DNA of 64,000 nt. Origin: Sterolibacterium denitrificans. GTDB lineage: Bacteria; Pseudomonadota; Gammaproteobacteria; Burkholderiales; Rhodocyclaceae. Position numbers and translations under genes: made by a program. Position 1 is the stretch's first letter; every line of letters starts with the position of its first letter. This document shows, one piece after another, positions 1-64,000 of this stretch. The notes beneath the pieces were generated by a model. That model did not search any database and was not told where the DNA came from. It worked only from the letters and a program-made list of their open reading frames with translations. The stretch is from the NCBI RefSeq assembly GCF_900174485.1, contig NZ_LT837803.1, positions 620,001 through 684,000 of the forward strand. The letters are read 5' to 3'.

Positions 1-1
1 T

Positions 2-1021
2 CACGACCTGCCCTGGCAGAACACGCGCGATGCCTATCGCATCTGGCTTGCGGAAATCATGCTGCAGCAGACCCAGGTCGCCAGCGTGATTCCCTACTAC
101 CAGCGGTTCCTCGCGCATTTCCCCGAGTTGGCCCGGCTGGCCGCCGCGCCATTGGAAGAAGTCATGCCCTTGTGGAGCGGCCTGGGTTATTACGCGCGGG
201 TGCGCAACCTGCATCGCTGCGCGCAGGAGATCATGAGCCGGCATGGCGGCGAGTTTCCGCGCGATCCCGAGGCCATCGCCCGTCTGCCCGGCATCGGCCG
301 CTCGACCGCCAATGCCATCGCCGTCTTCGCTTTCGGCATCCGCGCTCCCATCCTCGACGGCAACGTCAAGCGCGTGCTCTGCCGCAGTCACGGCGTAGAC
401 GGTTTCCCCGGCACGGCGGCGGTGGAGCAGCGTCTGTGGCAACTGGCGGAAGAGCTGCTGCCGGCAAGGGCCGCCGATTGCAGCCGCTACATTCAGGCGC
501 AGATGGATCTCGGCGCCACGCTGTGCACGCGCGGCAAGCCGGCGTGCGCCGACTGTCCGCTGAACGATATATGTATCGCCCGGCGCGATGGGCGAGTCAA
601 TGAATTACCGCAGCCACGCCCACGCAAGGCGCTGCCGCAGCGCAGCCTGCGCGTGTTGCTGCTGCATGACGGCGAGCGCTGGCTGTTCGAACGGCGTCCG
701 CCGCACGGCATCTGGGGCGGACTGCTGAGTTTGCCCGAAGTGGCTGCCGATGAAGACGTCCAGCAAAAACTGGATGCGCTGGCTTGCGCGGCGGCAGAGC
801 TGCAGGCGCTGGCTCCCTTGCGTCACAGCTTCACGCATTTCCATCTGACCCTGCAGCCACTGCTGGCCGCGGTCAAGCCGCTGCCGCAGCTTGCCGAAAG
901 TGGCCGCTACCGCTGGCTGACGCCGATGGAACTGGCCGATGCCGCCTTGCCGACGCCGATCCGCAAAATCGTCCAGGAGGCATTGGCAACAGCGGCAACA
1001 GTGACACAAGGGTGCGACTGA
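2..1021 (+). CDS. mutY: A/G-specific adenine glycosylase MutY (5' partial)
   Basis: Base-excision-repair glycosylase that removes adenine paired with 8-oxoguanine. The frame is open from base 2, so the true start is upstream of the window; the ATG at 59 falls inside the conserved AEIMLQQTQV segment and cannot be the start. Visible family marks: the catalytic Glu in AEIMLQQ, the helix-hairpin-helix LPGIGRSTANAI followed by the catalytic Asp of LDGNVKR, and the iron-sulfur cysteines C-x6-C-x2-C-x5-C (CTRGKPACADCPLNDIC). The C-terminal third looks like the NUDIX-related 8-oxoG recognition domain. The metallo-hydrolase gene starts 48 bases downstream on the same strand, so the two may be co-transcribed. 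Confidence 0.96.
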   Translation, partial: HDLPWQNTRDAYRIWLAEIMLQQTQVASVIPYYQRFLAHFPELARLAAAPLEEVMPLWSGLGYYARVRNLHRCAQEIMSRHGGEFPRDPEAIARLPGIGRSTANAIAVFAFGIRAPILDGNVKRVLCRSHGVDGFPGTAAVEQRLWQLAEELLPARAADCSRYIQAQMDLGATLCTRGKPACADCPLNDICIARRDGRVNELPQPRPRKALPQRSLRVLLLHDGERWLFERRPPHGIWGGLLSLPEVAADEDVQQKLDALACAAAELQALAPLRHSFTHFHLTLQPLLAAVKPLPQLAESGRYRWLTPMELADAALPTPIRKIVQEALATAATVTQGCD

Positions 1022-1069
1022 TTTCTGTTAGGCTAACCCGTTCCAATTTTGTCGAATTGAATTCTCGCC

Positions 1070-1708
1070 ATGCAATACAAGATCATTCCCGTTACGCCCT
1101 TCCAGCAAAACTGCACGCTGCTCTGGTGCGAAGATACCGGGGAGGCTGCCGTCGTCGATCCGGGTGGCGACATCGACTCGATTCTTGCCGCCGTCGAGCG
1201 GCAGGGGGTGAAGCTGGTCAAGATCCTGCTGACCCATGGCCATATCGATCATGCCGGCGGCACGGCGGAGCTGGTCGCGCGGCTGGGTTTGCCCGTCGAG
1301 GGGCCGCAGGAAGGCGATCAACTCTGGATCGAGCAGTTGGCGCAGCAGGGACGGATGTTCGGTCTGGCTTCGGCCGGCAGTTTCACGCCGGATCGTTGGC
1401 TGCAGGATGGCGACCAGGTCGGCTTCGGCAATATCACCCTGGATGTGCTGCATTGCCCGGGCCATACGCCGGGGCATGTGGTGTTTTTTCATGCGCCATC
1501 AAAACTGGCGCTGGTGGGCGATGTGTTGTTCCAGGGTTCGATTGGCCGCACCGACCTGCCCGACGGCGACACCCATGCCCTGCTGAATTCCATCCGCAGC
1601 AAGCTCTGGCCGCTGGGCAATGAGGTGCGCTTCATCCCCGGCCATGGGCCGATGTCCAGCTTTGGCGACGAGCGTCGCTACAACCCCTTTGTCGGCGACC
1701 ATGCCTGA
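1070..1708 (+). CDS. MBL-fold metallo-hydrolase, glyoxalase II-like (YcbL type)
   Basis: Predicted cytoplasmic zinc hydrolase of 212 residues, the length of the short glyoxalase II-like YcbL group. The zinc-binding motif THGHIDH is at about residues 56-62; the later histidines in HCPGHTPGH and the C-terminal PGHGP complete the metallo-beta-lactamase set, with the conserved Asp in ALVGDVLF. The fold and metal site are clear. The substrate is not: family members hydrolyse S-lactoylglutathione or related thioesters, which is only a guess here. It follows mutY with a 48-base gap. Confidence 0.9.
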   Translation: MQYKIIPVTPFQQNCTLLWCEDTGEAAVVDPGGDIDSILAAVERQGVKLVKILLTHGHIDHAGGTAELVARLGLPVEGPQEGDQLWIEQLAQQGRMFGLASAGSFTPDRWLQDGDQVGFGNITLDVLHCPGHTPGHVVFFHAPSKLALVGDVLFQGSIGRTDLPDGDTHALLNSIRSKLWPLGNEVRFIPGHGPMSSFGDERRYNPFVGDHA

Positions 1709-1761
1709 GGGCTGAGGCCGCCGGCGCCGGGGAGATGACGACTCGACCGACGGATTTGGAT

Positions 1762-2190
1762 TTACTTCTTCAGCGAATCGCGGATTTCGCGCAGCAGCAG
1801 CACGTCTTCGGCAGGTTCTGGGGCGGGTGGCGCTTCGACCGGCGCTTCGCGCTTGAGGCGATTGATCTGCTTGACCATCATGAAAATGATGAAGGCCAGG
1901 ATCACGAAGTTGAGCGCGATGGTGATGAAGTTGCCATAGGCGAATACCGGGATGCCGGCCTTCTTCACTTCGGCCAGGGTCATTGCCACGTCTGGCGGGA
2001 CGGCCTTCAGCGCGATGAAATAGTTGCTGAAATCCAGTCCGCCGATGATGACGCCGATCAATGGCATGATCATGTCGGCTACCATCGAATCGACGATCTT
2101 GCCGAAGGCGCCGCCGATGATCACCCCGATGGCGAGGTCGACGACGCTGCCCTTGACGGCAAATTCCTTGAATTCCTGTATGACGCTCAT
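1762..2190 (-). CDS. mscL: Large-conductance mechanosensitive channel MscL
   Basis: Homopentameric inner-membrane channel that opens under hypo-osmotic membrane tension. The 142-residue protein has the N-terminal amphipathic helix [12 protein letters not shown]1 beginning [18 protein letters not shown], a periplasmic loop, TM2 ([19 protein letters not shown]) and a charged C-terminal helix ending [13 protein letters not shown] chose the ATG at 2190 because it begins exactly at the family N terminus and is preceded by AAGGGAG on the minus strand; the frame stays open upstream but without similarity. It converges with the hydrolase at 1070-1708 and is divergent from the AsmA-like gene at 2255. 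Confidence 0.96.
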
Positions 2191-2254
2191 GCAGTCTCCC
2201 TTGGTTGATAATTCTTGAGCTAAAACTCTCATTCTACGCATCTGCGGTAAAGAC

Positions 2255-3772
2255 GTGACCAAGCCCGACGAATGGAACAGAACAGGTTTCCGGATGATTT
2301 TCCGGCGAACCCGTAGCGTCCTTTTCATCGCCATCATCGCTCTGCTGTCATGCACCGCCATCGGTCTGACGGTTGCAGCCGTTTTTCTGGCGCGGATCGA
2401 CGCTGCCTGGATCGCCGGCGAACTCAACCGCAGCGTGCTGGCCGACAAACGGCGCGTGCTGAAGATCGACGGAGCGCTGACGGTGAATCTGCGCCCGGCG
2501 CTCGGTCTGGAATTGTGGCAGATTGCGCTGTCGGAGCAGGACAGCGAGGCAACGTTTGCCAGCCTGGACAGGCTGCGTTTTTCCCTGCAATGGTGGCCGC
2601 TGCTGTCGCGCCGTCTGGTCGTCGACAGGCTGGAGCTGGATGGCCTGTCCGTTGCCGGCGAACGCGATGCGCAGGGCCGCTACAATTTTGCCGATCTACT
2701 GGAAAGTCAGCCCGGCGGCAAATGGACTTTCGACATCGCCAGCCTGCAACTGACGCAGGGACGGTTGCGCTGGCGCGATCCGGAGCACGCGCAGGGCATC
2801 ACGCTCGACGAGATCAGCCTGAGTAGTGGGCGGATCGCCAATGACGGCACGCCTTCGGGCGGCCGATTGGCATTGGCTGCCCGGCTGCGCAGCCCGGCCG
2901 CACCGCAGGCCGACGTGCAATTGCATGCGTCGATGCAATACACGCTGGACCCGGCCAGGGCGCATTACGGTGCCGATGATCTGGCGCTGCGCCTGACCGG
3001 CCGGCTGGCGGAGCAGCCGGATGTGGATATCGATCTGACAGCCAGGAAACTGATGGTCGACTCCAAACCATCCGGCCCTTCGGTACGGCTGCAGGACTTG
3101 CAGTTGCAGGCGCGGGCCGCTGCGATTGCTGCGATGTCCCCGGTGGCCTTATCCCTTGCCGCGCCGCAACTGGAGTTTCAGGACAAGCAGTTGCGTGCTG
3201 CGACGGCCAGCATGGTGCTGCAGGCCGGTAGCGAAAATGCAAACGCAAACACTGACGCAAACTCAACGCCAATGTCACTGCATGGCCGGCTCGACACCCC
3301 GATCGTTGCCGATCTTGCGGCGCGCAGCGTGCAACTGGACAAGCTGGCTGCCGAACTGACCATAGTCGCCGCGCAAAAGCTTGCCAGGCCGGTGCGGCTT
3401 ACTCTGCAAGGCAGTGCCCGCGCGGATTTGCAACAGCAGCAGGCGGCCGCCCGGCTGGCTGGCAGACTGGACGGCAGCCAGCTCGCCGGCTGGCTGGATG
3501 CCACCGGCTTCAGTAGCGCCGGCGCGGCAACGATACGCTTCGGTCTGGATGTCGATCGGTTCAATGTGGATGACTATCTGCGCACAACGGCATCGCCTGC
3601 GGCGTCTGCGGGCACGTCGTCAGATGCCGTGTCCAGTCTGCCTCCCGGTCTGGACCTGCAGGGTGAATTGAAAGTGGGCAATTTGCAGGCAGCCGGCGTG
3701 ACGGCGCGCAATCTGCGCCTGGTCTTCGCCACGCGCGATGGCCGTCTGCACATGCTCACTGCGCCGCAGTGA
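2255..3772 (+). CDS. AsmA-like envelope protein, C-terminally short
   Basis: Inner-membrane-anchored protein of the AsmA family, whose members have roles in outer-membrane assembly or lipid transport. Residues about 20-45 form one hydrophobic anchor ([13 protein letters not shown]...), followed by the typical AsmA N-terminal repeats ([43 protein letters not shown]). The protein is 505 residues and stops within a [20 protein letters not shown] segment, where full-length AsmA proteins normally continue into their conserved final domain. I saw no continuation in other frames before the carbonic anhydrase, so the protein looks naturally truncated. A second in-frame ATG at 2294 starts just before the anchor and is an equally good start. 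Confidence 0.82.
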
Positions 3773-3929
3773 ATTTATCGGCTGGCGTGAATGCCGAATG
3801 CCGGCGTGCGGCGCGTTCCACTAAAATGGGCGGGGTGCAACTCTGATTCCGGCACTTTCTGCTTTTCGTATCCCGCATCTTGCTTTCTGGATAGCCGCCC
3901 GCAATCTCCAACCAGCCGGACCGTACAAC

Positions 3930-4592
3930 ATGCCACTGTCGCATCTGATTGCCAACAATCGCCGCTGGGCCGAGCGGAAGCGCGCCGAAGATCCGGAGTT
4001 TTTCAGCCGCCTGGCGGCGCAGCAGAATCCGGAATATCTCTGGATCGGCTGTTCCGACAGCCGCGTGCCGGCCAACCAGATCACCGGCCTGGCGCCGGGC
4101 GAAGTCTTCGTCCATCGCAATGTCAGCAATGTCGTGGTGCATACCGATCTGAACTGCCTGTCGGTGATTCACTATGCGGTTGAAGTGCTCAAGGTGCGTC
4201 ACATCATGGTGGTGGGGCACTATGGTTGCGGCGGTGTGCGCGCCGCGCTCGAAGAACGCAACCATGGGTTGATCGACAACTGGTTGCGTCATGTCCAGGA
4301 CGTCTACCACAAGCATCGCAGCAATCTGGACGCACTTCCGCTCGATGCCCGGGTGAATCGCCTGTGCGAACTGAACGTCATCGAACAGGTGGTGAATGTC
4401 TGTCGCACCACCATCGTGCAGAATGCCTGGGGCAATGGCCAGCGCGTTTCGGTGCATGGCTGGGTGTATGGACTCGATGATGGCCTGCTGCACGAGATGT
4501 GCAGTTCCGCTTCCTCGCAGACGGAAACCGAAACCACCTATCGCAAGGCGCTGGAACACATCGGCTGCCGCAGTCGCCGTATCGGGGACTGA
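3930..4592 (+). CDS. can: Beta-class carbonic anhydrase
   Basis: Zinc enzyme interconverting CO2 and bicarbonate in the cytoplasm. Zinc ligands match the E. coli Can arrangement: Cys41 and the Asp43/Arg45 dyad in CSDSRVP, then His97 and Cys100 in GHYGCGG. The 220-residue length is normal for the family. The ATG at 3930 begins MPLSHLIANNRRWA, the usual N terminus. It sits alone, 157 bases after the AsmA-like gene, and converges with the minus-strand DUF3025 gene. Confidence 0.96.
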   Translation: MPLSHLIANNRRWAERKRAEDPEFFSRLAAQQNPEYLWIGCSDSRVPANQITGLAPGEVFVHRNVSNVVVHTDLNCLSVIHYAVEVLKVRHIMVVGHYGCGGVRAALEERNHGLIDNWLRHVQDVYHKHRSNLDALPLDARVNRLCELNVIEQVVNVCRTTIVQNAWGNGQRVSVHGWVYGLDDGLLHEMCSSASSQTETETTYRKALEHIGCRSRRIGD

Positions 4593-4639
4593 GCGATAGC
4601 GACAGCAGCGACGGCGACGACTGCGGCGACGCTGCCGGT

Positions 4640-5464
4640 TCAACTGCCGACGACGCGCAACGGCCGGAACTGCCGCGTGTTGTCGTAATACGCGGGGAAT
4701 TCGTTGTCGGCCGTCGCGCCGGGGATGCCCAGCAGCGGCAACGGGCGAAAGTCGTGCGGATGGCGGTAACCACTGGGGCTGTCGGCATGAAAACGCCGGG
4801 CGATGCGCGCATCGGCATCGGCGATCTGCTCGGCCAGCGGCAGTTCCAGCCATGCGGGATGGACGTGCAGGAAAGCCGCCTTGGCGCACAGGCCGACGTG
4901 CGGCTGGCGCAGCAGATCGTAGCTGGCATGGCCGACGACGAAAACGCGCAGTGATGCGCCGACCTGCGCCCGCGCCTCCCAGAACAGCGCTTTCCAGCGA
5001 TGCCCGCAAATGGCCTGCCACAGCGCCGGGTCGCTGGAGACGACGATGGCGCCGCATTCATCGAACTGTGTCGCGGCATCGCGCAAGGGACCGCGCCGGC
5101 CGTCGTGCCCTGCTTCCTGGCGCTGTGCCGTCAGCACCTGGTGATGGCAGTGATTGAGCGCTGCCTTGATGCGCGGGAAACGCAGCCAAGTCAGGGCATT
5201 GAAGGCGTCGTGCCAGTTGTCCGGTCGGGTTTCGGCTTCTCCCAGCCACCACACGCGCTCTTCGTAGGACAGGCCGCTGCCGTGCGGCAGGACGAAGCGC
5301 AGCGGTTTGCCGCCGCCACTGCGGATGCCGTGCCGGTCGGCCAGCGCATTGAGTTCGCCGAGGGTTGGCGGCGCTGCCGCTGCCATGCTTCGTGCCGTCC
5401 GCAAGCCAGCCAGCAGCGATTGCAACGGTGCATACAGTGGCTGCTGGTCGAAGGCGTGCTGCAT
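4640..5464 (-). CDS. DUF3025 domain protein
   Basis: Protein of unknown function, 274 residues, matching the DUF3025 family common in Beta- and Gammaproteobacteria. Recognisable family features are WHDAFNALTWLRFPRIKAALN near residue 100, the FDECGAIVVSS segment, and a C-terminal part rich in FRPLP and YYDNTRQFRP. No signal peptide or membrane segment is visible. I place the start at 5464 (MQHAFDQQPLY), 10 bases after the stop of the upstream lipoprotein; the frame remains open upstream but only as a shadow of that gene. Last gene of a minus-strand group with pyrC and the lipoprotein. Confidence 0.85.
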   Translation of the reverse strand: MQHAFDQQPLYAPLQSLLAGLRTARSMAAAAPPTLGELNALADRHGIRSGGGKPLRFVLPHGSGLSYEERVWWLGEAETRPDNWHDAFNALTWLRFPRIKAALNHCHHQVLTAQRQEAGHDGRRGPLRDAATQFDECGAIVVSSDPALWQAICGHRWKALFWEARAQVGASLRVFVVGHASYDLLRQPHVGLCAKAAFLHVHPAWLELPLAEQIADADARIARRFHADSPSGYRHPHDFRPLPLLGIPGATADNEFPAYYDNTRQFRPLRVVGS

Positions 5465-5474
5465 GCGCTGCCGC

Positions 5475-5933
5475 TCAGTCGCGGCTTGCCGCAGATGCAG
5501 CGCCAGCGGCACCGGCAGCGACGAAGGTGAATTGTTTTTCACGTTCGGCGAATTCGCCGAGCAGATTGCCAGGGGCGGGCGGCGCTTCGGAAAATTGCTG
5601 GAAACGGCAATCGGCCATGGCGGCGACGTACCAGTTCTTGTCCTGATGCAGGATAAAGACGCCGCCTGCCGGTTGGTACAGCTCGATGCGGAAATTTTCT
5701 TCGGGTACATCCTGCAAGGCATGGCGGCGCTGGCATTGCGAACCATTCGAGGTAACCAGCTTGACCGTCCAGCCGCTGCTCCACGGATAGATCTCGCGCA
5801 GGATCGACAGGCTGTTGCGGTTGTCGCCGTCGATGGAATAAAAGGCCGCATCCTGCCGCGCGCAGGCGGCGAGCAGGGGCGAGGCACACAGCAGAATGAA
5901 TGTGAATGCGAACGGACGAGTCATACGAGTCAT
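5475..5933 (-). CDS. Small putative lipoprotein
   Basis: Predicted lipoprotein of 152 residues. The signal peptide runs [24 protein letters not shown] with a clear lipobox (LAAC) at about residues 21-24. The mature part has no domain I recognise; it contains two cysteines (SQCQRR and ADCRF) that could form a disulfide, and a Gly/Ala-rich tail. The start ATG overlaps the pyrC stop by ATGA, so translation is probably coupled to pyrC, an odd partner for an envelope protein. Function unknown. Confidence 0.75.
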
Positions 5934-6976
5934 GATTGCATCCTCCAGGCTATTTTTGCACCGGCACGCAGGGGCACCAGCGTGTCGCCGTCGAACGGCT
6001 GGCTGGCGGGTACGGACCACGCTTCGCGTACCAGGGTGATCCGTTCCTGGTTGCGCGGCAGGCGGTAGAAGTCGGCGCCATGAAAACTGGCGAAGCCTTC
6101 CAGTCGGTCGAGCGCATCGGCGGCCTCGAAGACCTCGGCATACAACTCGATGGCGGCGTGCGCCGTGTAGCAGCCGGCGCATCCGCAGGCCGCTTCCTTG
6201 GCACCGCGGGCGTGCGGCGCGGAGTCGGTGCCGAGAAAGAACTTCGGATTGCCGGAAATGGCGGCCGCGACCAATGCCTGACGATGCGTTTCGCGCTTCA
6301 ATACGGGCAGGCAGTAATGATGCGGCTGGATGCCGCCGACAAAAAGCGCGTTGCGATTGAGCAGCAGGTGATGCACGGTGATCGTCGCGGCGACGTTTTC
6401 GGCGCTTGCCGCAACGAACTGCACGGCATCGCGCGTCGTGATGTGTTCCAGCACCAGACGTAACGCGGGGAAATCCTTCAGCAGCGGCTGCAGCGTGCGC
6501 TCGATGAAGACGGCTTCGCGGTCGAAGACATCCACCACCGGATCGGTGCTTTCGCCATGCACCAGCAGCGGCAGGCCGAGCACTTCCATGCGCGCCAGCG
6601 TGGCGCGGCAACGGGCCAGATCGGTGACGCCGGCGTCCGAATTGGTTGTCGCCCCGGCTGGGTAGAGCTTCACCGCATGCACGAAGCCGCTGGCGCGCGC
6701 CGCATCGATTTCGCCGGGCGGTGTGTTGTCGGTCAGATACAGCGTCATCAGTGGCTCGAAACGCATGCCTGCCGGCAGGGCGCGGAGGATGCGCTCGCGG
6801 TAGGCGGCGGCCTGGGCCACGGTGGTGACCGGCGGCTTCAGGTTGGGCATGACGATGGCACGGGCAAACCGGCGCGCCGTATCGGGCAGGACGGCCGCCA
6901 GCGCGGCATCGTCGCGCAGGTGGAGATGCCAGTCGTCGGGGCGGGTCAGCGTGAGCGTGAGTGGTTTCGTCTGCAT
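5930..6976 (-). CDS. pyrC: Dihydroorotase, class II
   Basis: Catalyses reversible cyclisation of N-carbamoyl-L-aspartate to dihydroorotate in pyrimidine synthesis. The 348-residue length matches class II enzymes. Metal-site motifs are DDWHLHLRD near residue 14, the lysine that is carboxylated in related enzymes in AVKLYPAG, histidines in LEHITT and VHHLL, and the catalytic Asp in LGTDSAPH. It heads a minus-strand group with the lipoprotein (ATGA overlap) and DUF3025, and lies 10 bases downstream of the rsmI stop, so rsmI may be in the same transcript. Confidence 0.97.
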
Positions 6977-6986
6977 GATGGGGAAA

Positions 6987-7850
6987 TTATAGTCCCTGGT
7001 TTTTCATGGCCAGCGCCGCTTCGTAGAGCGCATTCCTGGCGGTGCCGCTGATTTCGGCCGCCAGTTTGACGGCCTGTTTCAACGGTAATTCGTCGAGCAG
7101 CAGGCGCAGGGTGCGCAGTGCTTCGGCGGGCAGCTCCGGCGCGGGGGGCGCTCCGGAAACCAACAGCACGAACTCGCCGCGCTGGCGATTGCCGTCGGCG
7201 GCCAGCCAGGCCGGGCCTTCGGCCAATGGCATGCTGGCAATCTGCTCGAACAGCTTGGTGAGCTCGCGGGCGATCACCAGCGTGCGCTGCGGTTCGAGCA
7301 GCGCGGCAAGATCGGCAACGGTTTCGTTGATGCGGTGCGGCGCCTCGTAAAACACCAGGGTCGCGGCCAGCGGCCTGAGCGCTTCGATCTGCTGCCGGCG
7401 CGCGCCGGCCTTGGCCGGCAGGAAGCCGGCAAACAGAAACTGCGGATCGTCGAGCCCGGCCGCCGAAAGCGCGGTGATGGCGGCATTCGGCCCCGGCAGC
7501 GGAATCACCGGAAAGCCGGCGGCACGCACGGCGGCGACGGCGCGCGCGCCCGGATCGGAGATGGCGGGCGTGCCGGCATCGCTGACCAGGGCGATGCGCT
7601 TGCCGGTCGTCAGCAGCTCGATCAGTTTCTGCGCTGCCGTTGCCTCGTTGTGCTCGTGCAGGGCAAAGGCTGGCACGCGGATGCCATGGTGGTCGAGTAG
7701 ATGGCGGGTGTGGCGCGTGTCCTCGCAGGCGACGGCATCGACGCTGCGCAGGGTGTCGAGCGCGCGCTGGGTGATGTCGGCGAGGTTCCCGAGCGGCGTG
7801 GCCACCACATATAATGCCGTTGTTCTTTTTTCCCTGTCGGCTGCGTCCAT
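6987..7850 (-). CDS. rsmI: 16S rRNA (cytidine(1402)-2'-O)-methyltransferase
   Basis: SAM-dependent enzyme that 2'-O-methylates C1402 of 16S rRNA. 287 residues, the E. coli length. Tetrapyrrole-methylase-fold signatures: [15 protein letters not shown] near the start, [23 protein letters not shown] and [12 protein letters not shown]. The start at 7850 (MDAADREKR) precedes the conserved core by about 12 residues. It is divergent from yraN with a 53-base gap, the same pairing as in E. coli (yraL/yraM-yraN). Confidence 0.96.
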
Positions 7851-7903
7851 CTCATGTCTCTTCGATTCTTCCAGCAACGCATTGTCCAGCGCGCGCCCCT
7901 GCC

Positions 7904-8269
7904 ATGCAAGTGAAGACGAATGCCGGTGCCGCTGCCGAAGCGCTTGCCGCGGCTTTCCTTGCGCGGCACGGCCTGCGCGTGCTGGAGCGCAACTGGCGCG
8001 TGCGCGGCGGCGAGATCGACCTGATCTGCAGCGATGGCGCAAGCCTGGTGTTCGTCGAAGTGCGTCTGCGGCGCGAGAGTGGCCATGGCTACGGCTACGG
8101 CGGCGCCGCCGCCAGCATCACGCCGGCCAAGCAGCGCCGCATCATTCTTGCGGCGCGCCACTATCTGGCCGGCAAACGCGAGTGCATCTGCCGTTTCGAT
8201 GCGGTGCTGCTCGATGCCCTGGATCCGCAGCGGATCGAATGGATACGCGATGCGTTTGCGGCGGATTGA
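7904..8269 (+). CDS. yraN: YraN family (UPF0102) endonuclease-fold protein
   Basis: Small protein of 121 residues with a restriction-endonuclease-like fold; cellular role not established. Family marks: AAALAAAFL-type N-terminal helix, LERNWRVRGGEIDLI with the acidic GEIDLI motif, and VFVEVRLR, the usual E-V-K/R catalytic-like position. The start at 7904 (MQVKTNAG) gives the family length. It is first in a plus-strand row: yraN, HIRAN protein, SIS protein, DolP-like lipoprotein. That row matches the E. coli yraN-diaA-dolP order without lpoA. Confidence 0.92.
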   Translation: MQVKTNAGAAAEALAAAFLARHGLRVLERNWRVRGGEIDLICSDGASLVFVEVRLRRESGHGYGYGGAAASITPAKQRRIILAARHYLAGKRECICRFDAVLLDALDPQRIEWIRDAFAAD

Positions 8270-8657
8270 ACGGATTGAGCGAGCTCTGCTACTGCTGCCG
8301 TTCGTCCTGGCGATGATGGCGACGGTCCCATTCCCGGCCCAGGCCCAGACCATTCGCATCCTCGTGCAGAGCTCGCCATTGGCGGGATTCCAGTACCACG
8401 CCGGGGCGGACTTCTGGGATGAATTGAAGGCGGGCGACCGGCTGGAACTGCGCCGCGAGCCTGACAACCCGCATGACGCCCTGGCCGTGCGCGTCGAATG
8501 GCAGGGCCGGCAACTGGGCTATCTGCCGCGTGCGCAGAACCGGGCGGTGGCTGTCGAGATGGATCGCGGCGCGCGCGTCGAGGCGCGGATCGCCCGTTTG
8601 CGGGTACATCGGAACCCTTGGCGGCGAGTGCTGGTCGAAGTCTGGCTGGTGCTCTGA
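8250..8657 (+). CDS. HIRAN-domain protein with predicted signal peptide
   Basis: 135-residue protein. Residues 12-33 form a signal peptide (ALLLLPFVLAMMATVPFPAQAQ) with an AQA cleavage motif, and the remainder is a single HIRAN domain: the SPLAGFQYHAG start, LKAGDRLELRREPDNPHDALAVRV and GRQLGYLPRAQNRAVA. HIRAN domains are known from Rad5/HLTF-type helicases, where they bind DNA ends, so an apparently exported copy is unusual. The gene overlaps the yraN 3' end by 20 bases, suggesting coupling. No catalytic domain is attached. Confidence 0.8.
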   Translation: MRLRRIERIERALLLLPFVLAMMATVPFPAQAQTIRILVQSSPLAGFQYHAGADFWDELKAGDRLELRREPDNPHDALAVRVEWQGRQLGYLPRAQNRAVAVEMDRGARVEARIARLRVHRNPWRRVLVEVWLVL

Positions 8658-8711
8658 ACAACATGGCGATTGCCCCCGTTTTCAGGGCGTGGCCTGGATG
8701 ACGGGTGGTAA

Positions 8712-10048
<1,337 letters not shown>

Positions 10049-10085
10049 TTCAAGAATTTTCGCAGCGCACAGCGCCGCATTGCTG

Positions 10086-10580
10086 ATGACTGCTCCGGCG
10101 CTGCTGCCTGATTTCGAGGCCAAGTGCTGTGCGCCGCAGGATCTGGCCGCGCATCTCGCCGGCCTGCCGCGCCCGCTGGTATTCACCAACGGCTGCTTCG
10201 ACATCCTCCACCGAGGCCACGTCACTTATCTGGCCCAGGCGCGCGCACTCGGCGCGGCGCTGGTGGTGGCGGTGAATTCCGATGCTTCGGTGCGGCGACT
10301 GGGCAAGGGCACCGATCGTCCGGTGAATGCCCTGGTCGACCGCATGGCTCTGCTGGCCGCGCTGGCGTGCGTGGATCTGGTGACCTGGTTCGACGAAGAC
10401 ACCCCCATTGCCCGCATCCTCGACTGCCGGCCCGATATCCTCGTCAAGGGTGGCGACTGGCCGGTGGAGCGGATCGTCGGTGCGCCGGAAGTGCTGGCGC
10501 GCGGCGGCCGTGTCGTTTCGATTCCCTTCATCCACCAGCGCTCGACCACGGCACTGCTGGAAAAAATCCGCCGGCTCTGA
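10086..10580 (+). CDS. rfaE2: D-glycero-beta-D-manno-heptose 1-phosphate adenylyltransferase
   Basis: Makes ADP-heptose from heptose 1-phosphate and ATP for LPS inner core. It is the stand-alone C-terminal (HldE-C) type, 164 residues. Motifs: [17 protein letters not shown] with the HxGH nucleotidyltransferase signature, [17 protein letters not shown] and the final [11 protein letters not shown] chose the ATG at 10086; a TTG two codons earlier is also in frame. The kinase half (rfaE1) is not in the window. Confidence 0.94.
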
Positions 10581-10582
10581 AC

Positions 10583-10936
10583 TCAGTTCCGGTGTTTCAG
10601 CCGCGGGTCGGCCCAGTCCGGCATCGGCGGAATCGGCCCGGTGCTGCCGCCATAGCTGAATTCCGGATTGCTTGAATCGCAGGTGCAGGGCAGCCCGGTC
10701 TCCGTGCTTGCCGGCAGCGGGCAATGGCCGGCGCTGGTGATGCAGCGATCGGTCGGATTCTGGATGCGGGCGGGCGGTTGATCATAGACCGTGCCCTGCG
10801 CCGCCGGCAGTGGCTGGGTGTTGCGCGGTGGCGGCAGTTTGTAGCGGTCCGACTTGCCGGCGCAGGCGACGAGCGTCAGAGGAAGCAAGGCCATGATCAG
10901 GGCAGCACACTGTTTTTGAAGCTGGCTGGATTTCAT
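10583..10936 (-). CDS. Small proline-rich lipoprotein
   Basis: Predicted lipoprotein of 117 residues with an N-terminal signal and lipobox LVAC at about residues 22-25. The mature part is rich in Pro and holds five cysteines (CITSAGHC, CTCDSS), suggesting disulfides in the envelope. No known domain. AGGAG precedes the ATG at 10936 with suitable spacing. It converges with rfaE2, leaving only 2 bases between the stops, and is divergent from the TonB-like gene at 11094. Confidence 0.72.
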   Translation of the reverse strand: MKSSQLQKQCAALIMALLPLTLVACAGKSDRYKLPPPRNTQPLPAAQGTVYDQPPARIQNPTDRCITSAGHCPLPASTETGLPCTCDSSNPEFSYGGSTGPIPPMPDWADPRLKHRN

Positions 10937-11093
10937 GTCGGGTTTCTCCTTCTTTCTGGTAGTCACGAAGCCACGAGCAAGTGTGATTTGTGTTTGCGTG
11001 GGCCTTGTTCGGATAATATCCGCGGGATGGAGCAGAAGGTCGTTCATGACATGATTTTCGGTACAGCGGAGATCAGCGGCGGAGGGCGTGGTG

Positions 11094-11801
11094 ATGAATG
11101 ACGAACGGCGCAGCCTGCTGCCCGCATTCGCCATTTCCCTGATCTGTCACGCGCTGCTGCTGTGGTTCATGCCGCATGGGCAGGGTCGCCCGGTGCCGCC
11201 CGAACAGCGGACGCCGCTTGCCGTCAGGCTTGCCCCACCAACTGTACCTGCATCCGCACCGTCGCCTTCTCCGCCGCCGGCCGGGCTCATGCCTCAGCCA
11301 GTGGCAAAGCCGCCGCCGGCCTCTCCAAGGCGTGCGCCGCTGGCGAAGTCGACGCCGGCGCCGGTGGCCATCGCGCCGGCACCGGCTGTGGAAGAGCCGC
11401 CGCAACCGCCGCTGCCATCCCCGCCTCGCCACCAGATGAAGGCCGCCAGCGGCAGATCGGCCAGCGGCAGCCGGGGCGCGTCGCGGCAGAGTGGCGGCAG
11501 CAGCAGGATCAGTGTGTATGCGCCGCCGGATTACGCAGAGAAGGTCAAGACGCGGGTGAATGCCGCCATCGTCTATCCGGCCGATGCCAAGCGCTTCCTG
11601 CAGCAGTGCTGGGTCGAGTACACGCTGACCGTCGATCGCAACGGCAACATGCTCAATTACCGCATCGAAAACTGCGGCGACGATCGCCTGGATGCCGCCG
11701 CGCAGGCGGCGCTGATCAAGGGCGGGCCGTATCCGCCACCACCCGACAGCGGTGCCGCCAGCTATGAAATCCATGGCGCCCTGGTGTTTACCCTGCAGTG
11801 A
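11094..11801 (+). CDS. TonB-like energy transducer
   Basis: 235-residue protein with the TonB layout: a single N-terminal membrane anchor (AFAISLICHALLLWFM, residues about 11-26), a Pro/Ala-rich periplasmic spacer (about 35-125), and a C-terminal TonB domain from about residue 150 (YAEKVKTRVNAAIVYP, VEYTLTVDRNGNMLNYRIEN). It should link proton-motive force to outer-membrane transport, but no exbB, exbD or receptor gene is in the window. The ATG at 11094 has GGAGGG seven bases upstream; in-frame GTG codons at 11088 and 11091 are too close to it. Two cysteines in the C-terminal domain could pair. Confidence 0.8.
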   Translation: MNDERRSLLPAFAISLICHALLLWFMPHGQGRPVPPEQRTPLAVRLAPPTVPASAPSPSPPPAGLMPQPVAKPPPASPRRAPLAKSTPAPVAIAPAPAVEEPPQPPLPSPPRHQMKAASGRSASGSRGASRQSGGSSRISVYAPPDYAEKVKTRVNAAIVYPADAKRFLQQCWVEYTLTVDRNGNMLNYRIENCGDDRLDAAAQAALIKGGPYPPPPDSGAASYEIHGALVFTLQ

Positions 11802-11808
11802 GACGCGC

Positions 11809-13683
11809 ATGATCAGGATATCCAGCCTCATCATCATCCTTGTCGCCTTGACGCTGGCGGCCTGCGCCAAGCCGCGCAAGCCGGCGCCGCCGCCGCAGGT
11901 GGTACCGGCACCGAGTTTCGCCTGCGACATGACGGCGCAGGAAATCATGTGCAGCAGCGCGCGTCTGGCCAGACTCGACGGCGAGCTGGTGGACGCCTTC
12001 CATGCCGCCCTGCGCCGCAGCGACACGCTCGGCCGCGAACATTTGAATGCCATGCAGAAACGCTGGCTGGCGGGCCGGGCGGGCGCCTGCGGTGTGCCGA
12101 CCCTGCGCAGCGCCGTCGGCGTGGCGCCGTCGCCTGCATTGAGTGCCTGTCTGCTCGACATCTACGCCGCTCGCGTCGATATGCTGCGCCGCTGGCCGGC
12201 GGCCGCGCCAGTTGGCCTGCCTGCCGACGGGCCGCATCCGCTGTCCGCCTATGTCGAATTTCGTCCGGTCGAATCCGCCGATGCGCAGGCCTGCGGCGCG
12301 TTGGCGAATGCCTTCAACGGCGCGCTGCGCACCCTGGGAGCGCTCGATATCAACCGCATCTCCGGTCTGAGTGAAATCGCCGGCAGCCATGGCCTGCCGC
12401 GCGCCCAGGGCTATGGCGTGGAGTTGCAGGATGCCGGGGCCTACGCCGGTTTTGCCCTGCGCGCGCGCACGCTGCGCGACGGCAGCGGGCAACTGCTGAT
12501 CGATGCGGCCACGCTCGGTAACTGGGTGCGGCGCTTGCCCAATCACGGCGGGCGGGCCAGCAGCATCGCCACGCAGACCGGCGACTACGAAAGCATCGAC
12601 GTATTCCGCAGCACGCAGTTCCCGCAGCACGTGCTGGCGCTGCTGGTCGAGCCGTGGGGCAGGTACGCGCCGGGCGCGCAGGGCGAGTGGGCGTATGCCG
12701 GCGTCTATCGCCTGGCGCCGGCTTTGGTCGAGCCGCTGTGCCTGTACCGTACCTACATGACGCCGCCGCTGAAGAACGAGTTGATGCGCCTGCCTGCCTA
12801 CGCGGCACTGCAGAAAACGCTCGAAGAGATCGGTGGCACGAATTCGAGCCCGTCCGAACTGGTCGGCCGCGAGCTGCACGAGGAATATCTGCTGCGCCAG
12901 GAGTTGCAGTGGCAGATCCAGAACATGCCGCTCATCGCCAGCGGCGAGGCGCAGCGCCATGGCTGGTGGGGCTGGCTGCGCAAACGCCACGACGGCGTGC
13001 ATGACGCGCTGTTCGCCTGGTCGGAACGCAGCCTGCGCAACAAGCTCGCCTGGCGCCGTCTGCTGGCGCAACTGGCGCCTGCCGCCGAGGAACTCGCCGC
13101 CCTGTGGCAGCGCACCCAGCGCCTGAGCGAGGCCGATGCCCGGCAGGCCGCCCAGCTCACGGTGATGCGCCTGCTCGCCCAGCACGCCAGCGATCTGCCG
13201 GGGCTGGCGGTGAATATGCCGAATGCGCCATTTGCCGGCACCTATACGCCGAAATATCCGCCGCTGGCCGGCGAAACCGAGATTCTGGACGGGCGTAGCT
13301 ACGGCAGCCTGTACAGCGCGGCCCTGAACGGCGCCGATGCGGAAGTGATTGCGGATTTCCTCGACTACGAACTGGCTGCCGCAAAGGCACAGCCTGCGCA
13401 ACAAACCCGGCTGTCGCGCGGCGCCGAAGGCGAGACGGCGCTGATGGCGGCGGTCGAATCGCCCGACATCGTGCGCCAGTTGCTTGCCGCCGGCCTGGAC
13501 GTCAATGCAAGCGATGCGCGTGGCCGCACGGCATTGGCGAATGCGATACTGGTCGGCCAGATTGAAAGCGTGCGGCTGCTGCTTGCCGCTGGCGCCAGCG
13601 ATGCCCGCCAGGCCTGCAATCTCATCAACTCCACTGCGCCTGCCGACAGCAGGGCGCAGCTTGCCGGCATGTTATGCAAATGA
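11809..13683 (+). CDS. Lipoprotein with LprI-like N-terminal region and C-terminal ankyrin repeats
   Basis: 624-residue predicted lipoprotein (lipobox LAAC near residue 20). Residues about 38-90 resemble the LprI/DUF1311 lysozyme-inhibitor type: FACDMTAQEIMCSSARLARLD, then MQKRWLAGRAGACG with paired cysteines. A long unassigned middle follows. Residues about 535-610 hold two ankyrin-like repeats (GETALMAAVESPDIVRQLLAAGLDVNASDARGRTALANA...). Inferred to be an envelope protein, perhaps binding periplasmic partners or host/phage factors. It follows the TonB-like gene by 7 bases and its stop overlaps the next start by ATGA, so all three may be one transcript. Confidence 0.78.
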   Translation: MIRISSLIIILVALTLAACAKPRKPAPPPQVVPAPSFACDMTAQEIMCSSARLARLDGELVDAFHAALRRSDTLGREHLNAMQKRWLAGRAGACGVPTLRSAVGVAPSPALSACLLDIYAARVDMLRRWPAAAPVGLPADGPHPLSAYVEFRPVESADAQACGALANAFNGALRTLGALDINRISGLSEIAGSHGLPRAQGYGVELQDAGAYAGFALRARTLRDGSGQLLIDAATLGNWVRRLPNHGGRASSIATQTGDYESIDVFRSTQFPQHVLALLVEPWGRYAPGAQGEWAYAGVYRLAPALVEPLCLYRTYMTPPLKNELMRLPAYAALQKTLEEIGGTNSSPSELVGRELHEEYLLRQELQWQIQNMPLIASGEAQRHGWWGWLRKRHDGVHDALFAWSERSLRNKLAWRRLLAQLAPAAEELAALWQRTQRLSEADARQAAQLTVMRLLAQHASDLPGLAVNMPNAPFAGTYTPKYPPLAGETEILDGRSYGSLYSAALNGADAEVIADFLDYELAAAKAQPAQQTRLSRGAEGETALMAAVESPDIVRQLLAAGLDVNASDARGRTALANAILVGQIESVRLLLAAGASDARQACNLINSTAPADSRAQLAGMLCK

Positions 13684-14357
13684 GCGAAGCAAACGAATCA
13701 GCAATGGCAGTCGCGGCAATCGTACCAACCGTACCAAGCGCATCAAGCCTGCCAGGTACCCCAGGCGCAGACAGGAATGAGCCGTCAGCGCTGCCGGCCA
13801 GCAAGGGGCGCGTGCCGGGCAACACCGGCATCTGGGTCGGCATCACCTGTGAATTCGTCGAATTCGCTCTGCTGTTCTGCGTCTATTTCATCGCCCGCGC
13901 GCACTTCCCGGAGTCCTTCGAGGAAGGCGCAACCCGGCTGTCGAAACTCGCCGGCACGGTCATCACGCTGCTGATGGTCACCAGCAGCTACTTCATCGCC
14001 TGTTCCGTGATCGAGATGCGGCGCGATCGCCGCCGCCGCTCGCTGCTCTGGCTGCTCGGCGGCCTGCTGCTGGCGCTGGGTTATCCGCTGGCCAAGTTCC
14101 TCGAATTCCGCTGGAACCTGGCGCACGGCATCACCGGCGAATCGGGAATTTTCTTCACCGTGTATTACTACCTCACCCTGACCCACATGGTGCATGCGAT
14201 CTGGGGCATCCTCGGCATGCTGTGGGTGATCGTCCGCCACATTCTCGGCATTTACAGCGCCGAGGATTACGGCGGCCTCGAAGCGCTGGCCAGCTACTGG
14301 CACGCCACCGACATCATCTGGCTGGTGATTTTTCCATTCTTCTACGTGCTGGTCTGA
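13680..14357 (+). CDS. Heme-copper oxidase subunit III-like protein (NorE-like)
   Basis: Polytopic membrane protein of 225 residues with about five membrane segments after a hydrophilic 40-residue N terminus. Subunit III features: GNTGIWVGITCEFVEFALLFCVYFI, then a helix with YFIACSVIEMRRDRRRR, YYYLTLTHMVHAIWGILGM and a C-terminal YWHATDIIWLVIFPFFYVLV. Short versions of this fold (NorE) help nitric oxide reductase. The following gene is the matching NorF/COX4-like partner. No oxidase subunit I/II or norCB is in the window. Start at 13680 overlaps the upstream stop by ATGA; an ATG at 13674 is an alternative. Confidence 0.83.
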   Translation: MSEANESAMAVAAIVPTVPSASSLPGTPGADRNEPSALPASKGRVPGNTGIWVGITCEFVEFALLFCVYFIARAHFPESFEEGATRLSKLAGTVITLLMVTSSYFIACSVIEMRRDRRRRSLLWLLGGLLLALGYPLAKFLEFRWNLAHGITGESGIFFTVYYYLTLTHMVHAIWGILGMLWVIVRHILGIYSAEDYGGLEALASYWHATDIIWLVIFPFFYVLV

Positions 14358-14360
14358 ACC

Positions 14361-14669
14361 ATGGCGACACAAGACGACGCCGTTTCCACTTCCCTCAAAC
14401 CCCTGACCTGGGCCTGGCTGGCGCTGGTCGCCCTGACCCTGCTGAGCCTGGAGCTCGGCCAATGGCTGCATGGCGTGGCCTGGCTGCAATTCGTGGTGGC
14501 GGCGATCATCTGGCTCAAGGGCACGCTGGTTGCCCGCAGCTTCATCGAATCGCACATTGCCCATCCCTTCATCCGCAACGTGCTGCGCGTCTTCATCGCC
14601 TTCGCTCCACTGGCGCTGATCCTGATCGTTTTCTTCGGCCGCGAGTTCGCGCGCTGGACGACGCTTTGA
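14361..14669 (+). CDS. Cytochrome oxidase subunit IV / NorF-like membrane protein
   Basis: 102-residue protein with three membrane segments (TWAWLALVALTLLSL, FVVAAIIWLKGTLVA, VFIAFAPLALILIVFF), the pattern of the prokaryotic COX4/NorF family. It starts 3 bases after the NorE-like gene, so the two are translated together. In denitrifiers NorEF-like pairs affect nitric oxide reductase activity; that role here is inferred from the family and pairing only. Confidence 0.78.
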   Translation: MATQDDAVSTSLKPLTWAWLALVALTLLSLELGQWLHGVAWLQFVVAAIIWLKGTLVARSFIESHIAHPFIRNVLRVFIAFAPLALILIVFFGREFARWTTL

Positions 14670-14692
14670 ATCGAATCGAATCGGACAGGACC

Positions 14693-15514
14693 ATGCACCA
14701 AACACATGAAGCCGCCGGACTGAAGCAGGCACGGCAAGCACGGCCACCGCATGACCTGCTTGCCGCCTTCATGGCCTATGAACTCTGGTCGTTCCTCGCC
14801 TGGCAGGACATCCGCATCCGCTATCGGCGCTCCAGGATCGGCCCCTTCTGGATCACGCTGAGCACGGCGATTTTTTGCGTGGCGCTCGGCATCGTCTATG
14901 GCCGGCTGTTCAAGACGGAAATCTCCGAATTGCTGCCCTTCCTGTCCATCGGCATGGTGGTCTGGAGCTTCGTTTCCACCTGCATCGGCGAAATGCCCAA
15001 CCTGTTCGTCGAGAACGCGCCCTACATCAAGGACATGCGCATCAACCCGCTGACCATACTGCTGCGGGCCATCGCCAGAAACGCCATCATCTTCGCCCAC
15101 AACCTGCTGATCGTCGCCGGCATCTACCTTTATTTCGGCATCTGGCCGGGCTGGACCGGCTTGCTGGCGTTGCCCGGCATGCTGCTGGTCATGCTGAATC
15201 TGCTGGCCATCGGCGTCATCCTGAGCATCGTCGGCGCCCGCTTTCGCGATCTTGCCCAGATCACGCAAAGCGTTTTGCAAGTCATTTTCTTCATTACGCC
15301 CATCTTCTGGCTGCCCAAGCTGTTGCCGGAAGGCAGTTGGGTCATTGCCGCCAATCCGATGGCCTATTTTCTCGACCTGCTGCGCTCGCCCTTGCTGGGC
15401 CATGCCCCGGCGGCGGTTTCGTGGGGCGTTTCGTCGCTCATGCTGCTCGTCGGCGCCGCCATTGCCGCCTGGGTCTATCGCAGCAAAAACGCCCGCATCC
15501 CCTTCTGGGTGTAG
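14693..15514 (+). CDS. wzm: Polysaccharide ABC exporter, permease (Wzm-type)
   Basis: Inner-membrane half of an ABC-2 type exporter that moves undecaprenyl-linked O-antigen or capsule across the membrane. 273 residues with six membrane segments; the cytoplasmic N-terminal motif WQDIRIRYRRSRIGPFWITLS is diagnostic of the polysaccharide exporter family, as is NPMAYFLDLLRSPLLG near the C terminus. Start at 14693 is preceded by AGGA. The ATPase gene follows after 11 bases. It opens the first polysaccharide block. Confidence 0.94.
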   Translation: MHQTHEAAGLKQARQARPPHDLLAAFMAYELWSFLAWQDIRIRYRRSRIGPFWITLSTAIFCVALGIVYGRLFKTEISELLPFLSIGMVVWSFVSTCIGEMPNLFVENAPYIKDMRINPLTILLRAIARNAIIFAHNLLIVAGIYLYFGIWPGWTGLLALPGMLLVMLNLLAIGVILSIVGARFRDLAQITQSVLQVIFFITPIFWLPKLLPEGSWVIAANPMAYFLDLLRSPLLGHAPAAVSWGVSSLMLLVGAAIAAWVYRSKNARIPFWV

Positions 15515-15525
15515 GAAAGACTGCC

Positions 15526-16272
15526 ATGGCCTCGATTCAAGTCTCCCATGCCTGTCTCGACTACCCGCTGGTCGGCACCGGCAACCGCTCGCTGAAAAAC
15601 CGCCTGCTCGGCGCCGCCACCGGCGGCCGGATTTCCTCTGGTGATGCCATCCCGGTCGTCACGGCGCTGCGGGACATCAACCTCGACCTTCAGGAAGGAG
15701 ACCGCCTGGGCCTGGTGGGCCACAACGGCGCCGGGAAATCCTCGCTGCTGAAAGTCCTCGCCGGGATCTATCAGCCGACGCGGGGCTCGGTCAGGACGAG
15801 CGGCCGCATCGTCTCCACGCTCAACATCTCCCTGGGCATGGAACCGGAAGCCACCGGCATCGAAAACATCGTCATGCGCGGCCTGCTGCTCGGCATGAAG
15901 CGCGCGGAGATCGACAGGAAACTGGACGAGATCGCCGCCTTTACCGAACTTGGCGACTACCTCGACATGCCCGTCCGCATCTACTCCACCGGCATGGCGA
16001 CCCGGCTCGCCTTTGCCACGATCACGGCAATGGATGCCGACATCCTCCTCATGGACGAAGTCATCGGCACGGGCGATGCCACTTTCCTGGACAAGGCGGA
16101 ACGGCGCCTGAATGCCTTCATGAACCGGAGTCAAATCCTGGTGCTCGCCTCGCACTCGGATCAGGTCATCAAGAAATTCTGCAACAAGACCTTGTTGCTC
16201 GAACGCGGCCAAATCATTGCCACAGGTACGCCTGAAGAGGTTTATGCCATTTATCACCAGGAACGCGGGTGA
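15526..16272 (+). CDS. wzt: Polysaccharide ABC exporter, ATPase (Wzt-type, no C-terminal sugar domain)
   Basis: ATPase partner of the Wzm permease, 248 residues. Walker A GHNGAGKSSLLK, signature region RIYSTGMATRLAFATIT and Walker B DADILLMDEVIGTGD are present, the last being typical for polysaccharide ABC ATPases. It lacks the C-terminal glycan-binding extension found in Wzt proteins that recognise a capped O-antigen end; that suggests the KpsT-like or cap-independent export mode. A beta-rich domain does occur at the C terminus of the nucleotidyltransferase two genes downstream. The stop overlaps a GTG start candidate of the next gene. Confidence 0.94.
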   Translation: MASIQVSHACLDYPLVGTGNRSLKNRLLGAATGGRISSGDAIPVVTALRDINLDLQEGDRLGLVGHNGAGKSSLLKVLAGIYQPTRGSVRTSGRIVSTLNISLGMEPEATGIENIVMRGLLLGMKRAEIDRKLDEIAAFTELGDYLDMPVRIYSTGMATRLAFATITAMDADILLMDEVIGTGDATFLDKAERRLNAFMNRSQILVLASHSDQVIKKFCNKTLLLERGQIIATGTPEEVYAIYHQERG

Positions 16273-16298
16273 GTTTTGTCTTAACTGAAACAAAGAAC

Positions 16299-17342
16299 AT
16301 GACCACCATGCCACTTTCTTCACTGATACCCCGGTTGCGCACGGCCTTTCTTTCCGCAGCACACGCAAATCCACAGCAGGTCAGTTTGAACATTGCCGGC
16401 CATGCAGCGCAATTGATTTTCGCGGATGAGACACTGCATGACGCTTTCGCACCGTCTTTGCAGGGTTTGATCGAGCCAGCTTCGTCAACCAACGTCAAAT
16501 CCGGCGGCTTGACCATACACGCCTGGTCAGGTGGCACAGACAACATGCCGTGCCCGGACATCGTTGCCGATCTGGAGCGCTTCCCCGACAAGATTTCGGT
16601 GGTGAATGCCGGCAGTCTGCATCTACAGTACAACCCGGAGGGGAAGATCCTGAGCTGCATCGATACCGATCTGGGCGAGGCTTATTACCATGCGGCCGAC
16701 GTCGGTCAGCTTCCCGACTATGAAATCTGCACGCCGATGCGCATGCTGTTCAACTGGAGCTGTGCGATGCACGGCGTGCTCATGGTGCATGCCGCAGCCG
16801 TCGGCAAGCATGGCATCGGGGCGCTGATCGTCGGCAAGAGCGGGGCGGGCAAGTCAACGACCGCGCTGCAATGCCTGTTGAACGGCCTCGACTATCTGGG
16901 CGACGACTATGTGGCCGTCAACAGTGACGATGGCACGGTGCATCATCTCTATCGCGGCTGCAAGGTGATGGATGACGCGCTTGAACGCCTGCCGGTGCTG
17001 GCGCCGCACGTCATCATGCATAACCGGCCCAATCGGAAGAGCGTCGTCATCCTCGACGATACCCTGGGCGCGCTGGTGCCGTCTTTCCGGCTTGTTGCGA
17101 TTATCCGCCCCAGGGTGGCGAAAGCTGCCGGCAGCAATTTCAGTCCGCTCTCACCCAGACAGGCCGTCGCGGAATTTGCAGCGAGCACCATTCTGCAAAT
17201 GCCGGGAACCGGAAGCTACATGCTGCGCGAGTTGTCGAAGCTGTGCGCCAGAGTTTCCGCTTTTGAAATGTCCCTGAGTACGGAGCCGGCCGAGATAGCC
17301 CAGGCGCTCGATGATTTCCTGCAGCAATATTCCACTACATGA
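16299..17342 (+). CDS. HPr kinase-like (HprK-related) P-loop protein
   Basis: 347-residue protein related to the C-terminal kinase half of HPr kinase/phosphorylase. The P-loop VGKSGAGKST is at about residues 178-187, preceded by HAAAVGKHG, and the acidic YLGDDYVAV segment at about 205 fits the HprK DD motif. No phosphocarrier HPr is nearby, so the substrate is unknown. It sits between wzt and a nucleotidyltransferase and is followed by a PqqD-like gene; such kinase/nucleotidyltransferase/PqqD sets are known from peptide-modification and polysaccharide loci. An in-frame GTG at 16269 overlapping the wzt stop is an alternative start. The stop overlaps the next start by ATGA. Confidence 0.8.
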   Translation: MTTMPLSSLIPRLRTAFLSAAHANPQQVSLNIAGHAAQLIFADETLHDAFAPSLQGLIEPASSTNVKSGGLTIHAWSGGTDNMPCPDIVADLERFPDKISVVNAGSLHLQYNPEGKILSCIDTDLGEAYYHAADVGQLPDYEICTPMRMLFNWSCAMHGVLMVHAAAVGKHGIGALIVGKSGAGKSTTALQCLLNGLDYLGDDYVAVNSDDGTVHHLYRGCKVMDDALERLPVLAPHVIMHNRPNRKSVVILDDTLGALVPSFRLVAIIRPRVAKAAGSNFSPLSPRQAVAEFAASTILQMPGTGSYMLRELSKLCARVSAFEMSLSTEPAEIAQALDDFLQQYSTT

Positions 17343-19027
17343 CCATGCTGCTGACCTGCTTCGAGGACATCCCGACAGTGACGCGCAGCCAGCAATTGCT
17401 GCTGGATGCCTTGATGGCGGAGCCGCCACGCGACCATGAGTCGTTTGAACGCTGGGTTCGGGAGGTCGATTTCGATCGGCTCGATTATTCTTCCCTGAGG
17501 CTCGTGCCTGCGCTGTTCAGAAAATACAGCGAGCATCCCGCATGCGCGCCCTATCGCGCCCGGATGAAGGGCATCTATCGTTATTTTCACTATCGGACCA
17601 ACCTGATCGCCGCCGATGCGTACCAGGCCATGCACGCCCTGACGGCGGCGGGCGTGGCGTTGATCGTCTTCAAGGGCTTGGCCATCGCCCTCAAATATCA
17701 TCGGGACATCGCACTGCGGCCGATGGGCGATGTGGACATCCTCATCCGCAAGGAGGATCTCGGCAAGGCCGAAGGCATCCTGCAGGATCTGGATTGGCAG
17801 TATCGATACGAGTCGTCCAGGAAGCCGCATGACCTGCATTCCCACGACTACATCAACAAGAACAAGAGTGGTCTGGATTTGCACTGGCATTCGTTGTACG
17901 AATCTCCCGTCGCCGGTATCGACGATGGCCTCTGGCAACGAGCCGAAACCCTGGTTTGGCAAGGTTTGTCCATACAGATCATGGGGCCAGAGGATCTCGT
18001 TCTGACCGCCATGATCAACGGCATGCGGGATACGCAGTACATGAAGTTCGTATACTGCGGATGGCTTTTCGACGTGGCCGCCATCGTGCGGGACAGCCCC
18101 GATTTCGATTTCGATTGGGATCTGGTCTGGGACGAGGCCGGGCGACGCGGGCTGCGCTCCAAAGTGTTTGCTGCCCTGGTGTTGTTGCACCAGCAGCAAC
18201 CGCAACTTCTTCCCATGGCGACGCTCCAGGGTCTGTTTGCTTCCGATCCGGAGCTGATACGGCAGCTTGTTCTTGAAAACCGGACGTCCTGCCTGAATCC
18301 CGCGCGTCGTCGTGAAATAAATGCCCTGCTTGATCCGAGCCCGATCAACCGCTTGCTGCATTGCGTGCAACCCAAGTGGTCGGTCTACCGGCGCCTGGCT
18401 CGCGACCCGTCGGCAGCCAAGTACGTGCGCTACACCACGACTGCCGAGGGCTGGGTAGACTCGCTCTACCTCCATCGTCATGCGCTTGCCTGGTTGCCCC
18501 AACTGTTCAGATTTACCGATCCCGACAGCCGGGGGGCAGGCATAAGCCACCGGTTGCAGGGCGATGAGGGTTGGGTGACGATCGAACCCGGTGTACTCGC
18601 TCTTGCCGATCAGGACGCACTACCCAGCTACGGCGCACGGATCGAATTGCTGTCGCCGTCCGACAAAAATATGCGGCTTCAGGTCGGGGAAACAGGGGAG
18701 ATCGCACTGCGCATACTGAACGATTCTCCGTACTGCTGGACTGTGCGGGGTGACAGTGAGGCGCTATATGGCGTTTCCTATCACTTGCTGAGTGAGGATG
18801 GAGCTCTGCTGTCCTGGGACCAGCCGCGTGCCCATTTCATGAATTCGATGGACAAGTACGTTTCCTTTGTTGCACCTGGCCAGAGGCTCGACTGCCGGTT
18901 GCAGGTGCAGGCTCCGGAGCGTCCTGGGCGCTACCGGCTCCAACTGGATGTTGTACAGGAGTTCGTAACGTGGTTTTCGGGCCGGGGTTGCAGTTTCCCC
19001 GTCATTGGATTGCAAGTCGATGAATAA
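17339..19027 (+). CDS. Nucleotidyltransferase family protein (PF14907-like) with C-terminal beta domain
   Basis: 562 residues. The N-terminal two thirds match the nucleotidyltransferase family found next to PqqD-like and lasso-peptide genes: VALIVFKGLAIALKYH (residues about 106-121, the KG motif) and RPMGDVDILIRKED with the metal-binding D131-x-D133, then HDYINKNKSGLDLHWHSLYE. From about residue 415 to the end is a distinct region rich in beta-strand pattern (LQVGETGEIALRILNDSPYCW, VAPGQRLDCRLQVQAP, GRYRLQLDVVQEFVTWFS) similar in style to glycan-binding beta-sandwiches attached to polysaccharide enzymes. The ATGA overlap with the kinase gene shows tight coupling. Biochemical role unknown. Confidence 0.8.
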   Translation: MTMLLTCFEDIPTVTRSQQLLLDALMAEPPRDHESFERWVREVDFDRLDYSSLRLVPALFRKYSEHPACAPYRARMKGIYRYFHYRTNLIAADAYQAMHALTAAGVALIVFKGLAIALKYHRDIALRPMGDVDILIRKEDLGKAEGILQDLDWQYRYESSRKPHDLHSHDYINKNKSGLDLHWHSLYESPVAGIDDGLWQRAETLVWQGLSIQIMGPEDLVLTAMINGMRDTQYMKFVYCGWLFDVAAIVRDSPDFDFDWDLVWDEAGRRGLRSKVFAALVLLHQQQPQLLPMATLQGLFASDPELIRQLVLENRTSCLNPARRREINALLDPSPINRLLHCVQPKWSVYRRLARDPSAAKYVRYTTTAEGWVDSLYLHRHALAWLPQLFRFTDPDSRGAGISHRLQGDEGWVTIEPGVLALADQDALPSYGARIELLSPSDKNMRLQVGETGEIALRILNDSPYCWTVRGDSEALYGVSYHLLSEDGALLSWDQPRAHFMNSMDKYVSFVAPGQRLDCRLQVQAPERPGRYRLQLDVVQEFVTWFSGRGCSFPVIGLQVDE

Positions 19028-19048
19028 ACAAAAGGATCGAACAAAATC

Positions 19049-19465
19049 ATGTACCAGGTAAATTCGCCTCGCATCGCTCACGAAACACTGGATGGCGAAA
19101 CCATCGTCATCGATACCCAGACGGGTTTCTATTACACGCTGGATGGCCATGCCGCAACCATTTGGCAAGCCCTGGCCGGCGGCGTATCTTCAACCGAAGT
19201 CATCGGCGCATACGTTCAGGCCGGCCTGTTTCAAGAGGAAGCCATCCGCGAATTCATCGATCGATTGCTGGCTGCCGAACTGCTGCTCAAGTCGGAAAAT
19301 GCCATGGGCCATAAGGCGTTCTCCTTGCCTGCATTACCTCTGGAAACCCCTCGCATCCTGACGCTCAAGACGCATTCCGATCTTCAGGAACTGATCGAGC
19401 TCGATCCGATTCACGAAGTCGATCCAACCCAGGGCTGGCCGATGAAGTCCGCATCAGACCAATGA
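19049..19465 (+). CDS. PqqD-like protein
   Basis: 138-residue protein. The first 90 residues match the PqqD/RiPP-recognition winged-helix fold: ETLDGETIVIDTQTGFYYTLDGHAATIWQALAGG and IREFIDRLLAAELL. Family members bind leader peptides and present them to modifying enzymes, but no radical SAM or precursor gene was seen nearby. Together with the HprK-like and nucleotidyltransferase genes it forms a three-gene unit. The tail from residue 95 is unlike PqqD and unassigned. Its stop overlaps the following glycosyltransferase start by ATGA. Confidence 0.8.
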   Translation: MYQVNSPRIAHETLDGETIVIDTQTGFYYTLDGHAATIWQALAGGVSSTEVIGAYVQAGLFQEEAIREFIDRLLAAELLLKSENAMGHKAFSLPALPLETPRILTLKTHSDLQELIELDPIHEVDPTQGWPMKSASDQ

Positions 19466-20154
19466 AAACCGATCATCATCCGGACATCAGCGTCATCATT
19501 CCTGCCTACAACGCAGGACGCTACCTGCATGGCGCAATCGGCAGCGTGCTGGCCCAGACGCGTCAGGCCAGCGAAATCATCGTCATTGACGATGGATCAT
19601 CGGATGATACCGCTCGAATTGCCGCCGGTTTTCTGGGGGTACGGCTCATCGAGACACCCCATGCAGGCGTATCGGCTGCAAGAAATGCCGGCCTGGATGC
19701 GGCCCGAGGGCATTATCTGGCTTTCCTGGATGCCGATGATCTGTGGCTTCCGACCAAGCTGGAGCGGCAAATTGCGTTCCTTCTCGACAATCCGGGCGCG
19801 AGCGGCGTATTCGGCCATGTCCAGCAGTTCGTAAGCCCCGAGCTTGCCAAGGAGCAGCGCGACCGTTACCAGGCCAACACCGCCCCCATGCCGGGTCTGC
19901 TTGCCGGCGCGCTCTTCATCAAACGCGATGAATTTCTTGCCGTCGGCAAGTTCGATGAAGCCTTGGCCGGCGGTGAATTCATCGACTGGATGGCAAGAGC
20001 CAAGCGGCTAGGCCTTTCACTGCCAGTGCTTGGAGATACCCTATTGCTGAGGCGAATACATGGCAACAACAGCGTGTTGACCGGCACCGAGGCGCTGCAT
20101 CATGCCTATCTCCAGCTCATCCGGAAAAAGATAAAGTCGGAAAATGGGAGCTGA
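19462..20154 (+). CDS. Glycosyltransferase family 2
   Basis: 230-residue GT-A fold glycosyltransferase. ISVIIPAYNAGRYLHGAIGSVL, VIDDGSSDDTARIA, AARNAGLDAARGHYLAFLDADDLW (with the DxD-like D-A-D-D metal site) are all typical. The short C terminus and lack of membrane helices suggest a soluble or membrane-associated enzyme adding one sugar, or acting in the HprK/PqqD system with which it is translationally coupled (ATGA overlap). Donor and acceptor are unknown. It converges with the large GT gene, only 4 bases apart. Confidence 0.88.
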   Translation: MKTDHHPDISVIIPAYNAGRYLHGAIGSVLAQTRQASEIIVIDDGSSDDTARIAAGFLGVRLIETPHAGVSAARNAGLDAARGHYLAFLDADDLWLPTKLERQIAFLLDNPGASGVFGHVQQFVSPELAKEQRDRYQANTAPMPGLLAGALFIKRDEFLAVGKFDEALAGGEFIDWMARAKRLGLSLPVLGDTLLLRRIHGNNSVLTGTEALHHAYLQLIRKKIKSENGS

Positions 20155-20158
20155 TTTT

Positions 20159-23100
20159 TTACTGCCTGTTGCCGAGCAATATGCCGGCCAGATTCTCAGC
20201 GCTTTCTTTCCACGTCAACCAGGGCATTTCGTCCGGCTTCGGATGTTTGCCCTGTCGGTATGACGCCAGCCATGACTTGATTGCACGAGCCAGATCTGCG
20301 GGATGCTCTGCAATGAAGTAGTCGGCGCAGTCTCCCGCCACTTCCCGAAACACAGGAATATCCCGCGCGATGATGGGCAGTCTGTGTTGCGCCGCTTCGA
20401 TCAGCGGCAGGCCGAAACCTTCGCCGCAGGAAGCGGCGATCAGGCAGGTGCTGGCAGCATAGACTTTTTCAAGGTATTCGTCGCCGATGCCTGCGAGCCA
20501 GAACAGGCGCTTGCCGAGCTCGGGATGGCCGTGCAGTCGCTCGACCAGCGCGTCCACCAGCCAGCCTTGCTTGCCGACGATCGCAAGATTGATATCGACG
20601 CCTTCACGCCACAGTTGCTCGAAGGCATCCAGAACCTGGCCGTGGCCCTTGCGCGGTTCCAGCGTGCCGACCATCAGGAAGCCGGGATGAGCGTCGAGCC
20701 GGGCGAGGATGGCTTGCACGTCGCCTGACAGTGCGGCGTTGCCGGCTTTGGTGTCCGCGCCGGCGCGCTCGCCAGCACCATTGTGCGACCAGTCGATTTC
20801 AAAAGCGTCTTGGTGCCGCGGGTTGTTGAGCCTTATCCAATCTGTCAGTTCATCCGCCACGATTCGGGAAACGCAAACGGCGCCATCCGTTTCCGCAACG
20901 ACTTCCAGCCAGTGCAAAAAAGCGTCCTTGACGCCGGGCGAGAAAAACTGCGGCATCCGGATGCACAGCAGGTCATGCACCAGGAACTTCACCCTCACGC
21001 CCTGGCTGCGCAGGCTGCGGTAGAACCGGCGTTGCGCCGCCTGCACCTCCGGTTGCAAATCGAGGCCGAAAAACATATCGCCGGAAGCGTAGTCGATCGG
21101 TTCATCGGCCAGTCCTGCGTGCGGCCAATTCATGAAGTCCGCCGTGAAGCGCCGCGCATAGCGGTAGCCTTGCTCGAGCGTGGCGTAGACCGGCTCGATA
21201 CGAAAGTCCCTGGGCGGATTGCTCAGCCACTCCTTGAGAATGCTGCGCACGACGCGCTGTATGCCGGCTTTGGCATCCCGCTGCACGAGTTCCGAAATAT
21301 CCACGAATAGCTGTTTTGCCTTGCGCCTCGGCGGAAAGCTCAAGGCAAGGTTATGCGCAAGTTTTCGCAGATCCCCGTCTTCGGCAGCACCTGCCATGAT
21401 GCCGGCCAGTTTGGGATAAAGATCAAACAGGACGGGCGGATTGGTTCGGTAGAAGTGCTCGATGCTTTCGGCATAAGACTGGGCGCACCTGCCGGGGTCA
21501 TGCCTGTCAAGAATGACGTTGCGTGCGTTTTTACCCAGCGCGGTTCGTTTCGCGGGGTTGCGCCACAAGGTTTCCAGCGCCTGAACCAGTTCCGCATCGT
21601 CGAACTCATCCGGCAGCATCCAGACTGCGGCTTCATCCAGATCCGCCATGCTGCCATTGGCATTGACGATGGTGGGCAGACCATGATTCATGCAGTCCAG
21701 CACCGCTCCCGACGTTTCGCCGCGGGAAAGTGCGCGCAACTGCACGCCGACATCGGCTGCCGCCAGATAGTTTTTGAATGTCTCCGGACTTGCCCAGCCA
21801 GTAATCCGAATACGGGCGGCGCAGGATGAACGCTTGATGGCGGACGCCAGTTCGTCGCCGTAGTCTCCATCATGGTTTTTGCCGACGAATACCAGATGGC
21901 AGGCGCTGTCTCGAGCCAGATCGGAATCGAGCCAGGCCTGCAGCAGCCGGTGGTTGAGCTTGTGAGGGCCCAGCAGACCGAATGCGCAGACGATGAAATC
22001 ATCGTCCGCAAAGCCCAGGGTTCGCCGTGCGCTGCCCGCATTCGCATCCGGTACGCGCAAGTGCGGAATGATCTTCAGGGAAGATGTGTCCAGGCCATAC
22101 CACCGCTGCGCCAGATGCACGGAATTCGGCGAGTGCACTATGGTGCCGACGCTGTTTTCCAGCACGGCCCGGCTTGCCGGATATTTCCAGACGACTTCCG
22201 CAATATCTTCGGCCCTGGCCAGATCCTGCAGGGCGGCGTAGCCATGGGACTGATACAGGGCCTGGGTGAAAAATCCCGGCGCATAGCCCGTGGCCTGCAT
22301 GTGATGCTCGATGTTCGACAGATGGAAGTCATGCAGCACCACGACGCCAGGCACCGCCTGGAGCATGGCGAACATGTGCTGATGGAAGTGCGAGTTGCCG
22401 AAATGGTAGAGCACGCGATCGTAAGCGTGCGCATGTTGCATGAACCACGCTACTGAACGAACGGGACAATGCTCACGTATCCACGGGTTGGCAATGTTCT
22501 TCTGCTCGACAATGACTTCGATTTGATAGTGCCCGGAAAGTACCGGCAAGAGTTCGGCACTGTAATCCGCTATGCCGGAGCGCTCGGGCGGCAGGGGAGA
22601 GACATAGGCCAGCTTTGGTTTCGCCAGGTTTTTTGATGCTGCCGGGTCCTGCCGGATTTTCTCGGCATGCGCCTGTTCCATCGCGGCAATGGCGCGTCGG
22701 GCAGTGTCGTCCCAGGAGAATCTTGCGGACTGCCGCCTTGAATTCTCCCGCAAGCGCTTCCGGAATGCCTCGTCGGTCAAGGCGCGCTCCATGAGGCGAG
22801 CAATGGCCGTATCGGAATGGGGGTCGAACAAGGCCTCGTCCATGCCCACCACTTCCGGCAGACTGGATAGGTTGGATGCAATCACCGGCGCGCCGCAGCG
22901 CATGGCTTCCAGCGCCGGCAGGCCGAAACCTTCGTGCCAGGATGGGAAGACGAACAAGGTGCAGGCGCCATAGAGGCCGATCAGGTCTGCTTCCGGGACA
23001 AAGCCGGTCAGGATCAGTTCGCCATCACCCAGGCCTTGTTTCTTCGCCAGCGCCAGCAATTGATGACGGCTGGCGTCGTGGACGGAACAGACGATGGCAA

Positions 23101-23881
23101 GTTGATGCCGCTGCCGCAATTGTTTCGGCAGCAGGCTGTAAGCGCGAATCAAGCCTTCGATGTTCTTGCGGAAATCGATGCCGCCGGTATACATGACGAA
23201 GCCGTTCCGAATACCGTATTTCTGCTTGATTGCCGCCAGCTCGGCCGTCGTTTGTTCGAGCGTGCCGAACTGCGCGTCTGCATCGGTGGAAATATTCAGG
23301 CACCGGGTCGAGGGAAACCCCAGGCGCTGTATGCCTTCCTGGCGGGAAGATTCGGATATGGCGAGCCACAGGCCGGCATTTTTCAACTGCTCGATTTTTC
23401 CCAGATACCAGTTTCTGGTGTCCGGATTTTCCAGATACGGACTTTGATGAATATAGGGGATCAGGTCGTAGAGTATGACGGCGGTAAGGTGGCGATGCTC
23501 GCCAACGTCGATACCCGTTACGGCATCGTCCCCCAGCCCTTCAAACAGGCTCGACACCAGCACCACGTCCGGCGCCAAGGAAGTCAGGAATGCTTCGCGC
23601 ACGCACTCGCTGATTTGCCGTCTCGGTTTGTTTTCGATTGCGATGAAGGCAGCCGGCGCGAGGGGATGCCAGACCTTGATATTGTCGCCGGGCAGAACGC
23701 CGTCGAAAGCTGCACGAATTCTCTCGATGGAATCGGGAAAGGCGCCGTTCAGGGCGAGCAGGATTTCGTGCGTCCTGCAATGCCGTACCATGGCTTTGGC
23801 CAGGGCCATGGTATAGCGGCCAATACCCCGGTTCCAGGAGCCATTGGACTGCGCGCCCTGCATGTCGATGACGATGCGCAT
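20159..23881 (-). CDS. Large protein with three tandem GT4-type glycosyltransferase modules
   Basis: 1240 residues. Module A (about 1-395) starts MRIVIDMQGAQSNGSWNRGIGRYT and has the donor-site motif PSWHEGFGLPALEAMRCGAPVIAS. Module B (about 425-800) starts YVSPLPPERSGIADYSAELL; its donor motif GETSGAVLDCMNHGLP is divergent from the usual E-x7-E. Module C (about 855-1240) has VGTLEPRKGHGQVLDAFEQL and GEGFGLPLIEAAQHRLPIIA. Fused GT4 modules occur in polymannan/rhamnan synthases such as WbdA, so this is probably a processive or multi-linkage polymerase acting on a lipid-linked glycan in the cytoplasm. The start overlaps the stop of the 93-residue gene by ATGA. Confidence 0.92.
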   Translation of the reverse strand: MRIVIDMQGAQSNGSWNRGIGRYTMALAKAMVRHCRTHEILLALNGAFPDSIERIRAAFDGVLPGDNIKVWHPLAPAAFIAIENKPRRQISECVREAFLTSLAPDVVLVSSLFEGLGDDAVTGIDVGEHRHLTAVILYDLIPYIHQSPYLENPDTRNWYLGKIEQLKNAGLWLAISESSRQEGIQRLGFPSTRCLNISTDADAQFGTLEQTTAELAAIKQKYGIRNGFVMYTGGIDFRKNIEGLIRAYSLLPKQLRQRHQLAIVCSVHDASRHQLLALAKKQGLGDGELILTGFVPEADLIGLYGACTLFVFPSWHEGFGLPALEAMRCGAPVIASNLSSLPEVVGMDEALFDPHSDTAIARLMERALTDEAFRKRLRENSRRQSARFSWDDTARRAIAAMEQAHAEKIRQDPAASKNLAKPKLAYVSPLPPERSGIADYSAELLPVLSGHYQIEVIVEQKNIANPWIREHCPVRSVAWFMQHAHAYDRVLYHFGNSHFHQHMFAMLQAVPGVVVLHDFHLSNIEHHMQATGYAPGFFTQALYQSHGYAALQDLARAEDIAEVVWKYPASRAVLENSVGTIVHSPNSVHLAQRWYGLDTSSLKIIPHLRVPDANAGSARRTLGFADDDFIVCAFGLLGPHKLNHRLLQAWLDSDLARDSACHLVFVGKNHDGDYGDELASAIKRSSCAARIRITGWASPETFKNYLAAADVGVQLRALSRGETSGAVLDCMNHGLPTIVNANGSMADLDEAAVWMLPDEFDDAELVQALETLWRNPAKRTALGKNARNVILDRHDPGRCAQSYAESIEHFYRTNPPVLFDLYPKLAGIMAGAAEDGDLRKLAHNLALSFPPRRKAKQLFVDISELVQRDAKAGIQRVVRSILKEWLSNPPRDFRIEPVYATLEQGYRYARRFTADFMNWPHAGLADEPIDYASGDMFFGLDLQPEVQAAQRRFYRSLRSQGVRVKFLVHDLLCIRMPQFFSPGVKDAFLHWLEVVAETDGAVCVSRIVADELTDWIRLNNPRHQDAFEIDWSHNGAGERAGADTKAGNAALSGDVQAILARLDAHPGFLMVGTLEPRKGHGQVLDAFEQLWREGVDINLAIVGKQGWLVDALVERLHGHPELGKRLFWLAGIGDEYLEKVYAASTCLIAASCGEGFGLPLIEAAQHRLPIIARDIPVFREVAGDCADYFIAEHPADLARAIKSWLASYRQGKHPKPDEMPWLTWKESAENLAGILLGNRQ

Positions 23882-24162
23882 CAGCGCTGTCCCTTCTGTT
23901 GCTCGATGGCCGACTTGAGATCGGCGTAGATCCGGTGCGCGCGTGGCGTGAGCTGAGACAGCTCGGCGGGAATATCAGGTGGTCGGGTGCGTTGCGCAAA
24001 CGATGCCGATGCGCCCATGACCAGCCGCATCAAGCGCGTCTTCATTCCAGGGAATCGATTCACCAGTGCCACGACCACGCGCCTGAGCCTGGGACGACGA
24101 TTGACGTAGAGACTGGCGTGCTGCAGAACGACGATTGCACGGGATTTGAGCGCCATTTTCAT
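23881..24162 (-). CDS. Small hypothetical protein upstream of the triple glycosyltransferase
   Basis: 93 residues, basic in its first 50 (NRRPRLRRVVVALVNRFPGMKTRLMRLV), with no membrane segment and a charged C terminus. I do not recognise a domain; similar Arg-rich stretches occur at the ends of some polysaccharide-locus methyltransferases and glycosyltransferases, so it could be a detached tail or a membrane-docking partner. The stop overlaps the start of the triple GT gene by ATGA, which supports translation. There are 54 bases between its start and the upstream membrane-protein stop. Confidence 0.6.
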   Translation of the reverse strand: MKMALKSRAIVVLQHASLYVNRRPRLRRVVVALVNRFPGMKTRLMRLVMGASASFAQRTRPPDIPAELSQLTPRAHRIYADLKSAIEQQKGQR

Positions 24163-24216
24163 GAAACGGTTGCGAGGTGAGTTTTGGAAAGTGGGAAGTG
24201 GAAACTGGAAAGCGGC

Positions 24217-26148
24217 TCAATGCGCCTGCAATCGCCACTCATAGCCGGTGATTCGCACCACATCTCCGGTTCCCACATATACCCGAATTTCCACGTCTGG
24301 TTCATCACGCGGCAGAGACACCAGTTCATCCACCAGCGCATCCTCCCCTGGCTGCAATGCGAATTGCGCATAACGCAGGTTTCCGCTGCGCGCCACGACA
24401 TCCGCCCAGGCTGTCCCTGCCTGTTGCACCGTACCGAATATCTGCAGCCGGTACACGCCTTGCGACGCGGCTCGATAGGGGCCATAGAGCAAGAAACCTT
24501 CCTCGCCCAGGCTATGTATCCCTTTGAGATCGCCATAGCCCACCTGGCTATAGAGGGAAATCAAATCCGTCCCGCGGTATGTCCAATGCGCCGCCGGTTC
24601 CCTGGTCATGGCCGGTGTCGGTGGCATGCCTTGCTCCAGCACGAGATACCAGGCAGGTTTCCGGCCAGCGATCAATCGCGCTTCACGCACGCGCACTGTT
24701 TGCTCCGCATAGGCATTGACCTGTTTCAGGCAGCTTTCCACGGTGTCTTGCAAACAGCCCACCTCAAGCCGACCATCCTGCCTCAAGGCTGACGCGATAT
24801 GCTCGCGGAGCCCCTTTTTGTTGCCCTCTGCGCGGCCGGTCACGCCAAAAGCCGGCTGCCTCTGCAGCATCCCCGCCATTACCGCCGACCAGGTCTGTTC
24901 AAACTCGCCCGCATATATCGTCGTCCCCATGCCGACGATCGGCGCCACGCGCTGGGCAAACGCATACTGCTGAAGCGGTACGGGAGCGCGTATCAGTACC
25001 GCGATCAGCCATAGAAAAGCCAGCGCAGTCGCCGTCATCCGCCAAAACCCGGGGATGGCTGCCAGCAGCTTCGCCAATTCCAGAGACAGCGCAATGCCGA
25101 ACGCCAGCCACGCAAAAACGAAGTAGCGATAATGAAAGGCAAACTTCTGCACCCAGGCATTGCCTGCAAACAGCAGCAACCAGCCCAGTGCAAACAGCAC
25201 TGCCAGGATCTGCACCCACAAGACCTGTACGTTCCAACTGCTCCGGTTTCGCCATGCCTGCCACAGGCGGAGTGTCACCACGACCAACAACAACGCTTCC
25301 AGTCTCGGCAGCCAAAGCGCGTTTTGCATGCTGCCAAGCGCCAGCGGCAATCCCTCGCGCAAGGTGGCAAAGGAAAACCCCGCATACTCCGTGCCCGAAG
25401 GTCCGGCAACCCGATGCGCAACGAGCCACCACAGCAGAAACAGCACGACGGCCAGCCCAGCGAAGCCCAGATTGCGCATTTCCAGGCGGCGCTGCAGCAA
25501 CATGCGCCCACCGACCAAAGCCAGGGCAGGAATCACCGTGCTGAAGTTGACTCCCAAGGCCAGGCCCAGCAGCAGCGCGACAACCAGCATGCGCAGCCAG
25601 AGCGGCCCCAGGAGGCGGTTTGCTCCGGAAGCGGCAAACCATGTCTCATGAGCCCATAGCAGCAGCAAACAGGCCAGCGGATACTCCACATGCCATACCA
25701 CCACCTCGTACACCGCATGAGGCTTCAGCACCAGCAGCACGATTGCCGACAGCAGCAAAAACAACTGCCGGGCCCGTCTGGTATTTACCTGGCGATCGCC
25801 ATCGCTATCCGGCGGTGATACCAATCTCACGGCCACGCCCGCCCAGGCGCGCAGCAGGCCGAAGAAAACCAGCGTGGGGAAAAGGAGATTGGCCCAGAGA
25901 TTGGCTGCCGGGTCGTGTATCAACGACGTCAGCGCCGGGCCCACGTTCAGCAAGCGGTTTTGCCCCCAGAAAAACAGGGTGACGTTCTGTAGCGACATCA
26001 CCGAATACAGCATGACGTCGCCACTGACGGGCTCTGGCGCAAAGCGATTCACCGTCGCCGCCGCCAGCGCCAGCAACAGCAGCGCATCCAGCCCCCAATT
26101 GCCTCTCCAATTTCGCCAGCGTTGCCGGATTGCAGTCGTATTCAACAT
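24217..26148 (-). CDS. Polytopic membrane protein, possible GT-C type glycosyltransferase
   Basis: 643 residues with about ten hydrophobic segments up to residue 430 and a soluble C-terminal region of about 210 residues. The first loop holds an acidic residue (EPVSGDVMLYS), a GT-C-like placement. No family could be named with confidence. Alternatives are an O-antigen ligase/polymerase-like protein. It follows the small membrane gene with a 7-base overlap and lies downstream of a GtrB-like enzyme, consistent with use of an undecaprenyl-phosphate sugar donor for glycan decoration (inference). Confidence 0.7.
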   Translation of the reverse strand: MLNTTAIRQRWRNWRGNWGLDALLLLALAAATVNRFAPEPVSGDVMLYSVMSLQNVTLFFWGQNRLLNVGPALTSLIHDPAANLWANLLFPTLVFFGLLRAWAGVAVRLVSPPDSDGDRQVNTRRARQLFLLLSAIVLLVLKPHAVYEVVVWHVEYPLACLLLLWAHETWFAASGANRLLGPLWLRMLVVALLLGLALGVNFSTVIPALALVGGRMLLQRRLEMRNLGFAGLAVVLFLLWWLVAHRVAGPSGTEYAGFSFATLREGLPLALGSMQNALWLPRLEALLLVVVTLRLWQAWRNRSSWNVQVLWVQILAVLFALGWLLLFAGNAWVQKFAFHYRYFVFAWLAFGIALSLELAKLLAAIPGFWRMTATALAFLWLIAVLIRAPVPLQQYAFAQRVAPIVGMGTTIYAGEFEQTWSAVMAGMLQRQPAFGVTGRAEGNKKGLREHIASALRQDGRLEVGCLQDTVESCLKQVNAYAEQTVRVREARLIAGRKPAWYLVLEQGMPPTPAMTREPAAHWTYRGTDLISLYSQVGYGDLKGIHSLGEEGFLLYGPYRAASQGVYRLQIFGTVQQAGTAWADVVARSGNLRYAQFALQPGEDALVDELVSLPRDEPDVEIRVYVGTGDVVRITGYEWRLQAH

Positions 26149-26756
26149 TCGTAGCCCGGGCTTGGCCTGTCATGGCGAAAAGGGTCGGTGAGCGCATCCG
26201 AATAGTCGCTCATCAGCAAGCGCTGGCGCGGCAGGAAATTCCGTCGGAGGTAGCGACTGAAACTTGCCAGATGCTGACCTCTTTGCGTCAGGCGCACGCA
26301 GTTGCCATCCAGCCTTACGGTCCCCGAGGCCAACTGTTCCGTCAGCCGGATCTCCACCAAACGATGTTCCGGCATGTACTCCCGCACGAAGACTTCATCG
26401 AGGCGCGCCAACTGGATGCCGCCGCCGCGCTGCTGCAGCTTCTCAAGAATGTAGAACGACAGGGATCGGTCGATGACCGTTGGCACCGAAATTGCAAAAC
26501 CATAGGCCAGCAGCAGCCAGATCGCCGCCAACTGCAGCTTCTCGAAGCCGCCCAGCATGGCCAGCCAACGCCCGCGCCACAGCACGGCGGCGCTCAGGAT
26601 GCACGCCAGCACGCCGTCCAATAGCGCGTCGTACAGCACCACGTCCACATGGAAAAACCGCGCATGCACGCCATACACGAGCAGCAACATGGCCACGAAA
26701 ACCATCGTTGCCGATACGGCGCGCCACAGTTTGTTCATCGTGGTCGCCTCATTCAT
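26142..26756 (-). CDS. Membrane protein of unknown function
   Basis: 204 residues with about three membrane segments in the first 110 residues (AVSATMVFVAMLLLVYGV, LLDGVLACILSAAVLW, LAAIWLLLAYGFAI) and a polar C-terminal region of about 90 residues. Its size resembles small partner proteins of membrane glycosyltransferases, but sequence similarity to GtrA is not evident to me. A second ATG six codons in (MNKLWR) is an alternative start. It overlaps the downstream 643-residue membrane gene by 7 bases. Confidence 0.65.
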   Translation of the reverse strand: MNEATTMNKLWRAVSATMVFVAMLLLVYGVHARFFHVDVVLYDALLDGVLACILSAAVLWRGRWLAMLGGFEKLQLAAIWLLLAYGFAISVPTVIDRSLSFYILEKLQQRGGGIQLARLDEVFVREYMPEHRLVEIRLTEQLASGTVRLDGNCVRLTQRGQHLASFSRYLRRNFLPRQRLLMSDYSDALTDPFRHDRPSPGYEC

Positions 26757-26789
26757 CGAGGCAGCCTGCCGTTGCGATTGCAGCCCGAA

Positions 26790-27782
26790 TCACCACATTT
26801 CCCCGTCAGCATCAACACGGCTCTCCAGCGATATGCCGCCATCCCTGCATTCGACCCGTTCCACGAAACCGCCGTATCTCGGAAGCATGGTTGCCGTGCT
26901 GCGCGCCACGCCCGTCAGCATCAGCGTCAACAAGGTCAACGCTCCCGTCTGCAAAAACATCAGCAGCAGAATCCCCAGCGCCACCGAGAACCAGCCTGGC
27001 GTGGCAAAACCGGCAAGTTTGAGAAATATCGCCACGCCCATCGCCAGCACCGCCATGCAGGCGACGGACAGACAGGCGATCCCCACGCGCACCAGTACGT
27101 CCTCGGCAAATACCATGGTTGCACGGAATCCATGCAATACCAGGCCAACGAAATTCATCTTGCTGCGGCCCGCATAGCGAGGGCCGCGATCCAGCGGACA
27201 GGCGGTTGTCCGCAGTTTTGACGCAAGCACCGCGCCCGCCACATGTATCGACAACTCCTGCATGGCGACCAGGCGCTTGACTGCCGCAGGCTTCAGGGCC
27301 ATGAAATTTCCGAAACTGATCGAGCGCCCGGTCATCAAGCCGAAGAGGCGCTTGTACAGCGCATAGAAGACCTTGAAACGCAGGGTTTCCACCCGGCTCT
27401 TGCGTTGCGCGACCACCACATCGGTTTGCGCCGATTCGAGCGGCGCCAGCAGCAAGGGAATGGTGGCGGGCAGATCTTCGCCATCGGAATCCATGACCAC
27501 TACGCGATGCTCGGGCTGCATGTGCGCGGCCACATAACCCAGGCCAATGGCGATGGCGCGTTGATGTCCGACATTGCGGCGCAGTTTGAGTATCACGCCG
27601 GCAACCTCGGCGTGCGCGAGGCTTGCAATTTCCAGGGGTTGATCGACTGAACCGTCATCCACCGCCACCACGAAAACATCCCGGCCAAACTGCGCGGCCA
27701 GCTCCTTGAACAAGCGGCTGCTGGCATCGACGTCTTCATACACCGGCGTCACGACAATCAAACGATGCGCGCTGTCGATCAT
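26790..27782 (-). CDS. GT2 with two C-terminal membrane helices, GtrB/ArnC-like
   Basis: 330 residues. The N-terminal GT-A domain has [51 protein letters not shown] and [15 protein letters not shown]. Two helices at about 235-300 ([34 protein letters not shown]) complete the layout of enzymes that load a sugar on undecaprenyl phosphate (GtrB, ArnC, DPM). Following a UDP-glucuronate decarboxylase with an ATGA overlap, UDP-xylose is a plausible donor (inference). Confidence 0.88.
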
Positions 27783-28726
27783 GAGGCCAGCAAGCGCCTG
27801 AAATAGTCGATCGTTTTGGACAGCCCATCTTCCAGCCTGATCTTGGGCTGCCAGTCCAGGGTTTGCCTGGCCAGGGCGATATCGGGCTGGCGTTGCCTGG
27901 GATCGTCCTGCGGCAAGGGCTGCATGACCAGTGTTGACTTGCCGTCCGTCAGCCTGAGCACGGTCTCGGCCAGTTCGAGGATCGTAAATTCTTCCGGATT
28001 GCCCAGGTTGATGGGGCCGGTCACTTCCTGCGGGCTGGCCATCAGACGCACGAAAGCTTCGATCAGGTCATCGACATAGCAAAAGCTGCGTGTCTGGGAA
28101 CCGTCGCCATAAAGGGTGATGTCCTTGCCCTGCAGCGCCTGAACGATGAAGTTGCTCACGACGCGCCCGTCGCTCGGATGCATGCGTGGCCCATAGGTAT
28201 TGAAGATGCGCGCGACTTTGATTTCCAGCCGGTGCTGGCGGTGATAATCGAAAAACAGGGTTTCCGCGCAGCGTTTGCCTTCGTCGTAGCAGGAACGCAT
28301 GCCGATCGGATTGACGCGTCCCCAGTAACTTTCCTGCTGCGGGTGAATCTCGGGATCGCCGTAAACCTCGCTTGTCGATGCCTGAAAAATCCGCGCCTTG
28401 GTGCGCTTGGCCAGCCCCAGCATGTTGATGGCGCCATGCACGTTGGTTTTGGTCGTCTGTACCGGGTCCCGCTGGTAATGCACGGGAGATGCCGGGCACG
28501 CCAGGTTGTAGATTTCATCGACCTCGATGTAGAGCGGAAAGGTCACATCGTGGCGCAGCAGTTCGAAATGAGGATGGTCGAGCAGGTGAACGATATTGTC
28601 CTTGGTGCCGCTATAGAAATTATCGGCACACAGCACGTCGCAACCCTCATTGAGCAGGCGTTCACAGAGATGCGAACCCAGGAAACCGGCGCCGCCGGTC
28701 ACCAGCACTCTCTTTCTATTCGACAC
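27779..28726 (-). CDS. UDP-glucuronate decarboxylase (UDP-xylose synthase)
   Basis: Extended SDR enzyme of 315 residues. [19 protein letters not shown] binds NAD; the catalytic region has [15 protein letters not shown] (Tyr-x3-Lys), and [21 protein letters not shown] and [24 protein letters not shown] are strongly characteristic of the UXS group making UDP-xylose from UDP-glucuronate. No ATG is available; the frame opens with TTG at 28744 and GTG at 28735, 28732 and 28726. I use 28726, which gives the family N terminus, but the start is uncertain. It overlaps the dusC 3' end and the next start (ATGA). Confidence 0.9.
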
Positions 28727-29744
28727 CCGCACCACGCGCTCCAAACGGAATTGACAAGCGGGTATTGTATTCGTGCGGCGCGGGTTGACTATCCCGCCGC
28801 GTCATCTCTTGCAGCAATCCCGCGATCACCGGCGGATCATCGACCCGCCGCACGGCGGCCTGCAGGGCCGCGGCTTCAGGCCAGGTGCGTTGCCAGTAGC
28901 CGAGCAACAGTTTGAGACGGCCCAGCGCGCGCTGGGCCGTACCGTGATCGTGCAGTCTTTGCCAGTAAGTCCGGATGTGCGGCAGCAGGGCCTGCCAGTC
29001 GGCGGACGACGGGCTCGCGGCCATAACGCCGCGGATGCGCAGGCACAGAAAGGGATCGGCGACGGCGCCACGGCCGATCATGACGTCGCTGCAGCCGCTG
29101 ACTTCACGGCAGCGCTGCCAGTCGGCCAGCGTCCAGATCTCGCCATTGGCAATGACCGGAATGTCGACTGCCTCCCGGATGCGCGCGATCCATTCCCAAT
29201 GCGCTGGCGGGCGATAGCCTTCGTCGCGGGTGCGGGCATGGACGACGAGCTGGGCGGCGCCGCCGACTGCCAGCGCCTGGGCGCAATCCAGGGCCAGTGC
29301 CGTATCGGCGATGCCCAGGCGCATCTTGGCGGTGACGGGGATCGCCGCCGGCACGGCCGCGCGCACGGCCCGCACGATGCGCAGCAACTGCGCCGGATCG
29401 CCGAGCAGCATGGCGCCGCCGCCGTGGCGATTCACCAGTTTGGCCGGGCAGCCGAAATTCAGGTCGATGGCGGGCGGCGCGAATTCGGCCGCGCGTGCCG
29501 CGTTGCGTGCCAGCCAGTCCGGGTCGCTACCGAGCAATTGAATCGCCACCGGCGTGCCGGCTGGCGTACGGCAGGCATGGTGGATTTCCGGACAGATGCG
29601 TTCCCAGCTACGTCGCGGCAGCAGCGAGCCGGTGATGCGGATGAATTCCGAGACCGTGGCATCGTAGCCGCCGATGCGGGTCAGCACGTCGCGCAGGAAG
29701 TGATCGGCGAGGCCCTCCATGGGGGCGAGGATGAGACGGGACAT
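28716..29744 (-). CDS. dusC: tRNA-dihydrouridine(16) synthase DusC
   Basis: FMN-dependent reductase converting uridine-16 in tRNA to dihydrouridine. 342 residues. [19 protein letters not shown] opens the TIM barrel; the catalytic cysteine lies in [20 protein letters not shown]; later motifs [10 protein letters not shown] and [12 protein letters not shown] are usual for Dus enzymes, and the C-terminal recognition domain is present. The ATG at 29744 gives the family N terminus. It heads the minus-strand polysaccharide operon by position and its 3' end overlaps the UXS gene, a mixed operon. Confidence 0.93.
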
Positions 29745-29921
29745 GCGCTGATGCTGCGGACGATCGGTGAAGACCGGCAGTGTGCGGCAAAGCTGCCGGC
29801 TTGTCGATAAAGCCGGCCTGCAGCCGATATTCCGGCCTGGCACGCGGCCGTGAAATTTCCACTACAATCGACCGTTCAACGAGTTTCACCCACGAACGAA
29901 TATCAACGAGGAGCGAGCAAC

Positions 29922-30947
29922 ATGGCCAAGACCGCCAAGGATTACTTCATTGCGATGACCGAGTTTCATTTCATGAATCTCCAGACCATGTCGGAGATCG
30001 ACTACTACCCGAACGTGCAGCGCTGGTGGGGCAGCGTGGATGGGGTGATGCGCGCCTGGTCGGGCCGCGACCTGACCGGCGAATGGCCGCAGCCGCTTGC
30101 CAGCGCGCTGATCGAGCACATGGACAAGACCAACGTCGACGTCGCCTTCTGCCTGCGCGAGCCGATGATGGACGTCACCGGCGGCGTGGTCTCGCTATCG
30201 ACCAACGGCTTCATGCTGCAGCAGATCGCGCCGTACCCGGAGCGCATGTACCTGGAAGCCAACGTCGGCCCGGTGATCAAGCGCGGCACCAAGGAAGCCA
30301 ACTGGGAGCTCGAATACCTGTTCAAGGAAAAGGGCGCCAAGCTATGCAAGCTGTACACGCCGGAAGACGACGGCCCGCTCAACGACAAGCGTCTCTGGCC
30401 GTTCTACGAGAAGGCGCAGGAACTGGGCATCACGCTGACGGTGCACACCGGCTTCAGCTACGTCGTGCCGCAGCCCAGCAGCCACTGTCAGGTGGGCCAG
30501 CTCGACGACGTGCTGCTCGACTTCCCCGATCTCAAGATCATCGCCTATCACGCCGGCTGGCCGCAGTCGGAAGAGCTGATTGGTCTGTGCGGCAAGCATC
30601 GCAATCTCTACATGAGCCTGTCGGGCATCATCGGCTGGTACCAGCGCGCGCCGTATCGCGGCTACCACGCCATCGGCACGGCGCTGCAGTGGATGCCGGC
30701 CGACAAGATCGTGCTGGGCTTCGACCTGCCCTTCGACGATCTGGGTCGCGTGGTCGATTACATCGTGAATCTCGACATGCCCGAGGAACTGCAGGAGAAG
30801 TGGGGCTATGCGCAGGTGACCGAGGAAGACAAGGCGAAGATCCTCGGCCTGAACCTGGCCAAGCTGACCGGCATCGAGCCGGTGAAGCGCAAGCAGGGCG
30901 GCTACAAGATTCCGGCGCCGGCGGCGGGGCACGGTCACGGCCACTGA
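29922..30947 (+). CDS. Amidohydrolase_2 family metal-dependent hydrolase
   Basis: 341-residue TIM-barrel hydrolase/decarboxylase of the amidohydrolase-2 (ACMSD-like) group. Metal-site candidates are the HTGFSY and YHAGWPQSEE histidines and the Asp in GFDLPFDDLGRV. GAGGAG precedes the ATG at 29922. The C terminus ends in a His-rich GHGHGH tail that is unusual for the family. Substrate unknown; it lies next to two SDR genes and a TetR regulator in a region of CoA-ester catabolism, so a role in degrading an aromatic or alicyclic acid is likely. A strong intrinsic terminator follows. Confidence 0.85.
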   Translation: MAKTAKDYFIAMTEFHFMNLQTMSEIDYYPNVQRWWGSVDGVMRAWSGRDLTGEWPQPLASALIEHMDKTNVDVAFCLREPMMDVTGGVVSLSTNGFMLQQIAPYPERMYLEANVGPVIKRGTKEANWELEYLFKEKGAKLCKLYTPEDDGPLNDKRLWPFYEKAQELGITLTVHTGFSYVVPQPSSHCQVGQLDDVLLDFPDLKIIAYHAGWPQSEELIGLCGKHRNLYMSLSGIIGWYQRAPYRGYHAIGTALQWMPADKIVLGFDLPFDDLGRVVDYIVNLDMPEELQEKWGYAQVTEEDKAKILGLNLAKLTGIEPVKRKQGGYKIPAPAAGHGHGH

Positions 30948-30972
30948 GTCCGTTTCGTCTGGTTTGATCTGG

Positions 30973-31018
30973 ACTGGCGCACGTTCCCACATTTCGCGAG
31001 GGGCGTGCGCCAGTTTTT
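30973..31018 (+). terminator. Rho-independent terminator after the amidohydrolase
   Basis: Perfect 11-bp stem: ACTGGCGCACG at 30973-30983 pairs with CGTGCGCCAGT at 31004-31014, with a 20-base loop and a run of five T from 31014. It begins 25 bases after the amidohydrolase stop and ends 48 bases before the SDR start, so the SDR pair should have its own promoter. Confidence 0.85.
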
Positions 31019-31065
31019 CATCTGCACGACACGACGTACATCTCACTCTTCCTCGATGGTGAATC

Positions 31066-32019
31066 ATGGCCAAATGGACCGAGAACGACATTCCTGACCT
31101 GAGCGGCAAGCGCGCCCTGGTCACCGGCGCGGCCAGCGGCATCGGCTTCGAGGCCGCGCGCGGCCTGGCGCAGCATGGCGCCGAGGTGCTGCTGGTCGAT
31201 CGCAACGAACAGGCCGGCGCCGAAGCGCTGCGAAGGATTCGCGCGCTACGCGCCGATGCAAAAGTCGAATTCCTGCCGCTGGATCTGTCCAGCCAGGAGA
31301 AAGTGCGCGAGTTCGCCGCGAAACTGACGGCGGAAGGCCGGGTGCTCGACATCCTGGTGAACAACGCCGGCATCCAGCCGATCAGCGAGCGGCGCACGAC
31401 GGGCGACGGCTTCGAGCTGACCTTCGGCATCGGCCATCTCGGCCATTTCACGCTGACCGCCGGATTGTTTCCACTGCTGCTGAAAAGTCCCGCGCCGCGC
31501 GTCGTCACCGTATCGAGCCTGGTCCATCGCCTCGGCACCTTCGACTGGGATGACCTGCAGATGGAGCACGGCTACTTTGCCCAGCGCCCCTACAACCAAA
31601 CCAAGCTGGCCAATCTGCTCTTCGCCCGCGAGTTGCAGCGCCGCGCCGCAGCCAAGGGCCTGAAGCTGCTGAGCCTGGCGGTGCATCCGGGCGTCTCGCG
31701 CACCAATATCGGCAATTCGCGCAAGGCGCTGGGCAGCTTTCATTTCATCGACAACCTGATTTCGGTCGTGCTGGGCATCGTCATGTCGCTGTTTGGGCAA
31801 TCCGCCGAGCGCGGCGGCTGGCCGACGCTGTACGCCTGTACCTCGTCGGAAGTGACGCCGGGCGGTTTCTACGGCCCGGATGGCCTGGGCGAGACGCGCG
31901 GCGTGCCGGCGCCGGCGAAAATCCACGAGGCCGGACGCGATGAAGCCAGCGCGCGCAAGCTCTGGCAAGTCAGCGAAGAATTGACCGGCGCACGTTTCGA
32001 CGAACTGGACGGGGAGTAG
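31066..32019 (+). CDS. Short-chain dehydrogenase/reductase, retinol-dehydrogenase-like
   Basis: 317-residue NAD(P)-dependent oxidoreductase. RALVTGAASGIGFEAARGL is the cofactor motif (about residues 16-34), NNAG is present in LDILVNNAGIQP, and the catalytic set is SSLVHR plus YNQTK. The long C-terminal part (SAERGGWPTLYACTSSEVTPGGFYGPDG) is typical of the retinol dehydrogenase/WW-oxidoreductase group, which acts on hydrophobic alcohols including steroids. Substrate not determined. Followed by a second SDR after 3 bases. Confidence 0.9.
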   Translation: MAKWTENDIPDLSGKRALVTGAASGIGFEAARGLAQHGAEVLLVDRNEQAGAEALRRIRALRADAKVEFLPLDLSSQEKVREFAAKLTAEGRVLDILVNNAGIQPISERRTTGDGFELTFGIGHLGHFTLTAGLFPLLLKSPAPRVVTVSSLVHRLGTFDWDDLQMEHGYFAQRPYNQTKLANLLFARELQRRAAAKGLKLLSLAVHPGVSRTNIGNSRKALGSFHFIDNLISVVLGIVMSLFGQSAERGGWPTLYACTSSEVTPGGFYGPDGLGETRGVPAPAKIHEAGRDEASARKLWQVSEELTGARFDELDGE

Positions 32020-32022
32020 ACC

Positions 32023-32784
32023 ATGGAGATGCAACGCTTTATCGGCAAGGTGGCGCTGGTGACCGGCGCGGCTTCGGGTATCGGCCTGGCCACGGCCGAG
32101 CGACTGGCGCGTGAAGGCGCCCGGGTGCTGGCCTGTGACATCCAGGCGGAGAAATTGCGCGAGGAAGTGGCGCGCCTCACCGCCGACGGCCTCGAGGTAA
32201 GCGCCCACTCGCTGGACGTCACCGATGCCGCCGCCTGCAATGCGGCGGTGGCGGCCGTCGTCGCCGCGCATGGCCGCCTCGACGTGCTGTGCAATGTCGC
32301 CGGCACGCTGTTCCTGAAGAACTTCACCGAAATCACCGATGACGAATGGCATCGCCAGACCGCCATCAACCTGCATGGCCCGTTCTACCTGTGCCGCGCG
32401 GCGATGCCGCATTTGCTGGCAAGTCAGGGCAACATCGTCAGCGTCGCCTCGATCGCCGGCATGGTCGGCGTGCCCTATGGCAGCGTGTATTCGGCGTCGA
32501 AGGGCGCATTGCTGATGCTGTCCCGGGCGCTGGCCGTCGAATACGGCTCGCGTGGCGTGCGCGTCAATGCGATCTGTCCCGGCTCGGTGGCAACACCGCT
32601 GGTGGCGGGTTTCTCACCGCCGGAAGACGCCGATTTCAACCTGCTGTCGCGCCTGATGCCCTTGCTGCCCGAACACGGCCAGCCGGCAGGCATTGCCGCC
32701 ACCATCGCCTTCATCGCTTCGGATGAGGCGCGGTTCATGACCGGCTCCGGCGTGGTCATCGACGGCGGGCAGACGGCGATTTGA
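32023..32784 (+). CDS. Short-chain dehydrogenase/reductase, classical (FabG-like)
   Basis: 253-residue classical SDR with VALVTGAASGIGLATAERLA, the LCNVAG version of the NNAG motif, catalytic Ser in VASIAGMVGVP, YSASK, and the C-terminal GSGVVIDGGQTA. Probably an alcohol/hydroxyacyl dehydrogenase in the same pathway as the neighbouring SDR, with which it is co-transcribed (3-base gap). It converges with the TetR gene, 13 bases apart. Confidence 0.92.
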   Translation: MEMQRFIGKVALVTGAASGIGLATAERLAREGARVLACDIQAEKLREEVARLTADGLEVSAHSLDVTDAAACNAAVAAVVAAHGRLDVLCNVAGTLFLKNFTEITDDEWHRQTAINLHGPFYLCRAAMPHLLASQGNIVSVASIAGMVGVPYGSVYSASKGALLMLSRALAVEYGSRGVRVNAICPGSVATPLVAGFSPPEDADFNLLSRLMPLLPEHGQPAGIAATIAFIASDEARFMTGSGVVIDGGQTAI

Positions 32785-32797
32785 GCAGTCTCCAGCG

Positions 32798-33517
32798 CTA
32801 ACCCGTCACCGCCCTGATGATCAGCATCACGCTGTCGCGGTAGCGCTGTTCGCTGGAAATCGTCGCCAGTTGCGGCGCGAGCACGGCGATGTTGGGAAAG
32901 GGTTCCAGCGATACCATTTCAAAACTCAGCTTGCGCGAGCGCTGGCGTTCCTCGCTCGAACCGAAGGCGATGAGACTGCGTTCTTCGTCGTTCATCAACA
33001 CCACCGAACCGATCATGTTGGCCATCAGCGTGTGGAACAGCAGGGCGGATCGTTCGGCCGTCAAGCCCGCCTTGTTCAGCTCGAAGAGGACGCGATCCAT
33101 CACCGCCAGCGCCTTGCCGCCTTGATAGGAGGCGTTGTCGAGCAGGGGCATGACGCCGGGATGGGCGCAGAGCGCGGAGCGCATGCCGGCGTAGGTGGTG
33201 TATAGCCATTCGCGCCAGTCCGCTTCATCGTGGTTGGTGACGTCGTAATCGCCGACCACCAGATCGACGAGCTGGCGCTCGATTTCGGCCTTGCTCTCGT
33301 AATGACGGTAGATCGCCATGGCCGAGACGCCGAGCTGCTCGGCGAGCTTGCGCACGGTCAGGCCGTCAAGGCCGTCGCGGTCGATGATCTCCAGCGAAGT
33401 GCGCAGGATCAGTGCCTGCGACAGCAGGCCGCGCGGCGTTGCCGGCTTGGTCCTGGCAGGCTTGCTGGTTTTCGATTTTGCCGATTTGGCGGGGGTTTTG
33501 CTGGATGAGCCAGGCAT
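32798..33517 (-). CDS. TetR family transcriptional regulator
   Basis: 239 residues. A basic, Lys/Ala-rich leader of about 25 residues is followed by the TetR helix-turn-helix: LEIIDRDGLDGLTVRKLAEQLGVSAMAIYRHYESKAEI. The ligand domain has LDNASYQGGKALAVMDRVL, consistent with the TetR C-terminal class. Adjacent, convergent SDR genes are candidate targets. Start at 33517 or 33544 (MRRTPATDIM, GGAG very close upstream); neither has an ideal ribosome site. A perfect 18-bp inverted repeat lies 48-91 bases upstream of the chosen start. Confidence 0.9.
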   Translation of the reverse strand: MPGSSSKTPAKSAKSKTSKPARTKPATPRGLLSQALILRTSLEIIDRDGLDGLTVRKLAEQLGVSAMAIYRHYESKAEIERQLVDLVVGDYDVTNHDEADWREWLYTTYAGMRSALCAHPGVMPLLDNASYQGGKALAVMDRVLFELNKAGLTAERSALLFHTLMANMIGSVVLMNDEERSLIAFGSSEERQRSRKLSFEMVSLEPFPNIAVLAPQLATISSEQRYRDSVMLIIRAVTG

Positions 33518-33564
33518 GATGTCGGTGGCCGGCGTGCGGCGCATTTCTCCAATGATGAACGGTG

Positions 33565-33608
33565 GCGATCGAAGCCATGCCCGCAAGCATGGGCATGGCT
33601 TCGATCGC
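33565..33608. promoter_or_regulatory. Perfect 18-bp inverted repeat between TetR and rmd-like genes
   Basis: GCGATCGAAGCCATGCCC (33565-33582) and its exact reverse complement (33591-33608) flank an 8-base spacer. It lies in the 241-base region between the divergent TetR and rmd-like starts, on the TetR side. No T run follows on either strand, so an operator, a stem-loop in the TetR leader or a structured element is more likely than a terminator. Confidence 0.55.
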
Positions 33609-33758
33609 CCGAGGCGTACATTGTAAACGACCGGGCAGCCTTGAGGGCGTCTGCAGCCGGCTGCGGCCGGTTTGCGCGGCTGGCGTGCCGGAACCAGCGG
33701 CAAGGCTCCGAGGTCTGAGCACCGTTATAGAATGCCGGGTGGTACGGGAAACATTTCA

Positions 33759-34757
33759 ATGATGAAGCGTCTTTTTCTGACCGGCGAAACCGGTTTCGTT
33801 GGCAGGATTTTCCACGGCATGGCCGGAGAAATCGTGCGGAACTACGGTTGGGAATTGATTCCCGCCGGCGGAAAGTACGATTTGCGGGATACCGACTCGC
33901 TGAATCGCATCCTGCAGCATGCGCGGCCGGACGGCGTGATCCATCTTGCCGGGCAGAGCTTCATTCCCGACGCCATCGGAAACGCCGCGCAGGTGCTGGA
34001 GGTGAACCTGCTCGGCACCCTGCACCTGTTGCAGGCACTCAAGCACAACGGTTTTTGCGGCGACTTTCTCTACGTCAGTTCGGGCGACGTCTATGGCCAG
34101 GCTGCGCCGGAAGCCTTGCCGATCCGGGAAACGCATCCGGTGCTGCCGCACAATGCCTATGCCATCAGCAAGATCGGCGCCGAGATGCTGTGCGCCCAAT
34201 GGAGCGGCGATGCGCCGTGGCGCATCGTCGTGGCGCGGCCATTCAACCACATCGGTCCCGGCCAGCGCCTGCAATTCGTTGCTTCCAGCATCGCGCGGCA
34301 GATGGCCCGCATCCGCCTCGGCCTGAGCGAGGCCGTCATCGAAATCGGCGACGTCGACGTGACGCGTGATTTCCTCGATGTGCGCGATGTGGTGCACGCC
34401 TATATGGGTCTGCTTGCAGCGGGCGAGCATGGCGGCGTCTACAACGTCTGCTCGAATACGGAGACGAGCATTCGCGAGCTGCTCGATCGGCTGGCCCGCA
34501 TCGGTGGCGCCGAGCCGGAAATCCGCCAGCTCCAGGCGCTGCGTCGCCCCGCCGGGCAACGCCGGGTGCGTGGCGACAACGGCAAGCTGTGCGCCGCTAC
34601 CGGGTGGCAGCCGCGCATTCCACTCGATCAGTCGCTGCGCGATGTCCTGGCGCACTGGGAGCGCGTCGAAAGCGCGGCGGCCTTGCCGGCGCCGGCGCGA
34701 CCTTCTGGAGACGCGGCGTATGGTGGGCATGGCGGGCAGGGTGGCATTCATGCCTGA
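33759..34757 (+). CDS. rmd: GDP-6-deoxy-4-keto-D-mannose reductase-like (Rmd)
   Basis: 332-residue extended SDR. FLTGETGFVGRIFHG binds NAD(P); VIHLAGQSFIPDAI, the catalytic YAISKIGAEML (Tyr-x3-Lys), RPFNHIGPGQ and VDVTRDFLDVRDVVHAY match GDP-4-keto-6-deoxymannose reductases giving GDP-D-rhamnose. Together with ManC downstream it indicates a GDP-mannose-derived sugar; the dehydratase Gmd is not in the window. UDP/dTDP-sugar epimerase activity cannot be excluded. The C-terminal tail is Gly/Ala-rich and poorly conserved. ATG at 33759 with GGGAA upstream; the next codon is also ATG. Confidence 0.82.
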   Translation: MMKRLFLTGETGFVGRIFHGMAGEIVRNYGWELIPAGGKYDLRDTDSLNRILQHARPDGVIHLAGQSFIPDAIGNAAQVLEVNLLGTLHLLQALKHNGFCGDFLYVSSGDVYGQAAPEALPIRETHPVLPHNAYAISKIGAEMLCAQWSGDAPWRIVVARPFNHIGPGQRLQFVASSIARQMARIRLGLSEAVIEIGDVDVTRDFLDVRDVVHAYMGLLAAGEHGGVYNVCSNTETSIRELLDRLARIGGAEPEIRQLQALRRPAGQRRVRGDNGKLCAATGWQPRIPLDQSLRDVLAHWERVESAAALPAPARPSGDAAYGGHGGQGGIHA

Positions 34758-34832
34758 TAATGTCGCTCGATCTTCTGGATGCCGCTGCCGCAACCGGCAT
34801 GTGAGATACCCAAACAGGAGTTGCCACGCACC

Positions 34833-36305
34833 ATGATCATCCCCGCCATTCCAGTCATCCCCGTCATACTCTCCGGCGGCGCCGGCACCCGTCTCTGGCC
34901 GGTGTCGCGCGAAGGCCATCCCAAGCCCTTCATCCGCCTGGCCGACGGCGAATCGCTGCTGCACAAGACCTATCGACGCGCGGCGGCGATCGCCACGCAG
35001 GACGAGATCGTGACGGTGACCAACCGCGATCATTATTTCCTGAGCAAGGACGAATTCCTTGCCGCCGGGCTGGGCGAGCAGCGGCCGCATTTCTTGCTCG
35101 AACCCTGCGGCCGCAACACCGCGCCGGCCATCGCCGCCGCCGCGCTGGCGCTGCGCGAGCGCTACGGCGATGCGGCGATCATGGTCGTCATGGCCGCCGA
35201 CCACCTGATCCGCGACGAGGCCGAATTCGCCGAGGCGGCGCGCGCCGCGGCGAAGCTGGCGAGCGAAGGCCACATCGTCACCTTCGGCATCCGCCCGGAC
35301 AAGCCGGAGACCGGCTTCGGTTACATCGAATGCGGCTCGGCCGTCGGTAGCGGCAAGGACGGCGCGGCGCGCGTGCAGCGCTTCGTCGAGAAGCCCGATG
35401 CCGCCACCGCCGCGCAATATCTGACCAGCGGCCGCTACCTGTGGAATTCGGGGATGTTCTGCTTCAGCGTCGGCGTCATTCTCGCCGAACTCGAAAGGCA
35501 CGCGCCCGACGTGCTCGCCACGGCGCGAACCTGCATTGACGTCAGCCCGTCCGAGGAAGGCGTCGGCGGCCTGCGGCGCGAACTCGACGCGGCGAGTTTT
35601 TCGAATGCGCCGGACATTTCCATCGACTATGCGGTGATGGAGCGTTCCGACCGCGTCGTCGTCATTCCCGCCGCCTTCGACTGGAGCGACATCGGTTCGT
35701 GGAGCGCGCTGCAGCAGCTCGTCGCGCCGGATGCCGACGGCAATCGCGCGCTCGGCGAAGCGCTGTTCGTCGATTGTGCGAATACCTTCGTGCAAAGTGA
35801 AAACCGCCTGATCGCCGCCGTCGGCCTCAAGGATCTGATCCTGATCGACACGCCGGACGCCGTGCTGGCCGTGCATCCCGACCACGTCCAGGACGTCAGG
35901 AAAATCGTCCAGCAGTTGAAGACCGCCGGTCATGATGCCTGCAAGCTGCACCGCACCGTGGCGCGCCCCTGGGGTACCTACACGGTGCTGGAGGAAGGCC
36001 GGCACTTCAAGATCAAGCGCATCGTCGTCAAGCCCGGCGCTGCGCTGTCGCTGCAACTGCACCACCATCGCAGCGAGCACTGGATCGTCGTCCAGGGCAT
36101 GGCCAAGGTCACCAACGGCGACAGCGTGCTCTACGTCAATATCAACGAATCGACCTACATTCCTGCCGGCCACAAGCATCGCCTGGAAAACCCCGGCCTG
36201 CTCGATCTGGTGATGATCGAAGTGCAGAGCGGCGAATATCTGGGCGAGGACGACATCGTTCGCTTTGCCGATCAATACGGGCGCGGGCAGTCTGTTGCCA
36301 ACTGA
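34833..36305 (+). CDS. manC: Mannose-1-phosphate guanylyltransferase / mannose-6-phosphate isomerase
   Basis: 490-residue bifunctional type II enzyme making GDP-mannose and isomerising fructose-6-P/mannose-6-P. The pyrophosphorylase signature VILSGGAGTRLWPVSREGHPKPF is at about residues 11-33, FVEKP at about 190, and the C-terminal cupin carries RPWGTYTVLEEG, SLQLHHHRSEHWIVVQG and the zinc-site-like ESTYIPAGHKHRLENPG. Follows the rmd-like gene by 75 bases. Confidence 0.95.
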   Translation: MIIPAIPVIPVILSGGAGTRLWPVSREGHPKPFIRLADGESLLHKTYRRAAAIATQDEIVTVTNRDHYFLSKDEFLAAGLGEQRPHFLLEPCGRNTAPAIAAAALALRERYGDAAIMVVMAADHLIRDEAEFAEAARAAAKLASEGHIVTFGIRPDKPETGFGYIECGSAVGSGKDGAARVQRFVEKPDAATAAQYLTSGRYLWNSGMFCFSVGVILAELERHAPDVLATARTCIDVSPSEEGVGGLRRELDAASFSNAPDISIDYAVMERSDRVVVIPAAFDWSDIGSWSALQQLVAPDADGNRALGEALFVDCANTFVQSENRLIAAVGLKDLILIDTPDAVLAVHPDHVQDVRKIVQQLKTAGHDACKLHRTVARPWGTYTVLEEGRHFKIKRIVVKPGAALSLQLHHHRSEHWIVVQGMAKVTNGDSVLYVNINESTYIPAGHKHRLENPGLLDLVMIEVQSGEYLGEDDIVRFADQYGRGQSVAN

Positions 36306-36363
36306 TGAATCAGAAAAATCCGATTGCGCGGCTGCTTGTTGAATGTCCCCATGTTTCTGGACT

Positions 36364-36381
36364 CCCGTATTTGAATACGGG
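36364..36381. repeat. Short palindrome upstream of the GT4 genes
   Basis: CCCGTATT-TG-AATACGGG, a perfect 8-bp inverted repeat in the 138-base gap between manC and the first GT4 gene. The AT-rich centre in a GC-rich region fits a protein-binding site, but no promoter elements are clear. Confidence 0.35.
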
Positions 36382-36443
36382 CATGCAGCGTACTGCCGCC
36401 CACATCGTTCACATCATCCACACCGCGCGGCGCATGGCCTGAG

Positions 36444-37604
36444 ATGCGTATCGCCTTCAACGCCAGCATCCTGCGCGCGCCGCGCACCGGCATCGGTCAG
36501 TACGTCACCGGTCTGGTGACGGCCTTGCAGCAGCGCGAGGATGTCGAGATCAGCCTGTTCCTCGGCCGCCGCTGGAGCCTGACGCTGCCTCTGCCCACCG
36601 CGTCGGCGCAGATGGCGCGGGTGATGCAGGTGGCACGCGCGACGAGCCTGCTGCGCGGCATGCCCGGCGCCTACCGCTTGCGCCGCTTCGTCGAGCAACG
36701 CGCCTTCGCGGCCGGGGTGCGGCGCCAGCCCGTCGATCTCTATCATGAGCCTTCGCTCTGGCCGTTCGACTCGTTCAATGGTACTGGCCCGTTGGTGATG
36801 ACCCTGCATGACCTGACGCATGTGCATTATCCGGAAACCCAGCCGCGCGCGCGGCTGGCGGAGATCGAGCGGCACGTCGGCAAGGGTGTGGCCAGAGCGG
36901 CGCGCATCCTGGTCGATTCGGCCTATATCGGCCGCGAGGTCGTCAGCCATTTCGGCTTGCCCACCGACAAGGTCGTCGTCGCCCCGCTTGGCTGCGGCGC
37001 CGAGTTCCATCCGCGCACCGAGGCGCAGACGCGCGCCGCGCTGCAACCGCTCGGACTCAGGCACGGCAGCTACCTGCTCTGCGTCGGCACGCTGGAGCCG
37101 CGCAAGAATCTGTTGCTCACTCTGCGTGCCTATGCGCGCCTGCCCGATGCCCTGCGCAAGCAGTATCCGCTGCTGATCGTCGGCATGGCCGGCTGGGGTG
37201 AAGACACGTTCGCCGGCGAGCTGCGCGCCGCGCTCGCCGGCGGCCATGTGCGCCTGGCGGGCTATCTCGGCCAGGCGCGGCTCGCCGAGGTCGTCGCCGG
37301 CGCGCGCGCCCTGGTGTATCCGTCGCTCTACGAGGGCTTCGGCCTGCCGGTCGTCGAAGCCATGGCCAGCGGCACGCCGGTCATCGTCTCCGACCGCGCC
37401 TCGCTGCCGGAAGTGGCGGGAGCCGCCGGTCTGATCGTCGATGCCGACGATGACGTCGGCCTGGCCGCCGCCATGCAGATGCTGCTGGGGGACGATCCCG
37501 AATGGCAGCGGCGCTGCCAGGCCGGCCTGCAACAAGCGGCGCAATTCACCTGGCGCCGTTGCGCCGAGATTACCGTGCAGACCTATCGCGCCGTGCTGGC
37601 CTGA
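36444..37604 (+). CDS. GT4 glycosyltransferase (mannosyltransferase-like)
   Basis: 386 residues, GT-B fold. N-terminal MRIAFNASILRAPRTGIGQYVTGLV, central VGTLEPRKNLLLTLRAY and donor-site YPSLYEGFGLPVVEAMASGTPVIVSD (E-x7-E) are typical of mannosyl/rhamnosyltransferases in O-antigen loci. Adjacent manC and Rmd genes suggest a GDP-mannose or GDP-rhamnose donor. Next gene is another GT4 24 bases downstream. Confidence 0.92.
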   Translation: MRIAFNASILRAPRTGIGQYVTGLVTALQQREDVEISLFLGRRWSLTLPLPTASAQMARVMQVARATSLLRGMPGAYRLRRFVEQRAFAAGVRRQPVDLYHEPSLWPFDSFNGTGPLVMTLHDLTHVHYPETQPRARLAEIERHVGKGVARAARILVDSAYIGREVVSHFGLPTDKVVVAPLGCGAEFHPRTEAQTRAALQPLGLRHGSYLLCVGTLEPRKNLLLTLRAYARLPDALRKQYPLLIVGMAGWGEDTFAGELRAALAGGHVRLAGYLGQARLAEVVAGARALVYPSLYEGFGLPVVEAMASGTPVIVSDRASLPEVAGAAGLIVDADDDVGLAAAMQMLLGDDPEWQRRCQAGLQQAAQFTWRRCAEITVQTYRAVLA

Positions 37605-37628
37605 GGCGCGATCGGTAGAATCCCGCCG

Positions 37629-38756
37629 ATGCGCATTCTCCATTTCTATCGCACCTATTCGCAGTCCTACGGCGGCATCGAGCAGGTGATCTATCAGCTC
37701 TGCGTCGGCGCGCAGCGCCTCGGCGCCGAACCCGAAGTGCTGACGCTCGCCCGCGACCGCCGCGCGGCGGAAGTGAACGTCGACGGCCATCGCGTGGTGC
37801 AGGTGCCGCTGGATTTTGAAATTGCCTCGACCGGATTTTCCCGTGCGGCCTTCGGCAAATTTCGCCAGCTCGCCAACCAGGCCGACATCATCCACTACCA
37901 TTTCCCCTGGCCGTTCATGGACGTCGTGCATTTCGCCTGCGGCATCCCGCGCCTGGGCAAGCCGACCGTCGTCAGCTATCACGCCGACATCGTCCGGCAG
38001 AAGCTGCTGCTGCAACTGTACCGTCCGCTGATGCAGCGTTTCCTCGGCAGCGTCGATCGCATCGTCGCTTCCTCGCCCAATTATCTGGCGACCAGTCCGG
38101 TGCTGACACAGTTTCGCGACAAGGTGACGGTAATTCCCTACGGCCTCGACAGGAACGGCCCCAACTATCCCGCGCCCGCCGCCGCGCGCCTCGACGCCTG
38201 GCGGCAGCGCCTCGGCGGGAAATTCTTCCTGTTCGTCGGCGTGCTGCGCTACTACAAGGGACTGCACGTCCTGCTCGACGCGGCGCGAGCTTGCGACTAC
38301 CCGATCGTGATCGTCGGCGCCGGGCCGGTCGAAGCGGCGTTGAAGGCGCAGGCCGAGCTCAACCGGCTGCGCAACGTCATTTTTCTCGGCGTGCTGCCCG
38401 ACGAGGACAAGGTGGCCCTGCTGACGCTGTGCCATGCCGTCGTCTTTCCCTCGCACCTGCGCTCCGAGTCCTTCGGTATCTCGCTGCTCGAAGGCGCGAT
38501 GTTCGGCAAGCCGATGATCTCCTGCGAAATCGGCAGCGGCACCAGCTACATCAACATCGACGGCGAAACCGGCCGCGTCGTGCCGCCCGGCGATCCCGCC
38601 GCCTTCCGCCAGGCGATGGACTTCCTCTGGCAGCATCCGGCGGAAGCCGCGGCCATGGGACATCGCGCGGCCGCGCGCTACGAGGCGCTATTCACCGCCG
38701 AGCGGATGTCCGCCGGCTACCTGGCCCTGTACCGCGAATTGCTCGCCGCCCGTTGA
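37629..38756 (+). CDS. GT4 glycosyltransferase, WbpZ/WbdC-like
   Basis: 375 residues, GT-B fold. MRILHFYRTYSQSYGGIEQVIYQL, SYHADIVRQKLLLQLYRPLM, VGVLRYYKGLHVLLDA and the donor site SESFGISLLEGAMFGKPMISCEIGSGTSY resemble the primer mannosyl/rhamnosyltransferases WbdC and WbpZ of ABC-exported O-polysaccharides. Inferred to add an early sugar on the lipid-linked chain. Last gene of the second polysaccharide block; converges with the LLM gene at 38821. Confidence 0.9.
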   Translation: MRILHFYRTYSQSYGGIEQVIYQLCVGAQRLGAEPEVLTLARDRRAAEVNVDGHRVVQVPLDFEIASTGFSRAAFGKFRQLANQADIIHYHFPWPFMDVVHFACGIPRLGKPTVVSYHADIVRQKLLLQLYRPLMQRFLGSVDRIVASSPNYLATSPVLTQFRDKVTVIPYGLDRNGPNYPAPAAARLDAWRQRLGGKFFLFVGVLRYYKGLHVLLDAARACDYPIVIVGAGPVEAALKAQAELNRLRNVIFLGVLPDEDKVALLTLCHAVVFPSHLRSESFGISLLEGAMFGKPMISCEIGSGTSYINIDGETGRVVPPGDPAAFRQAMDFLWQHPAEAAAMGHRAAARYEALFTAERMSAGYLALYRELLAAR

Positions 38757-38820
38757 AGCGCTTGCAGCGATAAGCGCGAGGGCGGCGGCGAAGGGGATGG
38801 GTGGGAACGCCGACGGACGT

Positions 38821-39723
38821 TCACGCGAACCTGGCAATCACCTCGTCGGCGTAGCGCCGGATCGCGTCTTTCTTCATCTGCAGCGTCGGCTGCTGCTGCA
38901 TGATCTTGCCCACGCCTTCCTCGGCGGCCATGCCGGGCAGCGCCCAGGGGGTGACTTGCAGATCGGTGATGCCCAGGTCTTCGAGGCGCTTGATGTCGTC
39001 GATGGTCGTCGCGTCGGGGCAGTGCAGCATGATGTCGAACGGCTCTTTCTCGCGGCCGCATTCGCGCCGGTAGCGGTTGAGTTCATCGACGATGCCGGGA
39101 ATCTCCGCCTTGTTGTGGATCACGCTGAGCCAGCCGTCGCCGAGGCGCGCGGCGCGCTGCATGGCCGGGGCGGTGGCGCCGCCGACGTAGATCGGAATCT
39201 TCTTTTTCGGCGTCGGCGCCATGATGACGCGGTCGAAGTCGACGTGCTTGCCGTGGAACTCCTGGAAGCCGCCCTGCATCAGCAGGCGGATGGCCTGGAT
39301 GGCTTCGTCCTGGCGCTTGCCGCGCGTCTTCATGTCGATGTTGAGCCACTTGAATTCCTCGGGCATCCAGGCCAGCCCCACGCCCAGCGCGACGCGGCAG
39401 TTGGAAACTTCGGCAACCGAACAGAGGCTCTTGGCTTCGAGCAGCGGCTGGCGGATGGCCAGGCGCAGCACCGAGGGGATGAAGCGGATGCGCTGGGTGA
39501 CCACGGCCATCGCCGTCATCGCCACCCAGGGGTCGAGCACCGGCATGTCGAGCGGCCAGAAACGCGAGCCGTCCGGCGTGTAGGGGTAGGGCACGGAGAC
39601 TTTTTCCGGGAAGAACGGCGCATCGGCGACCTGGATGCTGTCCCAACCGTGCGTGTCGGCGGTGCGGGCGATTTCCTGGTGTTCGCAGGGATCGACCATG
39701 AACAGGTGAAAGCCGAATCTCAT
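38821..39723 (-). CDS. LLM-class oxidoreductase, probable F420-dependent (Rv2161c-like)
   Basis: 300-residue luciferase-like (TIM-barrel) oxidoreductase. MRFGFHLFMVDPCEHQEIARTA, VTQRIRFIPSVLRLAIRQPLLEAKSL, RVALGVGLAWMPEEF and PIYVGGATAPAMQRAARLGDGW are features of the LLM group annotated as F420-dependent in actinobacteria, but FMN use is possible. The presence of FbiC and an F420 reductase in the window supports F420. AAAGGAGG lies upstream with 10-base spacing. Divergent from the FadF-like gene with a 197-base promoter region. Confidence 0.85.
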   Translation of the reverse strand: MRFGFHLFMVDPCEHQEIARTADTHGWDSIQVADAPFFPEKVSVPYPYTPDGSRFWPLDMPVLDPWVAMTAMAVVTQRIRFIPSVLRLAIRQPLLEAKSLCSVAEVSNCRVALGVGLAWMPEEFKWLNIDMKTRGKRQDEAIQAIRLLMQGGFQEFHGKHVDFDRVIMAPTPKKKIPIYVGGATAPAMQRAARLGDGWLSVIHNKAEIPGIVDELNRYRRECGREKEPFDIMLHCPDATTIDDIKRLEDLGITDLQVTPWALPGMAAEEGVGKIMQQQPTLQMKKDAIRRYADEVIARFA

Positions 39724-39920
39724 GATGATGTTTCCTCCTTTTATTGGTGTTTTCGACGAGGCGCCGAAGCCCTCCGGATTCACCGCAACGGGAAGCCGCA
39801 GGCTTGCAGGCAGGGGCATAAACCGCTATCTTGCCGGATTTCGCGCCAGAGCGGGCGTACTGTTTTGCGCTCGTCCTTCGGCCGCGACTTTACCGAATAT
39901 CCGGGTCATTCTAGCCGCCG

Positions 39921-41927
39921 ATGTATTCCATATCCGCCATCCATTATGTCTTTCTCGCGCTGCTGCTGACGGCCGCCCTGGTCAGCCTGGGTTTCGGCCT
40001 GCGCAAATACTGGCAGCGCATCAGCCACGGCCAGGCCTGGTTCGGCAAGGAGCTCACCAGGGAGGCCGTGTTGGCCAAGGTGAATTGGGCGACCTTCATC
40101 CGCCGCGGCCTGTTGCTGGAACGTCTGAAGAAGCGGCCGATTTCCGGTATCGCCCACAATCTGCTGTTCTTTGGCGCGATCATCGAAATCCTCGGCCACA
40201 GCGCCTATGGTCTGAGCTTTGTCGGCATCGAGGTTTATCAAAGCGGCTTTGGTCACTACTTCATGGAGCTGGCGCGCGAAATCGCCGGCCTGATGATCCT
40301 CGTCGGCATCCTGTTCTTCGCCCTGCGCCGCCTCGCCCCGCCCGAGCGCCTGACCGCCGCCGGCTACACGCGCAAGGGCTTCTCGCCGATGGAAGCGTTG
40401 CTGCTGGCCACCGCCCTGCTCGGTTTCATCGCCGAAGGCTTCCGCCTGACCAATCCCGAAGTCCACAGCCAGTTCGAATTCGTCGGCAACTTCATTGCCG
40501 GTTTGCTCTCCGGCGGCGAGCCGCAGATTCTTGCCGGCGGCAATCTGGCGCTGTGGTGGCTGCACATGCTGTTCGGCTGCGCTTTCATCGCGCTGATCGG
40601 CCATACGCCGATGTCGCACATGGTGCTGGGCCTGACCAATTCGGGGCTGGCCAACAAGCGCGCGGGCATCAATCTGGCACCCATCGACTTCGATGCCGAG
40701 CCTGAAGACGGCGAGAAAGAAGCGGAACTGCTGCTGGGCGCCAACAGGATTTCCCAGTTGAGCCAGAAGTACCTGATGGATGCGTCGACCTGCCTGTGGT
40801 GCGGCCGCTGTCATGAAGTCTGTCCGGCGGCGCAGACCGGCAAGGCGCTTTCGCCCAAGTCCATCATGGCCACCTGTGCCGAATACATGGCGCAGGGAAA
40901 GTTCGATGATGAATCGCTGATCGAGACCATCGGCAAGGAAGCCGTCTTCAATTGCACCACCTGCGCGGCCTGTATCGAGGAATGTCCGGTCAGCAATGCG
41001 CCGGCGGAAATCGTCCTGGAACTGCGCCGCAACTTCGTCATGGAGCAGTCGGACATGCCCGACACCATGGCGGCGGCGAATGCCAACCTGGAAAAACGCG
41101 GCCACCCCTTCGTCGGCACCTCGGCCAACGTCGAAGACTGGAAGCAGGGACTGCCGTTCGAGGTGCCGCTGTTCGAGCCGGGCAAGACGGAATACCTGTT
41201 CTGGCTGGGTTGCGCCGTGACCTACGAGGAACGGGCGCAGAACATCGCCCGCGCCATGGCCCGGCTGCTGGAAGCCGCCGGCATTTCCTGGGGGGTGCTC
41301 GAAGGTCCGCACTGCACCGGCGATCCGGCCAAGATGATGGGTAACGAAATGCAGTTCGTCGAGATTGCCCAGGGCAACATCGAGGAATTCCAGGAGTTGC
41401 AGATCCACAAGGTGATCACCACCTGCGCCCATTGCTTCAACAGTTTCGACCGCTACTATCCGCAACTGGGCGGCGAATGGCAGACCATTCCGCATGCCGT
41501 TTTCATCGACGAGCTGATCAAGACCGGCAAGCTCAAGGTGCGTCAGGATGGCGAGAAGATCACCTTCCACGATCCCTGCTATCTGGCGCGCCACAACGGC
41601 ATCGTCGATGAGACGCGCAACGTGGTCTCCTCGGTCGGCAAGCTGGTCGAGATGCCGCGCCATGGCAAGAACAGCTTCTGCTGCGGCGCCGGCGGCGGCA
41701 ACTACTGGGGTGGCCAGGGCGGCACGGCTCGCATCAACGACGTGCGCGCCGAGGAAGCCTTCGCCACCGGCGCTGATAAAATCGCCACTTCCTGCCCGTT
41801 CTGCAACCTGATGCTGACTTCCAGCGCAAGCAAGCACAGCGAAGAGCGCAAGGTCTTCGACATCGCCGAGCTGGTGCTGGACAAGCTGGAAAACCGCCCG
41901 GCGGCCTGGGATCGGACCTTGGCCTGA
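39921..41927 (+). CDS. Membrane Fe-S oxidoreductase, FadF/heterodisulfide-reductase-like
   Basis: 668 residues. The first 245 residues hold about five membrane helices of a cytochrome b/NarI-like domain. Two 4Fe-4S motifs follow: C291-x2-C294-x2-C297-x3-C301 (CLWCGRCHEVCP) and C345-x2-C348-x2-C351-x3-C355 (CTTCAACIEECP). The C-terminal half has two CCG domains, with TCAHCFN, HDPCY and FCCGAGGG. Such proteins carry electrons from electron-transfer flavoprotein or acyl-CoA dehydrogenases to the quinone pool. First gene of the CoA-ester catabolic operon. Confidence 0.92.
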   Translation: MYSISAIHYVFLALLLTAALVSLGFGLRKYWQRISHGQAWFGKELTREAVLAKVNWATFIRRGLLLERLKKRPISGIAHNLLFFGAIIEILGHSAYGLSFVGIEVYQSGFGHYFMELAREIAGLMILVGILFFALRRLAPPERLTAAGYTRKGFSPMEALLLATALLGFIAEGFRLTNPEVHSQFEFVGNFIAGLLSGGEPQILAGGNLALWWLHMLFGCAFIALIGHTPMSHMVLGLTNSGLANKRAGINLAPIDFDAEPEDGEKEAELLLGANRISQLSQKYLMDASTCLWCGRCHEVCPAAQTGKALSPKSIMATCAEYMAQGKFDDESLIETIGKEAVFNCTTCAACIEECPVSNAPAEIVLELRRNFVMEQSDMPDTMAAANANLEKRGHPFVGTSANVEDWKQGLPFEVPLFEPGKTEYLFWLGCAVTYEERAQNIARAMARLLEAAGISWGVLEGPHCTGDPAKMMGNEMQFVEIAQGNIEEFQELQIHKVITTCAHCFNSFDRYYPQLGGEWQTIPHAVFIDELIKTGKLKVRQDGEKITFHDPCYLARHNGIVDETRNVVSSVGKLVEMPRHGKNSFCCGAGGGNYWGGQGGTARINDVRAEEAFATGADKIATSCPFCNLMLTSSASKHSEERKVFDIAELVLDKLENRPAAWDRTLA

Positions 41928-41972
41928 GCGCGCAGCAGCATCCATTGAAACCAACCGTAATGAGGATATCCG

Positions 41973-43163
41973 ATGAGCCGCGCACTTGACGACGTCATCG
42001 TCGTGGATCTGACACGGCAGTTCTGCGCTGCCCTGTCGGGTGCCTTCCTGGCCGACTTCGGCGCCCGCGTCATCCGTCTCGACCTGCTGCCGGCGGCGCG
42101 CGGCCGGCATGCCGGCCATGGCGGCTGGAACCATGAGGCCGACTTGATCCATCGCAACAAGGAAAGCCTGGCGCTCGATCCGCAGAGCAGCGAAGGCAAG
42201 GCACTGCTGCAGGAGGTCGTCGCCAAGGCCGATGTGCTGATCACCGACTGGCAGCGCGACGAACTGGCCGCCCTGGGACTGGATTACGCCAGTGTCGCCA
42301 AGCGCCGTGCCGACATCATCTACGGCCGCCTTTCCGGTTTCGGCCCGACCGGCCCGGATGCCGATCTGCCGGCCATCGACGAACTGGCCGCCGCGCGTAC
42401 CGGGATGATGCCCATCCTGCCGCAGCCCGGCCAGCCGCCGGTGTACACGGGTTCCGGCGCCATGCACGCGGGCGTGATGCTGGCTTTCGGCGTGGTCACC
42501 GCGCTGGTGCATCGCGTCGATTCCAATGAAGGCCAGGAAGTCGATGTCTCGCTGTTCGGCGCCAACATGTATGGTGCGGCGCTGGACATCCAGGCCTTCC
42601 TCGCCATCGGCAAGGGCGACCGCCTGCTCAACCCGATTTCGCGTCTGGACGTCTCCAATCCGATGTCCGGCTCGCTCTACCCGAGCGCCGACGGGCGCTG
42701 GGTGACGCTGACCATGCCGGATACCGACCGCTGGTGGCCGACCTTCTCGCAACTGGTCGGCATCGCCACCGACGATCCGCGTTTCGATACCCACGACAAA
42801 CGTACCGAGAGTAATCGCCTGCTGCTCATCGAGGCCCTGGAGGCCGCCTTCCAGCAGCAGCCCGGCACGTACTGGCGTCAGGCATTCCAGGAGAAGCAGC
42901 TTTCCGCCGACGTCATCGAGCAGTTCGACTATCCGGCGAACGACCCGCAAGTGGCGGCCAACCGCTACATCATGGAACTCGATCACCCCAGCCATGGACG
43001 GGTGAAGAGCCTGGGCTTCCCGATCTACATGAGCGAGAGCACGGCGCGCCTGGACAAGCTCGCGCCCGCCATCGGCCAGCACAGCCGCGCCGTGCTGCGC
43101 GATCTGCTGGGCATCGGCGAAGACCGATTCCACCAACTCAACGCCGCCGGCGTCGTGGCCTGA
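41973..43163 (+). CDS. CaiB/Frc family CoA-transferase (first of two)
   Basis: 396-residue family III CoA-transferase. VIVVDLTRQFCAALSGAFLADFGARVIRLD is the N-terminal signature. IDELAAARTGMM carries the Asp expected at the catalytic position, although the context differs from the usual FD-x-x-x-QA-x-SG. GQEVDVSLFGANMYGAALD is the family's central motif. Probably activates the substrate acid by CoA transfer, or serves as racemase-like partner of the next gene. GAGGATATCCG lies upstream of the ATG; the gap to the second transferase is 14 bases. Confidence 0.9.
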   Translation: MSRALDDVIVVDLTRQFCAALSGAFLADFGARVIRLDLLPAARGRHAGHGGWNHEADLIHRNKESLALDPQSSEGKALLQEVVAKADVLITDWQRDELAALGLDYASVAKRRADIIYGRLSGFGPTGPDADLPAIDELAAARTGMMPILPQPGQPPVYTGSGAMHAGVMLAFGVVTALVHRVDSNEGQEVDVSLFGANMYGAALDIQAFLAIGKGDRLLNPISRLDVSNPMSGSLYPSADGRWVTLTMPDTDRWWPTFSQLVGIATDDPRFDTHDKRTESNRLLLIEALEAAFQQQPGTYWRQAFQEKQLSADVIEQFDYPANDPQVAANRYIMELDHPSHGRVKSLGFPIYMSESTARLDKLAPAIGQHSRAVLRDLLGIGEDRFHQLNAAGVVA

Positions 43164-43177
43164 GCGAGGAGGACAAC

Positions 43178-44404
43178 ATGGGCAATATGGACAACATGGC
43201 AAAAGCACTCAAAGGCCTGCGCGTCGTCGATCTCACCGTCTGGTTCCAGGGGCCGGTGGCGGCGCAGTACCTGGCCGACTTCGGCGCCGAAGTCATCAAG
43301 GTCGAGCGCCCCAACGGCGGCGACCAGGCGCGCGGCGTGCGCTCCATCAAGTCGCTGGAAATCGGCGACTGGAACCAGTACTTCCTGGTCATCAACCGCA
43401 ACAAGAAAAGCATCGCCATCGACCTGAAGAAGCCCAGCGGGCAGAAAATCTTCTATCGCATGATCGAGAAGGCCGACGTCTTCTTGTCCAACCTCGCGCC
43501 GGAACAGCTCGCCGCCTGGAATCTTTCCTACGAGCAACTCAGCGCCGTCAATCCCAGGCTGATCTACGCCACCAATACCGGCTATGGCCGCTATGGCGGC
43601 GCTTCCAAGCCTTCGTTCGACATGACCGTGCAGGCGCTCACCGGCGTCATGGCGCGGCTGGGCGAGCCGGGCCAGCCGCCGATCTACATCGGTATGGGCT
43701 CGGGCGATGCCTACGGCGGCATCATGTCGGCGCTGGGCATCATGCTGGCGGTGTATCAGCGCAAGCGCACCGGCAAGGGCCAGGCGCTGGATGCCTCGCT
43801 GTATGGCGCCCAACTGTATCTGGCCGCGCCGCATCTGCAGGCTTTCCTCGCCGGCGACAGGACTGCGGCGCTGCAGAAATCGCGCAAGCAGGTCGAGAAC
43901 CCGCTGTGGAACCTCTATCCGACCGCGGGCAAGTGGGTGTATGTCTGCGAAGCCAACGATGATGCCCGCTTCGCCGCGCTGTGCCAGGCGCTGGGTGACG
44001 CGGCCCTGACGCAGGATGCGCGTTTCAGGACGGCGGAATTGCGCAAGCAGCACAACGAAGCGCTGATCGAGGTGATCGAGGCGCACACGCTGAAGTTCGA
44101 CCATGCCGGGCTGCTGGCAGCCTTCAGGCAGGCCGGCATCCTGGCCCAGCCGGTCAACAACCTGGCCGACGTCATCCGCGACGAGCAGGCCTGGCAGAAC
44201 GACTACTTCATGAAAGCCTATTGCGAGGAAGTGCAGCGCGAGGTCGACGTGCGCGGCCTGCCGGTGACCCTCTCGAAGACGCCGGGCCGGATCGACACCC
44301 TGGGGCCGCAACTGGGCCAGGATACCGAGCTCCTGATGATGGACCTGCTCGGCTACGAGTGGGAAGAGATCGAGGCGCTGAAGGCCGAGGGCGCCATTCC
44401 GTAA
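43178..44404 (+). CDS. CaiB/Frc family CoA-transferase (second of two)
   Basis: 408 residues. LRVVDLTVWFQGPVAAQYLADFGAEVIKVE opens the protein; SFDMTVQALTGVMARLGEPG holds the canonical catalytic Asp; KGQALDASLYGAQLYLA follows. Unlike the upstream paralogue it has the standard catalytic context, so the two may form a heteromeric enzyme or act on different acids. A REP-like inverted repeat lies directly downstream. Confidence 0.92.
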   Translation: MGNMDNMAKALKGLRVVDLTVWFQGPVAAQYLADFGAEVIKVERPNGGDQARGVRSIKSLEIGDWNQYFLVINRNKKSIAIDLKKPSGQKIFYRMIEKADVFLSNLAPEQLAAWNLSYEQLSAVNPRLIYATNTGYGRYGGASKPSFDMTVQALTGVMARLGEPGQPPIYIGMGSGDAYGGIMSALGIMLAVYQRKRTGKGQALDASLYGAQLYLAAPHLQAFLAGDRTAALQKSRKQVENPLWNLYPTAGKWVYVCEANDDARFAALCQALGDAALTQDARFRTAELRKQHNEALIEVIEAHTLKFDHAGLLAAFRQAGILAQPVNNLADVIRDEQAWQNDYFMKAYCEEVQREVDVRGLPVTLSKTPGRIDTLGPQLGQDTELLMMDLLGYEWEEIEALKAEGAIP

Positions 44405-44428
44405 GGGAATGACAATACGGTTTGGTTG

Positions 44429-44497
44429 CGTCATCCCCGCGCAGGCGGGAATCCACCGAGGCAGCACAACTGGATCCCCGCCTGCGCGGGGATGACG
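44429..44497. repeat. Inverted pair of REP-like elements
   Basis: A 27-base unit (CGTCATCCCCGCGCAGGCGG... at 44429-44455) is repeated in reverse complement at 44471-44497 with one mismatch and a 15-base loop. A related single unit occurs at 62831-62856 and a decayed one at 45478-45526. Sequences of the GTCATTCCCGCGCAGGCGGGAATCC type are widespread intergenic repeats in proteobacteria; here the pair could form a long hairpin between two cistrons. Confidence 0.8.
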
Positions 44498-44529
44498 TGC
44501 GGTAAAACACGACAGGGAAGGGATCATCA

Positions 44530-45441
44530 ATGAGCTGGACCGACTGGAGCATCGCCGCCGGCGACGGCCTCGACAACTTCAAGGAAATCATCTACGAAAA
44601 GAAGCATCATCAGGCGCTGGGCGGCGGCATCGCGCGCATTTCGCTGAACAAGCCCGACCGCATGAACACGCTGACGATCGCCACCGTCGATGAAATGTTC
44701 CGCGCCTTCTACGACGCCAACCACGATCCGTCCATCGGCGTGATCATCGTCGCCGGCAAGGGCAAGCACTTCGGCGCCGGCGGCGACGTGGACTGGGAAC
44801 GCTGGGGCCTGCGCGAAGCCTTCTACAACCGCTATCCGCACAACCGCCTGATGCGCATGTCGCGCAAACCCATCATCGCGCAGGTGCAGGGCTACTGCAT
44901 CGCCGGCCACAACCACATGGCCTATTGCTGCGACTTCACCATCGCCGCCGACAACGCCGTGTTCGGCCAGGCCGGCCCGCGCGTTTCCTCGCCGGCCGAC
45001 GGCTTCTTCGTGCCCTATCTCTCCAAGGTCATCGGCACCAAGAAGGCGCGCGAAATGTGGATGCTGTGCCGCAAGTACAAGGCCGACGAAGCCTTGAGCA
45101 TGGGCTTGGTGAATACCGTCGTGCCGCTCGAACGGCTGGAAGCCGAAGTGGATGCCTGGTGCGAGGAACTGCTCGCCAAGAGCCCCGGCTGCCTGGAAGT
45201 GCTGAAAGCCGCTTTCGACCAGGAGATGGATGGCTACAAGGAATCCTGCGTGATTTCCGCCAACATGTACCCGGACTGGTTCGACATGCCCGAAGGCAAG
45301 GAAGGCGGTTCCGCCTTCGTCGAAAAGCGCACGCCCGAGTTCTGGAGCATCCGCAGCCGCGAAGCCGCCGCCCAGGAAAAGCTGCTGCAGGAATACGAGG
45401 AAATCCAGGCGGCCCGCAAGGCCGGGACCGGGAAGAACTGA
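44530..45441 (+). CDS. Crotonase-fold ring-cleaving hydrolase, MenB/BadI-like
   Basis: 303 residues. ISLNKPDRMNTLTIATVDEM and FGAGGDVDWERWG build the CoA site and oxyanion hole. At both hydratase Glu positions this protein differs: CIAGHNHMAYCCD replaces the ...GGGCE... motif, and FGQAGPRVSSPADGFF replaces the second Glu motif. The latter and KKAREMWMLCRKYKADEALSMGLVNTVVPLERLE closely follow MenB and BadI (ketocyclohexanecarboxyl-CoA hydrolase). It is therefore probably a C-C bond-forming or ring-opening enzyme on a beta-keto CoA ester, not a hydratase. The C-terminal 60 residues are a charged helix. Confidence 0.87.
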   Translation: MSWTDWSIAAGDGLDNFKEIIYEKKHHQALGGGIARISLNKPDRMNTLTIATVDEMFRAFYDANHDPSIGVIIVAGKGKHFGAGGDVDWERWGLREAFYNRYPHNRLMRMSRKPIIAQVQGYCIAGHNHMAYCCDFTIAADNAVFGQAGPRVSSPADGFFVPYLSKVIGTKKAREMWMLCRKYKADEALSMGLVNTVVPLERLEAEVDAWCEELLAKSPGCLEVLKAAFDQEMDGYKESCVISANMYPDWFDMPEGKEGGSAFVEKRTPEFWSIRSREAAAQEKLLQEYEEIQAARKAGTGKN

Positions 45442-45477
45442 GCTTCAATCGGCAGCAGACCGCAACGACGAACGCGC

Positions 45478-45526
45478 CATTTCCGCGCAGGCGCCCCGAA
45501 GGCAGTGCCCCTGGGGCGTGGGAATG
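45478..45526. repeat. Degenerate REP-like hairpin
   Basis: CATTTCCGCGCAGGCGCCCC (45478-45497) faces GGGGCGTGGGAATG (45513-45526) in inverted orientation; the CGCCCC/GGGGCG core pairs perfectly. The first arm shares TTCCGCGCAGGCG with the better conserved elements at 44429 and 62831. It fills most of the 155-base gap before the thiolase-like gene. Confidence 0.5.
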
Positions 45527-45596
45527 AGATCGTCGATTGGCGAAGCATCCGCCTGAACCGCAGTCATTGCTTGGTATCGCAACAACAGGAGAAACA

Positions 45597-46760
45597 ATGC
45601 TCAAGGACAAGGCCTGTATCGTCGGCATCGGAGAAACCGGCTACTGCCGCAAGCCCGGCTCCGGCCTTTCGGAAATGGCGCTGCAGCTCAAGGCGGCCGT
45701 GGCCGCCATCGAAGACGCCGGATTGAAAGCCAGCCAGATCGACGGCATCCTGCCGTTTCCCAACCTCGGCAAGTCGGAAGCATTCGCCGCCAGCCTGGGC
45801 TGCGGCAACCTGCGCTTTGCCGCCACCTTGCACATGGGCGGCGCCTCGCCCGTTGCCGGCTTGCGCGCCGCCGCCCTGGCGGTGACCCAGGGCGCGGCCG
45901 ACTACGTGCTGGTGCCCGGCGGCTGGAACGGTTTTTCCGGCGCCCGCGTGCGCGAAACCACCACCCAGGACGTCGATTCCATCCCCGGCGGGGCGATTGC
46001 GCGCGATTACTACATGCCCTACGGCTTTACCGCGCCGCCGCAATGGTATGCGCTGATGGCGCGGCGCCACATGCACGACTACGGCACGACGCAGGCGCAG
46101 CTTGGCGCGGTGGCCATCGCCATGAGAAAGCACGCCAACCTGAATCCGGCCGCGCTGATGCACGGCAAGCCGCTCACCATGGAAGACTATCTGGCTTCGA
46201 TGATGATCGCCGATCCCTACAAATTGCTCGATTGCTGTCTGGAAACCGATGGCGGCGGCGCCTTCATCGTCACCAGCGTCGAGCGCGCGCGCGACCTCAA
46301 GCAAAAGCCGATCTATCTCATGGGTGCCGGCGCCGGTCAACCCTATCCGGCCGACGACATCCCGAACCGCCGCGACATGCACAAGATCGGTCTGACCAAT
46401 GCCGCGCCGGAAGCCTTCCGCATGGCGGGCGTGACGCCCGCCGACATGGATTTCGCCCAGATCTACGACTGCTTCACCTTCGAAGTCATCCAGCAGATCG
46501 AGGAATGCGGCTTCTGCAAGCGCGGCGAGGGCGGTGCCTTCGTCGAGAACGGCGGCATCGAACTGGGCGGCCGCCTGCCGGTGAACACCCACGGCGGCCT
46601 GCTCTCGCATGCCCACTCGCTGGGCATCGGCCACCTCATCGAAGCCGTGCGCCAGTTGCGCGGCGAGTGCGGCGCGCGCCAGGTCCAGGATGCCGAAATC
46701 GGTGTGGTTACCGGCTGGGGCGATTTCGGCGACGGCAGCATCGCCATCCTGCGCCGCTGA
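45597..46760 (+). CDS. Thiolase-fold protein without catalytic Cys, Ltp2-like (probable retro-aldolase)
   Basis: 387-residue SCP2-thiolase-like protein. Where thiolases have the nucleophilic Cys (xCAS), this protein has HMGGAS (residues 79-84), so it cannot do the usual thiolysis. Other family parts remain: DYVLVPGGWNGFSG, LETDGGGAFIVTS, DFAQIYDCFTFEVIQQIEECGFC and NTHGGLLSHAHSLGIGHLIEAVRQL with the conserved His. Followed immediately by a DUF35 protein, the arrangement of Ltp2-ChsH2 aldolases that cleave the steroid side chain by retro-aldol reaction. AGGAG precedes the ATG at 45597. Confidence 0.9.
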   Translation: MLKDKACIVGIGETGYCRKPGSGLSEMALQLKAAVAAIEDAGLKASQIDGILPFPNLGKSEAFAASLGCGNLRFAATLHMGGASPVAGLRAAALAVTQGAADYVLVPGGWNGFSGARVRETTTQDVDSIPGGAIARDYYMPYGFTAPPQWYALMARRHMHDYGTTQAQLGAVAIAMRKHANLNPAALMHGKPLTMEDYLASMMIADPYKLLDCCLETDGGGAFIVTSVERARDLKQKPIYLMGAGAGQPYPADDIPNRRDMHKIGLTNAAPEAFRMAGVTPADMDFAQIYDCFTFEVIQQIEECGFCKRGEGGAFVENGGIELGGRLPVNTHGGLLSHAHSLGIGHLIEAVRQLRGECGARQVQDAEIGVVTGWGDFGDGSIAILRR

Positions 46761-46773
46761 CAAGGGGAAGATC

Positions 46774-47187
46774 ATGACAGACACGAGCTACAACAAGCCG
46801 CTGCCCCTGATGGAGGGGCTGACCAAGGCGTTCTACGATTTCTGCGCGCAAGGCGAGCTGCGCTTCCAGCGCTGCACCGACTGCGGCGCCTGGCGCCACG
46901 TGCCGCGCGAAATCTGCGCCGAATGCAGCTCCTTCAACTGGGAATGGGCCCAGTCCAGCGGCCGAGGCACGGTCTACACCTGGACCGTGGTCGAGCGCGC
47001 CCTGCATCCGGCCTTCGGCTCATCCGCCCCTTATGCGCCGGTGGTCGTCGAACTCGAAGGCGGCGTGCGCCTGCTGACGCAACTCAGCGACGTGCCGCCC
47101 AGCGAACTGAAGATCGGCATGCCGGTGACGGTGGATTTCAAGGCGGTGACGCCGGAAATCACCTTGCCGTATTTCAAGCGTGCCTGA
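46774..47187 (+). CDS. DUF35 OB-fold/zinc-ribbon protein (thiolase partner)
   Basis: 137 residues. Zinc ribbon C34-x2-C37-x10-C48-x2-C51 (CTDCGAWRHVPREICAEC) followed by an OB fold (GRGTVYTWTVVERALHP, YAPVVVELEGGVRLLTQL). DUF35 proteins form complexes with thiolase-fold enzymes and help bind or position the acyl-CoA. It starts 13 bases after the thiolase-like gene with AAGGGGA upstream, so the two proteins probably form one enzyme. Confidence 0.93.
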   Translation: MTDTSYNKPLPLMEGLTKAFYDFCAQGELRFQRCTDCGAWRHVPREICAECSSFNWEWAQSSGRGTVYTWTVVERALHPAFGSSAPYAPVVVELEGGVRLLTQLSDVPPSELKIGMPVTVDFKAVTPEITLPYFKRA

Positions 47188-47214
47188 AACACGAATTTTT
47201 TACGAGGAAAGAAC

Positions 47215-47994
47215 ATGTCCCTGAATCTGCCCGCCACCTTCACCTACGAAAAGAAGGGCCGCATCGCCCTGATGACCATCAACCGTCCCGATGCCTACAA
47301 TGCCTTCACCCGCGAAATGCTGGTCGGCATGGACGCCGCCTTCGACGACTTCAACGCCGATCCCGATCTGTGGGTGGCCGTCATCACCGGCGCCGGCAAC
47401 AAGGCCTTCTGCACCGGCATGGACATCAAGGACGCGCTGCCGGCCATTGCCGCCGGCGACCAGATGGGTTACGACGATCCGGCCAAGCGCCCGTTCCAGA
47501 ACATCTTCAAGCCCATCATCGCGGCGGTGAACGGTTTCTGCATCGCCGGCGGTCTGGAATTCCTCCAGGGCATGGACATCCGCATCGCCTCCGAGCATGC
47601 CCAGTTCGGCCTCGGTGAAGTGAAGTGGGGCGTGATTCCCGCCGGCGGTTCGCACATCCGCCTGCCGCAGCAGATCCCTTGGGCGGTGGCGATGGAACTG
47701 CTGCTCACCGGCCAGAACATCGACGCCAAACGCGCCTACGACATCGGCCTGGTGAACAAGGTCGTCCCCGCCGACAAGGTGCTCGAAGAAGCCATGGCCT
47801 GGGCCGAGAAGATCTGCGAAAACGGCCCGCTGGCGGTGCGCACCGCCAAGGAAATCGCCGTGCGCGCGCTCAACAACGAGCCGAAGTTCGTGCTGGAGAA
47901 AAGCATCGCCCCGCGCGTCTTCAATTCCGAAGACGCCAAGGAAGGCCCGCGCGCCTTCGCCGAAAAGCGCAAGCCGAACTTCACCGGCCGCTGA
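47215..47994 (+). CDS. Enoyl-CoA hydratase/isomerase
   Basis: 259 residues. Both catalytic glutamates are in place: CIAGGLEFLQGMDIR and FGLGEVKWGVIPAGGSHIRLP; the oxyanion hole is formed by CTGMDIKDAL. Expected to hydrate a 2-enoyl-CoA ester, possibly providing the beta-hydroxyacyl-CoA that the adjacent retro-aldolase pair would cleave. Same operon: 27-base gap before, 33-base gap after. Confidence 0.93.
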   Translation: MSLNLPATFTYEKKGRIALMTINRPDAYNAFTREMLVGMDAAFDDFNADPDLWVAVITGAGNKAFCTGMDIKDALPAIAAGDQMGYDDPAKRPFQNIFKPIIAAVNGFCIAGGLEFLQGMDIRIASEHAQFGLGEVKWGVIPAGGSHIRLPQQIPWAVAMELLLTGQNIDAKRAYDIGLVNKVVPADKVLEEAMAWAEKICENGPLAVRTAKEIAVRALNNEPKFVLEKSIAPRVFNSEDAKEGPRAFAEKRKPNFTGR

Positions 47995-48027
47995 TTCTCG
48001 ATCAACCCACTTCTCGGAAAGAATCCC

Positions 48028-48705
48028 ATGAGCGAAAAACTCCCCGTCATTGCCATCCTCGGCGGCACCGGCGATCTCGGCACGGGCCTGGCGCGCCGCT
48101 GGGCGCAGGCCGGCTATCAAGTCATCATCGGTTCGCGCACCCAGGACAAGGCCGAAGCCGCCGCCGCCGATCTGCAGAAGATCATGGCGGAACGCGGCGT
48201 CAAGAACGTCAGCGTGCGCGCCGCCGACAACCTGGCCGCCGCCCAGGCCGCCGACATCGTGGCCATGACCGTGCCCTTCAGCCACCAGAAGAGTACGCTG
48301 GAAAGCGTCAAGGACGCCCTGCAGGGCAAGATCCTCATCGACGTCACCGTGCCGTTGGTACCGCCCAAGGTCGCCCGCGTGCAACTGCCGGCGGAAGGCT
48401 CGGCCGGCCAGATCGCCCAGGCGCTGCTGGGCGAGAACGTCAAGGTCGTCTCGGCCTTCCAGAACGTCGCCGCCCACCATCTGCAGGAAGGCAAGGGCCT
48501 GGATTGCGACGTGCTGGTCTGCGGCGACAGCAAGGACGCGCGCGCCGAAGTCATCAAGCTGGTCGAAGCCGCCGGCATGCGCGGCTTCCACGCCGGCAGC
48601 ATCGCCAACGCCGCCGCCGTCGAAGCCATGACCTCGGTGCTGATCTTCATCAACAAGCAGTACGACTGCCATGCCGGCATCCGGCTGACGGGCATAGAAG
48701 AGTAA
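48028..48705 (+). CDS. NADPH:coenzyme F420 oxidoreductase (Fno-like)
   Basis: 225 residues. Rossmann motif AILGGTGDLGTGLARRWA, NADPH-phosphate region IIGSRTQDKAEAAA, and VAMTVPFSHQKSTLE, ILIDVTVPLVPPK, VVSAFQNVAAHHLQ and SIANAAAVEAMTSVLIFIN are all features of the F420H2:NADP reductase family. Moves hydride between NADPH and F420, so it can supply F420H2 to LLM reductases or reoxidise it. Last gene of the CoA-ester operon. A weak 6-bp hairpin at 48714-48733 follows. Confidence 0.9.
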   Translation: MSEKLPVIAILGGTGDLGTGLARRWAQAGYQVIIGSRTQDKAEAAAADLQKIMAERGVKNVSVRAADNLAAAQAADIVAMTVPFSHQKSTLESVKDALQGKILIDVTVPLVPPKVARVQLPAEGSAGQIAQALLGENVKVVSAFQNVAAHHLQEGKGLDCDVLVCGDSKDARAEVIKLVEAAGMRGFHAGSIANAAAVEAMTSVLIFINKQYDCHAGIRLTGIEE

Positions 48706-48713
48706 GGCTCTCC

Positions 48714-48733
48714 GGCCGCGCATTACTGCGGCC
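48714..48733 (+). terminator. Weak hairpin after the F420 reductase gene
   Basis: GGCCGC/GCGGCC stem with an 8-base loop, starting 9 bases after the stop and followed by a C/T-rich stretch without a T run. A possible operon end signal only. Confidence 0.3.
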
Positions 48734-48931
48734 TCTCCTTTGTCCATGGTGCCAGCTTTACAGGATATAAATAGGCTGGGTCAGGTCTTCACCCCTGAGG
48801 TCGAAATGAGCCGGGCTTCGTCTGCGATGGGTGCTTCATCTTCACCCAGCACAGTCTGGAAAACGCGCTGCTGCCGGCGAGCTTTGCCCGTTTTTTGCCC
48901 GGACAGCCGGCGCCCGTAACCTGACGGGCTG

Positions 48932-49153
48932 CTATACCAGCCAATACGCCTCGACGATGTCCCCAGCCTCATCGAGCAGCCACCATTCGCCGCCCTCGTC
49001 GGTGTTGGCAAAGTAGAGCGTATAACCGGGGCGATAGTCGTGCGCAATGCTGGCGCGGATGGACTCCGGAATGCGCGCATCGTCGATAGCGAAGTCCAGT
49101 CCATACCAAGCGGGATCGCCGCAGCGAATAGGTTTTTTCCAGAACATGCTCAT
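48932..49153 (-). CDS. Possible small hypothetical protein
   Basis: 73 residues beginning MSMFWKKPIRCG and ending EGGEWWLLDEAGDIVEAYWLV. Codon use is plausible and the sequence has a folded-protein look (aromatic strands, acidic C terminus), but no domain is recognised and no clear ribosome site precedes it. The frame continues upstream to an ATG at 49192. It could be a remnant within an accessory gap. Confidence 0.4.
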   Translation of the reverse strand: MSMFWKKPIRCGDPAWYGLDFAIDDARIPESIRASIAHDYRPGYTLYFANTDEGGEWWLLDEAGDIVEAYWLV

Positions 49154-49243
49154 TGGCCGATGGTGGCACGGCCGCCACAATTTCACCAGCACGGACCAGC
49201 CGCTGCCCGGTGTAAAAACTTGCCAGTCACGGCTTGAAAAGCC

Positions 49244-49271
49244 TTGACTTGATACTATTAAATAGTATCAT
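49244..49271 (+). promoter_or_regulatory. hicAB promoter with overlapping operator-like palindrome
   Basis: TTGACT (49244-49249) and TATCAT (49266-49271) with a 16-base spacer make a good sigma-70 promoter. The palindrome GATACTATT-A-AATAGTATC (49251-49269) fills the spacer and overlaps the -10 element, the expected place for autorepression by the HicB RHH domain. A start of transcription about 7 bases after the -10 would fall at the hicA start, suggesting a leaderless or very short leader. Confidence 0.65.
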
Positions 49272-49272
49272 T

Positions 49273-49536
49273 ATGAACATGAAGCGCAAGCACGTCAAAA
49301 CGCTCGAACTGATCTTCCACCGACCAATATCAGCCAACGTCAAGCACACCGACGCGGTGGCTCTGTTGATTGGGCTGGGTGCTGAAATCGACACGAGTCG
49401 CGAAGGTTCTCGCATTGCTGTGACATTATTTGGCGAGGTGCGGGTATTCCACAAACCACATCCAACGCCGAATATGGATAAGGGTGCGGTTGCCGGTTTG
49501 CGCGACTGGCTTGAACAAAACGGAGTGACGCCATGA
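49273..49536 (+). CDS. hicA: HicA-type toxin (mRNA interferase)
   Basis: 87 residues. KRKHVKTLELIFHRP, the KHTDAVALLIGLGAEID helix, GSRIAVTLFGEVRVFHKPHP and MDKGAVAGLRDWLEQNGV match the HicA double-stranded RNA-binding fold; the conserved His lies in the FHKPHP part. Cleaves mRNA when free of antitoxin. ATG codons at 49273 and 49279 are both possible starts; the second fits a leaderless message. ATGA overlap with hicB. Confidence 0.88.
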   Translation: MNMKRKHVKTLELIFHRPISANVKHTDAVALLIGLGAEIDTSREGSRIAVTLFGEVRVFHKPHPTPNMDKGAVAGLRDWLEQNGVTP

Positions 49537-49874
49537 CAATGAACACGATGGAGCTGGACGGCTATACGGCAATCATTCGCTATAACCCGGAGACGGACGA
49601 GTTTCGCGGCGAGATTCAGGGATTGAACGGCGGTGCAGATTTTTATGGCCGCACGCCTGATGATTTGCGCCGCGAGTTTCGTGCCTCGTTGGATTTCTTT
49701 CTGGAGACTTGCGCCAAGCGCGGCATCACACCACGCAAACAGGCCAGCGGAAAATTCGTCGTGCGTCTGCCTGCCGACCTGCATGCCAAGGCCGCGACAG
49801 CCGCCAGTGCGGCGGGTATCAGCCTGAATGCGCTGGTCGAAAGAGCCGTGCGTCACGAGTTGCGCGCCGGCTGA
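49533..49874 (+). CDS. hicB: HicB-type antitoxin
   Basis: 113 residues. The N-terminal HicB fold (YTAIIRYNPETDEFRGEIQGLNGGADFYG) neutralises HicA; the C-terminal ribbon-helix-helix (GKFVVRLPADLHAKAATAASAAGISLNALVERAV) binds operator DNA. The hicA stop overlaps its start (ATGA). Confidence 0.92.
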   Translation: MTMNTMELDGYTAIIRYNPETDEFRGEIQGLNGGADFYGRTPDDLRREFRASLDFFLETCAKRGITPRKQASGKFVVRLPADLHAKAATAASAAGISLNALVERAVRHELRAG

Positions 49875-50016
49875 TTTCTGCCTGCCCACGGTGGTGTCCG
49901 GGTGTCACCGGTCTGAAATTCGGTACCCCGGAAATTCCGGCAGTGATTGAAATAGCACGTCGGCGGTGTGCCTTGTAAAATCCCACTTCTGATCAGCCGA
50001 CCGCAGCGCCCCTTCC

Positions 50017-52521
50017 ATGAACGACCTCGTTGCCAGTAAATTTTTGCTTCCCATTGCTGCCGCGCAGCCACTGGATCGCGCGCAGGCCCTGGCGCTGGCC
50101 GAGGTGACGGATACCGCTGCGCTGATGGCGCAGGCGGCTGTCCTGCGCGACCAAGGTTTCGGCGATGTCGTCACCTATTCGCGCAAGGTCTTTCTGCCGC
50201 TCACCAAGCTGTGCCGCGATGTTTGTCATTACTGCACGTTTGCCAGCACGCCGCGCGAAGTCGGCAATGCCTACATGTCGCTCGACGAGGTGCTGGAAGC
50301 CGCCCGCCAGGCCGCGGCGCTGGGCTGCAAGGAAGCGCTGCTGACGCTCGGCGAGCGTCCCGAGCTGCGCTATCAGGCGGCGCGCGATGCGTTGGCGCGG
50401 ATGGGCTTCGCGACGACGCTGGAATACGTCGCCCACGTCGCCGGCGAGATTTTCCGGCAGACGGGGCTGCTGCCGCATGTGAACCCCGGCTGCATGGATG
50501 CGGCGGAGCTCGCCATGCTGCGCAAGGTCTCGCCGTCGATGGGGCTGATGCTCGAATCGGCGTCCGCGCGCCTGTGCGAAAAAGGCATGCCGCACTACGG
50601 TTCGCCCGACAAGCAGCCCGCCCGCCGTCTCGAAACCCTGCGCCTGGCGGGCGAGGCGAAAGTGCCCTTCACCTCGGGCATCCTGATCGGCATCGGCGAG
50701 ACGCGCCGCGAGCGCATCGAGTCGCTGCTGGCGCTGCGCGAGCTGCACGAACGCTACGGCCACATCCAGGAAATCATCATCCAGAACTTCCGCGCCAAGC
50801 CCGACACGCTGATGGCCAGGGCGCCGGAACCCGATCTGGACGATCTGCTGTGGACCATCGCCGTGGCACGCCTGATCTTTGGCGCCGACATGAGCATCCA
50901 GGTGCCGCCCAACCTCAATCCCGGCGTGCTGGCCCAACTCGTGGCCGCCGGCATCAACGACTGGGGCGGGGTTTCGCCGCTCACGCCGGATTTCGTCAAT
51001 CCCGAAGCGCCCTGGCCGCACCTCGATCAATTGGCCAATGAAACGGCCGCCGCCGGCAAGTATCTGCAGGAACGTCTGACCATCTATCCGCAATACGCGC
51101 TGGACAACGCCCAGTGGGTGGATGCGGGACTGCGCACCGCCATTCTGCAGTCGATCGACGGCGAAGGCCTGCCGCGCACGGATGACTGGGTGGCCGGCCA
51201 GACGCAGCCCATCCCGGCGGAAGAGCGGCGCTGGCTGCAGGCGCCGGTGGACGAAAGCCGCATCGACGCCGACCTGCGCCGGATCGTCGCGCGCGCGGCC
51301 GCCGCCGAGGAACTCTCCGAAGCCGAGATCGTCCGCCTGTTCCGCGCCCGCGGCCCGGCGTTCGCCTACGTCTGCCAGGCCGCCGACCGCCTGCGCCGCC
51401 AGGTGAATGGCGATGCCGTCAGCTATGTGGTGACGCGCAACATCAATTACACCAACGTCTGCTATTTCAAATGCCAGTTCTGCGCCTTCTCCAAGGGCAA
51501 GCTGAGCGAAAACCTGCGCGGCCAGCCTTACGATCTGGAAGAAGCCGAAATCGCCCGCCGCTGCGCCGAAGCCTGGCAGCGCGGCGCGACGGAAGTCTGC
51601 CTGCAGGGCGGCATCCATCCCGACTACACCGGCCAGACCTATTTCGACATCCTCGACATCGTCCGCCGCGCCACGCCGCAGATGCACATCCACGCCTACT
51701 CGCCGCTGGAAGTCTGGCAGGGCGCGGCCACGCTGGAGATGCCCATCGAAGACTACCTGCGCGAGCTGAAGGCGCGCGGTCTGGGCACGCTGCCGGGCAC
51801 GGCCGCCGAAGTGCTCGACGACGAAGTGCGCGCCGTGCTCTGCCCCGACAAGATCAACACCCGCCAGTGGATGCAGGTGATCGAGACGGCGCACGTCGTC
51901 GGTCTGAAGACCACCGCCACCATCATGTTCGGCCATGTCGACCGCTACCGCCACTGGGCGCGCCATCTGCGCCGGGTGCGCGACATCCAGGTCGGCACCC
52001 AGGGCTTCACCGAATTCGTGCCGCTGCCTTTCGTGCCGATGGAAGCGCCGCTCTATCTCAAGGGCCGCGCGCGCAAGGGGCCGACCTTCCGCGAGGTCGT
52101 GCTGATGCACGCCGTCGCCCGCCTGGCGCTGCACGGCCAGATCGACAACATCCAGACCTCCTGGGTGAAGATGGGCGACGATGGCGTGGCGCTGGCGCTG
52201 AACGCCGGCTGCAACGACCTGGGCGGCACGCTGATGAACGAAACCATCACCCGTTCCGCCGGTGCCACCCACGGCGAAGGCAAGAGTCCGCAGGAACTCG
52301 AAGCGCTGATTCTCAGCCTCGGCCGCCAACCGCGCTGCCGCACCACCACCTATGATGCCGCGCCCGGCGAGCGCCAGCAGACCGCGCGCGAGGCGGCACC
52401 GCTGGAGCCGGTGGTAAACAACATGGAAATGCGCAACGGCATCGCCCGGCGGCGGCACAAGCTGGTGAGGTTCGCGGTGGAGGTGCCGGCCGGTACGGCT
52501 GACGATCAGCACTGCGCCTGA
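50017..52521 (+). CDS. fbiC: Fused CofG-CofH (FbiC), F0 synthase
   Basis: 834-residue protein with two radical-SAM domains. The N-terminal CofG half has C66-x3-C70-x2-C73 (CRDVCHYC) with FASTPREVGNAYMSLDEVLEAA; the C-terminal CofH half has C482-x3-C486-x2-C489 (CYFKCQFC) with FSKGKLSENLRGQPYDL. Together they condense 5-amino-6-ribitylaminouracil with tyrosine into 7,8-didemethyl-8-hydroxy-5-deazariboflavin (F0), the chromophore of coenzyme F420. The fusion is usual in actinobacteria, while many archaea have separate genes. It lies after hicAB and is followed by an SDR 14 bases downstream; no cofC, cofD or cofE is in the window. Confidence 0.95.
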   Translation: MNDLVASKFLLPIAAAQPLDRAQALALAEVTDTAALMAQAAVLRDQGFGDVVTYSRKVFLPLTKLCRDVCHYCTFASTPREVGNAYMSLDEVLEAARQAAALGCKEALLTLGERPELRYQAARDALARMGFATTLEYVAHVAGEIFRQTGLLPHVNPGCMDAAELAMLRKVSPSMGLMLESASARLCEKGMPHYGSPDKQPARRLETLRLAGEAKVPFTSGILIGIGETRRERIESLLALRELHERYGHIQEIIIQNFRAKPDTLMARAPEPDLDDLLWTIAVARLIFGADMSIQVPPNLNPGVLAQLVAAGINDWGGVSPLTPDFVNPEAPWPHLDQLANETAAAGKYLQERLTIYPQYALDNAQWVDAGLRTAILQSIDGEGLPRTDDWVAGQTQPIPAEERRWLQAPVDESRIDADLRRIVARAAAAEELSEAEIVRLFRARGPAFAYVCQAADRLRRQVNGDAVSYVVTRNINYTNVCYFKCQFCAFSKGKLSENLRGQPYDLEEAEIARRCAEAWQRGATEVCLQGGIHPDYTGQTYFDILDIVRRATPQMHIHAYSPLEVWQGAATLEMPIEDYLRELKARGLGTLPGTAAEVLDDEVRAVLCPDKINTRQWMQVIETAHVVGLKTTATIMFGHVDRYRHWARHLRRVRDIQVGTQGFTEFVPLPFVPMEAPLYLKGRARKGPTFREVVLMHAVARLALHGQIDNIQTSWVKMGDDGVALALNAGCNDLGGTLMNETITRSAGATHGEGKSPQELEALILSLGRQPRCRTTTYDAAPGERQQTAREAAPLEPVVNNMEMRNGIARRRHKLVRFAVEVPAGTADDQHCA

Positions 52522-52535
52522 CGAAGGAGTTGCAG

Positions 52536-53336
52536 ATGCCGTTGCAGACGCAGATACATTCACATTCACACCCACGCTCCGCGGATCCGGATCCTGGTGT
52601 CGCGCTCATCGTCGGCGGCAGCGGCGGCATGGGCGGTGTGATCTGCCGTTACTTCGCCGAACAGGGTTGCGACATCGCCCTGAGTTATCGCCGCAATCGC
52701 GCCCGCGCCGAGACCGTGGCGGCCGAAGTGCGGGCCCTGGGGCGGCAGGCCAGCATCCATGGCCTGGATCTGGCGGATGAAGCCAGCGTCGCCGCCGCCA
52801 TCGGGGAAATCACCGCCAACCGGCGCATCCACACCATCGTCGTCGCCAGCGGCTCCGACATCGATCAGCGCCGCATCGCCGATCTGACGCCGGCAATGTG
52901 GCGCAGCGTGATCGAGGCCGACAGCAACGGCTTCTTCAACCTCGTGCACCATACGCTGCCGCATTTGCGCGCGAACGGCGGCGGTTCCTATGTCCATCTG
53001 TCCACCTGCGGCATGCAGCGCTGGCCCGATGGCGATGCTCTGTCGGTCGCACCCAAGGCCTGCAACGATGCGCTGCTGCGCGGCATCGCCCGCGAAGAAG
53101 GGCGCAACAACATCCGCGCCAATTCGATTGCCGTCGGCGTGATCGAAAGCGGCATCTTCCTGCGTCTGAAGGAACGAGGCCATTTCGACGAACGCTGGCA
53201 CCGGGCGGTGCAGCGCAACCTGTGCATCAAGCGTTACGGCCAGCCTCGGGAAGTCGCCGAAGCCGCCTGGTATCTGGCCAAGGCCGGCTACGTCACCGGA
53301 CAGACGATCGCGGTGTCGGGAGGGTATGGCATTTGA
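52536..53336 (+). CDS. SDR-fold protein lacking the catalytic Tyr
   Basis: 266 residues. The cofactor motif VALIVGGSGGMGGVICRYFAEQG and the C-terminal YVTGQTIAVSGGYGI are SDR-like. At the active site the expected Tyr-x3-Lys is S170-V-A-P-K174, so the Tyr is replaced. A His-rich stretch (HSHSHP) starts the protein. GAAGGAG gives a good ribosome site for the ATG at 52536, and the gene directly follows fbiC. It may bind a nucleotide or F420-related ligand without normal SDR chemistry; unproven. A perfect 16-bp hairpin begins 3 bases after the stop. Confidence 0.87.
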   Translation: MPLQTQIHSHSHPRSADPDPGVALIVGGSGGMGGVICRYFAEQGCDIALSYRRNRARAETVAAEVRALGRQASIHGLDLADEASVAAAIGEITANRRIHTIVVASGSDIDQRRIADLTPAMWRSVIEADSNGFFNLVHHTLPHLRANGGGSYVHLSTCGMQRWPDGDALSVAPKACNDALLRGIAREEGRNNIRANSIAVGVIESGIFLRLKERGHFDERWHRAVQRNLCIKRYGQPREVAEAAWYLAKAGYVTGQTIAVSGGYGI

Positions 53337-53339
53337 GGG

Positions 53340-53377
53340 CCATTGCATTGCGAACGTGAATGTTCGCAATGCAATGG
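53340..53377. terminator. Perfect 16-bp inverted repeat after the SDR gene
   Basis: CCATTGCATTGCGAAC (53340-53355) and its exact reverse complement (53362-53377) with a 6-base loop, starting 3 bases after the SDR stop. There is no T run, so it is not a classic intrinsic terminator, yet it is well placed to end or stabilise the fbiC-SDR transcript. It lies 62 bases before the P-type ATPase start. Confidence 0.6.
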
Positions 53378-53438
53378 CGGATGCTGCGGCGCCTTGCGTG
53401 AAAGATAAAATTCCGGGGTGGTGCCACAATGGCAGGTC

Positions 53439-56201
53439 ATGAAAACCCAGTCTCGAGCCGACAGAACATTGCAGACATCGCCGCCCGATTTGACGGAACA
53501 CTACTGGCACGCCCTGAGCTGTGAGGCGGTTGCCGACCGGCTGCAGGCCGATCCTCACGGCCTGAGCGCGGCGGAAGCGCAACGGCGCATCGGCCAGTAC
53601 GGCAGGAACCAGCTCGCGCCCCCGCCACGGCGAGGGCCGTTGCTGCGCTTCCTCCTGCAATTCCATGATGTCCTGCTCTACGTGATGCTGATCGCCGCAG
53701 TCATCACCGCGCTGCTCGGCCACTGGATCGACAGCGGCGTGCTGTTTGCGGCGGCGGCCATCAATGCCCTGATCGGCTTCATCCAGGAAGGCAAGGCCGA
53801 AACCGCGCTGGATGCGATCCGCGCCATGCTCTCGCCGCATGCGCAGGTGCTGCGTGACGGTTTTGCCATCGAAATCGACGCGGCCGAGCTGGTGCCCGGT
53901 GACCTGGTGCTGCTGGCGACCGGCGATCGCGTGCCGGCCGACCTGCGGCTGATCGACGTCAAGGAGTTGCGCACCGATGAAGCCGCGCTGACGGGCGAAT
54001 CCCTGCCGGTGGAAAAAAACAACACGGCAGTGGCCATCGATGCGCCGCTGGGCGATCGTTTCGGCATGGCCTATTCGGGCACCCTGGTGGTTCATGGCCA
54101 GGCGCGCGGCCTCGTCGTGGCCACCGGCCGGCACAGCGAGCTGGGGCGCATCAACCAGATGCTGACGGACGTGCGTACGCTGAATACGCCGCTGCTGCGT
54201 CAGATCAATCATTTCGCGCGCATCCTGACGATGGCCATCATCGCTGTCTCGGCGCTCACCTTCATCCTCGGCACCTACTGGCGCGGCCATGCGGCCAGCG
54301 ACATGTTCATGATGGTCGTCGCCCTGGTGGCCTCGGCCATTCCCGAAGGGCTGCCGGCCATCATGACCGTCACCCTGGCGCTGGGCGTGCAGCGCATGGC
54401 GCGTCGTCACGCCATCATCCGCCGCCTGCCGGCGGTCGAGGCGCTCGGCGCGGTGACGGTGATCTGCTCCGACAAGACCGGCACGCTGACGCGCAACGAA
54501 ATGACCGTGCAGCGCGTGGTCTGCGCGCATCACGTCATCGACGTCGGCGGCATCGGCTATGCCCCGCAGGGCGATCTGAGCATCGATGGCCGCCACATCG
54601 TGCCGGCCCACTATCCGGCGCTGGCGATGGCGGTGCGCGTCGGCGTGCTGTGCAACGATGCGCGGCTCTACGAAGACGAGGGCGCCTGGCAGATCGTTGG
54701 CGATCCCACCGAAGCGGCCCTGCTGGTGCTCGGCGCCAAGGCCGGCTTCGATCAGCATGCCGCCGCGCTCGCCTGGTCCCGCCAGGACACGCTGCCCTTT
54801 GCTTCGCAACATCGCTACATGGCGACCTGGCATCGCGATGCCGATGAGTCATCCTGGCTGTTCGTCAAGGGCGCGCCGGAGCGCATCCTCGAAATGTGCG
54901 CCAGCCAGCTCGAACACGACGGCGAAAAACCGCTGGACGTGGACTACTGGCGGCGCATGGCGACGGATACCGCCGCCCAGGGATTGCGCCTGCTGGCGCT
55001 GGCCTGCCGGCGTGCCGAGCCGGCGGCCGGCCACCTGCTGCCGGAAGACGCCAGCCACGGCTACACTTTTCTGGCGCTGGTCGGCATCATCGACCCGCCG
55101 CGCGAGGAAGCCATCGCCGCCGTGCGCGACTGCCACCGCGCCGGCATCCGCGTCAAGATGATCACCGGCGACCACGCCGAAACCGCGCGCGCCATCGGCG
55201 CCCAGTTGGGCATCGGGATGGAAAGGCCGGTCGTCACCGGCGCCGAGATCGCCCTCATGGACGAGGCCGCCCTGCGTCGCACGGCTATGGAGGTCGATGT
55301 CTTCGCCCGCGCCAATCCCGAGCACAAGCTGCGTCTGGTGCAGGCCCTGCAGGAAAGCGGCCAGGTGGTGGCGATGACCGGCGATGGCGTGAATGACGCG
55401 CCGGCGCTGAAGCGCGCCGACATCGGCGTGGCGATGGGCCTGAAAGGCACCGAAGCGGCCAAGGAGGCCGCCGACATGGTGCTCGCCGACGACAACTTCG
55501 CCACCATCGCTGCCGCCGTGCGCGAAGGCCGTGCCGTCTATGACAACCTGAAGAAATTCATCCTCTTCATGCTGCCGACCAACGGCGGCGAGGTTTTGGT
55601 GATCATTGCCGCCATCCTCTTCGAGCTGACCCTGCCGCTCACCCCGGCGCAGGTGCTGTGGGTGAACATGGTCACCTCGGGCGTGCTGGGCCTGGCCCTG
55701 GCTTTCGAGCCGGCCGAGCCCGACCTGATGCGCCGCCGTCCGCGTCCGCCCGGCGAAGCGCTGCTCAACGGCTTTTTCCTCTGGCGCGTCCTGCTGATTG
55801 CCATCCTCATGATGACCGGCGCCCTCGGCCTGTTCCTCTGGGAACTGCAGCGCGGTACCGACCTGGCCGTCGCCCGCACCATGGCGGTGAATGCCCTGGT
55901 CGCCGCCGAAATGTTCTACCTGGTGAACAGCCGCTCCACCTTCGCCTCGGTACTCAACTGGCAGGGACTGACCGGCAACCGCACCATCCTGCTGGCCATC
56001 GCCGCCTGCATTCCCCTGCAACTGGCCTACACTTACCTGCCGCTGTTCCAGACGCTCTTCAGTTCCGCCGACCTGAGCCTGCTGGACTGGCTGAAAGTCA
56101 TCGCCGCCGGCCTGCTGGTCTTCTTCGGCGCCGAACTGGAGAAGGCCTTCATGCGCCGCACGCGCTTTGCTGCCGGGACGACGGCGCATGAGCAAGGATG
56201 A
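53439..56201 (+). CDS. P2-type cation-transporting ATPase
   Basis: 920 residues. The cation-ATPase N-terminal domain includes HALSCEAVADRLQADPHGLSAAEA; ALTGESLPVEK is in the actuator domain; phosphorylated Asp345 is in CSDKTGTLTRNEM; TGDGVNDAPALKRADIGVAMG closes the P domain. M4 has SAIPEGLPAIM and M5 has NGGEVLVII as in Ca2+ pumps, but M6 is WVNMVTSG where SERCA-type pumps have VTDG, so the ligating Asp is Ser. The transported ion is therefore uncertain (Ca2+, Mn2+ or Na+). ATG at 53439 is preferred to the GTG at 53418. Confidence 0.92.
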   Translation: MKTQSRADRTLQTSPPDLTEHYWHALSCEAVADRLQADPHGLSAAEAQRRIGQYGRNQLAPPPRRGPLLRFLLQFHDVLLYVMLIAAVITALLGHWIDSGVLFAAAAINALIGFIQEGKAETALDAIRAMLSPHAQVLRDGFAIEIDAAELVPGDLVLLATGDRVPADLRLIDVKELRTDEAALTGESLPVEKNNTAVAIDAPLGDRFGMAYSGTLVVHGQARGLVVATGRHSELGRINQMLTDVRTLNTPLLRQINHFARILTMAIIAVSALTFILGTYWRGHAASDMFMMVVALVASAIPEGLPAIMTVTLALGVQRMARRHAIIRRLPAVEALGAVTVICSDKTGTLTRNEMTVQRVVCAHHVIDVGGIGYAPQGDLSIDGRHIVPAHYPALAMAVRVGVLCNDARLYEDEGAWQIVGDPTEAALLVLGAKAGFDQHAAALAWSRQDTLPFASQHRYMATWHRDADESSWLFVKGAPERILEMCASQLEHDGEKPLDVDYWRRMATDTAAQGLRLLALACRRAEPAAGHLLPEDASHGYTFLALVGIIDPPREEAIAAVRDCHRAGIRVKMITGDHAETARAIGAQLGIGMERPVVTGAEIALMDEAALRRTAMEVDVFARANPEHKLRLVQALQESGQVVAMTGDGVNDAPALKRADIGVAMGLKGTEAAKEAADMVLADDNFATIAAAVREGRAVYDNLKKFILFMLPTNGGEVLVIIAAILFELTLPLTPAQVLWVNMVTSGVLGLALAFEPAEPDLMRRRPRPPGEALLNGFFLWRVLLIAILMMTGALGLFLWELQRGTDLAVARTMAVNALVAAEMFYLVNSRSTFASVLNWQGLTGNRTILLAIAACIPLQLAYTYLPLFQTLFSSADLSLLDWLKVIAAGLLVFFGAELEKAFMRRTRFAAGTTAHEQG

Positions 56202-56270
56202 ACGGAGCGGCGCGCCGCGCCTCAAACATTCCTGCGGCCTCGTTCTCCTGGTCATTCCGGAAACACTTTC

Positions 56271-56840
56271 ATGCTCAAGTTCCTGCGCAGCCGTATCCCG
56301 AACCGCGAACAAATCACCCGGAATCGCTGGCTACGCTGGCTGCATCCTTTCCTTGGCCACCCCCGCCTCTGGCATTGGTCGCGCCGCGGCGTCGCGCTTG
56401 GCGTGGCCATCGGGATGTTTTTCGGCCTCCTGGCGCCGATCGCGCAAATCCCCTTATCCGCTGCCGCGTCCATCGCCCTGCGTGCCAACATTCCCATTGC
56501 CGCCGCCAGTACGCTGGTGACCAATCCGGTCACGTTCGCCCCCATTTACTACGCCGCCTACAAACTGGGCCTCTGGGTGACCGGGGAGCGCGGCACCCTG
56601 GAGACTTACGCCGAGAGTCTGCCCGATCCATCTGCGCCACCCGATCTATCCGAACCATCCGCACCATCCGACCCGCAGACCGGCTTCTGGCAGCGCATCG
56701 GCAATCTTGGCCTTCCGCTCCTCGTCGGCCTGTCGATCATCGCCACCGTCGTTGGTTTCGCCAGCTACGTCCTGATCAGCCTCGGCTGGTACTTGCACGT
56801 CAAGTACAAGCGGCGGCGCAAGCGCGTCGGCAAGCCCTGA
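56271..56840 (+). CDS. DUF2062 membrane protein
   Basis: 189 residues with the DUF2062 layout: basic N terminus, [38 protein letters not shown] in two helices, [17 protein letters not shown], a Pro/Ser-rich linker (about 120-140) and a last helix from [17 protein letters not shown]. Family role is unknown. 69 bases separate it from the ATPase stop. Confidence 0.9.
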
Positions 56841-56955
56841 TCCTGCCCGCCGCCTTGCGCGGCGATGCGGCCCCGGATGCACGGCTGTCAGGCGCAGGCC
56901 GCGGCGGCTGGGCTACAATGCCCGTCCCGTTGAATGCACGCCGCAAGGCCTTCCC

Positions 56956-57303
56956 ATGAGCACACTGCCTCCCTGCCCGCACTGCCGATCCGAATTCACC
57001 TACGAGGATGTCGGCCTGCTGATCTGCCCCGAGTGCGCGCACGAATGGAGACGGGAGACGGCCGCAGACGCCGCGAGCGGCGAGACGGCGCGCGTCTGGC
57101 GCGATGCCCATGGCACGCCGCTCAGCGACGGCGATACCGTCACCCTGATCAAGGATCTGAAAGTCAAAGGTTCTTCCCTGACCATCAAGGTCGGCACCAA
57201 GGTCAAGGGCATCCGCCTGGTCGAAGGCGATCACGACATCGATTGCAAAATCGACGGCGTGGGCGCGATGTCGCTGAAATCCGAGTTCGTCAAGAAAGCC
57301 TGA
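56956..57303 (+). CDS. yjdM: YjdM (PhnA-domain) zinc-ribbon protein
   Basis: 115 residues. Zinc ribbon C-x2-C...C-x2-C ([18 protein letters not shown]) followed by the PhnA domain: [31 protein letters not shown]. Once linked to phosphonate use, but function remains unclear. It converges with the flavoprotein gene at 57320. Confidence 0.94.
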
Positions 57304-57319
57304 GCGAAACGCGCTACGT

Positions 57320-58747
57320 TCACTCCCCGCCCAGGGCCCAGGCTGCCGGTTCATTGCACAGCGGCAGATCGGGCAGTCGGCGGCGCAGGCCGAGGGCGCG
57401 GCGCGCGGCCTGCAGGGCGCTGCGCAGGCCCTCTTCGACGACCGGATGATAGACGGGCAGTTGCAGCACTTCATCGACCGTCAGCCGCTGCTGGATTGCC
57501 CAGGCCAGCAGGTGGGCCAGGTGCTCGCCATCGGGCGCGACGATCTGCGCGCCCAGCAGGCGGCCGTCGGAACTGCGCGCATAGACGCGCAGCCGGCCGA
57601 CATTGCGTCCTTCCATGAGCGCTCGCCCCTGGCGGGCAAAATCCACTTCACCGCTCACGGTCTCCGTCCCTTGCAGTTCATCAGGGTGAGCGCCTACTTG
57701 CGCTGCATTCGGCTCGGTGAATACGATTCCCAGCGGGACCCGGCGTCCCAGGCAGGCACTGTCGGCATGCAGCGCGTGGTAGGCGGCAATGCGTCCTTCG
57801 TCGGCGGCTTCGTGCAGCAAGGGCCGCATGCCATTCACGTCCCCGGCGATGTAGATGGGCAGGTCGCCCAGTTTCAGGGTCTGCGGGTGGAAGGCCGGCA
57901 TACCGTACGCATCGAGTGCCACACCCAGGTTTTCCAGGCCGAGGTCTTCCAGATTCGGCCGCCGTCCCAGGCTGGCCAGCACCCAATTGACTTCGAAGCT
58001 CTGCTCGCCGGCCTGCACCAGAATGCCCTGCTCGCCGGCGGGTTGCAGCCCGACATCGACGCCGGTGAGCACCTGCATGTCCTGGCGCAGCGCGGCCACC
58101 AGGGCATCGGAAATGTCCTGGTCATGCAGGCCGGCCACCGTTTGCGCCCGCGTCAGGCCAACGACTTCCAGCCCCAGTTGCGCCAGCCCTTGGCCCAGCT
58201 CGACGCCAATGGCGCCCAGGCCGACCACGGCGACGCGTCGCCCCAGGTTTTCCTGCTCGAAGAAATCGTCGGAAGTCAGTACGCGCCGGCCCAGTTGCTC
58301 CCAGGGCACGGGCACGACCGGGCGGCTGCCGGTGGCGATGATGGCTGCCTCGAATTCGATGCGTTCGCCATTCAACTCCAGCGCATGGGCGTCGAGAAAG
58401 CGCGGTCTGCCCTGCAGGTTGCGCTCTCCCAGCGCATGCGCCAATTCAATCGAACCGGCAGTGAATCGGTCGCGCAACTGGCGCACGTGGCGCAGCAGGG
58501 CCGGCAGATCGACGTTGAGTTGCGACGTGCCGCGAATGCCGGCTTGTTCGAGAAAATGCCGCCGGCCATAGGCATGGGCCGGTCCCAGCAGGGCCTTCGA
58601 CGGCATGCAGCCGACCCGCGCGCAGGTCGTGCCATACGGGCCGTCGTTGATCAGGAGCAGATTCTGCGTCGTCCGCTGCGCTTCCTTCAGTGCCGTCAAT
58701 CCGGCGCTGCCCGCGCCGATGATGACCAGACGTGTCTTGCGTACCAT
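57320..58747 (-). CDS. Pyridine nucleotide-disulfide oxidoreductase (dihydrolipoamide dehydrogenase-like)
   Basis: 475 residues. FAD motif LVIIGAGSAGLTALKEAQ, redox-active C42-x4-C47 (CARVGC), second dinucleotide motif VAVVGLGAIGVELGQGLA, GDVNGMRPLLHEAADEG and the C-terminal active-site YHPVVEEGL (His, Glu) are present. It differs enough from Lpd of 2-oxoacid dehydrogenases to leave the dithiol substrate open (mercuric reductase-like metal motifs absent). GAGGAG precedes the ATG at 58747. Divergent from the methyltransferase gene. Confidence 0.9.
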   Translation of the reverse strand: MVRKTRLVIIGAGSAGLTALKEAQRTTQNLLLINDGPYGTTCARVGCMPSKALLGPAHAYGRRHFLEQAGIRGTSQLNVDLPALLRHVRQLRDRFTAGSIELAHALGERNLQGRPRFLDAHALELNGERIEFEAAIIATGSRPVVPVPWEQLGRRVLTSDDFFEQENLGRRVAVVGLGAIGVELGQGLAQLGLEVVGLTRAQTVAGLHDQDISDALVAALRQDMQVLTGVDVGLQPAGEQGILVQAGEQSFEVNWVLASLGRRPNLEDLGLENLGVALDAYGMPAFHPQTLKLGDLPIYIAGDVNGMRPLLHEAADEGRIAAYHALHADSACLGRRVPLGIVFTEPNAAQVGAHPDELQGTETVSGEVDFARQGRALMEGRNVGRLRVYARSSDGRLLGAQIVAPDGEHLAHLLAWAIQQRLTVDEVLQLPVYHPVVEEGLRSALQAARRALGLRRRLPDLPLCNEPAAWALGGE

Positions 58748-58891
58748 GCGCTGCTCCTCGTTGCGAAATCCTGTCCGAGCTTTCGGCCGTGGCTGTGGAT
58801 GCCGCTCATCCGGCACGGTCTGGCAATATACCCGCTCATGCAAAACCGGCACGGCATTCGGGCCGGGCGAATCGGAGCCTCTATCTCTCCC

Positions 58892-59722
58892 ATGGATCTG
58901 CTCAGTTACCACATGGCGGCGCTCGACGACCGTCACACCGATCTGCGGCAAAGCGAACGGAACTGGGATCGGCGCGCCGCCGAAGTCAGCCGGTTCGGCC
59001 TGGCCGACGACGACTTCGCGCTGAACTGGCTGGCGCGCCACATCGAGCTGGCCGGCAAGGACGTGCTGGACGTCAGTTTCGGCGCCGGCCGCTATCTGCA
59101 GGCTTTCCTGCAGCGCGGCGCGCGGATAGGCGGCGTGGAAATTTCGGCGCGGATGATCGCCCACGCCCGCGCCCGGCTGGATCGGAGCGGCCTGGCCTAC
59201 GCGCCCGAACGCTTGCTGCACGGTTCATGGGAGGCGCTGGATCTGGTCGCGCAGCACTGGGAAAACGCTTTCGATCTGGTGTTTCTCTATTTCAGTCCGG
59301 CCATTTCTTCCGTGGCGATGCTGGAAAAAGTGCTTGCCGCCAGCCGCCAGGGCATTTACGTCAGCCTGTACTGCCAGCGCGAAGACGGCCTGCTGAGCGC
59401 ATTGCAGGACGAATTCGGCCTGCCGCGCCGTTCCGTCGGCGCGGCGACGGCGGACGATCTGCAGCACATCCAGGGCATTCTGTATCACTGGGGTTATTTC
59501 CCGCACCTCGCTTATGAAGAGCCCCGGAAAACCAGTTCGCATGCGGTCGATTACATTTTCGAACGCTATGCCAGCTGGCTGTTCAAGGGACAGGAGGAAA
59601 GCCCGCCGCAGCGCGATCGCCTGCGGCAGGCGCTGATGCGGCGCAGTGTGGACGGAAAAATCGCCACCACCAGCCGCGATATCGTCGGTCATCTGTATCT
59701 GGACAAGCGCGTGCGGCGTTGA
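58892..59722 (+). CDS. SAM-dependent methyltransferase
   Basis: 276 residues. Class I motif VLDVSFGAGRYLQAFLQRGARIGGVEIS binds SAM, followed by FDLVFLYFSPAISSV; the C-terminal part has no named family that I recognise. Substrate unknown. The ATG at 58892 starts MDLLSYHMAAL; an upstream in-frame ATG at 58838 would add 18 residues, and neither has a good ribosome site. It converges with alkA. Confidence 0.82.
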   Translation: MDLLSYHMAALDDRHTDLRQSERNWDRRAAEVSRFGLADDDFALNWLARHIELAGKDVLDVSFGAGRYLQAFLQRGARIGGVEISARMIAHARARLDRSGLAYAPERLLHGSWEALDLVAQHWENAFDLVFLYFSPAISSVAMLEKVLAASRQGIYVSLYCQREDGLLSALQDEFGLPRRSVGAATADDLQHIQGILYHWGYFPHLAYEEPRKTSSHAVDYIFERYASWLFKGQEESPPQRDRLRQALMRRSVDGKIATTSRDIVGHLYLDKRVRR

Positions 59723-59756
59723 CGCCTTGTGCCTTGGGCCCGCGGCCTTCAATGCT

Positions 59757-60686
59757 TCAATACGCCGCGGCGGACAGCGCCGCCCACAGATGCGCCGCCA
59801 CCAGCGCGCGCCATGGGCTGAATTGCGCCAGCCAGTCCCGGGCGGTTTTCTCGTCGATTTTTTCTTTCGTGCCGAGCAGCATCTGCAAGCCGCGGCGGAC
59901 GGCCACATCGCCGTGCAGCGAACCGTCCAGCCAGCCGAAGCCGCGCAGCAGCGCGTAATTGACCGTCCATGGGCCGATGCCGCGGATGTTCAGCAAGCGT
60001 TCGCGGATCAGCTCGACACGCTCGGCATCGAGCGACTGCGCCCAGTCATTCAGCGGCAGGTCGCCGGCATCGACCTGCCGGGCCAGCGTCAGCAGACTGC
60101 CGGCCTTGGTCGCCGAAAATCCGGCGGCGCGCAAGGTTTCCAGCGGCAGCGCCGCGATCTGCGCGGCATCGGGATGACACAGCAGGCCGCTGGTGTGGCG
60201 CAGATTGCAAGCCTGGATCAGCTTGCGGCGCAGGGAAACCGCGACCGGCACGCTGATCTGCTGCCCGGTGATGGCCCAGGCCAGGGCTTCGAAGGGTGTG
60301 GCCGTGGCCGGCACGCGCAAGCCGGTCTGGCGGACGATCAACGCCGACAATTGCGGATGATCGGCAAAACGCGCGGCAAAACCGGCGACGTCCTGATCCA
60401 GGCCGAGCATGCGCCTGACCATGGCGAGGAGCGCGCGTTCATCGATTTGCCGCTTGCCGGCATCGGCATCCACATCCAGCCTTGCCTGTACCTGCTGCGC
60501 CGAGAACTGCAGGGACAGGCACGCCGGCCGACCTTCCCAGAGCAGGCCCTTCTGCAAACCGTTCGCCGCGACCCGTTCGGCAATTTCCCGCGCATCGCGC
60601 CGATGGAAATCGAGCGCATCCGTCACCCGGAATCCCGCCGGCAACGCAACCGGCAGGCAGGCGCTATTTGTCGGTTGCGGCGTCAT
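59757..60686 (-). CDS. alkA: DNA-3-methyladenine glycosylase II-like (AlkA)
   Basis: 309 residues. The N-terminal part has the AlkA-type beta domain, then FEALAWAITGQQISVPVAVSLRRKL and the helix-hairpin-helix LLNIRGIGPWTVNYALLRGFGWLD with the catalytic Asp region LHGDVAVRRGL. Removes alkylated purines in base excision repair. The 5' end overlaps the GST gene 3' end by 23 bases, so they may be one transcript. Confidence 0.92.
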   Translation of the reverse strand: MTPQPTNSACLPVALPAGFRVTDALDFHRRDAREIAERVAANGLQKGLLWEGRPACLSLQFSAQQVQARLDVDADAGKRQIDERALLAMVRRMLGLDQDVAGFAARFADHPQLSALIVRQTGLRVPATATPFEALAWAITGQQISVPVAVSLRRKLIQACNLRHTSGLLCHPDAAQIAALPLETLRAAGFSATKAGSLLTLARQVDAGDLPLNDWAQSLDAERVELIRERLLNIRGIGPWTVNYALLRGFGWLDGSLHGDVAVRRGLQMLLGTKEKIDEKTARDWLAQFSPWRALVAAHLWAALSAAAY

Positions 60687-61566
60687 TCAGCTTGTCCGTT
60701 TGCAGCTTGTCCTGCGTCCGCGTCCTGAAATCGCTGGCATCGTGCCGTTCGTGCAACTGGTCTGCTAGCGACCCCATCAGGCGATTGACCATGCGGCCGC
60801 GGCGCACGGCCGGGCGTTCGGCGATGGTCTTCGCCCAGCGCAGCAAATGGCCGTATGCCTGTACCTGGAGGAATTCGCCGGCCTCGTACAGTTCGCTCAG
60901 CGCCAACTGGCCATACCAGGGCCAGATGGCGATGTCGGCGATGCTGTAGCTCTCGCCGCCGATCCAGGGCTGATCGCCCAGGCGGCGATCGAGCACATCC
61001 AGTTGACGCTTGGCTTCCATGGCAAAGCGGTTGATGGCGTACTCGATCTTGACGGGCGCGTAAGCATAGAAATGGCCGAAACCGCCGCCCAGCAGCGGCC
61101 CGGCGCCCATCTGCCAGAACAGCCAGGACAGGCATTCGGTGCGCGCCGCATGTTCCCGGGGCAGAAAGGCGTCGAACTTCTCGGCCAGATACAGCAGGAT
61201 GGCGCCGGATTCGAATACCCGCTGCGGGGCGGCCGGATCGCTGCAGTCGAGCAGCGCCGGAATCTTGGAATTCGGATTCACCGCCACGAAGCCGCTGCCG
61301 AACTGATCGCCTTCCATGATGCGGATCGGCCAGGCATCGTATTCGGCTCCCGCGTATCCCAGCGCCAGCAGTTCTTCGAGCAGGATGGTGACTTTCACGC
61401 CATTCGGCGTGGCCAGCGAATACAACTGCAGCGGATGCCTGCCGCGCGGTAGTTCGCGCTCATGGGTGGCGCCGGAAACCGGCCGGTTGATATTGGCGAA
61501 CTGCCCGCCGCTGGGCTGTTCCCAGGTCCAGATGCGGGGAGGGGCGTAGCTGCTGCGTTCGTTCAT
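60664..61566 (-). CDS. yghU: Glutathione S-transferase, YghU/YfcG (Nu) type
   Basis: 300 residues. The YghU start IWTWEQPSGGQFANINRPVSGATHE, PLQLYSLATPNGVKVTILLEEL and NPNSKIPALLD form the thioredoxin-like domain; MGAGPLLGGGFGHFYAYAPVKIEYAINRF is the helical domain of the Nu class, which reduces disulfide-type substrates with two bound GSH. The last 30 residues are a charged extension. GGAG lies 7 bases from the ATG at 61566. Confidence 0.93.
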   Translation of the reverse strand: MNERSSYAPPRIWTWEQPSGGQFANINRPVSGATHERELPRGRHPLQLYSLATPNGVKVTILLEELLALGYAGAEYDAWPIRIMEGDQFGSGFVAVNPNSKIPALLDCSDPAAPQRVFESGAILLYLAEKFDAFLPREHAARTECLSWLFWQMGAGPLLGGGFGHFYAYAPVKIEYAINRFAMEAKRQLDVLDRRLGDQPWIGGESYSIADIAIWPWYGQLALSELYEAGEFLQVQAYGHLLRWAKTIAERPAVRRGRMVNRLMGSLADQLHERHDASDFRTRTQDKLQTDKLNDAATDK

Positions 61567-61765
61567 GGCGGGCTCCAGAAGAGGCGGCGGGAAATTCCGG
61601 ATGATAGGCCAGGTGGTCGTGCATTTCAGCCGGAGGCGGATGTTTACTTTGTATTTTTCCGCCCCATGAGGGCGGCTTTCAAGGCAAAATAAACGGCTTG
61701 ACGCCTGCGCCGCGCGCAGCTGTCTTCCCCTTCTTTCCTCATCTCCTACTCTCCAAGGACAGCGC

Positions 61766-62779
61766 ATGAAACTCGGTCTGCAATTCGGTTACTGGTATGC
61801 CAGCCCTCCGGCGGATGCCAACGTGGAACTCGCCCAGGAGGCGGAGAAGCTCGGCTATGACTCGATCTGGACGGCCGAGTCGTGGGGCAACGACGCCTTT
61901 ACGCCGCTGGCCTGGCTGGGCGCGCATACCTCGAAGATCAAGCTGGGCACGGCCATCGCCCAGCTCTCGGCGCGCACGCCGACGGCCTGCGCCATGGCGG
62001 CGCTCGCGCTCGATCATCTTTCGCACGGCCGCATGATCCTCGGCCTGGGCGTTTCCGGCCCGCAGGTCGTCGAAGGCTGGTATGGCCAGCCCTTCGCCAA
62101 GCCGTTGGCGCGCACCCGCGAGTACGTCGACATCATCCGCCAGGTGATGCGCCGCGAAGCGCCGGTCGCCAATGCCGGCGAGCACTATCCGCTGCCCTAT
62201 GTGGGGCCGGGTTCGACCGGCATGGGCAAGCCGCTGCGCTCGATCACCCACCCGCTGCGCGCCGATCTGCCGATCTATCTGGGCGCCGAAGGGCCGAAGA
62301 ACGTCACCCAGACCGTCGAGATCGCCGACGGCTGGCTGCCGGTGTATTACAGTCCCTTCCGCCAGGAAGTCTATGCCGACCAGCTCAAGGGCATGAAGCC
62401 CGGCTTCGAGATCTGCCCGCTGGTGCAGGTGAATATCGATGACGATCTGGAAACCGCGCTGATCCCGGTGAAAATGACGCTGGCCTTCTACATCGGCGGC
62501 ATGGGTTCCAAGGAAAAGAACTTCCACAAGGATCTGATGTGCCGCATGGGCTTCGAGGCCGAAGCCAACAAGATTCAGGAACTGTTCTTCGAAGGCAAGC
62601 GCGAGGAGGCGATGGCCATGGTGCCGACGCAGTTCGCCGACGAAATCTCGCTGTGCGGCTCGAAGGCGCGCATCAAGGATCGCCTGCAGGCCTGGGAGGA
62701 TTCGCCGGTGACCACGATGCTGGTGATGGGCAACGGCGGCCTCGACATGGTGCGCACCATGGCCGAGCTGGCGCTGTAA
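61766..62779 (+). CDS. LLM-class F420-dependent oxidoreductase (Rv3520c-like)
   Basis: 337 residues. MKLGLQFGYWYASPPADANVELAQEAEKLGYDSIWTAESWGNDAFTP, LGTAIAQLSARTPTACAMAAL, RMILGLGVSGPQVVEGWYG and LPIYLGAEGPKNVTQTVEIADGW closely follow the actinobacterial F420-dependent LLM group that includes Rv3520c, a gene of the cholesterol-catabolism region in Mycobacterium. Likely reduces or oxidises an intermediate with F420. AAGGA lies close upstream. Precedes the acyl-CoA synthetase. Confidence 0.88.
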   Translation: MKLGLQFGYWYASPPADANVELAQEAEKLGYDSIWTAESWGNDAFTPLAWLGAHTSKIKLGTAIAQLSARTPTACAMAALALDHLSHGRMILGLGVSGPQVVEGWYGQPFAKPLARTREYVDIIRQVMRREAPVANAGEHYPLPYVGPGSTGMGKPLRSITHPLRADLPIYLGAEGPKNVTQTVEIADGWLPVYYSPFRQEVYADQLKGMKPGFEICPLVQVNIDDDLETALIPVKMTLAFYIGGMGSKEKNFHKDLMCRMGFEAEANKIQELFFEGKREEAMAMVPTQFADEISLCGSKARIKDRLQAWEDSPVTTMLVMGNGGLDMVRTMAELAL

Positions 62780-62830
62780 CGGGTCTGCCGGATCGTCCGG
62801 CAGTCAATCTCACCATTTACCACTCACGCC

Positions 62831-62856
62831 GTCACGCCCGCCTGCGCGGGAATGAC
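62831..62856. repeat. REP-like element
   Basis: GTCACGCCCGCCTGCGCGGGAATGAC, an imperfect palindrome whose right part CCCGCCTGCGCGGGAATGACG is the reverse of the 44429 unit (GTCATTCCCGCGCAGGCGGG type). It sits in the 124-base gap between the LLM gene and the acyl-CoA synthetase. Confidence 0.7.
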
Positions 62857-62903
62857 GATGAAAAACAATTCGCTAACCGACACCGTAATTTCTGGAGGCC
62901 GTA

Positions 62904-64000
62904 ATGAGCAGCAGGCAGAGAACCTACAACTTGTCCGATTTGTTCCGGATCGTCGTCGAAACCAAGCCGGACGCAGAGGCGCTGGTCTGCGGCGCGCGCC
63001 GCCTGAGCTTTCGCCAACTCGAAGAGCGCGCCACGCGCCTGGCGCTGTGGCTGCGCGGCCGGGGCATCGGCGCGGGTGACACCATCGGCATTCATGCCTA
63101 CAGTTGCGCCGAGTACGTCGAAATCTGCCTGGCCGCCTTCAAGCTGAAGGCGCTACCGGCCAACGTCAATTACCGCTACACCGCCGAGGAGGCGCGCTAC
63201 ATCTACGACAATGCCCAGTTGAAGGCGCTGATCTACAGCGTCGAGCTGGAAGACGTGGTCAGGGACGCGCTGCCTGCCGCGCCGGGAATCACGGCCATCG
63301 CCCGCCTGCACGCGGCGGAGGGACAGGCATCCGGTATTCCCGGCGCCGTGGAGTATGAGACGGCGCTGGCGGGCGCGACGGGCTCGCTGGACGACATCGA
63401 ACTGTCCGACGACGACCAGATCCTGCTCTACACCGGCGGCACCACCGGCATGCCCAAGGGCGTGATCTGGCCGCACAAGGCGTTGTTCTACGCCGGCTTC
63501 GGCGGCGGCGGCAACTTCCATCCGGGCGGGCCGATCGCCTCTCCGGAAGAGCTGGCCTCGCGCGTCGAGGAAGGCTTCTACATGAAGCTGCTGCCCACGG
63601 CACCCCTGATGCACGGCGCCGGCCTGTGGGCGACGCTGATCGGCCTGTATGCCGGGCATACCGTGCACCTCAACGACCAGGCCGGTTTCGATGCCGAGCA
63701 CATCCTCGACAAGATCGTCGCCGAGGGCATCAGTTGCATCATGATCGTCGGCGATGCCATGGGCCTGCCGCTGCTGGCCGTCTTGAGGGCTCATCCGGGC
63801 CGCTGGGATCTGTCCAGCCTGATGGCGATTTCCTCATCCGGCGCGCTGCTTTCCGATCATGTGCAAAAGGGCCTGGCCGAATTCCTGCCGCCCTACACCC
63901 GTCTGGTGATCGCCATGGGTTCCTCGGAAACCGGCCAGTCCGGCACCGGCGCGCGTCCGGCGACCGAAGGCCTGATCAGCCTGCCGAAGAACGCCACCAC
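62904..64000 (+). CDS. Acyl-CoA synthetase, FadD19-like (3' partial)
   Basis: At least 365 residues; the C-terminal AMP-ligase domain is beyond the window. GGAGG is upstream of the ATG at 62904. The N terminus (LSDLFRIVVETKPDAEALVCGARRLSF) and ATP-site YTGGTTGMPKGVIWPHKALF are typical. LLPTAPLMHGAGLWATL, IVGDAMGLPLLAVLRAHP and AMGSSETGQSG resemble FadD19-type ligases, which activate steroid side-chain or branched carboxylates to CoA. Adjacent F420 gene and the CoA-ester cluster support a role in substrate activation. Confidence 0.92.
   Translation, partial: MSSRQRTYNLSDLFRIVVETKPDAEALVCGARRLSFRQLEERATRLALWLRGRGIGAGDTIGIHAYSCAEYVEICLAAFKLKALPANVNYRYTAEEARYIYDNAQLKALIYSVELEDVVRDALPAAPGITAIARLHAAEGQASGIPGAVEYETALAGATGSLDDIELSDDDQILLYTGGTTGMPKGVIWPHKALFYAGFGGGGNFHPGGPIASPEELASRVEEGFYMKLLPTAPLMHGAGLWATLIGLYAGHTVHLNDQAGFDAEHILDKIVAEGISCIMIVGDAMGLPLLAVLRAHPGRWDLSSLMAISSSGALLSDHVQKGLAEFLPPYTRLVIAMGSSETGQSGTGARPATEGLISLPKNAT

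Follow-up and report, generated by a model that had tools for sequence, protein, structure and literature searches.

A recurrent bacterial cassette joining an HprK-like kinase, a nucleotidyltransferase and a tail-bearing PqqD protein to a GT2 glycosyltransferase

The operon in Sterolibacterium denitrificans

The window analyzed here, 64,000 nucleotides of the Sterolibacterium denitrificans genome (contig NZ_LT837803.1, positions 620,001 to 684,000), carries four consecutive forward-strand genes, for an HprK-like kinase (16299..17342), an NTP_transf_5 nucleotidyltransferase (17339..19027), a PqqD/RRE protein with a conserved C-terminal tail (19049..19465) and a GT2 glycosyltransferase (19462..20154; PF00535, Glycos_transf_2, E 5e-33). 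The initial annotation had placed the four genes here with two ATGA overlaps. The coordinates hold, and both overlaps are present, each of 4 bp, at 17339–17342 (kinase/NTP_transf_5) and 19462–19465 (PqqD/GT2); the spacing from NTP_transf_5 to PqqD is 21 bp. The kinase may start at GTG 16269, overlapping the Wzt stop codon, instead of at ATG 16299.

The four genes form a single operon immediately downstream of Wzm and Wzt genes, also on the forward strand. The operon's first gene (14693..15514, ATG at 14693) encodes a Wzm-like ABC-2 permease of a polysaccharide exporter (PF01061, E 8.5e-18), scoring 223.8 bits against galactan_ABC_perm, below the cut-off of 380. The Wzt-like ABC ATPase (15526..16272) reached 298.8 bits against galactan_ABC_ATP, below the cut-off of 400, and otherwise matched PF00005 only; its 248 aa leave no room for a C-terminal carbohydrate-binding domain. 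PF05402 and PF14907, the Pfam families of the PqqD and NTP_transf_5 proteins, each have one match in the whole genome, the window's own. A canonical HprK is encoded separately in the same genome, at C1:997410.

Kinase and nucleotidyltransferase

The window kinase matched Hpr_kinase_C at E 1.5e-7 and 31.6 bits, slightly below the cut-off of 33.3, in an alignment covering only the part from the P-loop to the Asp-Asp pair, and its PDB profile match was to the HPr kinases 1jb1 and 2qmh (E 1.6e-6). Against the HPr(Ser) kinase/phosphorylase model TIGR00679 it scored 30.5 bits, not reaching a full-length match (>240 bits). Residues H164, K185, D202, D203, K222 and K247 are conserved at 98% or more among 47 cassette kinases, which thereby retain the His-Lys-Asp-Asp residues of lasso-peptide kinases, a motif required in those enzymes (PMC9266682).

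The NTP_transf_5 protein matched PF14907 strongly (E 4.8e-37; 128.3 bits, gathering cut-off 31.2). A sequence search for solved structures matching it returned none. Its AlphaFold model has an NTase fold at residues ~82–300 and a C-terminal beta-sandwich at ~430–562, and the NTase motif residues R127 and D133 are more than 90% conserved across 74 homologues. Fold matches were to ANT(2'') (Z 14.3), LnuA (14.2) and FKRP (10.3); the likeness to these enzymes and to the FKRP/fukutin phospho-ribitol transferases (Z 10–14) is in fold only. Since nucleotide transfer is also known from enzymes of the NTase fold, the structure leaves the reaction of NTP_transf_5 unsettled.

The PqqD protein and its tail

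The window PqqD scored above the PF05402 cut-off (E 1.6e-6; 28.8 bits, cut-off 23.4). Its model is confident for the domain (pLDDT ~95) and much less so for the tail (56–63). The best PDB fold matches were the lasso B1 proteins TbiB1 and TfuB1 in their leader-peptide complexes. To our knowledge, the PqqD-type domains that have been characterized are peptide binders.

The tail-coding segment, HSDLQELIELDPIHEVDPTQGWP, lies at 19373..19441 (forward strand, limits approximate), and the tail consensus is KYTDMxDLLxLDPIHEVDExGWP. PqqD proteins bearing this tail come from ten or more bacterial phyla, and the tail is restricted to PqqD proteins accompanied by a GT2. Its core, DP[IV]H[ED]V, served as our search pattern, so that the core is partly invariant by construction. 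As a check on the resulting bias we ran a kinase-first search of 398 Pseudomonadota, independent of the tail pattern: all five other cassette-type kinases adjoined a tail-bearing PqqD, with a GT2 nearby. One of these loci (L148) has the tail DPVHDSGEEGWP, outside the earlier search pattern.

Two other roles for the tail were considered and rejected. It is not a free-standing peptide: every hit of the tail HMM was a PqqD protein or a PqqD-HprK fusion, and the tail pattern has a single match in the S. denitrificans genome, the window PqqD itself. Nor is it likely to be a phospho-acceptor, since the aligned tails contain no invariant Ser, Thr or Tyr.

Recurrence of the cassette across bacteria

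Linkage was scored in 50 loci with at least 7 kb covered on each side of the tail-PqqD gene. Within 8 kb of that gene, HprK was present in 45, NTP_transf_5 in 41 and GT2 in 49, with all three in 38; GT2 is thus the most constant partner. The same genes occur together in dozens of loci from many phyla, an association beyond chance. Natural fusions join the same partners: PqqD-tail-HprK (L130, L113), HprK-GT2 (L127), HprK-GT2-GT2 (L059) and NTP_transf_5-ABC-HprK-GT2 (L131). For 34 loci, pairwise distance matrices of the four proteins correlated at 0.60–0.89, exceeding all 1000 permutations, the highest value being for PqqD and HprK (r=0.89). The window's cassette GT2 is similar to common polysaccharide GT2s, chondroitin synthase among them. 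Cassette GT2s from other phyla are closer to it (194 bits for L055) than is any other GT2 of its own genome (best 65.9 bits). The complete set is also carried by a mobilizable cyanobacterial plasmid.

Our literature search found no paper on the cassette, nor any pairing these genes outside lasso peptides; the four-gene set is apparently unstudied. None of the four proteins matched a PADLOC model, and we reject a known anti-phage defence system on that ground. No relative was found in the viral contigs searched, and a viral origin was likewise rejected.

It had been proposed from the window alone that this is a little-described system coupling a peptide-recognition fold to glycan enzymes. That proposal is borne out by the linkage of the trio to GT2, by the His-Lys-Asp-Asp residues of the kinase and by the lasso-B1-like fold of PqqD. 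The same proposal would have suffered had the trio been scattered among genomes without glycan genes; it is not, because GT2 is almost always present, yet cassettes often lie outside polysaccharide export loci. Only 4 of 85 loci have a Wzm gene close to the cassette, MsbA-type ABC proteins occur in 23 loci, and many cassettes are solitary (for example L033 and L035). The further suggestion, that the genes serve polysaccharide assembly, may be right for the window locus, with its Wzm/Wzt genes, but is not supported for the system, given the rarity of that linkage and the failure to find a linked precursor. The absence of a peptide gene, remarked upon in the initial annotation, is general: among 1885 small ORFs compared around ~80 cassettes, no conserved family appeared beyond close relatives.

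These surroundings bear on an explanation without any peptide, which is quite possible though we doubt it. PqqD would be a scaffold or activator of the kinase and GT2; the kinase would act on a glycan, glycolipid or sugar, NTP_transf_5 would work like FKRP or LicD, with a phospho-alditol or nucleotide as the unit transferred, and GT2 would add sugars, in the window decorating or priming the polysaccharide exported by Wzm/Wzt. The shared operon with Wzm/Wzt in the window, and Wzm near L053, L067 and L087, speak for it, as do the neighboring glycan enzymes (GT4, sulfotransferases, epimerases, MsbA-type ABC proteins, FkbM methyltransferase), the FKRP fold match, the missing precursor gene and the constancy of GT2. 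It accords poorly with the rarity of Wzm linkage and with a PqqD fold closest to peptide-binding lasso B1 domains; moreover the known pair of HprK-like kinase and nucleotidyltransferase has a peptide substrate (PMC9266682).

Comparison with known systems

Lasso-peptide clusters can contain PqqD/RRE, an HprK-type kinase and a nucleotidyltransferase together (PMC9266682). The cassette shares with lasso tailoring (paeninodin PadeK; pseudomycoidin PsmK and PsmN; the B1 RRE) its His-Lys-Asp-Asp residues, its RRE fold and its pairing of kinase with nucleotidyltransferase, but has neither precursor nor B2 protease, and adds dedicated GT2s and the conserved PqqD tail. The window PqqD scored 20.6–20.9 bits against lasso PqqD models whose cut-offs are 70–80. 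We rejected a lasso cluster proper, as the 99.97% complete genome has no match to the B2 leader peptidase PF13471.

A broader version, in which the cassette is a RiPP pathway, lasso-like or other, with a precursor gene unlinked or too short to recognize and a secreted phospho-glycosylated small peptide as product, strikes us as improbable. RiPP precursor genes usually adjoin their enzymes, and none was conserved in the ~80 loci; the lack of PF13471 counts against this reading as well, and Asn synthetase and transglutaminase are absent from the commonest neighbor families. The co-occurrence of the three families in lasso clusters, and the MsbA-type ABC proteins of many cassettes, are what it would explain.

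Closest in gene content is the HPr-rel-A system (NCBIfam TIGR04352, HprK_rel_A; TIGR04353, PqqD_rel_X), where HprK-like kinase, PqqD and an NTP_transf_5-like nucleotidyltransferase are likewise adjacent. Because the same three families stand in one block, and HprK_rel_A is the top NCBIfam match of the window kinase, the window set might be a divergent copy of that system with GT2 an incidental neighbor; we regard this as very improbable. Against the TIGR04352 cut-off of 200 bits the window kinase scored 40.5 and three other cassette kinases 18–34, whereas true members scored 349–394; at the TIGR04353 cut-off of 35 bits neither the window PqqD nor that of L055 matched, whereas the true member L041 reached 50.2. 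The HPr-rel-A PqqD is tailless at ~85–100 aa, and both tail and GT2, present in the cassette class, were absent from all 15 HPr-rel-A-type loci. The HprK-GT2 fusions also argue against an incidental GT2. HPr-rel-A is a related yet distinct class.

RRE mining has reported RRE-glycosyltransferase fusions (PMC7470986, PMC12710340). These resemble the cassette in coupling a peptide-binding RRE domain to a glycosyltransferase; the cassette differs in using separate proteins, plus a kinase and a nucleotidyltransferase.

Proposed mechanism

Our favored reading, held tentatively and at a little below an even chance, is that the window carries one representative of a widespread cassette that moves horizontally and encodes an RRE-guided phospho-glycosylation system. 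Its best model draws on the lasso enzymes PsmK and PsmN and on the FKRP-like fold matches; the chemistry of each step, the kind of acceptor and the docking by the tail are all inferred. PqqD/RRE would hold a polypeptide acceptor encoded elsewhere in the genome, with its flexible conserved tail docking onto partner enzymes, GT2 and/or the kinase. The HprK-like kinase would phosphorylate a Ser or Thr of the acceptor. NTP_transf_5 would then place a sugar or polyol unit on the acceptor phosphate as a cap, much as PsmN seems to act after PsmK in pseudomycoidin; there, hexoses on the Ser that PsmK phosphorylates require PsmN (PMC9266682). Dedicated GT2s, one or several, would extend the glycan, and an ABC exporter would take the product out, of MsbA type in many loci and perhaps Wzm/Wzt in the window.

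A bolder form of the phospho-glycosylation reading, rather unlikely in our estimation, would make this a pan-bacterial strategy for RRE-guided glycan building in which a phosphodiester link joins the glycan to a phosphorylated polypeptide, the tail serving as docking hub for kinase and glycosyltransferases, with a logic like that of the alpha-dystroglycan phospho-glycan.

The presence of a PqqD/RRE domain is widely read as a sign of a ribosomal peptide natural product. A large PqqD family with a near-invariant tail, tied to GT2 and without a peptide gene, would represent either a new protein phospho-glycosylation or an RRE serving glycan enzymes peptide-free. Either outcome alters the interpretation of PqqD/RRE loci, and a motif as short as the tail offers an easy handle for finding and testing the family.

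Gene layout and genomic island

The four genes reported in the initial annotation, overlaps included, were confirmed by coordinate, ORF and Pfam checks. On the forward strand, the gene for an HprK-like kinase (16299–17342; a GTG at 16269, overlapping the Wzt stop, is another possible start) overlaps by 4 bp that for an NTP_transf_5 nucleotidyltransferase (PF14907; 17339–19027). PqqD (PF05402; 19049–19465) follows after 21 bp and overlaps by 4 bp the gene for a GT2 glycosyltransferase (PF00535; 19462–20154). Upstream on the same strand lie Wzm (14693–15514) and Wzt (15526–16272). After the cassette comes a convergent block on the opposite strand, starting with a triple GT4 gene (20159–23881), whose 1240-aa product carries three GT4-type (Glycos_transf_1) stretches on one chain; genes for a 643-aa protein (24217–26148) and, up to 28708, for a 204-aa protein, a GT2-like protein and an epimerase complete the block.

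This whole glycan region (14693–28708) is an accessory island of low GC (57–63% at ∼14–29 kb vs ∼66% on either side), bounded by an oxidase-subunit gene pair and dus (tRNA-dihydrouridine synthase). A weakly COX3-like protein and a 102-aa small partner are encoded at its flank (13674–14669), with no adjoining catalytic oxidase subunit. The entire island is missing from G670 and G671, two sister species in the genus; their oxidase-partner gene, here named cox4, is 1 to 2 kb from dus, with an unrelated gene between. In a third sister (G672, apparently the same contig as locus L052, deposited as Sterolibacterium sp.) the kinase-NTP_transf_5-PqqD-GT2 set abuts dus and the convergent block is missing. 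The cassette is therefore an accessory unit that can be separated from the remaining glycan genes.

Spread and linkage of the cassette

Searching 300 genomes of the order kinase-first turned up four close relatives, all of them accompanied by PqqD, NTP_transf_5 and GT2 (the PqqD of one, L032, is an ORF identified in a separate tail search). A PqqD-alignment-first search across 84,980 species genomes yielded 361 matches to the pattern, of which 243 were PqqD relatives. Going by record titles, the best 80 loci, many from metagenome-assembled genomes, come from Pseudomonadota, Cyanobacteria, Bacteroidota and relatives, Chloroflexota, Nitrospirota, Planctomycetota, Acidobacteriota, Gemmatimonadota, Verrucomicrobiota, Bipolaricaulota and others. 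The gene order met most often is PqqD-HprK-GT2-GT2-NTP_transf_5. Comparative genomics of the trio, as initially proposed, found the linkage kept: among 50 loci flanked by 7 kb or more on each side, HprK was within 8 kb of PqqD in 45, NTP_transf_5 in 41, GT2 in 49 and all three in 38, and partner matches thinned out with distance. Neighbours include MsbA-type ABC proteins, GT4, sulfotransferases and epimerases. In Crinalium epipsammum PCC 9333 a copy (L141, NC_019735.1) is carried by a mobilizable plasmid; a group II intron reverse transcriptase is close by, and genes for FkbM methyltransferase, SMP-30 and TPR proteins accompany the cassette.

Natural fusions join PqqD-tail to HprK (L130, L113) and HprK to one or two GT2s (L127, L059), and one locus (L131) reads NTP_transf_5-ABC-HprK-GT2 as a single 1427-aa frame. 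A second weak PqqD-like segment was noted between tail and kinase domain in L130 (9974–11734) and L113 (9923–11890). Across 34 loci, the pairwise distances for the four proteins were correlated at 0.60 to 0.89, exceeding every permutation; computed without a species-tree control, these correlations indicate that the genes are inherited together rather than that the proteins touch. In sequence, the GT2 of the window is nearer to cassette GT2s of other phyla than to any other GT2 of its own genome (194 bits to that of L055 vs 65.9 bits to the best other own-genome GT2).

A conserved PqqD tail

Cassette PqqD proteins, mostly ∼138–190 aa, carry a C-terminal tail of consensus KYTDMQDLLLLDPIHEVDExGWP. 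Invariance of its DP-H-V core is partly by construction, because the core served as search pattern; outside the pattern, D111 (97%), G129 (99%), W130 (99%) and P131 (96%) are conserved. The tail pattern played no part in a kinase-first search of 398 Pseudomonadota. There, all five other cassette-type kinases adjoin a tail-bearing PqqD, one with a variant core, with GT2 nearby; five weaker kinase matches have a tailless PqqD and no GT2 inside the short loci fetched. The tail was not found outside cassette PqqD, either elsewhere in the loci or in the own genome, and no Ser, Thr or Tyr in it is invariant. AlphaFold models the PqqD domain confidently and the tail with low confidence, as would be expected if the tail is a docking segment, which we infer it may be.

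Comparison with known systems

A related defined system is HPr-rel-A; 15 loci of this type (L037–L051; TIGR04352/TIGR04353) have neither tail nor GT2, whereas the cassette has both; NCBIfam cut-offs exclude the window cassette from it. Several HPr-rel-A loci lie beside genes resembling the XrtA/PEP-CTERM polysaccharide set. A third class (L149–L153), from one Pseudomonadota genus (g227, ∼6-Mb genomes), combines an HprK-like kinase, tailless PqqD and divergent NTP_transf_5, with no GT2 in the fetched stretch; the class falls below the HPr-rel-A cut-off, L151 scoring 29.5 bits. The cassette does not qualify as a lasso pathway (no B2 protease in the genome, no precursor gene found nearby), and PADLOC matched no known defence system.

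Possible functions

Kinase residues H164, K185, D202, D203, K222 and K247 are kept in at least 98% of 47 homologues. Judged by pattern, not by alignment with lasso kinases, the His-Lys-Asp-Asp set among them would correspond to the motif of these four residues that lasso kinases need (PMC9266682). The modelled NTP_transf_5 has an NTase fold; its structural matches include ANT(2''), LnuA and MenT1 (Z 14) and FKRP (Z 10). It is longer than most (479–562 aa) in the window, L033, L035, L071, L091 and L129; the extra part in the window (18627–19027) is modelled as a C-terminal beta-sandwich. The solved structures nearest to PqqD are lasso B1 proteins with bound leader peptides. In pseudomycoidin, PsmK is the kinase for the C-terminal Ser, and addition of one or two hexoses to the phosphorylated Ser requires the nucleotidyltransferase PsmN (PMC9266682), which might instead be a true nucleotidyltransferase according to the review (PMC9266682).

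Most likely, PqqD would present a polypeptide, which the cassette would phosphorylate and glycosylate. No acceptor gene was found near cassettes, nor any small missed peptide genes, a search for which had been suggested initially. The main rival reading, favoured by the Wzm/Wzt operon of the window, is that the cassette acts on a glycan or glycolipid with no peptide involved. The initial reading, a little-described peptide- or protein-linked step in polysaccharide assembly, holds in part: the GT2-linked, little-described set recurs across phyla. We found no description of the cassette in the open-access literature searched. The cassette, apparently undescribed so far, is a real and widespread variant of the HprK-PqqD-nucleotidyltransferase theme, with a GT2 and a signature tail.
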